A stretch of 40,654 bases of DNA from Halobacteriales archaeon SW_7_65_23 (GTDB lineage: Archaea; Halobacteriota; Halobacteria; Halobacteriales; Haloarculaceae). The stretch is from the NCBI GenBank assembly GCA_003022725.1, contig PXSQ01000034.1, forward strand, positions 1-40,654. Direction: 5' to 3'. The position numbers and the translations under genes were made by a program. The notes beneath the pieces are model-generated. The model saw only the letters and a list, made by a program, of their open reading frames with translations. It did not search any database and had not been told where the DNA came from. Positions 1 through 40,654 of the stretch are shown here, one piece after another (within the stretch, counting starts at the first letter, position 1; each line of letters begins with the position of its first letter).

Positions 1-190
1 CTCAGCGACCGCCAACGATCCGAGGGCTTCCAGTCTTGTGTTTGAAAGCAGTCGTTCCGCTGACCTCCTCAAATGATACGTACGCAGACACAGTGTGGAT
101 CGCTACTTCGGTCCTGAACGATTCTATGACACGCTAGAATAAGAATTACAGCCACCAGTATGAAACTCGTCCCCGCGACGGGGCTCGCGG
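1..190. other. Non-coding left edge with a repeat end
   Basis: I see no supported gene here. The only recognisable structure is at 141-161, a 21-bp stretch ending GCCACCAGTAT that recurs almost unchanged at 23087-23107 and, reverse-complemented and shorter, at 7212-7226. It lies just downstream of the dUTPase stop codon. Confidence 0.5.
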
Positions 191-673
191 TCACTCGGTT
201 CCCGCGGACTCGTCGACGTTCTCGCCCTGGTAAGTCCCGTCGTACTCGGACTCGTGGTTCGCCTCGGCGAGGACGAGCTGGGCGATCCGGGCGTCGCGTT
301 CGAGGTGGATCTCGTGGTGGACTTCCAGCAGCCCCTCGCCGCGGCCCTCGTAGCCGGCGTCCCAGACGGCCGTATCCAGTATACAGGAGTTGCGCAGCAG
401 CGACGAGCGGGGGTACAGAAAGCCGACGTGGCCCGCCGGAATCCGGACGTGGTCGGCGTACTGGACGATATAGCCACCCGGCGGGAGCTCGTACACGCCG
501 TCGGTCGGCTCGACCTCGCGGCGGTCGCCGATCGCCGTGCCGTCGCGCCAGATCCGGCCGGGGGCCGTCTGCTCGAACACGGCGCCGAGCCGGAGGTCGA
601 TTCCGTTGGGCTGTACCTGCGCCGGGCGGAGGTCGCCGAGGTGGTCGGCGACGAACTGGCCGCTTTTGAACAT
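191..673 (-). CDS. dut: dUTP diphosphatase, archaeal Dut/dCTP deaminase fold
   Basis: This 160-aa protein should hydrolyse dUTP to dUMP and pyrophosphate in the cytoplasm, keeping uracil out of DNA. Residues 21-30 (QPNGIDLRLG) and 88-91 (PRSS), followed by a W-D-A-G-Y segment at 104-108, are the conserved motifs of the trimeric dUTPase/dCTP deaminase fold. The form with WDAGYEGRG is the one I associate with archaeal Dut rather than bacterial Dcd. The ATG at 673 is chosen because the open frame upstream of it is arginine/proline-rich and unlike the family. It is divergent from aconitase across 149 bp. A dCTP deaminase or a bifunctional enzyme cannot be excluded by eye. The uracil-DNA glycosylase at 3549-4160 serves the same uracil-avoidance function. 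Confidence 0.8.
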   Translation of the reverse strand: MFKSGQFVADHLGDLRPAQVQPNGIDLRLGAVFEQTAPGRIWRDGTAIGDRREVEPTDGVYELPPGGYIVQYADHVRIPAGHVGFLYPRSSLLRNSCILDTAVWDAGYEGRGEGLLEVHHEIHLERDARIAQLVLAEANHESEYDGTYQGENVDESAGTE

Positions 674-822
674 GGCCGGTGGTGGGGGGCAGGCGTGCAA
701 AACGCTACCGGTCCGGCGAGCGCCCACGAAACGACCCCGATCGGGCGGGGACCGCCCGCGTGGACGAGGTAACGGACGCAACAGCACCTTTTTTACCTCC
801 GGATAGCGGAGATTGGGACGCT

Positions 823-2796
823 ATGGGACAGACACTCACCGAGAAAATCCTCGAGGACCACCTCGTCGAGGGCGAACTCGAACCCGGCGAGGAGATCGGC
901 CTCGAGGTCGACCAGGTGCTCACGCAGGACACGACAGGCACGATGGTCTGGCTGCAGTTCGAGGCGATGGGGATCGACGAAGTCCAGACCGAGCTGGCCG
1001 CGCAGTACTGCGACCACCAGACGTACCAGTTCGACTTCAAGAACACCGACGACCACCGGTTCCTCCGCTCTGCTGCCGGCACGTTCGGCGCGCACTTCTC
1101 GCGGCCGGGCAACGGCATCTGCCACCAGGTGCACAAGGAACACTTCGCTGCGCCGGGCAAGACGCTGCTTGGCTCTGACTCGCACACCCCGACGCCGGGC
1201 GGGATGGGGCAGTTTGCCATCGGCGCCGGCGGGATCGACATCGCCGTCGCGATGGGCGGCGCACCCTACTACACGGAGATGCCCGAGATCGTCAACGTCC
1301 GCCTGGAAGGCGAGCTCCCCGCGTGGGCGACCGCCAAGGACGTCATCCTGGAGCTGCTCCGGCGGCTCACCGTCAAGGGCGGCGTCGGCAAGGTGCTGGA
1401 GTACACCGGGCCGGGCGTCGAGTCGCTGACGGTTCCCGAACGGACGACGATCACCAACATGGGGACCGAGCTGGGTGCGACCACCTCGATCTTCCCGACC
1501 GACGAGCACACCAGGGACTACCTCGAACGCCTCGGGCGGGCCGAGGAGTACGTGGAGCTCCAGCCCGACGAGGACGCCGAGTACGACGACGAGGTCGTCG
1601 TCGACCTCTCGGAGCTCGAACCGCTGATCGCCGAGCCGTCGATGCCGGACAACGTTGTCCCCGTCCGCGAGGTCGAAGGGATCGAGGTCGACCAGGTCAT
1701 CATCGGTTCCTGTACGAACGGCGCCTACGAGGACATCCTGCCGGCCGCGAAGATGCTCGAAGGGCGGACGGTCAACCAGACCACCGGGATGATCGTCGCC
1801 CCCGGCTCCAAGCAGTCCTCGGAACTGCTGGCCCGCGAGGGCTGGGTCGCCGAGATGATGGCCGCCGGCGTCAACTTCTCGGAGGCCACCTGCGGCGCGT
1901 GTATCGGCAACGGCCACGTTCCCGCCTCCGACTCCGTCTCGCTGCGGACGTTCAACCGCAACTTCGAGGGCCGGTCGGGGATCGAGGACGACTCGGTGTA
2001 CCTCTGCTCGCCGGAAGTGGCGACCGCCTCCGCCCTCGCGGGCGAGATCGTCGATCCGCGCGACCTGGCGGAGGAACTGGGCGACCTCGAGGACCCCGGC
2101 CTGGAGATGCCCGAGCAGTTCGACGGCTCGAAAGCCGACCTCATCGCCCCCGACGAGGCGCCCGACGACGACCTCATCAAGGGGCCGAACATCGGCGACG
2201 TGCCGCTGAAAGAGCCCCTGGAGTCCGAACTCAAGGGCCCCGCGCTGCTGAAGATGGGTGACAACATCACGACCGACCACATCATCCCCGCGACCCAGGA
2301 GATCCTGATGTACCGCTCGAACATCGAGCGGCTCTCGGAGTTCACCCTCTCGCGGGTCGACGACACCTTCGCCGACCGCGCGAAGCGCTCCGACGGCGGC
2401 TTCCTCGTCGCCGGCGAGAACTACGGCCAGGGCTCCTCCCGCGAGCACGCGGCGATGTGCCCGATGCACCTCGGCGTCGAGGGCGTGCTCGCACGGAGTT
2501 TCGCCCGCATCCACCGCGCGAACCTCTTTAATTTCGGGCTGATCCCGCTGCTCATCGACGAGGACACCTACGAGAACATCAACCAGGGCGACGACATCGA
2601 GATCGTCGACGACGTCGACGCCGGCGTCCGCTCCGGCCAGGAGGAGTTCACCGTCCGCGTGAACGACGACTGGGAAGCGACCGCGATCCTGGACGCCAGC
2701 GAGCGCGAGCGCGCGATCCTGGCGGCCGGCGGCCGGCTGCCGTACGTCCGCCAGCAGCACGAGGACGGCGGCGCCGCCGCGCCGAGCGACGACTAA
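823..2796 (+). CDS. acn: Aconitate hydratase
   Basis: The 657-aa protein interconverts citrate and isocitrate in the citric acid cycle. The three cysteines that bind the 4Fe-4S cluster are visible: C297 in SCTNG, and C357 and C360 in CGACIG. The C-terminal swivel domain contains GENYGQGSSREHA from residue 531, with the substrate-binding Ser-Arg. The length matches the monomeric haloarchaeal/mitochondrial-like aconitase. The ATG at 823 starts the conserved N-terminus (MGQTLTEKIL). A T-rich element at 789-795 lies about 30 bp upstream, so the transcript is likely to have a very short leader. A 685-aa open frame on the opposite strand is a codon-bias shadow. The gene appears monocistronic. Confidence 0.96.
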   Translation: MGQTLTEKILEDHLVEGELEPGEEIGLEVDQVLTQDTTGTMVWLQFEAMGIDEVQTELAAQYCDHQTYQFDFKNTDDHRFLRSAAGTFGAHFSRPGNGICHQVHKEHFAAPGKTLLGSDSHTPTPGGMGQFAIGAGGIDIAVAMGGAPYYTEMPEIVNVRLEGELPAWATAKDVILELLRRLTVKGGVGKVLEYTGPGVESLTVPERTTITNMGTELGATTSIFPTDEHTRDYLERLGRAEEYVELQPDEDAEYDDEVVVDLSELEPLIAEPSMPDNVVPVREVEGIEVDQVIIGSCTNGAYEDILPAAKMLEGRTVNQTTGMIVAPGSKQSSELLAREGWVAEMMAAGVNFSEATCGACIGNGHVPASDSVSLRTFNRNFEGRSGIEDDSVYLCSPEVATASALAGEIVDPRDLAEELGDLEDPGLEMPEQFDGSKADLIAPDEAPDDDLIKGPNIGDVPLKEPLESELKGPALLKMGDNITTDHIIPATQEILMYRSNIERLSEFTLSRVDDTFADRAKRSDGGFLVAGENYGQGSSREHAAMCPMHLGVEGVLARSFARIHRANLFNFGLIPLLIDEDTYENINQGDDIEIVDDVDAGVRSGQEEFTVRVNDDWEATAILDASERERAILAAGGRLPYVRQQHEDGGAAAPSDD

Positions 2797-2811
2797 CGCT
2801 GTCGACCTCCC

Positions 2812-2820
2812 CGTTTTTTG
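2812..2820 (+). terminator. T-run after aconitase
   Basis: A CCGTTTTTTG run begins about 15 bp after the aconitase stop. Archaeal transcription commonly ends at such T-tracts without a hairpin. This is inference from sequence only. Confidence 0.4.
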
Positions 2821-2870
2821 CTGCAGCACGACCCACCCCTCAGGGTGCACACTACCCGCGCGCAGCTGTC

Positions 2871-2880
2871 GGTATAAAAA
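2871..2880 (+). promoter_or_regulatory. TATA box for HxlR regulator
   Basis: GGTATAAAAA is a strong archaeal TATA element. A transcript starting about 25 bp downstream would have a leader of roughly 30-55 nt before the candidate starts at 2931 (GTG) or 2952 (ATG). Confidence 0.55.
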
Positions 2881-2951
2881 GCTACCGGGGATGCGACCGG
2901 CGGGCGCAAAACTGCCGTGGGTTTACCGGTGTGAGAAAATCAGTACAGACG

Positions 2952-3329
2952 ATGCGGTTTCACACTCGGGCGACGGGCGATGCGGGAAGCGAGCTACCGC
3001 TGCTCGAGGACTGCGAGTCAGCGTTCCGCGACGCCCAGCGGGTCGTCGGCCGGAAGTGGCACCCGATTATCGTCTACCACCTGCTCGACGCGGGGCCGCT
3101 GGGGTTCAGCGAACTCAAAGATCGGGTGGATGACGTCTCTTCGAAGATGCTCGCCGAGAGCCTCGACGACCTGCAGGCGGCGGGGTTACTGGAGCGCGAG
3201 CAGGTGCGGGAGGGCCCGACCCGCGTCGAGTACAGCCTGACAGAGCGGGGAGCGGCGCTGGAGCCACTGCTCGTCGAAATGCTCCGGTGGGGGACCACCC
3301 ACGGTCCGGTCACCGAGGCGGATCGGTGA
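2952..3329 (+). CDS. HxlR-type winged-helix regulator
   Basis: The 125-aa protein has the compact HxlR/MarR-like winged-helix layout. An N-terminal helix precedes RVVGRKWHPIIVYHLL, then GPLGFSELKDRV and SKMLAESLDDLQAAGLL (recognition helix), then a wing ending in RVEYSLTERG. It should bind DNA as a dimer; the ligand and targets are unknown. An in-frame GTG at 2931 would add seven residues; I prefer the ATG. The stop codon overlaps the ATG of the next small ORF, so the two are probably translated together. Confidence 0.85.
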   Translation: MRFHTRATGDAGSELPLLEDCESAFRDAQRVVGRKWHPIIVYHLLDAGPLGFSELKDRVDDVSSKMLAESLDDLQAAGLLEREQVREGPTRVEYSLTERGAALEPLLVEMLRWGTTHGPVTEADR

Positions 3330-3508
3330 TGTCCTCCCGGGTCGCGACACCGGTGACTTCGAAGCGTGCACCGCCGCGCTCGCTGGCGACGGTCCGGACC
3401 GTCCCCCCATTCGGCGAAGCGGTCGGCGACCGCGTGATCGACACACTTCGCGACAACGGCATCGAGCGCGTGGTGGCCGAGGACGGCAACCTCGACGTGG
3501 ACGAGTAG
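3329..3508 (+). CDS. Small hypothetical protein coupled to HxlR gene
   Basis: This 59-aa frame starts at an ATG that shares a base with the upstream TGA (TGATG arrangement), the usual sign of translational coupling. Residues 1-30 are basic with several prolines; the C-terminal half is acidic and helical (FGEAVGDRVIDTLRDNG then VVAEDGNLDVDE), as expected for a haloarchaeal protein. I do not recognise a family. The coupling and the acidic C-terminus argue for a real gene, and the short length argues for caution. Confidence 0.55.
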   Translation: MSSRVATPVTSKRAPPRSLATVRTVPPFGEAVGDRVIDTLRDNGIERVVAEDGNLDVDE

Positions 3509-3548
3509 ACCGCACACTCACGGAGACTCGCCAAGCATCGACTGGTCG

Positions 3549-4160
3549 TCAGTACTCGCCCAGCGTCGACTGGCCGCCGTCGCCAGCGTAGTCGGCGGCC
3601 GCCCGCAGGGTTTCGGTGAACGCTTCGCCCTGGCTGGGGTCGTACAGCGTCGCCGCGGGGTGGACGCAGATCATTACCGGCCAGGTTTCCTCGCCGATGG
3701 TCGCCTCGAAGATCTCGCCGGCCTCGGCCGTGACGCCGACGTCGCGTCCCAGCAGGTGCTCGGAGGGGACCTTCCCGAGGGTGATCACCAGCGACGGCTC
3801 GATAGCCGCGATCTCGCGGGCGAGGTACGCCCGGCAGTTCTCCCGTTCCTCGACGTGGGGGTCGCGGTTCTCCGGCGGGCGACACCGGACGGTGTTCGTG
3901 ATGCGCACGTCCGCCCGGTCGAGGCCGACGTCCCGCAGTTCTTCGTCGAGCACCTGGCCGCTCCGGCCGACGAACGGCTCGCCCTGCTCGTCCTCGCTGG
4001 CGCCGGGCGCTTCCCCGACGAACACGAGGTCCGCGTCGGTCGGCCCGGTGCCGTTGACGATCTGACTCCGCGACTCGACGAGCGCCGGACAGCGCTCGCA
4101 GGCGGTCGTCGCCAGCCGCTCGCCGTCCCAGGTGCCTCCCTCAATGTCGTCCTCGGTCAT
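3549..4160 (-). CDS. udg: Uracil-DNA glycosylase, family 4 (Fe-S)
   Basis: The 203-aa enzyme removes uracil from DNA to start base excision repair. Four cysteines sit at the positions expected for a 4Fe-4S cluster: C21 and C24 (CERC), C93 and C109. Active-site motif A spans residues 49-68 (GEAPGASEDEQGEPFVGRSG), and the C-terminal HPAA corresponds to the second active-site motif. The ATG at 4160 is preferred because 35 upstream in-frame residues are basic and unlike the family. It is convergent with the HxlR unit and co-directional with, but separate from, the decarboxylase upstream. Confidence 0.92.
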   Translation of the reverse strand: MTEDDIEGGTWDGERLATTACERCPALVESRSQIVNGTGPTDADLVFVGEAPGASEDEQGEPFVGRSGQVLDEELRDVGLDRADVRITNTVRCRPPENRDPHVEERENCRAYLAREIAAIEPSLVITLGKVPSEHLLGRDVGVTAEAGEIFEATIGEETWPVMICVHPAATLYDPSQGEAFTETLRAAADYAGDGGQSTLGEY

Positions 4161-4285
4161 GTTCCCCGTTCCGTCCGCCTGACCCAAAGAAGCTCTCCCT
4201 TCGAACGCAACTGCTTGATGGTCGGCGTGTTTCCGGCGACGGGATCCCGGCCGCGTCCATTCCATTCAGATGCCGAGAGTGAGAG

Positions 4286-5728
4286 TTACTCTGTCTCTTC
4301 TGCGTTCAGGAACGCGTCGATCCCGTCGAACAGCCGCCCAATCGTCTCCGTGCCGGTGAACGGATTCAGGAGGACAACTCGCAACCACCGACTGTCACGG
4401 TAGGTCGGCAACGACACGAAGATGTCGTGCTCGGAGAGCAACACCTGCTGGAGCCGACTGTTCAGGTCGTCCCGTTCCGCCGGCGGACACCACTCGGGCG
4501 CTGCCCGGAAGCAGACAATGTTCATCTCCGGCTCGCTGGCCAGCTCCAGCGCGTCGTGTTCGAGGACGCGGTCGCGAACCGTGGCCGTCAGCCGGTAGCT
4601 CTCGTCGATCAGCTGTTCGAGTCCGTCGCGGCCGAGATGCTGGAGGGTGAGCCACAGCTTCAGGATTTCTGCCCGTCGAGTTCCCTGAACGCTCACCTCG
4701 CCGAGATTCGGGATCGCGTCGTCGCCGCGCATGTACGGTGCCCCGATCCGGAACTCCTCCTGCAGGACGTCGGCGTCGACGAACAGCGCCATCGCACAGG
4801 TCTTGGCGACGTAGCACCACTTCTGGGGGTTGAACGTCACCGAATCGGCAGCCTCGATCCCGTCAAGCCGGTCCCCCTCGGCGTCGGAGAACACGAGCGC
4901 CCCGCCGTAGGCCGCGTCGACGTGAAACCACAGGTCGTGGTCGTCGGCGACGTCGTGGATCGCCGGCAGCGGGTCGATGTTACCGGTCGTCGTCGTCCCA
5001 GCTGTCGCGACGACACAGAAGGGCGCTCTACCATTCCGTTCCGTCCGTTTGATTGCCTTCGCCAACGACCCTGGCTCCATCCGGGAGTGGTCGTCGGTCT
5101 CGACCGCGACGACGGCATCCGTCCCGAGTCCGAGGAGCATCGCGGCCTTCTGCAGAGACGTGTGCGCGACCTCGGACGCGAACAGCACGGGCTCGCGGTC
5201 CAGTCCGGCGAGGCCGCCCTCGTGGATGTCGAACGTTTGGTTCCGGGCGACCGACAAGGCATGGAGATTCGCGAGGCTCCCCCCGCTCGTGAGCACCCCG
5301 CCGGCGTCGGGTCCGAGGTCGAACTCGCCGGCGATGGTCTCGGTCACTTGGACTTCGAGTTCCGAGAACACCGGCGACATCTCCACGCTCAACATGTTGT
5401 TGTTGACCGCCGACGCGACCAGATCACCGAGCACGGAGACAGTCGTCGGCATCGTGTCCATGTGGCCGATGTAGCCCGGATGCGCGGGATTCATCGACCC
5501 GTCGACGATCGTCTCGAGATCGTCGAGCAGGTCATCGTGGGTCTGCGAAGACTCAGGGATCGTGACCGCGGGAGCGGTCGAATCCGTCGGTAGCGGCGAC
5601 CGGTCCTCGGCCCCTTCGAGCTGTTCGAGGAGTTGGTCGAGAACGTCCTCGGCGAGGTCATGGACGGCGTCGGCGTTGTTCCCGGACGGGTCAATGAACC
5701 CTGCTTTGGGCATATTGGAACGGTTCAT
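4286..5728 (-). CDS. PLP-dependent group II amino-acid decarboxylase
   Basis: The 480-aa protein belongs to the glutamate/aromatic amino-acid/2,4-diaminobutyrate decarboxylase family. The Schiff-base lysine is K303 in FNPQKWC, and HVDAAYGG upstream holds the aspartate that pairs with the PLP ring nitrogen. NPAHPGYIGHMDT and TSGGSLANLHAL are conserved substrate and phosphate-binding segments. The substrate cannot be read from sequence. The ATG at 5728 follows an AGAGGAT ribosome-binding-like stretch; further in-frame ATGs are at 5755 and 5713. No siderophore or polyamine genes adjoin it. Its divergent neighbour is the alpha/beta hydrolase. Confidence 0.88.
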   Translation of the reverse strand: MNRSNMPKAGFIDPSGNNADAVHDLAEDVLDQLLEQLEGAEDRSPLPTDSTAPAVTIPESSQTHDDLLDDLETIVDGSMNPAHPGYIGHMDTMPTTVSVLGDLVASAVNNNMLSVEMSPVFSELEVQVTETIAGEFDLGPDAGGVLTSGGSLANLHALSVARNQTFDIHEGGLAGLDREPVLFASEVAHTSLQKAAMLLGLGTDAVVAVETDDHSRMEPGSLAKAIKRTERNGRAPFCVVATAGTTTTGNIDPLPAIHDVADDHDLWFHVDAAYGGALVFSDAEGDRLDGIEAADSVTFNPQKWCYVAKTCAMALFVDADVLQEEFRIGAPYMRGDDAIPNLGEVSVQGTRRAEILKLWLTLQHLGRDGLEQLIDESYRLTATVRDRVLEHDALELASEPEMNIVCFRAAPEWCPPAERDDLNSRLQQVLLSEHDIFVSLPTYRDSRWLRVVLLNPFTGTETIGRLFDGIDAFLNAEETE

Positions 5729-5830
5729 ACATATCCTCTTGGCGCACAGTGACATCGATTGTGGGGGTTGATCGAGGGTTTGAACGGACTTCGAACTGTT
5801 GAACGGGATAGCTTCAAACTTACTATCAGC

Positions 5831-5840
5831 TATATAATTC
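5831..5840 (+). promoter_or_regulatory. TATA box for alpha/beta hydrolase
   Basis: TATATAATTC lies about 24 bp before the ATG at 5859, the spacing expected for a leaderless or nearly leaderless transcript. It sits in the shared region between two divergent genes. Confidence 0.6.
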
Positions 5841-5858
5841 CTACCACCGTTCGATCAA

Positions 5859-6761
5859 ATGCCACCGATGGTACAACCGTCACATGCGGATCGAGCCGTA
5901 TCGTATCGCACTGTCAATGTCGACGGAGTCGAGGTATTCTACAGAGAGGCAGGAGCCGAGACCGACCCCACTCTCGTGTTGCTCCACGGCTACCCCTCTT
6001 CGTCACATATGTACCGAGACCTGATCCCGCGACTCGCTGAGGAGTTTCACGTCATCGCGCCGGATTATCCCGGGTTCGGGCACAGCGACCGACCTGCCGT
6101 CGACGAGTTCGAGTACACGTTCGACCACCTCGCCGAATTCACGGCATCAGTCCTTCAGAACCTCGACGCGACTCCCTGTGCGTTCTTCATTCAGGACTAC
6201 GGGGCCCCTGTCGGGTTCCGGATTGCGGTCGAGCATCCCGACTGGATCGAGGCGTTCGTCGTCCAGAACGCCAACGTCTACGAGATCGGGATCACTGACG
6301 AGTTCCGTGATCTACTGGAACCGGTCTGGAACGAACGGACCGCAGCGACCGAGAAGCCCGTGTTAGAGTTCTTCGAACCGGAGGGCACCAAGTGGCTCTA
6401 CCAGACGGGGGCACGTGAACCGGACCGTATGAACCCGGATGCGTGGACCCATGACCAGTACGTTCTCGACCAATCCGACAGCGACCTCATTCAGTTGGAC
6501 CTACAAGCGAATTACCACACAAACATCGAACAATACCCAGAGTGGCAGGCGTATCTCCGCGAGCACCAGCCACCAACGCTGGTTGTCTGGGGAAAAAACG
6601 ACCCCATCTTCGGTCCAGAGGGCGCCCGCGCGTTCGGGGATGACCTCGACACGGTGGAGATTCACCTATTCGACACAGGTCATTTCGCCCTCGAAGAAGA
6701 CTGCGAGGAAATCGCGAAGCTGACCCGCGAGTTCCTCACCGACCACGTCGTGGCGGACTGA
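5859..6761 (+). CDS. Alpha/beta hydrolase with Asp nucleophile (haloalkane dehalogenase/epoxide hydrolase type)
   Basis: The 300-aa protein has a complete alpha/beta hydrolase triad. The nucleophile is D113 in the elbow IQDYGAP, the second acid is D248 in GKNDPIF, and the base is H275 in DTGHFALEE. The oxyanion-hole motif HGYPSSS starts at H43. An aspartate nucleophile marks dehalogenase- or epoxide hydrolase-like enzymes rather than esterases. I cannot choose between them, because that needs the halide-binding or ring-opening cap residues. A second ATG nine bases downstream (5868) is also possible. It is divergent from the decarboxylase and convergent with an HxlR repressor. Codon use is less GC-rich than in the surrounding core genes, which hints at acquisition. 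Confidence 0.85.
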   Translation: MPPMVQPSHADRAVSYRTVNVDGVEVFYREAGAETDPTLVLLHGYPSSSHMYRDLIPRLAEEFHVIAPDYPGFGHSDRPAVDEFEYTFDHLAEFTASVLQNLDATPCAFFIQDYGAPVGFRIAVEHPDWIEAFVVQNANVYEIGITDEFRDLLEPVWNERTAATEKPVLEFFEPEGTKWLYQTGAREPDRMNPDAWTHDQYVLDQSDSDLIQLDLQANYHTNIEQYPEWQAYLREHQPPTLVVWGKNDPIFGPEGARAFGDDLDTVEIHLFDTGHFALEEDCEEIAKLTREFLTDHVVAD

Positions 6762-6792
6762 TTGGCACGGGACACCGCTCATTCAGCAGCGG

Positions 6793-7107
6793 TCAGTCGA
6801 ACCGCTCTTCGATCTCTTCTAACTGGCTGATGATGTCAGCAACAGCGTCGCCCTTCTCAGTGAGTTCGTACCGGGTCGATGGCGGCGTCGTGTCCTGTAC
6901 CGAGCGGGAGACGATGTCCTGTTCTCCCAGTTCTTTCAGCCTCGTCGAGAGAGTACTCGCCGGAATCCCACCGATGGTATCCTTGAGTTGGTTGAATCCC
7001 ATCGGCTCGTGGTCAAGACACCGGACGATGTGGAACGTCCACTTACAGCCAAGCGCTTCCCAGATACCGCCCCACTCCTGGGGCTGCCCCTCGCGAAGAT
7101 CGGCCAT
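6793..7107 (-). CDS. HxlR-type winged-helix regulator
   Basis: The 104-aa protein shows the full HxlR fold: WEALGCKWTFHIVRCL, GFNQLKDTIGGIPASTLSTRLKEL (recognition helix) and a wing with TRYELTEKG. It is only distantly like the HxlR protein at 2952-3329. It is convergent with the alpha/beta hydrolase, 31 bp away, and is a plausible local repressor of the hydrolase/decarboxylase pair. That role is inferred from position alone. Confidence 0.88.
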   Translation of the reverse strand: MADLREGQPQEWGGIWEALGCKWTFHIVRCLDHEPMGFNQLKDTIGGIPASTLSTRLKELGEQDIVSRSVQDTTPPSTRYELTEKGDAVADIISQLEEIEERFD

Positions 7108-7722
7108 CGGTTCGATGTTTCAAACCTACTAACTTCAATTTGACTACTCCATTTACATCAATGGGAAGCGAACCGCCGCAGTCCATCGCTTGCGCTCGAT
7201 ATTCGGTCCTGATACTGGTGGCTGTACGTACGTGAAAACCCGAATTGAGAATCCAGGCGGAACGGGTCTGTCTCCGCAGATAGCAGAGACTGGTGAGTAA
7301 ATTATCGCCGCCCCGTCCAGTCATTCTGTGCCCTGTCGCCGTAGCTTCCGCAGTTGTCGATAAACCGATTACTGCGATATAAAATGCGCGCGGCGCCGGT
7401 ACCGCCGCAGCGCGCTGGTCCCTCTCGCTGTGTCTGTTTTCGGTCGAACGTCGGCGTCGCGCCGGAGCTGCCGCCGGTCACGTCCCGGCCGGCAAACCGG
7501 TATCGTTCGGCGATCCGTCGAGCGTTCCCCTGGCAGTTCATTCCGGGGAGCAGTAGTCGAGTCGTTTGCAGTTCTCCGCCACCGTTGGACCATTATTTCG
7601 GGTCATACTACTGGCTACCGCCGGAGACGCCATCCCTGTTTCTCGAAATATTCCGACCTGGTCGTTGGAACGTTTCAACGCTGAACCTCGGAACGTTCCA
7701 ACTGGTTCGGTCCCGCCGTCAG
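7108..7722. other. Non-coding decayed region
   Basis: No convincing gene is present; open frames here are arginine/proline-rich shadows. Visible elements are two copies of dispersed repeat ends at 7212-7226 (ATACTGGTGGCTGTA) and 7288-7305 (GACTGGTGAGTAAATTAT), and a perfect 11-bp inverted repeat at 7664-7702. Confidence 0.5.
7664..7702. repeat. 11-bp inverted repeat with AACGTT dyads
   Basis: GTTGGAACGTT at 7664-7674 is mirrored perfectly by AACGTTCCAAC at 7692-7702 with a 17-nt spacer. Each arm lies in its own near-palindrome (GGAACGTTTC and GGAACGTTCC). It could be a pair of operator sites or a hairpin; no intact gene adjoins it. Confidence 0.6.
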
Positions 7723-8030
7723 TCATTGGCTCGAGGACAGTGGCTGCTGGGACGATCGCGGACTCTCGTAGTACCCGTGTTCGACAGCGGCCCGCAATGC
7801 GTCCTCCTGTTTGGGGGAGAGGTCGCTGCTCCCCGTTGTCGTCTCGACCGGCGAGGAGGCGTCGGTCAACCGCTGGAAATCGACGTCGATGCCGTCGGCG
7901 ACGCGCTCCTCTAGCTCGTCGAAGAACGCGCGGACGTCACCCTCGCCCGAGTGGACGATGCGCTACGTGGTACAGCGCTCCGTTTTGGTCGCCTCGGGGG
8001 ACGCACGCCGCGATTTTCGCTGCAATCGCC
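7723..8030 (-). pseudogene. Remnant of a bat-type (HTH-10) regulator
   Basis: Reading the minus strand from about 8030 to 7723 gives a fragment of a bacterioopsin-activator-like regulator: HSGEGDVRAFFDELEERV, then a linker, then LSPKQEDALRAAVEHGYY and ESPR. The last part matches the start of the family's C-terminal helix-turn-helix domain (compare TPEQREALLTAADLGYFEVP in the intact relative at 30629-31279). The frame has a TAG at 7963-7965 and ends right after ESPR, so the recognition helices and most of the N-terminal domain are missing. I treat it as a dead gene fragment. The left boundary is the stop codon; the right boundary is approximate. Confidence 0.6.
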
Positions 8031-8173
8031 CGACGGAGCCCGTGCTCTCCCGACCGATCGGACTGAGCCCGCGGTTCCAGCCGCCGCCGAATTTGATATT
8101 GCGTCATGTGATTTATGAACTACCGTGGCCGAACGCGCTGGTCTTATACGAATCGGGCGATTACGCGGCGACA

Positions 8174-9024
8174 ATGGTGGAGAACGTCGCGAGCGAGATG
8201 GCGGAGCTGGAGGCCGAGGACTTCTACATTCTCTCGGGCTTGGAGCAGGGGATGCGGTTCTCGGAGTGGGTAGCTCGCGAAAAGCTCCCGGAGTTTTCGA
8301 ACCTGACCGAGGAGAACGTCGAGTCTTCCGGCTCACCTTCGAGGGGTACGACGCGCTCGCGCTGCACACGTTTGCCGAGCGCGAGACCATCGAGGGAATC
8401 GGCGCGCCGCTGGGCGTCGGCAAGGAGAGCGACGTTTACGAGGTCCGGTCGTATAAGCCCCTCGCACTCAAATTCCACCGCGAGGGGTACACCGAGTTCC
8501 GCGAAGTCAACCGCGAGCGCGAGTACACCGCCGACCGTGAGCACGTCTCCTGGCTGTACACCGCGCGGAAGGCCGCCGAACGGGAGTACGAGACGCTGGA
8601 AGCGCTGTATCCGACGGTGTCGGTCCCGCAGCCGATCGATCACAACCGCCACGCAATCATCATGGAGCGCATCGACGGCGTCGAACTCGCCCGCTCGAAA
8701 CTCGAGGCCGAGCAGGTGGTCCCGGTGCTCGATCTGATCCTCGCGGAGATGGCCGCCGCCTACGACGAGGGGTACGTCCACGCCGACATGAGCGAGTACA
8801 ACATCTTCGTCAACAGTGAGGGGATCACCATCTTCGACTGGCCTCAGGCTGTCCCGGTCGACCACGAAAACGGCGACGACCTGCTGGAACGCGACGTCGA
8901 GAACACCGTCGGCTACTTCCAGCGCAAGTACCCTCACAGCATCGCTGACGTCGACACGGCGGCACTCGCCGATGCGGTCGCGACGGATTCGTTCGAGTCC
9001 GTTCGCGAATTTGCCGAATCGTAA
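8174..9024 (+). pseudogene. rio2: RIO2 kinase/ATPase gene broken by an internal deletion
   Basis: The 5' part (8174 to about 8322) encodes a typical RIO2 N-terminal winged helix (MAELEAEDFYILSGLEQGMR, then EWVAREKLPEFSNLTEENVE). The rest lies in another frame, from FRLTFEGYDALALHTF through the kinase core: GVGKESDVYEV (ATP loop), LALKFHREG (lysine), HADMSEYNIF (catalytic loop) and TIFDWPQAV (metal-binding loop). Compared with the family layout, roughly 20 codons linking the wHTH domain to the core are missing at about 8321-8325, and the deletion shifts the frame. Total length is 851 nt, not a multiple of three. RIO2 acts in maturation of the small ribosomal subunit, so an intact copy would be expected elsewhere. 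Confidence 0.82.
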
Positions 9025-9309
9025 CCGGAGCGCTTCTCTCGCCGTCGATCTGTGTTCCCGGCGGTTCCCGCTGTCGCGGCGGTATAAACCAAAAAACGCT
9101 ATATAGAATCGTCCCGGTTGCGTTGCGATTGCCGGTCAAAACGTTCACGGATACCAGCACTCTCACGGCCTGAAACGACGATCTCGCCCGAAACTCTTCG
9201 GGTGAGTCTGACAGTTATCTGAAAGAACGGTTCAAAGAGGGGAAATCAGCGGAGAAAACGCGCTGCTGCCTATTGCTGCGGCTCAAGAAGGGCTGACCCG
9301 GAACGGGTA
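9025..9309. other. Intergenic region between RIO2 remnant and transposase
   Basis: No gene is seen. A perfect 6-bp hairpin, CCCGAA-ACTC-TTCGGG, lies at 9187-9202 and may be a terminator. The left end of the insertion sequence must lie in this stretch, but I could not match terminal inverted repeats with the region beyond the transposase start. Confidence 0.5.
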
Positions 9310-11088
9310 CTACAGGAGTGAGTCCAGCTCCTTACCAAGCCACTTCAGAAACCGTGTGAGTGAAATTCGTGGTTTCTTCCGTGTCTCAATCACACCAATC
9401 CGGTCCTGCGTCAGGAAGTCCACCAGCAACCACATATTGTAGACGACACAGCCGAACGCGAAGTGGAACCATCGGACCTCGAATTCCTTCGATGTCGTCC
9501 ACGCAGCGGCTTCCTTAACCGACGAGTACGAATTCTCAATTGCTCCACGATCGTTGTACTCTTCGATTTGTCTGGCTGCCCACCGACGGTCCAGGGCAAC
9601 TTCATCACTGACGTCAAGATTCGTGGCAAACGGCTGTGGTGAACCCTCCGGATTAACGTCATCGTCCTCATCAGGTGGGAGTACCACCAGATTCGTGTAC
9701 ACCTTCTCGTTCGTTACTGTTCCCTTCACCGAACCGTGAATCGGGTGGTCCGACTTCACATACAGTGGAGTGTCTCGGTCCTCATCGTACCCGCGTTTGA
9801 GCTCATCGAATTGGTCGCAGATTGGTCCGACGCGGTGTTCGTCTTGCACTGCCGGAATGACGTACTTCAGATCCCTTTTCTCCAGGGCATGGATGGCATC
9901 TGCCGCGTAAAACTCCCGGTCAGCGTACACGCGTCGAATATTGACGTATTCGTTGGCAATCGAGAGGAGCCGTCTCGTGACATCCCCGATGTAGTACGTA
10001 TTGTCTTTCCCGGGGTACGCTTCCGTGTCAGCGTAGTCGGTGCTGCCAAGTGGACTCACGCCGACGATGTAGTGCGTGTTCTGACCGACAATGACGGCAG
10101 TAGCGAACTTGTGACACCAATCATATCCTTTGTCCTCAGGTGCACCTTGGACCCAATCCATCTCGTCACGGTCGCCGTAGTAAGCGACATACGTGATGTC
10201 TAGCGCGATTTTTGCTCGCACACCGAACCGGGACCTGTTGTCGTTCTCAAGCTCCTGAAGTCGCGGCTTTGCCCGGGTGTACGTCTTCCGGAGTGCGAAA
10301 TTCAGCAGCTTCGCAATCCCCTCAACCGACATCTCCTGGATTGCCTCAAGTAACGTCTCACCAGAAGGACCATCTTCGTAGAAGGGATCACCCGGCTCAG
10401 GATCCGGGTTTTTCTCATCACCAAGTTGGATTCCGCCGTCGTTCGCAGCTGAGTCGGTAAGCGCCGCGATGGCCTCCAGTACGAGTAACTCATCGTCGTC
10501 GTATATCGGATTGTCCGGTTGTGGCAACGACATTGAGGGAATAACCGTGGTCTTCATTTCACGAAGAACCTCCTTCCCTGTCTTCCGCAGCAGTCGTTGC
10601 TCAGTCCGTTGCGATATCCCCTCTTCTCCGTCAGCGTCACTTTCTACGGCATCAACGAGGGTGTAGCCGATCGGCGCACCGCGTTGACGGGAAATGTTAC
10701 GAATGCGTTCGACAGCTACCTTTACCGTGGTTTCCAAATTACTGAATCGGTCATTCAGTCGGACTGGCTTGCACGTACTCTCGGACGGTAAGTTGTCCGC
10801 CTCAAATCCGAACGCCTGTGCGAGCTCTGGTTGGTCTTCAAGCCGGTCAGGAATGCCTGAGAACGATTCGTCCTCTACGAGCGCCCACACGTACGCGAGG
10901 AACATCGGGCGGAATGGCGTGCCGTCACGCCACTCAGGATGCCCCTCCTGGTCCTCGTAGAACGCAACGTCCAGTTGGGGAGCCAGGTCAACCCACGTCG
11001 TGTCTTCGTCGATGATCTCGGCAGCCTGCTTCGACAGGTGATTATCGACCGGCTCAACGGACGGTAACTCCTGCCCATCCCCGGTCAT
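9310..11088 (-). CDS. IS4-type DDE transposase
   Basis: The 592-aa protein carries a DDE transposase core: the first aspartate in IALDITYVAYYGD, the second in RVYADREFYAADAI, and the glutamate in YNDRGAIENSYSSVKE. That last segment fits the IS4-group signature Y-(2)-R-(3)-E-(6)-K exactly. The frame appears intact, so the enzyme could be active. The long N-terminal region (about residues 1-290) is acidic and includes a low-complexity DPEPGDP segment. The ends of the element were not identified, so only the coding region is reported. It marks the left side of the accessory island, next to the broken RIO2 gene. Confidence 0.88.
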   Translation of the reverse strand: MTGDGQELPSVEPVDNHLSKQAAEIIDEDTTWVDLAPQLDVAFYEDQEGHPEWRDGTPFRPMFLAYVWALVEDESFSGIPDRLEDQPELAQAFGFEADNLPSESTCKPVRLNDRFSNLETTVKVAVERIRNISRQRGAPIGYTLVDAVESDADGEEGISQRTEQRLLRKTGKEVLREMKTTVIPSMSLPQPDNPIYDDDELLVLEAIAALTDSAANDGGIQLGDEKNPDPEPGDPFYEDGPSGETLLEAIQEMSVEGIAKLLNFALRKTYTRAKPRLQELENDNRSRFGVRAKIALDITYVAYYGDRDEMDWVQGAPEDKGYDWCHKFATAVIVGQNTHYIVGVSPLGSTDYADTEAYPGKDNTYYIGDVTRRLLSIANEYVNIRRVYADREFYAADAIHALEKRDLKYVIPAVQDEHRVGPICDQFDELKRGYDEDRDTPLYVKSDHPIHGSVKGTVTNEKVYTNLVVLPPDEDDDVNPEGSPQPFATNLDVSDEVALDRRWAARQIEEYNDRGAIENSYSSVKEAAAWTTSKEFEVRWFHFAFGCVVYNMWLLVDFLTQDRIGVIETRKKPRISLTRFLKWLGKELDSLL

Positions 11089-11500
11089 CGGTCCAGCCTC
11101 CCGGCCGGGTCTCTCGGGTGGGAGAGGACCGGCGGCCGATCGTGGGAGTGTGACCGTGTTCGAGGCATGAGTGAGTCGGGCGTCGTGTGTCTGATTTCTT
11201 ACTCCAGATTGGGGTAAGATGGTAAGCGTGTAGCTTCCGCTTCCGAATTACAGGTTGCAGTTCAGGGGTATTGAAACAGGTGCGAAACCTGATACTACAG
11301 GTAGTTACAGTTTAGATTTACCTGGATTTGGAGTAAAACAGTCGTATGAAATGTCTGAACCACCGGGACCGCGCAGGATCCGGAAAGAGTTTCCGGAACA
11401 CCGGATTCAGACCGAATTTAATCCGGAACTGTAGTTACTCCAGTCTGTGTTTATACTGTGATATTAGTAACTTGGCTGAGGGAATCATGATTACAAGCCC
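11089..11500. promoter_or_regulatory. Repeat-rich regulatory region before wHTH gene
   Basis: There is no gene here. Two related 19-bp imperfect palindromes face each other: 11199-11217 (TTACTCCAGATTGGGGTAA) and 11318-11336 (on the minus strand TTACTCCAAATCCAGGTAA, 15 of 19 matching). A half-site, TTACTCCA, follows at 11435-11442. A TTCCGGAA palindrome is at 11391-11398 with further CCGGA blocks around it. A TATA-like GTTTATACTG at 11449-11458 precedes the wHTH start. These look like operator sites for a regulator encoded in the island. Confidence 0.5.
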
Positions 11501-11923
11501 ATGAGTGATAGCGATGAGAAGGAACTTGACGAATTCTTGGGGGAGAAAGGCGCGGTCGGGATTCTGAGTCAAATCGACCGTGACGACTCGAATACATCTG
11601 GTGAATTGAGTGATGCTGTTCGCGTCTCAGGGACCACGTATTCAAAACGTGTTGATGAAGCCCTTGCATTAGACCTGTTTGAAAGGGTCCCGAAAAAGCC
11701 CGAAGACCACGGAAACGTGAATCGATATCAGCTGACTAGACGTGGGAAGTCACTGAGAGCCGAGTTGAACTCACGCAGTGTGCTTGACACGCATCAAGCA
11801 GTCTTAGACGCAATACAGGAACTCGAAGAGGAAAAAGAGGAACTCACTGAATGGGCTTCCGACGCTGATATTGCTGACCCCGACTGGCCTTACATGGACT
11901 CCATCCCCGACGATATGCGATGA
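11501..11923 (+). CDS. Winged-helix regulator of the island
   Basis: The 140-aa protein has a winged-helix domain at about residues 8-90: GAVGILSQIDRDDSNTSGEL, then AVRVSGTTYSKRVDEAL as recognition helix, then a wing with NRYQLTRRGKSLRAEL. An acidic coiled-coil-like helix follows (QAVLDAIQELEEEKEELTEW). It resembles PadR/HxlR-like haloarchaeal regulators but I cannot assign a subfamily. The coiled coil suggests dimerisation. It is preceded by the palindrome-rich region at 11089-11500, so autoregulation is plausible. Codon use and base composition are lower in GC than in core genes. Confidence 0.75.
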   Translation: MSDSDEKELDEFLGEKGAVGILSQIDRDDSNTSGELSDAVRVSGTTYSKRVDEALALDLFERVPKKPEDHGNVNRYQLTRRGKSLRAELNSRSVLDTHQAVLDAIQELEEEKEELTEWASDADIADPDWPYMDSIPDDMR

Positions 11924-11941
11924 GGCTCCAATGGGTAGACA

Positions 11942-12589
11942 TCAGTGACGCGGCGGGGCGAGATTCTTCATGCGGAAATCAGACTTCGGGACGTATTCGC
12001 CAGCGAGGACAGCCAGTTCTCGTGTGCGTTGGATGTCCGCCAGGTTATGTAAGAGGAGTTGTTCCCATTCGGCGTTTTTGAAGGCGGTGACAGCTGCCTC
12101 ACTATCGGTGAACGGGTCGCACGTCTGTTCGCCGATTAGTTCGTCGTAGACGCCGACGAGATCGCGTGTCTCGTCCGTGTCGAACCGGTCAGTGACGGCA
12201 AGCATGTCGGCGTACGCCATGTCGGGGAACGGCCACTGCACGTCGCAAGTGACACAGGCGGTTCGGAGGAACGGCAGGTCGAATCCGCCGTTCCAGGTTT
12301 CGCCGTGATATGCGGTCAGATACTGCGCGTCGGTGTTGATGCGGTCGGCACTGATTTCTGCCAGCGTCGTCAGCAGCGCATGTTCGTCCGCACAGGCGGT
12401 CAGGTCGAGACGTCCGGCCGAGTGGGTATTGAGTCGGGCTTCCAGGCTGTCGGTGTCTACGCGCCGGCCAGCCGTGTTCAACAGGATGACTTCGCCAAGC
12501 TCGAACGCGAGGCCGGCGACCGTGATGACCGCACCGGGTTCTAATCCGCTCGTTTCGATATCGAACGCTATGGGGGCAAGCTCTCCCAT
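11942..12589 (-). CDS. RNase H-fold 3'-5' exonuclease (DEDD type)
   Basis: The 215-aa protein has the acidic motifs of DnaQ-like exonucleases. Exo I is FDIETSGLEPG, Exo II is an asparagine-glycine-rich stretch with an aspartate (ETWNGGFDLPFLRTAC), and Exo III is LLHNLADIQRTREL with the final aspartate. It should be a two-metal 3'-5' exonuclease acting on DNA or RNA. No polymerase domain is attached. It lies directly downstream of the orc1 gene on the same strand, 96 bp apart, so a role in processing during replication of the element is a fair guess. A TTCCGGAA site lies 45 bp upstream of its start. Confidence 0.72.
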   Translation of the reverse strand: MGELAPIAFDIETSGLEPGAVITVAGLAFELGEVILLNTAGRRVDTDSLEARLNTHSAGRLDLTACADEHALLTTLAEISADRINTDAQYLTAYHGETWNGGFDLPFLRTACVTCDVQWPFPDMAYADMLAVTDRFDTDETRDLVGVYDELIGEQTCDPFTDSEAAVTAFKNAEWEQLLLHNLADIQRTRELAVLAGEYVPKSDFRMKNLAPPRH

Positions 12590-12633
12590 GCACGACCCCT
12601 GACTACCTGTCTACAAGGGCGTAACCGGGGTGT

Positions 12634-12641
12634 TTCCGGAA
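12634..12641. promoter_or_regulatory. TTCCGGAA palindrome upstream of exonuclease
   Basis: The same 8-bp palindrome occurs upstream of orc1 (13747-13754) and upstream of the wHTH gene (11391-11398). It could be an operator shared within the island. With only three promoter-proximal copies this is a hypothesis. Confidence 0.35.
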
Positions 12642-12685
12642 TTCTCAAAACGTCCTGTTGAATCATTATGACCCGTGGAGAGACG

Positions 12686-13693
12686 TTACGTGACAGGGTG
12701 ATAGCGCCGGTCTTTCGTGTTGCCTTCGCTCCGAATCAGATCGTACTGCTCCAGCTTCGTCAGGTAGTTACGCATGGTTCGTTGTGTCTTCGGGTTCTTC
12801 ACACGAGTACAGTACTCGTCGTAGAGGTCACCACTGCGAATCCCGTCGTGCCCTGTGATGATTTCGTAGATGATTTGCTGGTCGTCAGTAAGTCTCTCCG
12901 TGGTTTCCTGTTGGACCTCGGCTATGGCTTCCGGAACCGCGTTCCGAATCACGTCATTCGTGATCTCGTCGTGGTCGTTCTGGACAGCGAATTGTGTCGC
13001 GTTGCGGAGAATCCCGATTGCAACGCGAGCGTCACCCGCTGCGTGATTAGCGATTTTCTCTAGTCCGTCGTCGTCGATGACTCCGGGTTCAAGCCCCCAC
13101 TGCGCGCGGTCACGCAGGATAGCGACCAACTCGGACAGGTTGTACTGCCCGAATTTGATGCGGACGCAACTCTGGAGACGGCTGCGAAGACGCTCATCGA
13201 GGAAGCTGAAGACGTCCTCTTCCCGGTTGGCGATGAGAATGAGCGTGAGGTTCGGTGTCCGGTGCAGGTCGTACAGCACGTCCTTGTCTTGGAGCTGGTC
13301 TACTTCATCGAGGATCACAACATAGTGCGGACCGTCATAGGCACGGAGTCGGTCAAGTAGCTCGTCCCGCGGTGTGGACTGCCGGTGAATGTCGAGTGTC
13401 TCATTGATGCCGTCAAGCACTGCGTACAGCGTTTTGAAGCGACTGTACTTCTCCCAACAGTTGACGTACTGGTGATTCAGGTCAACGACGTTCTCTCGGA
13501 GTTGCGTGACTGTGTGCCTGGCGATGCAGGTCTTCCCCGCCCCGGGCGGTCCAGTCAGAAACGATGGTGTCGGGTGGCCTTCGTTCGTTGCGATTGGGCG
13601 GAGCGTGTCCGATAAGTGACTCACTTCGGCATCCCGGTGCTTGACCTCACCAGGAATGAATTCCGGCTGTAAGACCCGGGCGTTCGTGATCAT
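12686..13693 (-). CDS. orc1: Orc1/Cdc6-type replication initiator
   Basis: The 335-aa protein is an AAA+ ATPase of the archaeal Orc1/Cdc6 family. Walker A is GPPGAGKT in [16 protein letters not shown], Walker B is [10 protein letters not shown], sensor 1 is LILIANRE, and [10 protein letters not shown] near residue 215 is the sensor 2 region. The last 80 residues form a winged helix with [16 protein letters not shown]. It is shorter than the usual chromosomal Orc1 and more divergent, as is common for initiators of plasmids or integrated elements. It should bind origin repeats and load the replicative helicase. The upstream region holds several inverted repeats that could be its targets. Position in a lower-GC island suggests it came with a replicon. 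Confidence 0.9.
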
Positions 13694-13905
13694 GGCGTGT
13701 CGACTGACTTCCAGAATAATAAGTGGAAGCGTGTACTTTCCGAATCTTCCGGAATAGCGTATAGATGCAAGGATGGGACTTCCAAAATATCCCGAATGGG
13801 ATTGGATTTCTTGGAAGAGCTTATAGAGAGTCGTACGAGAAGGGTGATGATATCCGGTAATTTTCAGGGTTAAGGGTCGGAAAGGCCGGTTTCTTATTGT
13901 AAGCG
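13694..13905. repeat. Candidate Orc1-binding iterons / origin region
   Basis: Directly upstream of orc1 lie nested inverted repeats. CTTCCA at 13708-13713 pairs with TGGAAG at 13724-13729, and ACTTCCAA at 13778-13785 pairs with TTGGAAG at 13811-13817. Inside the second pair is ATCCC-GAAT-GGGAT (13789-13802). A TTCCGGAA site is at 13747-13754. An A/T-rich tract follows at 13909-13919. Haloarchaeal origins typically sit beside an orc1 gene with inverted repeats flanking AT-rich DNA, so this may be the origin of the element. I could not match the repeats to a known ORB consensus from memory. Confidence 0.45.
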
Positions 13906-13919
13906 AACTTTTTTATATT

Positions 13920-14030
13920 CACGTCCTCTAATCTCAGGTGAGGACGCAGGTCACTCCCTTGCCTTTGTGGCGGGGACTGACCTGGCAAGCATGTGCGGTC
14001 ACAGCGCACGTGTGCTGACGTCCGGCGGTT
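13920..14030 (+). ncRNA. Candidate structured small RNA with three hairpins
   Basis: After an A/T-rich TATA-like stretch (TTTTTTATATTC, 13909-13920) come three consecutive hairpins in about 95 nt. The first is CGTCCTC/GAGGACG (13922-13946, perfect 7-bp stem). The second is CAGGTCA/TGACCTG (13947-13984), continued after one C-C mismatch by TCCC/GGGA and then GCC/GGC. The third is AGCA plus GTGCG paired with CGCAC and TGCT (13988-14016). No protein frame covers this stretch. The order TATA then hairpins favours a plus-strand RNA. Alternatives are an origin with cruciforms, or the 3' end of the minus-strand gene that stops at 14039. The ends are approximate. Confidence 0.45.
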
Positions 14031-14038
14031 CCTTTCCG

Positions 14039-14926
14039 TTACAACTCATCCAGCAGGTACCCTTGTACGACATCCGATTGTAACCGATTAGCGAGTGAAT
14101 GAAGTGGTTGATCCCCCCACACATCATCCGATGAAGGTCGGCGTCCCTCGATCCATGCAGCCGCACGGTCGTGTTTTTGTTGTGATTGTCGTCGGTTACG
14201 GGAACGAAGGCTGTAGAGTGTAGAAGGAGGATCATCTGAGACATTCCAAGAGTCATCAATCCGCTGAATATCACACCCGAGTCCTTCAATACCACCTTCA
14301 GGAAGTTGGCTTCTGATGTATCCAGCAATATAATCTGCTGCAGTTATTTCTGGATAAACCCGGTCTCCATCTTGGAGTTGCGTGATGTATACCGGAGTAA
14401 CTCGGTCGCCAAATCCATTGAATTGCCGTGTGGCTGCTCGTCGGAAGAGTTCTTGGCGAGAACCGTACATCCGAGAACCACCGTCATGAACCAGGGCTGC
14501 AGGGCCTTCATATTCCGGAATAGAGCCGGAACCACCAGTTAAGGCTTTGCTGGCGACAATACAGGCTGTAGCAGCTCGCTGATCAACAGTATACGTTCCC
14601 CACCCTGCAACGGCGTGCCACGTAATCGGGCTAGAGTCGAAAGAGGAGAGTAGTTGCTCAATAGTTCCTGATAACTCCGTTCCAGACATGCCTTGTGGGG
14701 TTGAACTTGACTTACTCTTCCACGGTTTGAGTCCGAGCTCAATGAGTAATTCGGCAAGAAGTTCTCCATGCGATCGCGGGCACTGGACGGCAGTCATAAC
14801 GAACGGCCCGTCATGATGATTACCAGATTCATCAATCCCAACCACATGACTAGCATGTTGAACCGGTGGTTGTGTATCAACCACACCGTGCTCAAGCAAC
14901 TCAATTTCCCGCAGCCCCGACGACAT
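14039..14926 (-). CDS. RNase H-like fold protein, function unknown
   Basis: The 295-aa protein begins, after about 28 residues, with HVVGIDESGNHHDGPFVMTA. This recalls the first beta strand and catalytic aspartate of RNase H-like proteins such as the DUF3800 or DUF2209 groups. Later acidic candidates are in ALVHDGGSRM and ITAADYIAGYIRSQ, which would fit a DDD/DED metal site. The C-terminus is basic and helical. I do not recognise the exact family and no activity can be claimed. It lies between the candidate RNA/origin region and the helix-hairpin-helix gene. A nuclease acting on island DNA or RNA is an inference. Confidence 0.5.
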   Translation of the reverse strand: MSSGLREIELLEHGVVDTQPPVQHASHVVGIDESGNHHDGPFVMTAVQCPRSHGELLAELLIELGLKPWKSKSSSTPQGMSGTELSGTIEQLLSSFDSSPITWHAVAGWGTYTVDQRAATACIVASKALTGGSGSIPEYEGPAALVHDGGSRMYGSRQELFRRAATRQFNGFGDRVTPVYITQLQDGDRVYPEITAADYIAGYIRSQLPEGGIEGLGCDIQRIDDSWNVSDDPPSTLYSLRSRNRRQSQQKHDRAAAWIEGRRPSSDDVWGDQPLHSLANRLQSDVVQGYLLDEL

Positions 14927-15072
14927 CTATACTGTTCCATAATAAGTACGTGCTGGATAAAAACCCTCAGCAAACAGACTACTGCTTTGGGAGGCTGCTC
15001 ACTTCCCAATTGAGACGATTTACAGAAGTTTATTTGAAACCACGCCGAACTGCTAAGTAGGCGATTTCAAGA

Positions 15073-15657
15073 ATGAAGGAAGACGACGCACGCGAACTTC
15101 GTCACGAACTAAGCCAGGAAATCGGGTCAGGGTGGGGTGTTCAACACGCGGAGAAAGATGTTAGTGAAGTCAGACGGCGAGTCAATTGGACTGTGACTGT
15201 CGTCCAGAAAAACAACCTCAGCAGAGAATTCAGACTCCCGCAATCCCTGTTTGAATTCGTTGATGACTATGACCTGTGGGTGGATGTTGATGCATCTGAC
15301 CGGCGCGCAAAAATAACGTTGGACAACAAGGAATACAACGAGCTTGAGTTGACGGAAGCTGAGAAAGAACGCGAAGAATTGGAGGCCGCGATTCGTAGTG
15401 AGTTCGACTTGAACAGAGACGGTGTGGAAGCGCTTGCTGATGAGTACGATTCGGTTGATGAGATACTTGCAGCCTCACGGGAAGAACTGACTTCTGTCAA
15501 GGGAATCAGCGACCGACGAGCAAACAAGATCCTGCACCGGCACAGCAGCAAGTTAGCAAAACGTATGCGAGAAACCAGCGACAGTCGGACCATTCCGGTC
15601 ATTGAAGACGAGGATGGAGTCCTTCGATTACCTGAAGAACTAGAAGACTCTGACTGA
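15073..15657 (+). CDS. Helix-hairpin-helix DNA-binding protein
   Basis: The 194-aa protein has an N-terminal alpha/beta part (about residues 1-95, including DYDLWVDVDASDRRAKITL), a charged helix (ELTEAEKEREELEAAIRSEF) and a C-terminal tandem helix-hairpin-helix region. That region reads DSVDEILAASREELTSVKGI followed by SDRRANKILHR. The KGIS hairpin resembles the HhH domains of XPF/Hef and other structure-binding proteins that contact the DNA backbone without sequence specificity. No nuclease motif is visible. The N-terminal domain is not recognised. It is divergent from the RNase H-like gene across 146 bp. Confidence 0.7.
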   Translation: MKEDDARELRHELSQEIGSGWGVQHAEKDVSEVRRRVNWTVTVVQKNNLSREFRLPQSLFEFVDDYDLWVDVDASDRRAKITLDNKEYNELELTEAEKEREELEAAIRSEFDLNRDGVEALADEYDSVDEILAASREELTSVKGISDRRANKILHRHSSKLAKRMRETSDSRTIPVIEDEDGVLRLPEELEDSD

Positions 15658-15688
15658 ACACCAGAGAAGTCCCTGGAGAGCGCTTAGT

Positions 15689-16156
15689 TTAGTCGCTCAT
15701 TGCTTTCGGCCGGACAGGGGTTGTCGGTGTCTTCACCGTTTCAGCGATGTACTTCCGCATCTCAACGTCATCACTCACTGATGCGACGTCAACACCGAGA
15801 TCGTCGAGCCCGCACCGGTCCAACGCGCGTTTTAATTCACGAATGACGTACTCACCGTACGAGAATTCGGACGTGTGGTTCGAGAGCGGGACCCACCGGT
15901 ACCCGTTTCGCTCACGTCCACGGTCGGTCGCAACGACCAGGAACACGTGCACGGTCTTCTCAACCGGCATCGCACCACCGTACCGATAACTGTACTGCTC
16001 AGAACACGTCGTGAACCCCCACTCATTGACCGCCGGGCAATCCTGCAGGAGCTCTTCAGCTGCCTCTTTCAAGCTCGTTGTAGTGACGTCAACAGTTTTT
16101 TTTCGGGAGTTTCGTGCCGTTACCGGTGTCGTGAGCGATGCATTCAACCGGGTCAT
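15689..16156 (-). CDS. Hypothetical protein of the island
   Basis: The 155-aa protein is not recognised. Its N-terminus is basic and threonine-rich (residues 1-25). The middle has alternating hydrophobic strands (KTVHVFLVVATDRG, then GYRWVPLSNHTSEFSYGEYV), followed by a helix (VIRELKRALDRCGLDDLG). Three cysteines are scattered without a metal-binding pattern. The ATG at 16156 is chosen; an ATG at 16171 is in frame. It is convergent with the helix-hairpin-helix gene, 31 bp away. Confidence 0.6.
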   Translation of the reverse strand: MTRLNASLTTPVTARNSRKKTVDVTTTSLKEAAEELLQDCPAVNEWGFTTCSEQYSYRYGGAMPVEKTVHVFLVVATDRGRERNGYRWVPLSNHTSEFSYGEYVIRELKRALDRCGLDDLGVDVASVSDDVEMRKYIAETVKTPTTPVRPKAMSD

Positions 16157-16274
16157 CGGGTGGCCCGACAACGAGGATCGCGGCCGCAGTTCGTTGTTCC
16201 ATCGTTGACTGTGATTTTATGTGCCAGGCGTATCAAGATACGCATAATGAGTCGAACGCCGCCGTAGTTAATGA

Positions 16275-16598
16275 TCAGTTAGAACCATCACCTGTTGGGC
16301 AGGGGGAGCGACTGTTTTCACACACATCCATTGCCATCAGCATGTGGTTCAACGCATCAGCAAAATGCCGTTCAGCAGGCGCTCTTTGCCCGGCATGTGC
16401 GTAGTCACGAGCTTGGAATAATTCATCACAGGCTTTCCAAATATGCCACCTGGCTTCGGGAGCACCTGGTCGCAACCAGTTCTTTCCCTCCCCGTTGTCC
16501 TCAATGTTTCGTGCGTACTGGTCTTCAGCAGTCGCTATTAACGATACCAGCATCTCTCGCGGGTACCCGAGGTCATCGACAGTCTCTGAATCGGTCAT
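16275..16598 (-). CDS. Hypothetical helical protein of the island
   Basis: The 107-aa protein appears all-helical, with aromatic and histidine residues in the middle (PEARWHIWKACDELFQARDY, then ERHFADALNHMLMAMDVCE). I do not recognise it. The regular spacing of hydrophobic residues and the acidic N-terminus support a real protein. It lies upstream of the 155-aa gene on the same strand with a 118-bp gap. Confidence 0.55.
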   Translation of the reverse strand: MTDSETVDDLGYPREMLVSLIATAEDQYARNIEDNGEGKNWLRPGAPEARWHIWKACDELFQARDYAHAGQRAPAERHFADALNHMLMAMDVCENSRSPCPTGDGSN

Positions 16599-16830
16599 TC
16601 GCTACTCACCACACCTGGATTCGGGTGTTCAGTGCCACTAGCATAGTATTTAGAGTACATACATAACAGAATGGTGTTGAACGGGATATACAGTCGGAAA
16701 GTCATCCTGCCGGGAAACGTCGAATACCATCCGAGAATTCTATTCTATCCCTATCACTCAATTTTGGACGCTGAACCTGGCTATTATTTGTCCAAGGTTT
16801 AACCCGGTGAAGCGTAATAAATACCGTAGC
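16599..16830. other. Intergenic AT-rich region
   Basis: There is no gene. The stretch is lower in GC than the rest of the window and must hold the promoters of the divergent units on either side. Candidate TATA-like sequences are TAGTATTTAGAGTAC near 16645 and GCTATTATTTG near 16777. Confidence 0.4.
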
Positions 16831-16956
16831 ATGAATACAGAGTTAAACGATCTTGCTGTTACTCCCAAGAGTACCACGGAAACTCGATTGTTCAGTGCCT
16901 CTGATTTTGAGACAGCCAATCAGACTGCAGACACGTTGGAGGAATTACTAGGATGA
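16831..16956 (+). CDS. 41-aa ORF coupled to next gene
   Basis: This short frame (starting MNTELNDLAV, ending TADTLEELLG) is too small for most gene finders. It ends in a TGA that overlaps the ATG of the following gene (ATGA), and GGAGG lies 11 bases before that ATG, so the pair is translationally coupled. The peptide is acidic, with a disordered-looking N-terminus and a short C-terminal helix (FETANQTADTLEELLG). I do not recognise it. An antitoxin or leader role is possible but unproven. Confidence 0.55.
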   Translation: MNTELNDLAVTPKSTTETRLFSASDFETANQTADTLEELLG

Positions 16957-17375
16957 CCGACGACCACTCTACAGAAAATGGTTCATACGATACTCCACCT
17001 GAGACGCCCGACCCGCCGATGTACAAGGAATGGGAAGATGTTGAAACGTGGTCAAAGGTAAATCTTCGCTACCCGGTTCCTGGCGGGTGGGATATCGACG
17101 ACCACGGAAAGTTTCACACGACGTGGAAGCATGAAGACGGTGCAATACTGACGCGATCTTCGAAGCGAACACCGGGTCCGAAAGACACGTTCGCATTTAC
17201 ACTCAACGGTAAAGAGATCCACCGTGTTAATACCGGGCCTGAACGGCAAGAGATGCGCGAAGAGACGGTCTGGTTGCTCACGTTCTACGACGACCATGAG
17301 AATGTAGACTCACCGGAATCATTTCAACAAGAAATTCGAAAACAACAGAACACGTCGTTAAGTGATTTCGCATGA
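16953..17375 (+). CDS. Hypothetical protein, second gene of coupled pair
   Basis: The 140-aa protein has an acidic disordered N-terminus (about 25 residues) and then a compact domain rich in Trp and Tyr: MYKEWEDVETWSKVNLRYPV, GGWDIDDHGKFHTTWKHEDG, then TFAFTLNGKEIHRV and ETVWLLTFYDDHENV. The latter strands look like a small beta sheet. It is not recognised. Start choice is supported by the GGAGG ribosome-binding site at 16938-16942 inside the upstream ORF. It is the last gene before base composition returns to that of the core chromosome. Confidence 0.65.
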   Translation: MTDDHSTENGSYDTPPETPDPPMYKEWEDVETWSKVNLRYPVPGGWDIDDHGKFHTTWKHEDGAILTRSSKRTPGPKDTFAFTLNGKEIHRVNTGPERQEMREETVWLLTFYDDHENVDSPESFQQEIRKQQNTSLSDFA

Positions 17376-17531
17376 GCGAGAGTAGCCCCGAAATGGTTCT
17401 TCAACAATCCCATAGTTAGTTCAGCACAGGAGAATCTGATCCGTGAACATTTCATGTCGTTCGCAACTACAGGTCCCGCGCGCAGCAGCCACTGGGGGTG
17501 TTGTGCCAGCGAAAGCTGCGCTGTCCAGGGG

Positions 17532-18371
17532 TTATCGGCCGTTCCACTCGGGGTCGCGGTCCTCGAAGAACGCGTCGATCCCCTCGTTTTTGTCCTCGGT
17601 GGAGAACAGCGTCGTGAACAGTTCGGCCTCGTACTCGATGCCCGCTTCGAGGTCCATCCGGGAACTCGCTTTGACGGCTTTCTTGGCGATCTCCAGGGCG
17701 ACGGGGCTCTTGTCGGCCATCGACCCGGCGAGGCCGTACACCTCCTCGTCGAGTTCGTCCTCGTCCTCGCAGACGACATCGACGAGGCCGATCTCGCGGG
17801 CCTCGTGGGCGTCGATCAGTTCGCCCGAGAGGATGAGACGCATCGCCTGGCCCTCGCCGACGAGGCGGGGGAGGCGCTGGGTCGCGCCGCCGCCGGGGAT
17901 CAGCCCGAGGTTGATCTCCGGCTGGCCGAGTTTCGCCCGCTCGTGGGCGATCCGGACGTCGCAGGCCTGGGCGAGTTCCGAGCCGCCGCCGAGCGCGTGG
18001 CCGTTCAGTCGCGCGATGACGGGCTGGGAGAGCCCCTCGACGACCTCGTAGACCCGCGGTCGCTTGCCGATCTCGCGCTGTTCGATGGCGTCGCGCTCGC
18101 GGAACTCGCCGACGTCGGCGCCAGCGACGAACGCCTTCGCCTCTGCGGCGCCCGTCAGAACGACGACCCGGACGTCGCTGTCCTCGATGGCCGCCACGAC
18201 GTCTTTCAGCTCCGCCCGGAGCTGTGCGTTCAGGGCGTTGCGCGCGTCTGGCCGATCGAGCGTCACCGTCGCCACGCCGGAGACGTGCTCGCCGACGCTG
18301 GCTCCGAGCAGGTCACAGTCGGCCGCCGTCTTCTCGATGTCGTCGGCGCCGTCGACGCGATCTTCAGCCAT
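17532..18371 (-). CDS. Enoyl-CoA hydratase/isomerase family protein
   Basis: The 279-aa protein has a crotonase fold and should act on acyl-CoA thioesters, most likely hydrating enoyl-CoA in fatty-acid breakdown. LDRPDARNALNAQL, AFVAGADVGEF and NGHALGGGSELAQACD form the CoA and oxyanion-hole segments. EINLGLIPGGGATQRLPRLV contains the expected catalytic glutamate and glycine-rich loop. Residues 1-35 are an extra acidic extension. The ATG at 18371 is backed by AGGAGG about 10 bases upstream. A TATA-like GGATATAAAAATAACC (minus strand, about 18470-18485) lies ~100 bp upstream. The exact substrate cannot be told from sequence. Confidence 0.9.
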   Translation of the reverse strand: MAEDRVDGADDIEKTAADCDLLGASVGEHVSGVATVTLDRPDARNALNAQLRAELKDVVAAIEDSDVRVVVLTGAAEAKAFVAGADVGEFRERDAIEQREIGKRPRVYEVVEGLSQPVIARLNGHALGGGSELAQACDVRIAHERAKLGQPEINLGLIPGGGATQRLPRLVGEGQAMRLILSGELIDAHEAREIGLVDVVCEDEDELDEEVYGLAGSMADKSPVALEIAKKAVKASSRMDLEAGIEYEAELFTTLFSTEDKNEGIDAFFEDRDPEWNGR

Positions 18372-18483
18372 CGCTCCGTCCCTCCTGTCGCTGTCTGTTT
18401 CGACCCATGTCGGGATCATCCGCCGGCCGCACAAAAGTCGTTTCCGCCGCTAGGAGTGGTTGGTTGATCGGTTATTTTTATAT

Positions 18484-18600
18484 CCTTCGCGGCGCGCGCT
18501 CGTGAGCGTGCCCGAAGGGCCGCGAACAGACACCGTGCGAGGGAAGCGCGCAACGAGGCGCGCGAGTCGAGCGGGCGGGGGCTTTCAGCGTGCTCGTCGG
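18484..18600. repeat. GC-rich intergenic repeat ending GGGGGCTTTCAG
   Basis: A GC-rich block with many GCGCGC/CGAGCG inversions ends with GGGGGCTTTCAG. It is similar in style to the blocks at 18908-19020 and 33162-33376, which end CCTCGCCCTTTCAG. No protein is encoded. Confidence 0.5.
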
Positions 18601-18638
18601 TGCAATAACGACAGTGGAAATTCCTCGCAAGCCGGCGC

Positions 18639-18791
18639 CTACAGAATGAACAGGAACACGATCACCAGGAGCAGCAGCAACACGATCGAGTAGACGATCA
18701 TGCTAACGATGAACGACAGGATCTTGAAGGGCAGTAGGACCAGCTTTACGGGCAATGTCACGAGATTCCAGAGGGTGTTGAGCAAGCCCAT
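18639..18791 (-). CDS. Small two-segment membrane protein
   Basis: The 50-aa protein is almost entirely hydrophobic: an amphipathic start (MGLLNTLWNLVTLPVKLVLL) and then a long stretch FIVSMIVYSIVLLLLLVIVF that must cross the membrane once or as a hairpin. The ATG at 18791 is chosen because the preceding in-frame residues are polar and unlike a membrane protein start; an ATG at 18812 is an alternative. Small membrane proteins of this look are frequent in haloarchaea, but I cannot assign a function. Confidence 0.72.
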   Translation of the reverse strand: MGLLNTLWNLVTLPVKLVLLPFKILSFIVSMIVYSIVLLLLLVIVFLFIL

Positions 18792-18907
18792 TGTACCGGC
18801 GCTTGGTGCCATGCCGGTATCCGTTTGATGGCTCCGTTTCGCGTTCGAACCTGTTGTATGGCTCTCTGCGCTAGAAACCACCGTTGCAGCATTTGCTCAT
18901 CGAGTAG

Positions 18908-19020
18908 CGAAGAAAGCCCTCGGTGCGCTCGTGACGCCGCGGCTCGCTGCGCGCTTCGCTCACTGCGTTCGCTCCAGTGTTTGCGTCGCCGGGGCGCCGA
19001 CGAGCGCACCTCGCCCTTTC
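18908..19020. repeat. GC-rich intergenic repeat interrupted by a MITE
   Basis: Begins CGAAGAAAGCCCTCGG and ends CACCTCGCCCTTTC, matching the element at 33162-33376, which starts with the same 16 bases and ends CGCCTCGCCCTTTCAGTCC. Here the CTTTC is cut from its continuation AGTCCGCCAGGAA (19132 onward) by the MITE at 19021-19130. Confidence 0.75.
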
Positions 19021-19130
19021 ATAGTGATTGTTGTGACTCTTTAGGCCGGGCATTCGTCAGACTCCAGTTTCAGGCCGTGAAACTGCCGTTAGTGCGATGT
19101 AGCGCCGAAAACAATCACAATAATCACTAT
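19021..19130 (-). mobile_element. MITE copy 1 (110 bp, 19-bp terminal inverted repeats)
   Basis: Left end ATAGTGATTGTTGTGACTC and right end, read inward, ATAGTGATTATTGTGATTG form near-perfect terminal inverted repeats. The inside contains a hairpin, CAGTTTCA/TGAAACTG. The reverse complement matches the element at 20607-20717 over its whole length, including the internal hairpin, so I list this copy on the minus strand. It has no coding capacity. It is inserted in the GC-rich repeat at 18908. Confidence 0.88.
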
Positions 19131-19269
19131 CAGTCCGCCAGGAACGGGGTCCGGTGGGCCGGTAGAACCACGGTGAGCTCTCCAATCGGCAGCATAGCCG
19201 AGGGCCGGTTGTGCAGACGAGTTTCCAACCGTCCCTGGTTCTTTGCCGTGGCAGTCCGAAGGGGGGCCC
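19131..19269. other. Upstream region of beta-propeller gene
   Basis: The first bases (CAGTCCGCCAGGAA) continue the repeat that was split by MITE copy 1. No clear TATA box is visible, so the promoter of the beta-propeller gene may lie in or before the MITE. Confidence 0.4.
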
Positions 19270-20607
19270 ATGTCCGACAACTCCGGGGAGGGTGCCTCCG
19301 ATCGACGCGACGACCTCTACCCCAACGCTGGCGACGAAGCGGAGACGGGCGGTCGGGACCTCGCCCGGCGCTCGCTGCTCGCCGGTTCCGCTGCCGTCGG
19401 CGCGACCGTCACCGCCGGCTGCCTGGGTGAAGACGACGGTGGCAACGACGACAGCGACGACGGCGCCAACGGCAATGACGATCCGGCAGTCGTCGAGCGG
19501 CCGACGGTGTTCGTCTCGAACACCGGCGACGGCAGCGTGACGATCATCGACGCCGACGACCGGGAGGTCGTCGAGACTCGGACGATCGGCGTCGCCACGT
19601 CGTTCCCCTCCAACCAGTTCACCCCGCAACTGGCCGACGCCGCCGGCGACCCGCTGTGGGTCAACGCCGGCGACGGCGTCCGTGCGCTCGCCGCCGGCAC
19701 GCTGGCCGAACTGGCGCGCCAGGAAACCGGCTCCGGCGCGAACTGGCAGGAGCTGACCCCCGACGGCGAGCACCTGCTCGTGAGCGCCCGTGAGCCTGCT
19801 CACACCAACTACCGCCTCGATGCCGACCCCGACTCGGGGACGTTCGGCGAGGTGACCGGCGAACTCGATCGGACGTCGGAGGGCGGCCGCGGCGACGAGG
19901 AGGGTCCGGGCCCCTGCGACGTCACCGTCCACCCCGACGGCGCGTACGCCTACGTGCCGGATCTGTTCGGCGACACGCTCACCGTGCTCGACGTCGAGGC
20001 GTTCGAGATCGCGACGCAGGTCGACGTCGAATCGAGCGACGGCAGCACGCCGCCCGAGCCCTGGATGGGCACCGCAGCCTGGGACGGCGAATCGCTGTTG
20101 ATCGAGCACAACGAGGGCAACGCGGGCAGCGAGAGCATTTGGGACGTTAGCGACCCCGCCGACCCCGTCGAGCGTGCCCGGCTGACGCCCGACGACGGGA
20201 TGGGCGAGGGGCCGCTGACCAGCGAGATCGGCCCCGACTCCGCGTTCGGTTACGTGTTCGCGCCCGGCTCGAACGACGTGACCGTCGTGGACATTGAGGC
20301 CGGGACGGTCGAGAACCGGCTCGACCTCGGCGGATCAGCGTTCGCCGGCACGTGGGATCCTGCCCGGGAGTTCCTCTACGTCCCCGTGCAGGACGCCGGC
20401 GAGGTGGCCGTGATCGACGCCGCCGAGCGGGAGATCGTCACGCGTCTCGAAACCGGCCCGGAGCCGTACGGCGCCACCGCCGCGACGGTCCGGCCGGCCG
20501 AGGGCGAGGGAGCGGGCGGCTCGACCGCCGAACGGCTGTCGGCGCTGACCGGCAGCTACGAGACGACCTACTGCGTCGTCGACTGCGCCTGCGGCCACCG
20601 GCTGTGA
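19270..20607 (+). CDS. Tat-exported beta-propeller lipoprotein (YVTN/YncE-like)
   Basis: The 445-aa protein has a twin-arginine signal with R33-R34 and a lipobox ending at C51 (ATVTAGC), then a low-complexity acidic linker. It should therefore be folded, exported and lipid-anchored outside the cell. From about residue 80 it shows beta-propeller blades of the YVTN type: TVFVSNTGDGSVTIIDADD, AYVPDLFGDTLTVLDVEAF, GYVFAPGSNDVTVVDIEAGT, and LYVPVQDAGEVAVIDAAERE. The last 15 residues contain a cysteine cluster, CVVDCACGH, that could bind a metal. The stop codon TGA takes its A from the first base of MITE copy 2, so the native C-terminus may have been different. The start at 19270 omits nine upstream residues. 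Confidence 0.85.
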   Translation: MSDNSGEGASDRRDDLYPNAGDEAETGGRDLARRSLLAGSAAVGATVTAGCLGEDDGGNDDSDDGANGNDDPAVVERPTVFVSNTGDGSVTIIDADDREVVETRTIGVATSFPSNQFTPQLADAAGDPLWVNAGDGVRALAAGTLAELARQETGSGANWQELTPDGEHLLVSAREPAHTNYRLDADPDSGTFGEVTGELDRTSEGGRGDEEGPGPCDVTVHPDGAYAYVPDLFGDTLTVLDVEAFEIATQVDVESSDGSTPPEPWMGTAAWDGESLLIEHNEGNAGSESIWDVSDPADPVERARLTPDDGMGEGPLTSEIGPDSAFGYVFAPGSNDVTVVDIEAGTVENRLDLGGSAFAGTWDPAREFLYVPVQDAGEVAVIDAAEREIVTRLETGPEPYGATAATVRPAEGEGAGGSTAERLSALTGSYETTYCVVDCACGHRL

Positions 20608-20717
20608 TAGTGATTGTTGTGATTGTTTTCGGCACTCCATCGCAATATCGGTAGTTTCACGATCTGAAACCGGAGTCTGACGAGAGCACGGCGGTAACGA
20701 CTCACAACAATCACTAT
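20607..20717 (+). mobile_element. MITE copy 2 (111 bp)
   Basis: Begins ATAGTGATTGTTGTGATTG and ends with the inverted sequence ACAACAATCACTAT. It is homologous to the reverse complement of 19021-19130 across its length, and the internal hairpin (AGTTTCA-cgatc-TGAAAC) is kept. It abuts the beta-propeller gene and lies before the halocyanin gene. Together with copy 1 it frames a 1.5-kb segment in inverted orientation. Confidence 0.88.
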
Positions 20718-20885
20718 GAGTGCCGGAGCCGGCCACCGACTCCCGCTGCCGAGAGTGGCACGTCGACGGCTGGTTGCGAAACGCCACCCGCTCGCAGGCA
20801 GTCGAGCAACGACCTCCGGCTGGGCGCGAGTTACGCAAAACTCACCTGCCCTTATCCACCCCATGAACTGTAGACTCAGCTGCAA

Positions 20886-23027
20886 ATGAGTAACCGTTCA
20901 CTTCGCGATCGGCGGACTGTCTTGCAAGCGCTCGGTGCTGGCTCCCTCGTCGCGCTCGCTGGCTGTAGCGGCTCCGACAACGACGGCGGTAACGGGAACG
21001 GCAACGGGAATGGGAACGGTTCGATGGAGGGGGTTCCGGGCGCCGACGTGCTCGGCGGGCCTGACGACCTCCAGTCGTCGGCGACCGTCGAGGCGCTGTC
21101 GCTGGATTCGGACCAGGGTGCGGGGCAGAACGTGTTCTCGCCCGCGGTCGTCTGGGTCGAGCAGGGTGCGACCGTGACCTGGGAGAACGTCAGCGGCAGT
21201 CACTCCGCGACGTCGTACCACCCGAACAACGACAGGCCGCTCCGGATACCGGAGGGCGCGTCGTCGTTCAACTCCGGCGTCATGACCGAGGGGGACACCC
21301 ACGACCACACGTTCGACGAACCCGGCGTGTACAACTACTACTGCAGCCCCCACGAGGGGCTGGGGATGGTCGGCCTGGTCGTCGTCTCGGAGGCGGCGCC
21401 CGGTCCGGGCACCGAACCGGTCGAGGACGTCGACAGCGGCGCCGTGGCTGACGGCCTCACCTCGCTGCTGGACCTCGCCGGCATCGACGTGGAGCCGGCC
21501 GAGAGCACGTACGGCTGGACGGACGCCACCTGGGATTCGTACTGGTACTCGCTGTACAACATGAGCACCAACATCGCGATGGCCGGCAACGGCGTCCCGT
21601 TCCCGCTGAACGACCAGATGGCCCAACTGCGCGACCAGCGGCTGCCCGCGATGCTGGAGAACGCAGACACGGACCGTCCGCCGGTCAACAACCCCAACCT
21701 GACGTTCGCGGCGTTCACCAGCGGCGATCCGTCGTTCACCCAGCAGCCCGTGCTGGAGGACGATACCGGGCGGCCGGACGCCTCGACGCTCGCCTGGGAC
21801 CCCGAGACGTCCTCGGGCGTCGTCAGCCCCTCGTCGCTGGCCTGGACCCACCTCAAGGGCGTCACCTGGGCGAAGAACTTTCAGAAACACTTCGACGCCC
21901 TGCCGACCGCGATGGCGCCGAAGTTCCGCGCACAGCTGCTCACGACGCTCGCGCAGGTCGGCATCAACGCCGCCATCCTCGTCGGCGGCTCCTGCGGCAA
22001 CGGCGCGCTGACCCACGGCGACTCCTTCGAGTTCCTCTCGGAGTACCGGCCCGCGGCGGGCCGGATCGAGGACGAGACGCGCCGCCCCCACCACCACGCG
22101 GCGATGCTGTGGTTCCTCGGGGACATGACCAGCCTCGCCCGGAACGGCTGGTTCGGCTACGTCAACCCCGTCCCGCTGCTCCCGAAAGACGCCGACAGCG
22201 AGGCGGTGTTCGACCCGCCGGTCGGCATCCAGGAGATCACTGACGGCGTCGCTCAGGCGACGATGGGGCTGTTCGACCCGGCCGACGTCGTCGAGCAGGA
22301 GTCGACGCGCTCTGCGGGGCTGTTGCTCGCCGCCGTCAGGTACTACGGCCCGCAGGCCGGCAGCGACGACGCCCATGCAGCAGCGGTGGAGTACACCAAC
22401 GGCCTCGCCGAGGAGATCGAGGAACACGTCGCCGACGACGGCCGGGTCGAGGACGGCGCCGCCAACCAGGCCGCGACCCAGGGGATCGTCGCCCAGGGGC
22501 TGGTGTGGGCCTCCGAACTCGACGGCGTCGACTACACCGAGACTGCCGAGGACGTGCTGGGCTACCTCCTCAAGGACCTGTGGGATGACGACGCCAGCAC
22601 GTTCGCGACGGGCGTCGGCGACGACACCTACACCATCACGCCGCAGGACGCCGGCGACATCACCGGGGGGATCAACGCCGCCGACGCCGTCCTCGGGATG
22701 GACGTCAAAGAGCAGTACGCCCGCTACTTCGACCAGACGGTCAACCGCGGCCGCCTGCAGCGCGCCGAGCGGACGCCCTCCCGGGACGGGAGCGCCGAGC
22801 ACATGCTGCCGCTGCCGCCGAACGCCCGCGGCGAGCACGGCCAGGCCGCCGTCTACAACGCCGAGATCGAGTACGACACCGGCGCCGACGAGTGGACGGT
22901 CACCGACGATTCCTTCGACACCGAGGCGTCACTGTACCTCGCCAACCAGGAGATCTGGATCAGCCAGTGGGGCGGGGACTTCTACCAGGGCCGGGGCGTC
23001 CCCGGCGGGAACGACACGCCGGAGTAG
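20886..23027 (+). CDS. Tat lipoprotein: halocyanin domain fused to a large helical domain
   Basis: The 713-aa protein starts with a twin-arginine signal (RDRRTVLQALGAGSLVALAG) and lipobox cysteine C27, then a Gly-Asn repeat linker. Residues ~60-170 are a blue-copper domain with all four type 1 ligands visible: H106 (SGSHSATS), C153, H156 and M161 (YCSPHEGLGM). The remaining ~540 residues are not recognised. They are rich in helices with repeated AA.LL patterns and conserved-looking segments such as RPHHHAAMLWFLGDMT, WFGYVNPVPLLPKD and SQWGGDFYQGRG, which suggest a helical barrel or toroid. The copper domain should pass or receive electrons at the outer membrane face. It follows the beta-propeller gene on the same strand, with MITE copy 2 in the gap. 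Confidence 0.85.
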   Translation: MSNRSLRDRRTVLQALGAGSLVALAGCSGSDNDGGNGNGNGNGNGSMEGVPGADVLGGPDDLQSSATVEALSLDSDQGAGQNVFSPAVVWVEQGATVTWENVSGSHSATSYHPNNDRPLRIPEGASSFNSGVMTEGDTHDHTFDEPGVYNYYCSPHEGLGMVGLVVVSEAAPGPGTEPVEDVDSGAVADGLTSLLDLAGIDVEPAESTYGWTDATWDSYWYSLYNMSTNIAMAGNGVPFPLNDQMAQLRDQRLPAMLENADTDRPPVNNPNLTFAAFTSGDPSFTQQPVLEDDTGRPDASTLAWDPETSSGVVSPSSLAWTHLKGVTWAKNFQKHFDALPTAMAPKFRAQLLTTLAQVGINAAILVGGSCGNGALTHGDSFEFLSEYRPAAGRIEDETRRPHHHAAMLWFLGDMTSLARNGWFGYVNPVPLLPKDADSEAVFDPPVGIQEITDGVAQATMGLFDPADVVEQESTRSAGLLLAAVRYYGPQAGSDDAHAAAVEYTNGLAEEIEEHVADDGRVEDGAANQAATQGIVAQGLVWASELDGVDYTETAEDVLGYLLKDLWDDDASTFATGVGDDTYTITPQDAGDITGGINAADAVLGMDVKEQYARYFDQTVNRGRLQRAERTPSRDGSAEHMLPLPPNARGEHGQAAVYNAEIEYDTGADEWTVTDDSFDTEASLYLANQEIWISQWGGDFYQGRGVPGGNDTPE

Positions 23028-23072
23028 CCGCACCGGTCGCCGGACCGTCTCCAGACTCGCTCGCTGTCGGTC

Positions 23073-23107
23073 ATACTGGTGAGTAAAAGAATTATAGCCA
23101 CCAGTAT
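23073..23107. repeat. 35-bp inverted repeat between convergent genes
   Basis: ATACTGGTG (23073-23081) is mirrored by CACCAGTAT (23099-23107) with an AT-rich loop. The right arm and loop match 141-161, and the left arm plus loop resembles 7288-7305. It overlaps the stop codon of the TRAP permease. It may serve as a two-way terminator or be a minimal transposable relic. Confidence 0.65.
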
Positions 23108-26004
23108 CAGGTATCGGAGGGCTGGAAGGTCGCGGCGTCCTGCTCCGATTCGCGCTCGCCGGCCGCGGTGGCCGTCCGGCGGTTCCGGGTGGTGAGCACG
23201 ACGAACAGGATCGCGCCGACGAGCCGGAGTAGCAGGTCGAACGTGAGCGTGTCGAGCGTGACCGTGACGCCGGCGAGGCCGAGCAGCCCCTCGACGAACA
23301 GCAGCACGAGGGCCGGCACCATCAACAGCAGTGAGACGAGCGAGTACAGCGACCGCCCACTCCGCGAGACCGGGCCGTACTGGTAGCCGATGATGGCGAC
23401 CCCGAGGGCGTAGACGCCGGCGAACATCCCCACGATCGGGATCAGCACGTCCGGGATGACGAAGCCCGGATCGGTCAGTTCAGCGACGCCGAGCAGCGTC
23501 ACCTCCCGCGGGTTGTCAGTCGAGCTGATGAGCGCGATCCCGGGGTACAGCACGAATGCGAACGGCACGGTGATCTTGTTCAGCGACAGGAGGAAGGCGA
23601 GCTTTCCGGTCGCGAACGGTTCGGACTTCGCGACGCCGCTTGCGGCGTAGGCCGCGACCATCACCGGCGGCGTGACGTCGGCCATCAGCCCGAAGTACAG
23701 CACGAACAGGTGCGCGAGCAGGAGCGCGACGCCGAACTCCTGGAGCGCGCCGCCGAGCACCGAGACGAGGATGATGTACATCACCGTGGTCGGCATCCCC
23801 ATCCCGAGGATCACGGCGGAGATGGCGGCGAACACGAGCAGCAGGATGAACGACTCCCGGCTGGCGACGATCACCAGCCGGGTCAGGTTCGGGCCGAGGC
23901 CGGTGACACTGATGACACCGGGGATGACGCCCGCCGCCGCCACTGCCACGACGACGATCGTGGCGGTCTTCGCGCCGGACTCCATCGACTTCAGGACGAA
24001 CCCGGCGAACCGACCCGGCTGGGTCGCGCCCAGCGACAGCCCCGTCCGCTCGTCGAACGCGTCGATCGACTCCGTGACGTCGTCGTTGAGATCGAGCACC
24101 GGCGAGTCCATCCGCGGTCGCAGCACCATCACTGCGATCCCGAGGAGGATCGCGCCGACGCCGAGGCTGCCGACGAGCGTGGAGACGATCGCTTCCTGGA
24201 GCCCGGCGCTACTTCCCCGCGCCCCCTGCAGGTACGCGACGAACGACTCGCCGGCGAGCAACTGTGTCGCGACCGACGCGAGCGTCAGGAGCGCGAACGC
24301 GGCCAGCAGCGGGACGCGCGTCCGCTCGTCGTAGGCGGCCACGAGCGCGATGAGCGCGACGGTTGCGACGATGGTGAACCAGCCCGACCGGTTGATCGAC
24401 AGTCGGGCGATCACCAGGAAGTACAAAAGCAGCAACACCGGGAAGAAGTAGAACCAGCCGCGGCGGAGCTGGGGCCAGATGTCCGGCAGCTCCGCCCGCG
24501 GGACGCCGCCGACGCCGCGCCGGACCGCCTCGAAGTGGACCATCACCCACATCCCGAAGAAAAAGGCCAGCGCCGGCAGCGCCGCCGCGACGATCACCAC
24601 CCGGTACGGCGTGCCCGTGAACTCGACGATGAGGAACGCGGCGGCGCCCATCACCGGCGGGAGAATCTGGCCGCCCGAGGACACGGAGGACTCGACCGCG
24701 CCGGAGAACTCCGGCGTGTACCCCGAGCGCTTCATCAGCGGGATGGTGAACGCGCCGGTCGTGACGGTGTTGGCGACCGACGACCCCGAAAGCATTCCCA
24801 TAAAGCCCGAGGAGACGACGCTCGCCTTCGCCGGCCCGCCGCGGCGCGTCCCCGTCGCCGAGTACGCCAGGTCGATGAACCACTTGCCCGCCCCCGACAT
24901 CTCCAGGAACGCGCCAAAGAGGATGAAGATGAAGATGAAACGGACGCTCACCGTCACCGGCACCCCGAGGATGCCCGCCTCGGTGTTGTACCACATGTCC
25001 CGGACGATGCTCGCCCAGGATTTCTCGGTGATCGCAAGGATGCCGACCCAGTCGAACAGCACGTCCACGGGCGCGAGGCCCGTGTCGGTGCTCCGCGGAA
25101 TGTGGTGCCCGAGCCGCGCGTAGGCGATGAACACCGTGACGAGCGACATTAGCAGGAAGCCCAGCGCCCGCCTCGTGGCCTCGATGACCAGCACGATGGC
25201 CAGCACGCCCATCACGAACGCCCAGGAGGTGTCTGCGAGCGGTCCGACGGCGAGTGGTTCGAGCGCGGGGTACACCTCCGGCAGCGGCCGGCCGGCCTGC
25301 ACGCCGAACAGCCGGAGGGTGTTCTGGATCTCCTCGAACTCCGTGAGCATGTAGAACGGCGGCAGCAACGAGAGGGCGATCAGCACCACGTCGACCGGGG
25401 ACACCCGGTGGCGTTTCTCGTCGACGATCGCCCACCCGAACAACGCCCGCACGCGGTCGACGGCGGCGGTCACGGGGCTTTCCTCCCCGAACTGGCTTCG
25501 GGTAGCTGCGGGGATCCGAGCCGCGGCCCGGGCGACGCGCCCCTCGCCGGTCGAGGCCGGGAACATCAGGAACGCGAGGACGAGCCCGAACGTCACGTGG
25601 ATCGCGTTGAGCTGCAGCAGCTGGAGGTCCGCGAGACGGACCGTGCCGACGAAGGGGACGGTCGCCTCGAAGGTGAACCCGCGGGCTGCGATCCACATCT
25701 GGAACGCCGAGAACGTGATCGCGATGACCGTCACCGCGACGGCCGCCCAGCCACTCAGCGACCGCTTGTGTTCGACCTCCTCGAGGACCTCGTCGACGTC
25801 CTCGACGGCGGCGTCCTCGATCGTCTCCTCTTCGAGTATCTCCCTGTCCTTCCCGCCGCGGTCGCCCGTGCTGCGTGGGCTCCGTGGCTCGTTCGATGCT
25901 GAACCCCGTGACTCGCCCGACGCTGGGTCCCGCGGCTCGTCCGGCGCCGGATCGTCGCCGGAGTCGTCGGTCGGATCGTCGCCGGGATCGGACTGGTCGG
26001 TCAT
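23107..26004 (-). CDS. TRAP transporter fused permease (TAXI type, DctQM-like)
   Basis: The 965-aa membrane protein is the fused small and large permease of a TRAP transporter. After a ~80-residue acidic cytoplasmic N-terminus, a first block of membrane segments (residues ~85-270) corresponds to DctQ. A second block of 12 or more segments corresponds to DctM, with GGGQILPP-type motifs visible as SSVSSGGQILPPVMGAAAFL and MGMPTTVMYIILVSVLGGAL. Family knowledge: such permeases use the ion gradient to move a solute handed over by an extracytoplasmic binding protein. It is the last gene of a three-gene operon whose first gene encodes that binding protein. Solutes of TAXI systems are often carboxylates, but none can be named here. 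Confidence 0.93.
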   Translation of the reverse strand: MTDQSDPGDDPTDDSGDDPAPDEPRDPASGESRGSASNEPRSPRSTGDRGGKDREILEEETIEDAAVEDVDEVLEEVEHKRSLSGWAAVAVTVIAITFSAFQMWIAARGFTFEATVPFVGTVRLADLQLLQLNAIHVTFGLVLAFLMFPASTGEGRVARAAARIPAATRSQFGEESPVTAAVDRVRALFGWAIVDEKRHRVSPVDVVLIALSLLPPFYMLTEFEEIQNTLRLFGVQAGRPLPEVYPALEPLAVGPLADTSWAFVMGVLAIVLVIEATRRALGFLLMSLVTVFIAYARLGHHIPRSTDTGLAPVDVLFDWVGILAITEKSWASIVRDMWYNTEAGILGVPVTVSVRFIFIFILFGAFLEMSGAGKWFIDLAYSATGTRRGGPAKASVVSSGFMGMLSGSSVANTVTTGAFTIPLMKRSGYTPEFSGAVESSVSSGGQILPPVMGAAAFLIVEFTGTPYRVVIVAAALPALAFFFGMWVMVHFEAVRRGVGGVPRAELPDIWPQLRRGWFYFFPVLLLLYFLVIARLSINRSGWFTIVATVALIALVAAYDERTRVPLLAAFALLTLASVATQLLAGESFVAYLQGARGSSAGLQEAIVSTLVGSLGVGAILLGIAVMVLRPRMDSPVLDLNDDVTESIDAFDERTGLSLGATQPGRFAGFVLKSMESGAKTATIVVVAVAAAGVIPGVISVTGLGPNLTRLVIVASRESFILLLVFAAISAVILGMGMPTTVMYIILVSVLGGALQEFGVALLLAHLFVLYFGLMADVTPPVMVAAYAASGVAKSEPFATGKLAFLLSLNKITVPFAFVLYPGIALISSTDNPREVTLLGVAELTDPGFVIPDVLIPIVGMFAGVYALGVAIIGYQYGPVSRSGRSLYSLVSLLLMVPALVLLFVEGLLGLAGVTVTLDTLTFDLLLRLVGAILFVVLTTRNRRTATAAGERESEQDAATFQPSDT

Positions 26005-26052
26005 AGGTGTAGGCTATCGCGCTCCCTGCGGCATTGCTCTGGTCCCTGGGGC

Positions 26053-26538
26053 TTATAATCCCCGCGTTGTTTCCACTGTCAGCGTGACTGTCCCGCCGTC
26101 AGCCAGGTCGACGAGGTCGTACCGGTCGCCGTCGACGATCAGTTCGTGGCCCGCGATCTCGCCGGTCGCGACGTGGAGCGGGCTCGGATCGTCGGCGGGC
26201 AGCTCGTAGATGAACGTCCCGTCGTCGGTGATCTCGACGTCCGCGCGCGCCGGCAGCCCGGCGCCGTACGAGCGAAACTCCATGCGCGTCATCGCGAGCC
26301 CCTCCTCGCGGACGACGTAGATGTCACGGACGGTCGTCTTCTCGACGCTGTGGGTGTACTCGAGGATGACGGTCGCGTTCCCTTCGACCGGGATCGACTG
26401 GACCGTCTCCCCCTCGTCGTCGGTGACGACCAGCACCTGCTGTGAGCCGGCTGCGCCGGCCAGCACGAGGGCTGCGAGGCCGGCGACGACGAGGGCGATC
26501 ACGGCGATTCCGGCGGCACGTCGCTGGGGCCGGTTCAC
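26053..26538 (-). CDS. DUF1850 protein of TAXI-TRAP operon
   Basis: The 161-aa protein has one N-terminal membrane anchor (GIAVIALVVAGLAALVLAGA) and an extracytoplasmic beta-rich domain with the DUF1850 hallmark EYTHSVEKTTVRDIY and later MEFRSYGAGLP. DUF1850 genes are regularly found between the TAXI binding protein and the fused permease, as here. The start is a GTG at 26538, three bases after the upstream stop codon. The 48-bp gap to the permease supports one transcript. Its role is unknown; an accessory to solute capture is inferred from context. Confidence 0.87.
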   Translation of the reverse strand: MNRPQRRAAGIAVIALVVAGLAALVLAGAAGSQQVLVVTDDEGETVQSIPVEGNATVILEYTHSVEKTTVRDIYVVREEGLAMTRMEFRSYGAGLPARADVEITDDGTFIYELPADDPSPLHVATGEIAGHELIVDGDRYDLVDLADGGTVTLTVETTRGL

Positions 26539-26541
26539 GCG

Positions 26542-27603
26542 TTACTCGAACAGCCCTTCGGCGCCCCCGTGGAGTTCGATCGGCATGCCGTCGAGCGCGC
26601 TGTCGCGGCTGATGAACTCCGTCTTGAGGGTGAGCTGGTCGAGGTTGTTGAAGATGGTGTCCGTGATCTCGTTGACGATGTCGGCCTCGACCCCGGTGTG
26701 GGTGGCGATCATCGCCTGGACGGACACCGTCGTGACGTCGTCGTCGATCCCCTGGTAGGTGCCGCCGGGGATCGTGTCCTCGGCGAACCACTCGGCGGCG
26801 TCAAGCGCCGCCTGCAGTTCGTCGTCGGGGAGGTTCAACAGGCCCATGTCGCCGGTTTCGGCCAGCTCCTCGACGGCGCCGACCGGCCAGCCGCCGACGA
26901 CGAACGCCGCGTCGACGTCGCCGTCGCGGATCTGGTCGGCCGCCGGGCCGAACGCCGTGTTCTGCTCGTCGAAGTCGTCGCCCGGCTGGAGGTCGGCGAC
27001 TGCCTCGAGGATCTGTAGCGCGTTGACCTGCGTCCCGCTGCCGAGGTCGCCGGTGTTGACCCGCATCCCCTCCATGTCGGCGACCGACTCGATGTCGGCG
27101 CCCGGCCGCGTGATGACGTGGATCGTCTCGGGGTACAGCGTCGCTACCCCGCGGAGGTTCTGTATCTCGTTTCCTTCGAACGCTTCGATCCCGGTGCCGT
27201 TCCGGGCGAAAAAGGCGATGTCGTTCTGGATCAGCGCGAAGTCGGCCTCCTCCTGTGAGAGGCTGCCGACGTTCTCGACGCTCGCACCCGTTGACTGCAC
27301 CTGGAGCGTGTGCGTGGTGTTGTCGTCGACGATCGTCTTGAACTCGTTTGACAGCGGGAAGTACGTCCCACCTTCGCCGCCCGCGTGCCATTCGATGATC
27401 TCTCCGTCCCCATTGCCGTTTCCATTCCCGTTGCCGTTTCCATTGCCGTTACCGTCGCCGTTTCCGTTTCCATTGCCGTTGCCGTTTCCGTTCCCACCGT
27501 CGTCATCGTCGCCAGAACAGCCTGCGAGACCAGCGAGTGCCGCCACGCCCGTCAGCTTGAGAGCTGTGCGCCTGTCCACACTGTCTGGGAGCTTAGGCTC
27601 CAT
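26542..27603 (-). CDS. TAXI-family TRAP solute-binding lipoprotein
   Basis: The 353-aa protein is the extracytoplasmic binding component. It has a twin-arginine signal (DRRTALKLTGVAALAGLAGC) with lipid-anchor cysteine C29, then a Gly-Asn repeat linker of about 35 residues encoded by an imperfect 6-bp tandem repeat (about 27405-27500). The mature domain contains GGEGGTYFPLSNEFK, STGASVENV, EADFALIQNDIAF and RVNTGDLGSGTQVNAL, all typical of the TAXI/NMT1-like fold. The ATG at 27603 is preferred over a TTG six bases upstream. A TATA box lies about 25-30 bp before it. It is the first gene of the operon. Confidence 0.94.
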   Translation of the reverse strand: MEPKLPDSVDRRTALKLTGVAALAGLAGCSGDDDDGGNGNGNGNGNGNGDGNGNGNGNGNGNGNGDGEIIEWHAGGEGGTYFPLSNEFKTIVDDNTTHTLQVQSTGASVENVGSLSQEEADFALIQNDIAFFARNGTGIEAFEGNEIQNLRGVATLYPETIHVITRPGADIESVADMEGMRVNTGDLGSGTQVNALQILEAVADLQPGDDFDEQNTAFGPAADQIRDGDVDAAFVVGGWPVGAVEELAETGDMGLLNLPDDELQAALDAAEWFAEDTIPGGTYQGIDDDVTTVSVQAMIATHTGVEADIVNEITDTIFNNLDQLTLKTEFISRDSALDGMPIELHGGAEGLFE

Positions 27604-27625
27604 ACTCAAAAATGGTTATCCGTAC

Positions 27626-27637
27626 GCATATATACTC
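27626..27637 (-). promoter_or_regulatory. TATA box of TAXI-TRAP operon
   Basis: GAGTATATATGC on the minus strand sits about 23-34 bp before the ATG of the binding protein, consistent with a leaderless or near-leaderless operon transcript. Confidence 0.6.
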
Positions 27638-27778
27638 TTCCCGTTATACCATTTAAAGTTTATAACTATCTACAGTTCACGTTCCGTTCGGCTCGGGAGG
27701 CAACTACGTTGTCGCCGTCGACGGCGGGTGACATACGTCACTCCGTCCTTTTTGTCCCCAGCGACCGAACCCGCACCC

Positions 27779-28399
27779 ATGCCACGCACAGCAGTGATCG
27801 CGGGAGTCGGCCCCGGACTCGGGGAATCGCTCGCCGACCTCGGGGAGCACGCCCTGGCCGTCCGGACGGACGTCACGGACCGGGAGCAGGTCGAATCGGG
27901 CTTCGAGACGGTCCGGGAGGCCTTTGGCCCCGTCGACGTGCTCGTCAACCACGCCAGCGGCGGCGCCTGGAAGGGGCTCCGGGGGATCGACCCCGGGGAG
28001 TTCGAGCGGGCGATGGCGGTCGGGCCGACGGGCGGTCTGCTTTGCTCGCAGGAAGCCGTCGCCGACATGCAGGAGGAGGGCGGGACGATCATCTTCACCG
28101 GCGCGACGTCGGCAGTCCGGGGCCGCGGCGGTGCGATCGGGTTCAGCGCCGCCAAGTTCGCGGTCCGCGGGATGGCCGAGTCGATGGCGCGCGAACTCGG
28201 CCCCGAGGGGATCCACGTTGCCCACGTCGTCATCGACGGCCAGATCGCGACGCCCGGCGCGGTCGCTGGCACGGATCGCGATGAGGAGGAATTCCTTGAC
28301 CCCGACGCCATCGCCGACTCCTACTGGCACCTCGTCGACCAGGAACGCTCCTCGTGGACGCTGGAACTCGACCTGCGCCCGCACGTCGAGGAGTTCTGA
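27779..28399 (+). CDS. Short-chain dehydrogenase/reductase with apparent N-terminal internal deletion
   Basis: The 206-aa protein belongs to the SDR family. The glycine-rich GVGPGLGES near residue 8, the NHASGG segment after strand 4 (VDVLVNHASGGAWKGL) and GFSAAKFAVRGMAESMAREL with the catalytic-type lysine are visible. However, the glycine motif is followed at once by LADLGEHALAVRTDVTD, which normally comes some 25-30 residues later. The helix and second strand that fix the adenosine part of NAD(P) therefore seem to be missing, with the frame kept. The catalytic tyrosine position reads F (GFSAAKF) rather than Y. It may be a remnant or a non-enzymatic member. Confidence 0.75.
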   Translation: MPRTAVIAGVGPGLGESLADLGEHALAVRTDVTDREQVESGFETVREAFGPVDVLVNHASGGAWKGLRGIDPGEFERAMAVGPTGGLLCSQEAVADMQEEGGTIIFTGATSAVRGRGGAIGFSAAKFAVRGMAESMARELGPEGIHVAHVVIDGQIATPGAVAGTDRDEEEFLDPDAIADSYWHLVDQERSSWTLELDLRPHVEEF

Positions 28400-28461
28400 C
28401 GGCCGTCGAGACGTTCTGACGACCACGAGCGACCGGAGAGCCCGGGTCCCCGGTGAATCAC

Positions 28462-28668
28462 CTACTCGGGCGACCACTCGCAGGCGTCGCCGAGCGCGAG
28501 GTTCCGCTCGTCGATGTACGCCGACAGGCAGGCGAAGTTACAGAAGTAACTCGGCGCGCCGCAGTCGGCGGTGCAGTCCCGCACGCAGATCGGGTCGTGC
28601 TCGAAGATCGTTGATCCACAGTACGCGCACGATTCGTCAGTGTCGGGGGTGTCGATCGTCGTTGTCAT
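28462..28668 (-). CDS. Zinc-finger-like microprotein (DUF7576-like)
   Basis: The 68-aa protein has several Cys pairs: CAYC, then CVRDCTADC, then FCNFAC and a final C before EWSPE. This is the layout of small haloarchaeal zinc-binding proteins ending in DACEWSP. It probably binds one or two zinc ions; the role is unknown. The ATG at 28668 starts the usual polar N-terminus. The frame stays open upstream to an ATG at 28728, adding a hydrophobic segment (NAIIFLLAFLVIA). That ATG is formed at the edge of the MITE at 28727, so I treat the longer form as less likely. Confidence 0.75.
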   Translation of the reverse strand: MTTTIDTPDTDESCAYCGSTIFEHDPICVRDCTADCGAPSYFCNFACLSAYIDERNLALGDACEWSPE

Positions 28669-28726
28669 GGCTATCACGAGGAACGCGAGCAAGAAGATGA
28701 TTGCGTTGTACTGCACCGCCTTGTTC

Positions 28727-28828
28727 ATACTGTCGGACGTAATTTCGTGGAGTCACGCATCACGTTCAGCCGTGCGAATACAGCCAGGAGAGTGTCACGA
28801 TGTGACACAGAGTTATGTCCGACAGTAT
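28727..28828. mobile_element. MITE of a second family (102 bp)
   Basis: The left end ATACTGTCGGACGTAA and the right end read inward, ATACTGTCGGACATAA, are terminal inverted repeats with one mismatch in 16. The inside has a GTGTCAC-GA-TGTGACAC-like palindrome near 28793-28808 and no coding potential. One end of the same type recurs at 39482-39495 (ACGTCCGACAGTAT). A target duplication was not evident. Confidence 0.8.
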
Positions 28829-29005
28829 CAGCGTCAGGTGGGCGTGGATCGCGTCGGTCACGTCCGCGACGCCGACCGCGTTCCGGCTGCGCGGTCCTGA
28901 TCGCTGGCCCGATGGTCCGACAGCCGACGCCCCGGACGCCGCTGGTCGATTCGGGTTACCGCGGCGAAACCGGCCGTTTTTGCCCTGTCCAGTCGAACCA
29001 CACCC
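28829..29005. other. Intergenic region before DUF1684 gene
   Basis: I see no gene. The segment is ordinary GC-rich intergenic DNA; CGGCCGTTTTTGCCC near 28971 may contain the promoter of the DUF1684 gene. Confidence 0.35.
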
Positions 29006-29545
29006 ATGACTGACTGGCGAGCGACACTCGAACAGGAACGCGACGCGAAAGACAACTTTTTCCGCGAGCACCCGCACTCGCCGATCCCCGACGACGAGCA
29101 GTCGTCGTTCGAGGGGCTGCGGTACTTCGAGCCCGACCCCGACCTGCGGTTCGAACTCGCACTCGACAGCTTCGTCGCGCCGTCGACGATCACCGTCGAG
29201 ACGACCCAGGACCGCAGCCAGCACTATGAGCAGGTCGACGAGTTCTCGTTCGCTGTCGGCGGGACTGACTGCTCGCTGTTCGCCTACCAGTCTCCCGGCG
29301 AGGATGACGAGAGCCTCTGGGTGCCGTTCCGCGACGGGACGAACGGCGAGGAGACCTACGACGCCGGTCGGTACCTCGACCTGGGGCCCGAGGAGCGCAC
29401 CGACGACGGCTGGGTGCTGGATCTCAACCGCGCGTACAACCCCTTCTGTGCGTTCTCGGACGCCTACGAGTGTCCGCTGGTGCCGACCGAGAACTGGCTC
29501 GACGTCCGGATCGAGGCCGGCGAAAAGTACCCGCCGCGGAACTGA
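29006..29545 (+). CDS. DUF1684 family protein
   Basis: The 179-aa cytoplasmic protein contains the segments that mark DUF1684: LWVPFRDGTNGEETYDAGRY, LDLNRAYNPFCAF and CPLVPTENWLDVRIEAGEK. Members are widespread in archaea and bacteria, and the biochemical role is not settled to my knowledge. The gene stands alone, with a convergent broken cyclo-ligase 36 bp downstream. Length is normal for the family. Confidence 0.87.
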   Translation: MTDWRATLEQERDAKDNFFREHPHSPIPDDEQSSFEGLRYFEPDPDLRFELALDSFVAPSTITVETTQDRSQHYEQVDEFSFAVGGTDCSLFAYQSPGEDDESLWVPFRDGTNGEETYDAGRYLDLGPEERTDDGWVLDLNRAYNPFCAFSDAYECPLVPTENWLDVRIEAGEKYPPRN

Positions 29546-29581
29546 ACGCAGCGGCGGCGCGGCCGCAGGATCCCCCGCCAG

Positions 29582-30204
29582 TCAGGACTCCGGCCGCAGC
29601 CGTTGCAGGATCGGAATCTCGTCGATTTTCTCCTCGTCCAGCCGGTCCCAGGCAATTCCCTCGGGTTTCTCCGTCGGGCCGTCCGTCCGGATCGACCGCT
29701 CGGGGGTCACCAGCCAGCCCATCGGGACGTCCTCGGCCGTCGTCGGCACGTCTTCGTCGACGACCTGGCGCTCGTGGACCGTCGTGACGGTCGTCGTCGC
29801 GTCGTCGACCAGGTCGAACGCCCGGAGGATCGCGAACTCCAGGTCGCTGTAGCCTTCGCCTTTCCCGACGCGGGCGCCCTCGTCGGTGACGTCGCGTCGT
29901 CGATGTCTTCCACCTCGTCGGGAGCGAGCCGAAGAAAGCAGTCCGCCTCGCGCAGGCGCGGGACGGCCATGTAGAGGGTCTTGCCCGCCCTGAGTGCCGC
30001 CCGTCGGACCGGCAACTGGGGGGCGTCGGGGTTGGCTTTCACGACGGCCGTGTCCTGCCAGGCGTCGAGGTCGGTCAGGCGGTCGGCGGCCTCCTTCGCG
30101 CCCGCAAAGTTCGGGATGCGGCCGTGGGGCGGGAACGGGAACCGCGCCTCGCCACTCTCCTCGAGGTCGTCCCAGACGCGCTCGCGGAGCTTCTGCTTGT
30201 CCAT
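29582..30204 (-). pseudogene. 5-formyltetrahydrofolate cyclo-ligase, frameshifted by internal deletion
   Basis: The N-terminal part (30204 to about 29890) encodes RERVWDDLEESGEARFPFPP, then AVVKANPDAPQLPVRRAALR and YMAVPRLREADCFLRL, as in the cyclo-ligase family. The rest, in another frame, encodes GARVGKGEGYSDLEFAILRA, TTTVTTVHERQVVDEDVP and a normal C-terminus. About 30 residues that usually lie between these parts are missing at roughly 29886-29896, and the total of 623 nt is not a multiple of three. The enzyme would convert 5-formyl- to 5,10-methenyl-tetrahydrofolate; this copy should be inactive unless the sequence is in error. Confidence 0.8.
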
Positions 30205-30242
30205 GCGCCCCGTTGGTCCGCCCCGAGAATAACTCCCCCCGT

Positions 30243-30575
30243 TCACTCGGCGATCGCGTCCGCCAGCGCCCGGCCCGCATCGGTCAGGTCGGTCCCCTCG
30301 TCCTCCCGGGAGACGAACCCGGCGTCCACCAGCTTCGGAACGTGGACGTGATACAGCCGGAGGTGGATCTGCTCGACGGACTCCGGTTTCTCCCCCTCCG
30401 TTCTATGTGCGAGGTGGCGAGCCAGCGTCGACAGCCGTTCGGGCGTCTCCCGGCGTCGCAACACGGCGAGCAACTGCCGACGCTGCGGATCGGCGAGGTT
30501 GTCTATGATCACTTCGATCGACACGGCATTCGTCACGCTCTCGGGTATTTCCCCGATCGTGATCGTGGGTTCCAT
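30243..30575 (-). CDS. DUF7344-type winged-helix protein
   Basis: The 110-aa protein is a haloarchaeal winged-helix regulator: IDNLADPQRRQLLAVLRRRE, then ERLSTLARHLA, then VEQIHLRLYHVHVPKLVDAG, which is the typical last helix and linker to the wing (HVHLPKL-like). It ends GRALADAIAE. It probably binds DNA as a dimer; targets are unknown. The ATG at 30575 follows a GGAGGAGGG-like purine run (partly on the opposite strand as CCTTCGGAGG), so its translation start is not certain. Confidence 0.8.
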   Translation of the reverse strand: MEPTITIGEIPESVTNAVSIEVIIDNLADPQRRQLLAVLRRRETPERLSTLARHLAHRTEGEKPESVEQIHLRLYHVHVPKLVDAGFVSREDEGTDLTDAGRALADAIAE

Positions 30576-30628
30576 ACCCTTCGGAGGAGGGTCGAACGGA
30601 TAGACGCCTGGCCTGATTGATCAACCAT

Positions 30629-31279
30629 TTATAATGATTCGGCCACGAGCATGTCGCGGACCAGGTTTTCGGTTCCCCGCCGGATGCGCTCGGAGACCGC
30701 CTGGTCAGAGACGCCGAGGGCGTCGGCGACGTCCCGGATGGATCCCTCGCGCGGCACCTCGAAGTAGCCGAGGTCGGCGGCGGTCAGCAGCGCCTCGCGT
30801 TGTTCGGGCGTGACGTCACCCCGGGTCTGGCGCGGATGTTCGGCGGCGAACAGCTGTTCAAGGCGGAACGACGGGCCCCGCTCGTCGAAGAACGCGCGGA
30901 AGTCCTCGAACTGGTCGCGGGTCATGAACCGGATACGCAGCCGCCAGCAGTCGCCGCGCCCCGACGCCTCCAGGATCACCCCCTCGTGGTCGATCATCTC
31001 CCGGACGAGCTGATCGATCCCGTCATTCCAGGTGACTTGATAGAGCCACTCGCCGTTGAACTCCGCGGTCGCCTCGATCTCCTTCACCGTCCGATCGTCG
31101 GCGATCGATTCGGAGAGGCCCTCCGCGTCGCCGCCGGTCACCCAGAGACACGGCATGGTTGACTCCGGGACGTGCGCGGCGATGCGGTCGGTCTCGACCA
31201 CCACATCGGGGAACTGGGGGAGTGTCTCCGCCAGCGCGAACGACGTCGTCGGTACCGAGAACTCCGCGATGGTTACCAT
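30629..31279 (-). CDS. Bat-type regulator with HTH-10 domain
   Basis: The 216-aa protein has the bacterioopsin-activator layout: an N-terminal ligand/GAF-like region (VTIAEFSVPTTSFALAETL) and a middle domain ending in FRAFFDERGPSFRLEQLF. The C-terminal HTH-10 domain reads TPEQREALLTAADLGYFEVP then RDVADALGVSDQAVSERIRR. Such proteins are the commonest haloarchaeal regulators; the signal is unknown. The ATG at 31279 starts the conserved MVTIAEF segment; upstream in-frame residues are not family-like. It is intact, unlike the relative at 7723-8030. It is divergent from the CinA-like gene. Confidence 0.9.
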   Translation of the reverse strand: MVTIAEFSVPTTSFALAETLPQFPDVVVETDRIAAHVPESTMPCLWVTGGDAEGLSESIADDRTVKEIEATAEFNGEWLYQVTWNDGIDQLVREMIDHEGVILEASGRGDCWRLRIRFMTRDQFEDFRAFFDERGPSFRLEQLFAAEHPRQTRGDVTPEQREALLTAADLGYFEVPREGSIRDVADALGVSDQAVSERIRRGTENLVRDMLVAESL

Positions 31280-31388
31280 ACCCCAGGTACAGCCTCCCTG
31301 CGGAAAAGTCCGTTCCATCCGGCGCTCGTTCGCAGTTCCGTGACGGCCACCCGAACCCCTAACAGGGCCCGTCACCTACACCGGGCGA

Positions 31389-32135
31389 ATGGAAGTCGCG
31401 CTGATCACTGCCGGTGAGGAACTGCTCGCGGGCGACACCGAGAACACGAACGCGACGTGGCTCGCACAGCGGCTCACCGAGCGCGGCGTCACGGTCACGC
31501 GCATCCTCGTGATCCCGGACGACCGCGAGACGCTCACCGAGCACGTCCGGGCGTACAGCGACCAGTGGGACGGGGTGATCGTCACCGGCGGCATCGGGAG
31601 CACCCCCGACGACGTGACGATGGAAGCGGTCGCGGACGCCTTCGACCGCGACATGATCGTCGATGACCTCGCGCTGGAGGCCGTCCGGCGGCGGCTCGCG
31701 AAGCTCCACGAGCGGGTACCGGAGCTGGACGTCGACGTCGACGAGCGCGCCGAGGCGAGGATCCCCGCGGGGAGCCGCCCGCTGCTCAACGATGCGGGGC
31801 TGGCGCCGGGCTGCGTCCTCGAGAACGTGTACGTACTGCCGGGGATCCCTGGCGAAATGAAGGCGATGTTCGAGTCCGTCGCCGAGGAGTTCGACGGCGA
31901 GACGGTCTCGGAGACGCTGTACACCGTCGAGCCCGAGTCGAACATCGTCCCTGCACTCCGGGACGCCCGCGACCAGTTCGGCGTGAGCGTCGGCTGTTAC
32001 CCGGACAGGGACCAGCGGTTCAACCGGCTGAAGCTCACCGGCACCGACCCCGACGCCGTCGCGGCGGCGGCGACGTGGCTGCGCGAGGAGATCGACGCGA
32101 GCGAGACGCCAGTCGAACGCGACTGGGTCGAATAA
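31389..32135 (+). CDS. CinA N-terminal-like (MoCF-fold) protein
   Basis: The 248-aa protein has the molybdopterin-binding fold found at the N-terminus of CinA: MEVALITAGEELLAGDTENT, then VIVTGGIGSTPDDVTMEAVA and VYVLPGIPGEMKAMFE. In bacteria CinA acts on NAD breakdown products or is linked to competence; archaeal short forms are not well defined. No C-terminal amidase domain is attached. Family members usually read GGLGPT where this one has GGIGST, a small deviation at the binding loop. The ATG at 31389 is leaderless-like. Confidence 0.85.
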   Translation: MEVALITAGEELLAGDTENTNATWLAQRLTERGVTVTRILVIPDDRETLTEHVRAYSDQWDGVIVTGGIGSTPDDVTMEAVADAFDRDMIVDDLALEAVRRRLAKLHERVPELDVDVDERAEARIPAGSRPLLNDAGLAPGCVLENVYVLPGIPGEMKAMFESVAEEFDGETVSETLYTVEPESNIVPALRDARDQFGVSVGCYPDRDQRFNRLKLTGTDPDAVAAAATWLREEIDASETPVERDWVE

Positions 32136-32636
32136 CGCCGGTACCGTCCGCGGAGAGCCGGCGTGCTGCGGGGCTCGACGTCAGTGGGACGAAAAACGGG
32201 GAGCTGGGATGCAGGAGCTCAGGCGGACGGATCCGCCGCGTCCCCGTTGCGCGGCAGATCCAACCCGCAACGACGGTCTCCGGGTGTGACCGGGCACGGT
32301 GTCACAATCCCGGCATCACCATCAACAGGGGAAGTGTACATTGTTATCCGGCTACTGCTCGCAGCCGTGCGGAACGATAGCCGTCGCTACCATCGGCTAG
32401 AAGCTCCCTACCGGCGCTGGTCCGACAGACACTCAACTGACCCACGGTATGCCGCCGGTGTTTGCCGCGACCGCGCAGTCTGCCGGTAAACACTTTGTAC
32501 TTCCCGGTTTTGCGGGTCGATCCCGGACCCTGCCGCTCCGGCGGCGTCGGGAGGACAGCCCGGTAGCCGGGACCGTCAAGAGAGTCACTCGGCAGCCGGG
32601 ACAAACGGTATGGCCGTCGGCACCCGACCGACATGT
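32136..32636. other. 500-bp intergenic region
   Basis: No gene is supported; the open frames here are arginine-rich. A compact hairpin, GGCGGA-CGGA-TCCGCC, at 32222-32237 may end the CinA transcript. No tRNA-like cloverleaf was found. Confidence 0.45.
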
Positions 32637-33113
32637 ATGGAATTCGTTTCGGTAGCGGCCGTCGCGGACAACCTGGTCATCGGCGCGGACGGCGACCTGC
32701 CCTGGAAGAGCATCCCGGAAGACAGGGAACAGTACCGTTCCCGGATCGCCGACGATCCGGTGATCCTCGGGCGGCGCACGTTCGAATCGATGCGCGACGA
32801 CCCGCCCGGCCGGGTGCAGATCGTGCTGAGCCGATCCGAGCGCGACTACGACGAGGAGACGGCGTACCACGCCGAGGGTGTCGACGAGGCGCTCGACCTC
32901 GCGGAGCAACTCGGCGACGATGTCGCGTACGTCATCGGCGGCGCGGCCGTCTACGAGCTGTTTCTGCCCCACTACGACCGGATGGTGCTCAGCCGCGTCC
33001 CCGGCGAGTACGAGGGCGACTCCTTCTACCCCGAGTGGGACAAATCAGAGTGGGAACTGGTCGAGGAGACGCCGTACGACCGGTTCACGCTCCAGGTGTG
33101 GGAACGCCGCTAG
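32637..33113 (+). CDS. folA: Dihydrofolate reductase
   Basis: The 158-aa enzyme reduces dihydrofolate to tetrahydrofolate with [25 protein letters not shown] is the N-terminal strand and Met20-like loop with the W before the substrate site. [11 protein letters not shown] binds the NADPH adenosine, and [15 protein letters not shown] carries the second glycine pair. The protein is acidic, as in haloarchaeal DHFRs. The ATG at 32637 gives a family-like N-terminus. No thymidylate synthase gene adjoins it, unlike some haloarchaea. A folate-related pseudogene (29582-30204) lies nearby. Confidence 0.93.
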
Positions 33114-33161
33114 GGATCGGTGGAGTGAGCGTCCTCTCGCTATTTGATTTTCCCGTCGTTT

Positions 33162-33376
33162 CGAAGAAAGCCCTCGGCGCGCTCGCGGGCCGCGACTCGT
33201 TGCGCTCCTCGGCCTCCGGCCTGCGGTGCTTATTCCGGACGACTCGCTGCGCTCGTCGTCCGACGTTCGCGCTCGCTGCGCTCGCACTCACCGTCGTCGG
33301 GGCTCCGCGACACCACTTCCGAGCCCTCGCTCGCTTCGCTCGCGAGGACCGCGCCTCGCCCTTTCAGTCCGCCAGG
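33162..33376. repeat. GC-rich intergenic repeat (uninterrupted copy)
   Basis: Starts CGAAGAAAGCCCTCGG and ends CGCCTCGCCCTTTCAGTCC followed by GCCAGGAA. It contains many short inversions such as GCTCGCTGCGCTCGC. It is the intact counterpart of 18908-19020 plus 19132-19145 and shows what that locus looked like without the MITE. No protein is encoded. Confidence 0.7.
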
Positions 33377-33456
33377 AAGAGCGGTTGGTGGGGTCAGCGG
33401 AGACGGGTTGTTGGTCGAGTTAGCGGAATCCCAGACGTTTCCACGCTACGACGAGC

Positions 33457-34467
33457 TTACAGCCCGTCGAACCCCTGCTCCTGGACGGCCTGGAGAACCT
33501 CCTGTGCGTCCTCGGAGACGTCACCGTCGTCGGGGGCGGGCTGGTAGCCGTCGAACACCTCGTGGACCATGTGGACGCTGTCGGAGAGGGTGTCCAGCCC
33601 GTACCCGCCTTCGAGGACGAACGCGAGCGCGGCGTCGACGTCGTCGGTGATCGTCCGGACGGCGTCGGTGAGTCGGCCGTACCCCTCCGTGGAGATGTGC
33701 ATCCGGGAGATGGGGTCGTGCTCGTGGGCGTCGAAGCCGGCGCTGACGATGAACAGGTCCGGGTCGAACGCCGCCATCGCCGGGCCGATCAGCTCCGTCA
33801 CGGCGGCGAGGTAGGCCGTCCCCGACGCGCCCGGTGGGAACGGGATGTGCATCGTCGTCCCCTCGCCGTTGCCGTCTCCGGTCTCGTCGATGTCGCCAGT
33901 GGCGGGGTAGAGGCCGTCCTCGTGGATCGAGACGTAGAACACGTCGCCCTGGTCGTAGAAGATGTCCTGGGTGCCGTTGCCGTGGTGGACGTCCCAGTCG
34001 AAGATCGCTACCCGCTCGACGTCGCCCGCGTCGATGGCCGACTGGGCGGCAACCGCGGCGTTGTTGAAAAAACAGAAGCCCATCCCGTCGTCCTTGAGGG
34101 CGTGGTGGCCGGGCGGTCGCCCGAGCGAGAACGGGGTGTCACGGCCGTCGGCGCCGTCGACGGCTTCCTGGGCGGCCCACTCCGCGAGGCCGGCACTAGC
34201 CAGCGCGGCGTCCCAGGAGTCCTCGCTGGCGACCGTGTCGGCGTCCCAGTTGCCGCCGCCGCGCTCGCAGAACGTCTCGAAGGCGTCCACGTACTCCTCG
34301 TCGTGGACAGCGTGGATCCGCTCGAGGTCGGCGTCGTCGGCGGCGACGTACTCGACGCCGTGGCACTCAGTCAGCGCGCGGCGGATCGCCCGCAGCCGGT
34401 CGGGGCTCTCCGGGTGGCGCCGGCCGGTGTCGTGTCGGAGGCAGGTCTCGCGGTAGCCGAAGTTCAT
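33457..34467 (-). CDS. hdaI: Histone deacetylase family protein
   Basis: The 336-aa protein is a zinc-dependent class II-like deacetylase. PPGHHALKDDGMGFCFFNN holds the catalytic histidine pair, IFDWDVHHGNGTQ holds zinc ligands Asp and His, and SAGFDAHEHDP holds the third ligand Asp. LEGGYGLDTL near the C-terminus is also conserved. It should remove acetyl groups from lysines or small amines in the cytoplasm. Its ATG overlaps the stop of the histone gene by 4 bp (ATGA), so both are made from one transcript. The symbol follows the Haloferax usage. Confidence 0.93.
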   Translation of the reverse strand: MNFGYRETCLRHDTGRRHPESPDRLRAIRRALTECHGVEYVAADDADLERIHAVHDEEYVDAFETFCERGGGNWDADTVASEDSWDAALASAGLAEWAAQEAVDGADGRDTPFSLGRPPGHHALKDDGMGFCFFNNAAVAAQSAIDAGDVERVAIFDWDVHHGNGTQDIFYDQGDVFYVSIHEDGLYPATGDIDETGDGNGEGTTMHIPFPPGASGTAYLAAVTELIGPAMAAFDPDLFIVSAGFDAHEHDPISRMHISTEGYGRLTDAVRTITDDVDAALAFVLEGGYGLDTLSDSVHMVHEVFDGYQPAPDDGDVSEDAQEVLQAVQEQGFDGL

Positions 34468-34904
34468 TCGAAGTAGGGTTCGAGTTCGAAGTACGCCTCG
34501 ATGTCTTCCGCTTTGACCGTCCGCCGGTCAGCGTGGCGGGCCAGCAGCGCGCCGGCCGCCGCGACGTCGTCGGCGTAGGATTCGAGCTGTGCCGTCAGCG
34601 CCAGCCTGGCGTCCATCGCCACCCGGTAGCGGTCGTCGATGTCGAGCCGCGCGATCCTGTCGATCGGCGCGATCGGCAGGGCCAGCGACGACTTCGAGGG
34701 GGGATCGTCGGCGGCGAAGTCCCCGACCATCAGCGTCTTGCGCCCCTCGGTATCGGCTCGCTGGGCGGCGCTGATCGCCCGTCGCGCCCCCTCCTCCTGG
34801 ATGCGCCGGGCCAGCTCCTCGGCGGCGCCGGCGCTCACCCGGAGCCCGTCGGCGTTCCGACGGATGATGTCGTCCACCGGGGCGAACGGTAGCTCGATAC
34901 TCAT
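34464..34904 (-). CDS. hstA: Archaeal doublet histone
   Basis: The 146-aa protein contains two fused histone folds. The first is about residues 1-65 (IELPFAPVDDIIRRNADGLR, then SAGAAEELARRIQEEGARRA). The second is about residues 75-146 (LALPIAPIDRIARLDIDDRY, then KAEDIEAYFELEPYFE). Such end-to-end dimers are typical of haloarchaea. It may package DNA or act more like a global regulator. It is the first gene of a two-gene unit with the deacetylase. The ATG at 34904 is 25 bp after a CTTAAG promoter element shared with rpa2. Confidence 0.93.
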   Translation of the reverse strand: MSIELPFAPVDDIIRRNADGLRVSAGAAEELARRIQEEGARRAISAAQRADTEGRKTLMVGDFAADDPPSKSSLALPIAPIDRIARLDIDDRYRVAMDARLALTAQLESYADDVAAAGALLARHADRRTVKAEDIEAYFELEPYFE

Positions 34905-34928
34905 ACGCCACAACGGGGCTGTTTCGCT

Positions 34929-34940
34929 CTTAAGCGTTGT
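34929..34940 (-). promoter_or_regulatory. Core promoter of histone operon
   Basis: CTTAAGCGTTGT (plus-strand reading) lies 25 bp upstream of the histone ATG. The identical 12 bases occur upstream of rpa2. Read on the minus strand it is a BRE-like ACAACG followed by CTTAAG, in the usual TATA position. Confidence 0.45.
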
Positions 34941-35102
34941 GTATACGCCGCCGCCTGTGGCGATGATTGCCGCTTGCCACTCGCGTGACACCGGCTCCTG
35001 CCACCGGACGCCTGCATTTGCAAGCCCCACTGCGGGTCCGCCCCTGCAGGTCCACCTGCGACCTGCTCCGGAAACACAGCCCTGGGACGCGCTTCCCGGA
35101 AC

Positions 35103-36596
35103 CTACAGCACTTCGTCGGCGTCGAGCCGATCGCCGTCGAGTTCGCCCCGCACCGTCACTTCCTCGCCCAGCCTGAGGCGGGCGTCCGTCTCGATGCTCA
35201 TCGTCTCCGTCCCGTCGTCGAGCACCACTGGCTCGCCGGTCTGGACGACTGTCCCGGTGAACTCGACGCGGTCCGCGCCGGTCCCGTTGGCCGCACCGTC
35301 CCCGCCGGCATCCGCGCCGTCCTCCGCCCCAGTCGCTGGCGTGCCGTCGGCGAAGCTCTCGAGGCTGGCCGAGTCGCCGCCGTCCGAGACCGCGTCGTCT
35401 CCCGCGCTCGCGCCGCCGCGGTCGTCCCTCGTCGATCCCCGGCTCGCGCTCCCTTCCACGCCGCTGTCGGGACCGGCGTCGTCGCTTCCGCCGGTCGCGG
35501 CGTCGTCGAGGACGACGACGGTGGACTGCCAGCCGGCGGAGGCTTCGAGGTCGTCCTGCCAGCCGTCCTGGATCTCGACGTCGGCGGCGAGCAGCTCGTC
35601 GCCCGGTGCGACGTCCATGTCGGCTTTCGGGCCCCAGAGCGCGACCCGCATGTCGCCGGTGTCGTCCTGGAGGCGCACGTTGCGCACCTGGCCCTCGCTG
35701 CCGTCGTCGCGGTCGAACGTGCGCTTTGGGTCCGTCGAGCGGACGACGCCCGCGATGTCGATCGTCTCGCCGAGTTCGGCCTCCGCGATCGCGGTCGCGT
35801 CGGGGTCGTACTCGACTGTCTCGTCGATCTCCTCGACGGCGCCGCGGTCGCCGACGTGGAGTTCGAGGTCGCCCTCGCGCTCGCGGACGTAGCCGTCGAC
35901 GACCTCGACGGCGGTGCCGGGGTCGAGCGCCTCGGCGCGGTCGGCTTTCCCGTCCCACAGCGTTACACGGATCCGGCCGGTCTCGTCGCCGAGGGTGAGG
36001 TTCGCGACCCGGCCCTCGCTGCCGTCGTCACGGTCGAACGTCCGCACGGTGTCGGTCCCCAGGACGAGTCCCCGGAGGTTGACGTCCGACTGGCCCAGCG
36101 TCAGCGACTCGATCGTCCCGTCGTCGTCGACGGGGACGTCGATCTCGACCTCGTCGCCGGGCTCGGCCTCGTCGACGCTCACTTCGAGGCCGTTGTACCC
36201 CTCCTTGGGGCGGCCCTTGACCCGGAGCACGTCGCCGGTTTCGACCTCCTCGGTGACTGCCTCGGCGCGCTCGTCCCAGAAGGCGAGCCGGACGGTGCCG
36301 GTCTCGTCGGCGGCCTCGACGTTGACGACCGTTCCCTCGCCGTCGTCGCGCTCGAACGTGCGCAACTCGCCGATCGAGCGCACTTTCGCGAGGAACTTCA
36401 CCTCGTCCATCGCCGGGTCGATGTCCGCGACGGTGTCGACCTCGCTGTCGGCGAGTTCGTGAGCCAGGATCATCGCCGCCGTCTCCTCGTCGGCCAGCCC
36501 CTCCATCTGCTCGACCTTCTGCTCGACGGCCTCGCGAAACTCCTCCTCGGAGACGTCCGTCCCGAGGTCCGCGTAGATTTCCTCGATGGCTCCCAT
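35103..36596 (-). CDS. rpa2: Replication protein A, multi-OB-fold (RPA2 type)
   Basis: The 497-aa single-strand DNA-binding protein has an N-terminal helical part (residues 1-60). Three OB folds follow with the repeated pattern RTFERDDGEGTVVNV, RTFDRDDGSEGRVANL and RTFDRDDGSEGQVRNV, each followed by ETGTVRLAFWD-like strands. A long acidic Gly/Ser/Asp linker (about residues 370-440) leads to a fourth, smaller OB-like C-terminal domain. It should coat ssDNA in replication and repair. The order rpa2, histone, deacetylase matches the arrangement I recall in Haloferax. The gene is a separate unit but shares a core promoter motif with the histone. Confidence 0.93.
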   Translation of the reverse strand: MGAIEEIYADLGTDVSEEEFREAVEQKVEQMEGLADEETAAMILAHELADSEVDTVADIDPAMDEVKFLAKVRSIGELRTFERDDGEGTVVNVEAADETGTVRLAFWDERAEAVTEEVETGDVLRVKGRPKEGYNGLEVSVDEAEPGDEVEIDVPVDDDGTIESLTLGQSDVNLRGLVLGTDTVRTFDRDDGSEGRVANLTLGDETGRIRVTLWDGKADRAEALDPGTAVEVVDGYVREREGDLELHVGDRGAVEEIDETVEYDPDATAIAEAELGETIDIAGVVRSTDPKRTFDRDDGSEGQVRNVRLQDDTGDMRVALWGPKADMDVAPGDELLAADVEIQDGWQDDLEASAGWQSTVVVLDDAATGGSDDAGPDSGVEGSASRGSTRDDRGGASAGDDAVSDGGDSASLESFADGTPATGAEDGADAGGDGAANGTGADRVEFTGTVVQTGEPVVLDDGTETMSIETDARLRLGEEVTVRGELDGDRLDADEVL

Positions 36597-37036
36597 TACT
36601 GTACGAGTGCCAGGGCTGGCGGTCGCTTAAGCGTTGTCGTTCCCGGAGCTGCGCTCCCCCGAACCGTGCGTGTGTGTCGTGCATCACGAGTAGCTGGCTC
36701 GCTCTCCTATTTAAACGTCGGCTCCGATGGTGGACCGATCCTGTCTGCCTGACTTCGCGTCCCCGTCCGTGCAACGCGGCGCGGTCCGGCTCGCGTGCCC
36801 GGAAAGCGAGGGCGACCACCGGGAGCCCTCGGATAGCGAGCGGGGAGCGAAGTGACCCGCGAGCAGGGCCGCGAGCTGTCAGCGCGAGGGATGAGCACCG
36901 CAGCGAAGCGAGGAGCGCAGTTGGTTGGGGAGGCGTGTGGCTCTGGTCTGGGTGGACTGAAAGTTCAGCGACGCAAAACCACTCGAAAAGCAGAATCGGA
37001 CACCGCCAAACGAACCGCCCGAGACTCCGACACCAC
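36597..37036. other. Intergenic region with rpa2 promoter and GC-rich repeat
   Basis: There is no gene. At 36626-36637 is the CTTAAGCGTTGT element 30 bp before the rpa2 start. From about 36780 to 36965 a GC-rich block with GAAGCGAGG/GCGAGCG inversions runs to GGACTGAAAG, the complement of the CTTTCAGTCC end of the 33162 repeat. It is probably a diverged member of that family. Confidence 0.45.
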
Positions 37037-37651
37037 CTACTGCTGGATCGACAACTCGCCGTCCTCGTCGACGTTGACGACAGCGTCGAACAGCCCCTTG
37101 AGCGTAGCCAGCGTCTGTCGATCGTGCGCTTCCGGATCCAGGTGATAGTGGCCGACGCCGCCGGCAGTCTTCACACGGCCGGTGACGACGTGCAGGAAGC
37201 GAAACGCCCGCTGGAGGTCGGCGTACTGGAGCAGCGAGGTAATCGAGTCGAAACAGACAACGAGGTGTTCGTCCTCGTCGGCGGCGGTCGCCATCCCGGA
37301 GAGTAGTTCGCTGAGTTCGATCCCGATGCCCGTCAGGTCCGAGGGGTTCTCGATCGTCTTGACCGCCCACGAGGGGTCGTCGACGGCCGCGTCCGCCTGG
37401 CCGATCGAGACGATGCCGCCGCGGACCGGCGAGACGCCGACGCTGTCCATCCAGTCCTCGACCCACTCTTCCGGCGTGTCGGTGAACGTGATAACCAGAA
37501 TGTTCGTCTCGCTGGGGGCGGTCTCTGTCAGCAGGCTGTCACAGGCCTCGTTGCCCGCTGCCCCGAGAGACGGCGCTGACAGCAACACGTTGGCGACGTC
37601 CGAGAGCTCCGAAAGCTTGTCGTCGCCTCCCGGGTCAGCGCTCTCTGCCAT
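37037..37651 (-). CDS. RecA/KaiC-like DUF7504 protein
   Basis: The 204-aa protein has a RecA-like core without a clear Walker A. Segments are NVLLSAPSLGAAGNEACDSL, NILVITFTDTPEEWVEDW, HLVVCFDSITSLLQYADLQR (Walker B-like) and AFRFLHVVTGRVKTAGGVGH. This matches a haloarchaeal family often placed near signalling or regulatory genes; no activity is known to me. The lack of a GKT loop suggests it does not hydrolyse ATP in the normal way. Just upstream of the start, at 37661-37679, is an inverted repeat. Confidence 0.8.
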   Translation of the reverse strand: MAESADPGGDDKLSELSDVANVLLSAPSLGAAGNEACDSLLTETAPSETNILVITFTDTPEEWVEDWMDSVGVSPVRGGIVSIGQADAAVDDPSWAVKTIENPSDLTGIGIELSELLSGMATAADEDEHLVVCFDSITSLLQYADLQRAFRFLHVVTGRVKTAGGVGHYHLDPEAHDRQTLATLKGLFDAVVNVDEDGELSIQQ

Positions 37652-37660
37652 TACCACAGT

Positions 37661-37679
37661 ATGGGGGTTGCCCCCCCAT
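37661..37679. promoter_or_regulatory. G/C-run inverted repeat before DUF7504 gene
   Basis: ATGGGGGTTGCCCCCCCAT forms a short hairpin with a TTG loop 9 bases upstream of the start codon. It could be an operator or an RNA stem in the leader. Confidence 0.4.
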
Positions 37680-37792
37680 AAGAATGCTGATTCCTACGGG
37701 GGGACCGAGTGACGGCCGGCGGGTCCACGACAGCGGCTGTGACTGATCTCCCCAGCGGTTCGCTTATGTGCCTCGGCGTGGACACATCGGGT

Positions 37793-38281
37793 ATGAGCGG
37801 TCCCGAAGACAGCTACCGGAGCGATCCAGCCAGCAGCTTCCGGGAGAACATCACGGGGATCGTCTCGGTACTGGTGACCGGGATCTGGCTCGCCGCGCTG
37901 CTGCTCGGGTTCGAGTGGTGGCTCCCCTTCATGCTGTTCGGCTACATCGCGATCATTCCGATCGTCTCCATGCTGTTCGACGAGGACGAGGAGGAGTCGG
38001 GCGCGAAACCGGACTGGCAGCAGAGCCAGCATGAACAGTCGACCGACGATCGGCGGGACGCCGACGCAGCCGACGAGTCGACAGAGGACGCCCTCCAGAC
38101 GCTCAGGCAGCGCTACGCACGAGGCGAACTCACCGACCGACAGTTCGAACGGAAGCTCGAACGCCTGCTGGAAACCGAGACGCTCGAGGACGCCGAGGAC
38201 CGGTACCGCCGCGAGCGCGCCGCCGCCGAGCGCGACCGCGAGTCGACCACGGAACTCGACCTCGAAACGGAAACCGAGTGA
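37793..38281 (+). CDS. SHOCT-domain membrane protein
   Basis: The 162-aa protein has two membrane helices in its first 70 residues (ITGIVSVLVTGIWLAALLLG, then LPFMLFGYIAIIPIVSMLF). A charged cytoplasmic stretch leads to a SHOCT motif (ALQTLRQRYARGELTDRQFE, then RKLERLLE). A long acidic and basic coiled-coil-like tail follows. SHOCT motifs are thought to mediate protein contacts. The ATG at 37793 is chosen; upstream in-frame sequence is not family-like. The role is unknown. Confidence 0.85.
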   Translation: MSGPEDSYRSDPASSFRENITGIVSVLVTGIWLAALLLGFEWWLPFMLFGYIAIIPIVSMLFDEDEEESGAKPDWQQSQHEQSTDDRRDADAADESTEDALQTLRQRYARGELTDRQFERKLERLLETETLEDAEDRYRRERAAAERDRESTTELDLETETE

Positions 38282-38433
38282 CCGCCGACACCGGCTCTGT
38301 TCGAGGTGGCTACCATCTCGTTTACGCTGACAGCGACGGCGACCGCGAAAACAGCCTCCGGTGGAGTACCGACCATCCTAACCGGGACCGTATCCAGACA
38401 TGCCTTTTTGTCCCGGCCGCTGGTAGCGCGAGC

Positions 38434-39111
38434 ATGGAATTCGAGGAGTTCGTCCTCGCAGCCGTCACGGCTGACCTCGGCGTCGAGCCGGCCGCCCGCG
38501 AGCACGCCGACGCCGTCGAGTTCCGGGTCGACCTCGCGGACGACGGTCGCTCCCAACTCTCGGCCTACGACGGCGAATTGCCGCTGCTCGTTACCAATCG
38601 CGTCGAGTGGGAGGGCGGCGAGGCAGCCGACAATCCCGCACGGATCGAGGCGCTCGAAGCGGCGGTCGAGCACCCGGCCGTCGAGGCGGTCGACGTCGAA
38701 CTCGCCGCGGTGCGGTCCGGGGACTGCGCGGACCTTCTTGAGCACGCCCGCGAGCACGACGTCGCAGTCGTCGTCTCCGTCCACGACTTCGAGGCGACGC
38801 CCGAGCGGGAGACGCTGACGGCACTGCTCACGGAGGCAGCCGAACTGGGCGACGTCGGGAAGCTCGCCGTGACCGCCGAAACGCGGGGTGACGTACTCGG
38901 GTTGCTCTCGGCGACCCACGAGGTAACGGAATCGGGCAAGCGCGTCGCAACGATGGCGATGGGCGAGGCCGGCCGCCACTCCCGGGCGGTCGCGCCGCTG
39001 TACGGCTCCCGGATCGGCTACGCCCCCGTCGACCCCGCCGACGCGACGGCACCCGGCCAGTACGACCTGGCGACGCTGCGTCGGCTGATCGACCAGTTGC
39101 AGAGGGAGTAG
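38434..39111 (+). CDS. aroD: 3-Dehydroquinate dehydratase, type I
   Basis: The 225-aa enzyme makes 3-dehydroshikimate in the shikimate pathway through a Schiff base. The catalytic histidine is H117 in VVVSVHDF and the lysine is K143 in VGKLAVTA. ATMAMGEAGRHSRAVAPLYG near the C-terminus binds the substrate carboxylate. The ATG at 38434 fits the normal N-terminus (MEFEEFVLAAVTADL) and is leaderless-like after CCTTTTTGTC. An in-frame extension from 38278 overlaps the SHOCT gene end and is not family-like. No other shikimate gene is in the window. Confidence 0.93.
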   Translation: MEFEEFVLAAVTADLGVEPAAREHADAVEFRVDLADDGRSQLSAYDGELPLLVTNRVEWEGGEAADNPARIEALEAAVEHPAVEAVDVELAAVRSGDCADLLEHAREHDVAVVVSVHDFEATPERETLTALLTEAAELGDVGKLAVTAETRGDVLGLLSATHEVTESGKRVATMAMGEAGRHSRAVAPLYGSRIGYAPVDPADATAPGQYDLATLRRLIDQLQRE

Positions 39112-39522
39112 TCGGCGCGGCAGGACAGGCAGGTCGGCGGTCGCGATCAGGCGATCCCTCTGCTCGCCGTGTGCGCGCCCGCGCTCGCAGGGCGTCGCTG
39201 AGCGAGCGGATCCCGGGGGTCGACAGCGGAATGCAGGGCTGTTCCCGGAAGACGTTCCCGATGGGTTCGGTCTCGCAGTCGCTGTAGCCGGTCTGGAAGC
39301 TCATCAGCGCCACCTCCCCCCGAACGAGCCACCTCATAACGGCCACTCGGACACCTCCACTAATACTTTTCCCGCGGTTCGGCCGGTCCCCGCAGCGCTC
39401 CCGTGGAGGCGAACTACTGGCGCGTATCCCACGCCACGGCGGCCGGGAGACGTCGCCACGACGGTGAACATCTCCAAAATCACGTCCGACAGTATAAATG
39501 CCGGGCGGCCGGAGGGCCGGAC
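39112..39522. other. Intergenic region with MITE end and promoter
   Basis: No gene is supported. At 39482-39495 ACGTCCGACAGTAT matches the right terminal repeat of the MITE at 28727-28828. A degenerate partner (CTACTGGCGCGTA) may lie near 39413. AGTATAAATG at 39491-39500 is a TATA box for the next gene, formed partly by the repeat end. Confidence 0.5.
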
Positions 39523-39786
39523 ATGTTCACGATCGACATGGAGCGGTTCATGCTGGAGCTGAACGACGGAACCTACGAGCACGTCGGTGCCTCGAACAAG
39601 ACGGCGACGGCGAAGCTGTACGACGTCACAGAGGCCGAGGTCCGGGCGTTCGGCGACGAGCGAGTGAAGGTCAGCTGTCGCGACGACAGCGGCAACGAGA
39701 TCGAGGTCGCCCTCGACCCGCCGGAGGCCCGTGACATTGCGCGCGAGATCGAGCGGCTCGAAGACGAGAGCGCCGCCTTCGAGTGA
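39523..39786 (+). CDS. Small hypothetical cytoplasmic protein
   Basis: The 87-aa protein is acidic with a beta-rich first half (MFTIDMERFMLELNDGTYEH, then TATAKLYDVTEAEVRAF and RVKVSCRDDSGNEIEVALD) and a helical C-terminus (EARDIAREIERLEDESAAFE). I do not recognise a named family. The TATA box at 39491-39500, about 25-30 bp upstream, supports the ATG at 39523. It precedes the RecJ-like gene by 101 bp on the same strand. Confidence 0.75.
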   Translation: MFTIDMERFMLELNDGTYEHVGASNKTATAKLYDVTEAEVRAFGDERVKVSCRDDSGNEIEVALDPPEARDIAREIERLEDESAAFE

Positions 39787-39887
39787 GCGGTGCGAGCGAA
39801 TCGGCCACGATCCCGGCCCGAAACGCCGCGATCCGCGACGGAGTCAATCCGACAACCGTTTTAGGCCGGACATGTTTTCCACAGTCA

Positions 39888-40654
39888 ATGGGTTCGTGTA
39901 TCATCTGCGGTGCGTCTGTCGACGGTCGCGTCTGTGAGCTGCACGAGGAAGACGTCGTCTTCGAGTTCCGGGGTAGTAGTCCGGACGAGCTGACTGCCAA
40001 CCGCTACTACCGCGGCACGGTCGACGGGTACGCCGAGTTCGGCATCTTCGTCGACATCGGCGACAGCGTCACCGGCTTGCTGCACAAAAGCGAGCTGGAC
40101 CGGCGCCTCGACAGCATGGAGCTGGAGCCGGGCAACACCGTGTACGTCCAGGTCCAGAACGTCCGCGACAACGGCAACGTCGACCTCGGCTGGTCGATCC
40201 GCCAGGACAAATCCCGGTTCCGGGGCGCGCTGATCGACGACCCCGACGCCGACGAGGAACTGCTCGACGAGCAAGCGGAGGCGAACGCGGAGTCCTCGTC
40301 GACGGTTCGGCACACCCCTAGCGGTGGAGGCGGCTCCTCGTCCGGACAGGAATCGAGCGACGACGCCGCTGAGACGACCGACGACACTGTCGAGGAGCAG
40401 CAGGAGCAGGAGCTGGCCGAGCCGGAAGACGTGACGATCGACGAACTGTCCGAGTCCGTCGGCCAGCGCGTTCGCGTCGAGGGCGAGATCGAGACCGCGC
40501 GCCAGACCAGCGGGCCGACAGTGTTCAAACTCCGCGACGAGACAGGGACGATCGAGTGTGCGGCGTTCGAGGAGGCCGGCGTCCGGGCGTACCCGGCGGC
40601 CGACGAGGGTGACGTCGTCCGCATCGAGGGCGAGGTCGAGCGCCGGCGCGACGA
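39888..40654 (+). CDS. RecJ-like DHH family nuclease, N-terminal part (runs off window)
   Basis: Only the first 255 codons are in the window. An N-terminal zinc-finger-like CIICGASVDGRVCELH (C4, C7, C16, H19) is followed by an S1 RNA-binding domain (YYRGTVDGYAEFGIFVDIGD, then VTGLLHKSELDRRL and VQVQNVRDNGNVDLGWSI). After an acidic linker comes an OB-fold (QRVRVEGEIETARQ, then PTVFKLRDETGTIECAAFEE). This order (zinc finger, S1, OB) is what I know from haloarchaeal RecJ-like DHH exonucleases, whose catalytic DHH domain would follow beyond 40654. The ATG at 39888 is used; an ATG at 39872 is out of frame. Confidence 0.8.
   Translation, partial: MGSCIICGASVDGRVCELHEEDVVFEFRGSSPDELTANRYYRGTVDGYAEFGIFVDIGDSVTGLLHKSELDRRLDSMELEPGNTVYVQVQNVRDNGNVDLGWSIRQDKSRFRGALIDDPDADEELLDEQAEANAESSSTVRHTPSGGGGSSSGQESSDDAAETTDDTVEEQQEQELAEPEDVTIDELSESVGQRVRVEGEIETARQTSGPTVFKLRDETGTIECAAFEEAGVRAYPAADEGDVVRIEGEVERRRD

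Follow-up and report, generated by a model that had tools for sequence, protein, structure and literature searches.

The locus and its two inverted repeats

The window, as the term is used here, is the whole stretch of 40,654 nt that was analysed (contig PXSQ01000034.1 of Halobacteriales archaeon SW_7_65_23). Near its middle lies a lipoprotein gene with a short, MITE-like repeat on either side, each repeat bordered by its own 3-bp target-site duplication (TSD). The features of this region are as follows (nt positions of the window).

17532–18434, minus strand: left neighbour, enoyl-CoA hydratase
19019–19021: outer half of the TSD of the left copy, TCA
19022–19129, minus strand: left MITE copy, 108 bp (one base under 109), of the same subfamily as copies on contigs C49 and C8 of the same genome (G000)
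19130–19132: inner half of the TSD of the left copy, TCA
19270–20607, plus strand: enclosed gene, a Tat-type lipoprotein (RRSLLAGSAAVGATVTAGCLG) with YVTN/YncE-like beta-propeller repeats (TIGR02276, 42.5 bits against a cut-off of 27.85)
20605–20607, plus strand: inner half of the TSD of the right copy, TGA, which is also the stop codon of the enclosed gene
20608–20716, plus strand: right MITE copy, 109 bp, with its nearest relative on contig C36 of the same genome (88%)
20717–20719: outer half of the TSD of the right copy, TGA
20886–23027, plus strand: right neighbour, halocyanin-domain (copper-binding) lipoprotein

A sequence-only reading of this DNA had described repeats at nt 19021–19130 and 20607–20717, with 19-bp terminal repeats and an internal hairpin, enclosing exactly one gene. 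The two repeats do exist, in opposite orientations and with 85.3% identity to each other, but their borders are corrected here to nt 19022–19129 and 20608–20716, and the terminal repeat common to both is 15 bp long (TAGTGATTGTTGTGA). The right copy matches the proposed 19-mer exactly at its left end, and this is the only exact match; the equivalent end of the left copy differs by one base, and at the opposite end of both copies the agreement stops after 15–16 bases. An internal hairpin (GTTTCA...TGAAAC) is found in both window copies, yet it is not a conserved structure across the family. The left copy lies in the 5' region of the enclosed gene, some 140 bp before its ATG, and is closer to the copies on contigs C49 (L013, 95.4% identity) and C8 (L003, 94.5%) than to its partner. 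At the other end of the gene, the TGA stop is followed by an in-frame TAG TGA contributed by the right copy.

The count of one gene stands, since the plus-strand ORF at nt 19270–20607 is the single coding ORF between the copies. Orthologues of this lipoprotein gene are widespread across the host's taxonomic family, and it is an ordinary gene, not a gene of a mobile element.

Two further features of the window were recorded. The region at nt 9116–17479 (about 8.4 kb), which carries Cdc6-lid and RNase-H-like ORF fragments, is missing between the flanking genes in the related genome SW_10_66_29 (L221), and is therefore probably an inserted element adjoining the locus. An intergenic, GC-rich repeat of about 100 bp (nt 36865–36964, and L224:8207–8315) is 81% identical between species and unrelated to the MITE.

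An abundant MITE family of Halovenus and relatives

The repeats are MITEs: they are short, carry no transposase gene, and have terminal inverted repeats, a TSD of fixed length, and many dispersed copies with evidence of movement. In the window's own genome (2.63 Mb in 115 contigs, 79% complete) the terminal repeat, allowing up to one mismatch, gave 177 matches, or about 88 elements, against none for a reversed control pattern, and a DNA search of the same genome returned at least 42 MITE matches from the 40 of 114 candidates that were scored. On these capped counts the copy number in this genome is roughly put at 40–90.

Of 82 copies gathered from the window's genome and those of relatives, 70 measure 109 bp and 8 measure 108 bp, lengths that leave no coding capacity for a transposase. 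A matching 3-bp TSD borders 72 of the 82 (39 TCA, 31 TGA, 2 others), and the target extends beyond it, with C before and G after the TSA, followed by A or T and then G or C, giving a 9-bp near-palindrome, SWC-TSA-GWS. When 29 divergent copies are aligned without gaps, the outer 26 or so bases prove conserved and the middle variable. At the 15 paired positions of the terminal repeats 99% of cells are paired, with concerted changes in five of the 15 pairs. Queries made by joining the flanks of a copy detected empty sites in sister species, contiguous and with a single TSA; for the copy on contig C10 of the window's genome, for example, a sister species shows 96% identity across the site and a single TCA. 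Since the sister species carry such empty sites, members of the family must have moved. Other insertions are held in common with sister species.

The element of about 110 bp recurs in related genomes, where the sequence-only reading had proposed to look for it. The window's species and two sister species (G006 and G007) carry it in abundance, and diverged copies, mostly still of 109 bp, occur in Halovenus salina (G002, contig 4 of which corresponds to the H. salina plasmid NZ_CP112975), in G014, G010 and G013, and in a second genus, represented by G027. It constitutes a new haloarchaeal MITE family, found for the most part in Halovenus and a single related genus, that was previously unnamed in the literature searched, is still dispersed, and has an unusually clean target rule. 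A search for the terminal-repeat string in published text, with most subscription papers and ISfinder outside its scope, returned no relevant paper. Viral contigs gave no match to the longer element pattern, and the 16-base matches seen there may be due to chance.

Several related repeats were seen in the same searches. An 80-bp variant with the same terminal repeats and an unrelated, shorter middle is present at G000:C8:47675–47754, G000:C17:14978–15057, L158:1954–2033 and L152:1501–1580, and may use the same transposase as the 109-bp MITE. MITEs nested in MITEs at one internal TSA occur at G000:C8:11089–11226, G000:C21:19982–20119 and G007:C96:9953–10173; as the identical nested junction recurs at several loci, movement of the nested units as such is possible. 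Another repeat family, also about 110 bp long (AGACAGCCAGACGTGACTCC... and ...GTGAACTACGTCTGGCTGTAT), flanks L030 and L005 (contigs C29 and C87 of the window's genome), and dozens of its copies occur in G006 and G007.

Concentration of insertions on stop codons

The right window copy is one of a large class of insertions at stop codons. When the element and one TSD were excised in silico, 26 of 68 clean insertions fell exactly on the TGA that terminates a coding ORF in frame. Of the remainder, 10 were found up to 80 bp past a stop, 18 up to 150 bp ahead of a start and 4 within ORFs, and 10 were more distant. For the background, every TSA site in some 140 kb of related sequence was weighted with a target matrix derived solely from insertions outside stop codons. 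Using a simple codon-usage gene caller, a sampled background and a nine-base matrix, stops accounted for 26 of the 54 insertions at stop, 3' and 5' sites, against 12–13% expected (p ~1e-10). Per 1000 weight units, usage was about 490 for stops, 56 for the 3' flank and 79 for the 5' flank, so that per available site a stop was used about eightfold more than the next 80 bp downstream (p = 4e-10). The result was unchanged under an altered gene-calling threshold.

The empty sites of sister species bear the identical stop codons, and the window itself supplies the empty site (GACGACTAACG, CTAA) for a stop-codon insertion of G006 at GACGACTGA. Because the empty sites carry the stop already, the stops precede the insertions. 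The concentration could result either from targeting or from strong selection for harmless sites. That the integration machinery itself prefers stops is quite possible, and we place it slightly short of probable: the element would insert into TGA, duplicate TGA, and begin with TAGTGA, so providing a safe harbour for up to about 100 copies in a gene-dense genome, with a transposase that was not found in the host genomes as searched. No report of a stop-codon preference was found in a literature search conducted mostly outside subscription papers and without ISfinder. If targeting is involved, and not selection alone, the family offers a testable case of a transposon that spares its host by means of stop codons, and the preference offers a route to the missing transposase.

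The strong concentration exactly on stop codons, together with the conservation of length and subterminal motifs over related genera, might also suggest that the element is retained because it works as a signal, in DNA or RNA, where genes end (for example a terminator or mRNA-end hairpin, like REP sequences) and is no transposon relic. This is unlikely, as the empty sites and species-specific insertions mark it as mobile, and 18 of the 68 copies lie upstream of genes. Nor was the central hairpin supported as a conserved RNA structure, covariation being confined to the terminal repeats, and there was no Rfam match in the stretch from nt 17000 to 23500 of the window.

Gene order in related genomes

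In QH_2_65_14 (G010, contig PXQO01000109) the hydratase and lipoprotein genes are adjacent and arranged as in the window, with no MITE between them. On the other side, contig C47 of G006 (L224) retains the first 56 or so codons of the lipoprotein gene, followed directly by the homologue of window nt 27737–33114; because the 5' part of the gene directly precedes this homologue, the right-hand neighbourhood is evidently common to G006, which has suffered a deletion. The fusion lies at L224:8635–8637, and the halocyanin, TRAP transporter, DUF1850 and substrate-binding genes are gone. The comparison covers the two sides unequally: where the right copy sits, the sister genomes either end or carry a deletion, and among the relatives compared there is no intact gene with the window's downstream neighbour. 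Taken together, the gene order indicates that the window gene stands at its inherited position.

In SW_10_66_29 (G007) a MITE is found 124 bp upstream of the lipoprotein gene, with TGA duplications, of another subfamily, and with a different gene beyond it; G006 retains a 22-bp remnant of this insertion. A single ancestral insertion giving rise to both this element and the left copy of the window was considered; TSD, subfamily and distance to the gene all differ. From these differences the two are more likely independent insertions; gene conversion could also lie behind them. By this comparison, MITEs appear to have struck the left side of this gene at least twice within the genus.

The left neighbour of the gene in SW_10_66_29 and G006 is another hydratase (35% identical), with the MITE between, and since the neighbour beyond the MITE differs, a local rearrangement near the MITE took place in that lineage. 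The same arrangement speaks for a reading in which homologous recombination between MITEs at different loci brought the gene to its place in the window, the left copy being the rearrangement junction. We consider this improbable, because the window's left neighbour is that of the outgroup QH_2_65_14, and because matching TSDs, which recombination through an element usually scrambles, are retained by the two window copies and by that of SW_10_66_29.

Two probably independent insertions

Very probably, the two window copies are members of one abundant, non-autonomous element that inserted independently beside one ordinary gene. The inverted copies with intact ends around a single gene had been read from the sequence as a composite, MITE-mobilised cassette. 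A unit transposed via its outer ends would have equal outer duplications, and its inner flanks would not be duplications. The outer TSD halves at this locus are unequal, TCA at the left and TGA at the right, and an intact duplication borders each copy, so the cassette reading fails. The two copies also come from different subfamilies.

The framing itself is expected at this density. For 67–114 randomly placed copies, chance would produce 1.6–4.5 gaps of 1–2 kb (three are seen among the listed positions) and 1.6–5.1 genes bracketed in neighbouring spacers. Other close pairs of copies in the same genome, on contigs C27 and C59, likewise have their own duplications per copy, unequal outer ends, and unrelated genes between them (two on C27, one of them HisI-like and probably hisI, and three on C59). 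Given so dense a family with a habit of inserting at TGA stops, a gene framed by a pair of MITEs is an expected by-product, and the framing is no evidence that the gene travels with them.

A check for the whole unit at other loci had also been proposed, with the gene's presence in place without MITEs as evidence against a cassette; the gene is single copy in its own genome, apart from one very weak match, and the left side of the locus is found without a MITE in QH_2_65_14. That the 1.7-kb unit has been moved, or can be moved, by a transposase working at the two outer ends is very improbable, and already contradicted for past movement, for although MITE-flanked passenger genes are known in bacteria (PMC10969869, PMC6382973), the unequal outer duplications, the two subfamilies, the chance-expected bracketing, the single-copy gene in what appears its ancestral position on both sides, and the near-constant length of 109 bp over many copies, which argues against easy movement of longer units, all stand against it. 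A cassette would have meant gene mobilisation in an archaeon, and the locus should not be recorded as such. It serves rather as a warning that, at high copy number, finding one gene between two MITEs says little in favour of a cassette.

Proposed mechanism and the search for a transposase

In the mechanism proposed for these independent insertions, a DDE-type transposase supplied in trans would pair the two 15-bp ends. The collected copies show that the family inserts at SWC-TSA-GWS and duplicates the central TSA. The right copy took the gene's own TGA stop as its target; the duplicated TGA restores the stop and the TAGTGA of the element adds two in-frame stops, so the protein is unaffected.

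An IS with the terminal repeats of the MITE, for which the sequence-only reading had suggested a search, did not come to light. None of the PF01609 transposase genes in four genomes (G000, G006, G007 and G027) has the MITE's ends, IS1031-type transposases (PF13586, PF13340) are absent from the six genomes searched, and nowhere in the complete H. salina genome do two MITE ends lie at IS distance. An autonomous partner was also not found by the end pattern in the window's own genome (79% complete) or in the annotation of the H. salina plasmid. As no transposase with matching ends was found, mobilisation in trans is inferred. The lack of a partner is not in itself unusual, since MITEs with no functional partner are on record in Haloquadratum (PMC3119063).

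Comparison with known systems

The IS1031 group of the IS5 family makes a 3-bp TNA target duplication. The MITE family shares this feature, which is a lead only: no IS1031-type transposase was present in the six genomes searched, and no PF01609 gene with the MITE's ends in the four.

In Acinetobacter and E. coli, MITE-flanked resistance cassettes have identical MITE copies and recur as a unit (PMC10969869, PMC6382973). The window resembles them in that two MITE copies bracket a passenger gene, but its copies are 85% identical, have unequal outer duplications, and show no second occurrence.

Closer parallels are found among the haloarchaea. The HqIRS MITEs of Haloquadratum walsbyi are short, non-coding elements with terminal inverted repeats, TSDs and tens of copies, some of them without a functional transposase partner (PMC3119063), and the window family is likewise short and non-coding, with terminal inverted repeats, TSDs and tens of copies. 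In a comparison by description and not by sequence, the part of PMC3119063 used here describes neither a stop-codon preference nor a near-constant length of 109 bp for HqIRS. The SMR-A elements of Haloquadratum (HqIRS42/43/55) are about 110 bp long with prominent terminal inverted repeats and up to 54 copies, and their mobilisation is unexplained; they insert into PATE/IS605 palindromes without duplicating the target (PMC3119063). The window MITE is of similar length, with prominent terminal inverted repeats and many copies. Membership of SMR-A was rejected, as the window family makes a TSA duplication: set against SMR-A as there described (PMC3119063), the window MITE duplicates TSA and targets SWCTSAGWS, often at a stop codon.
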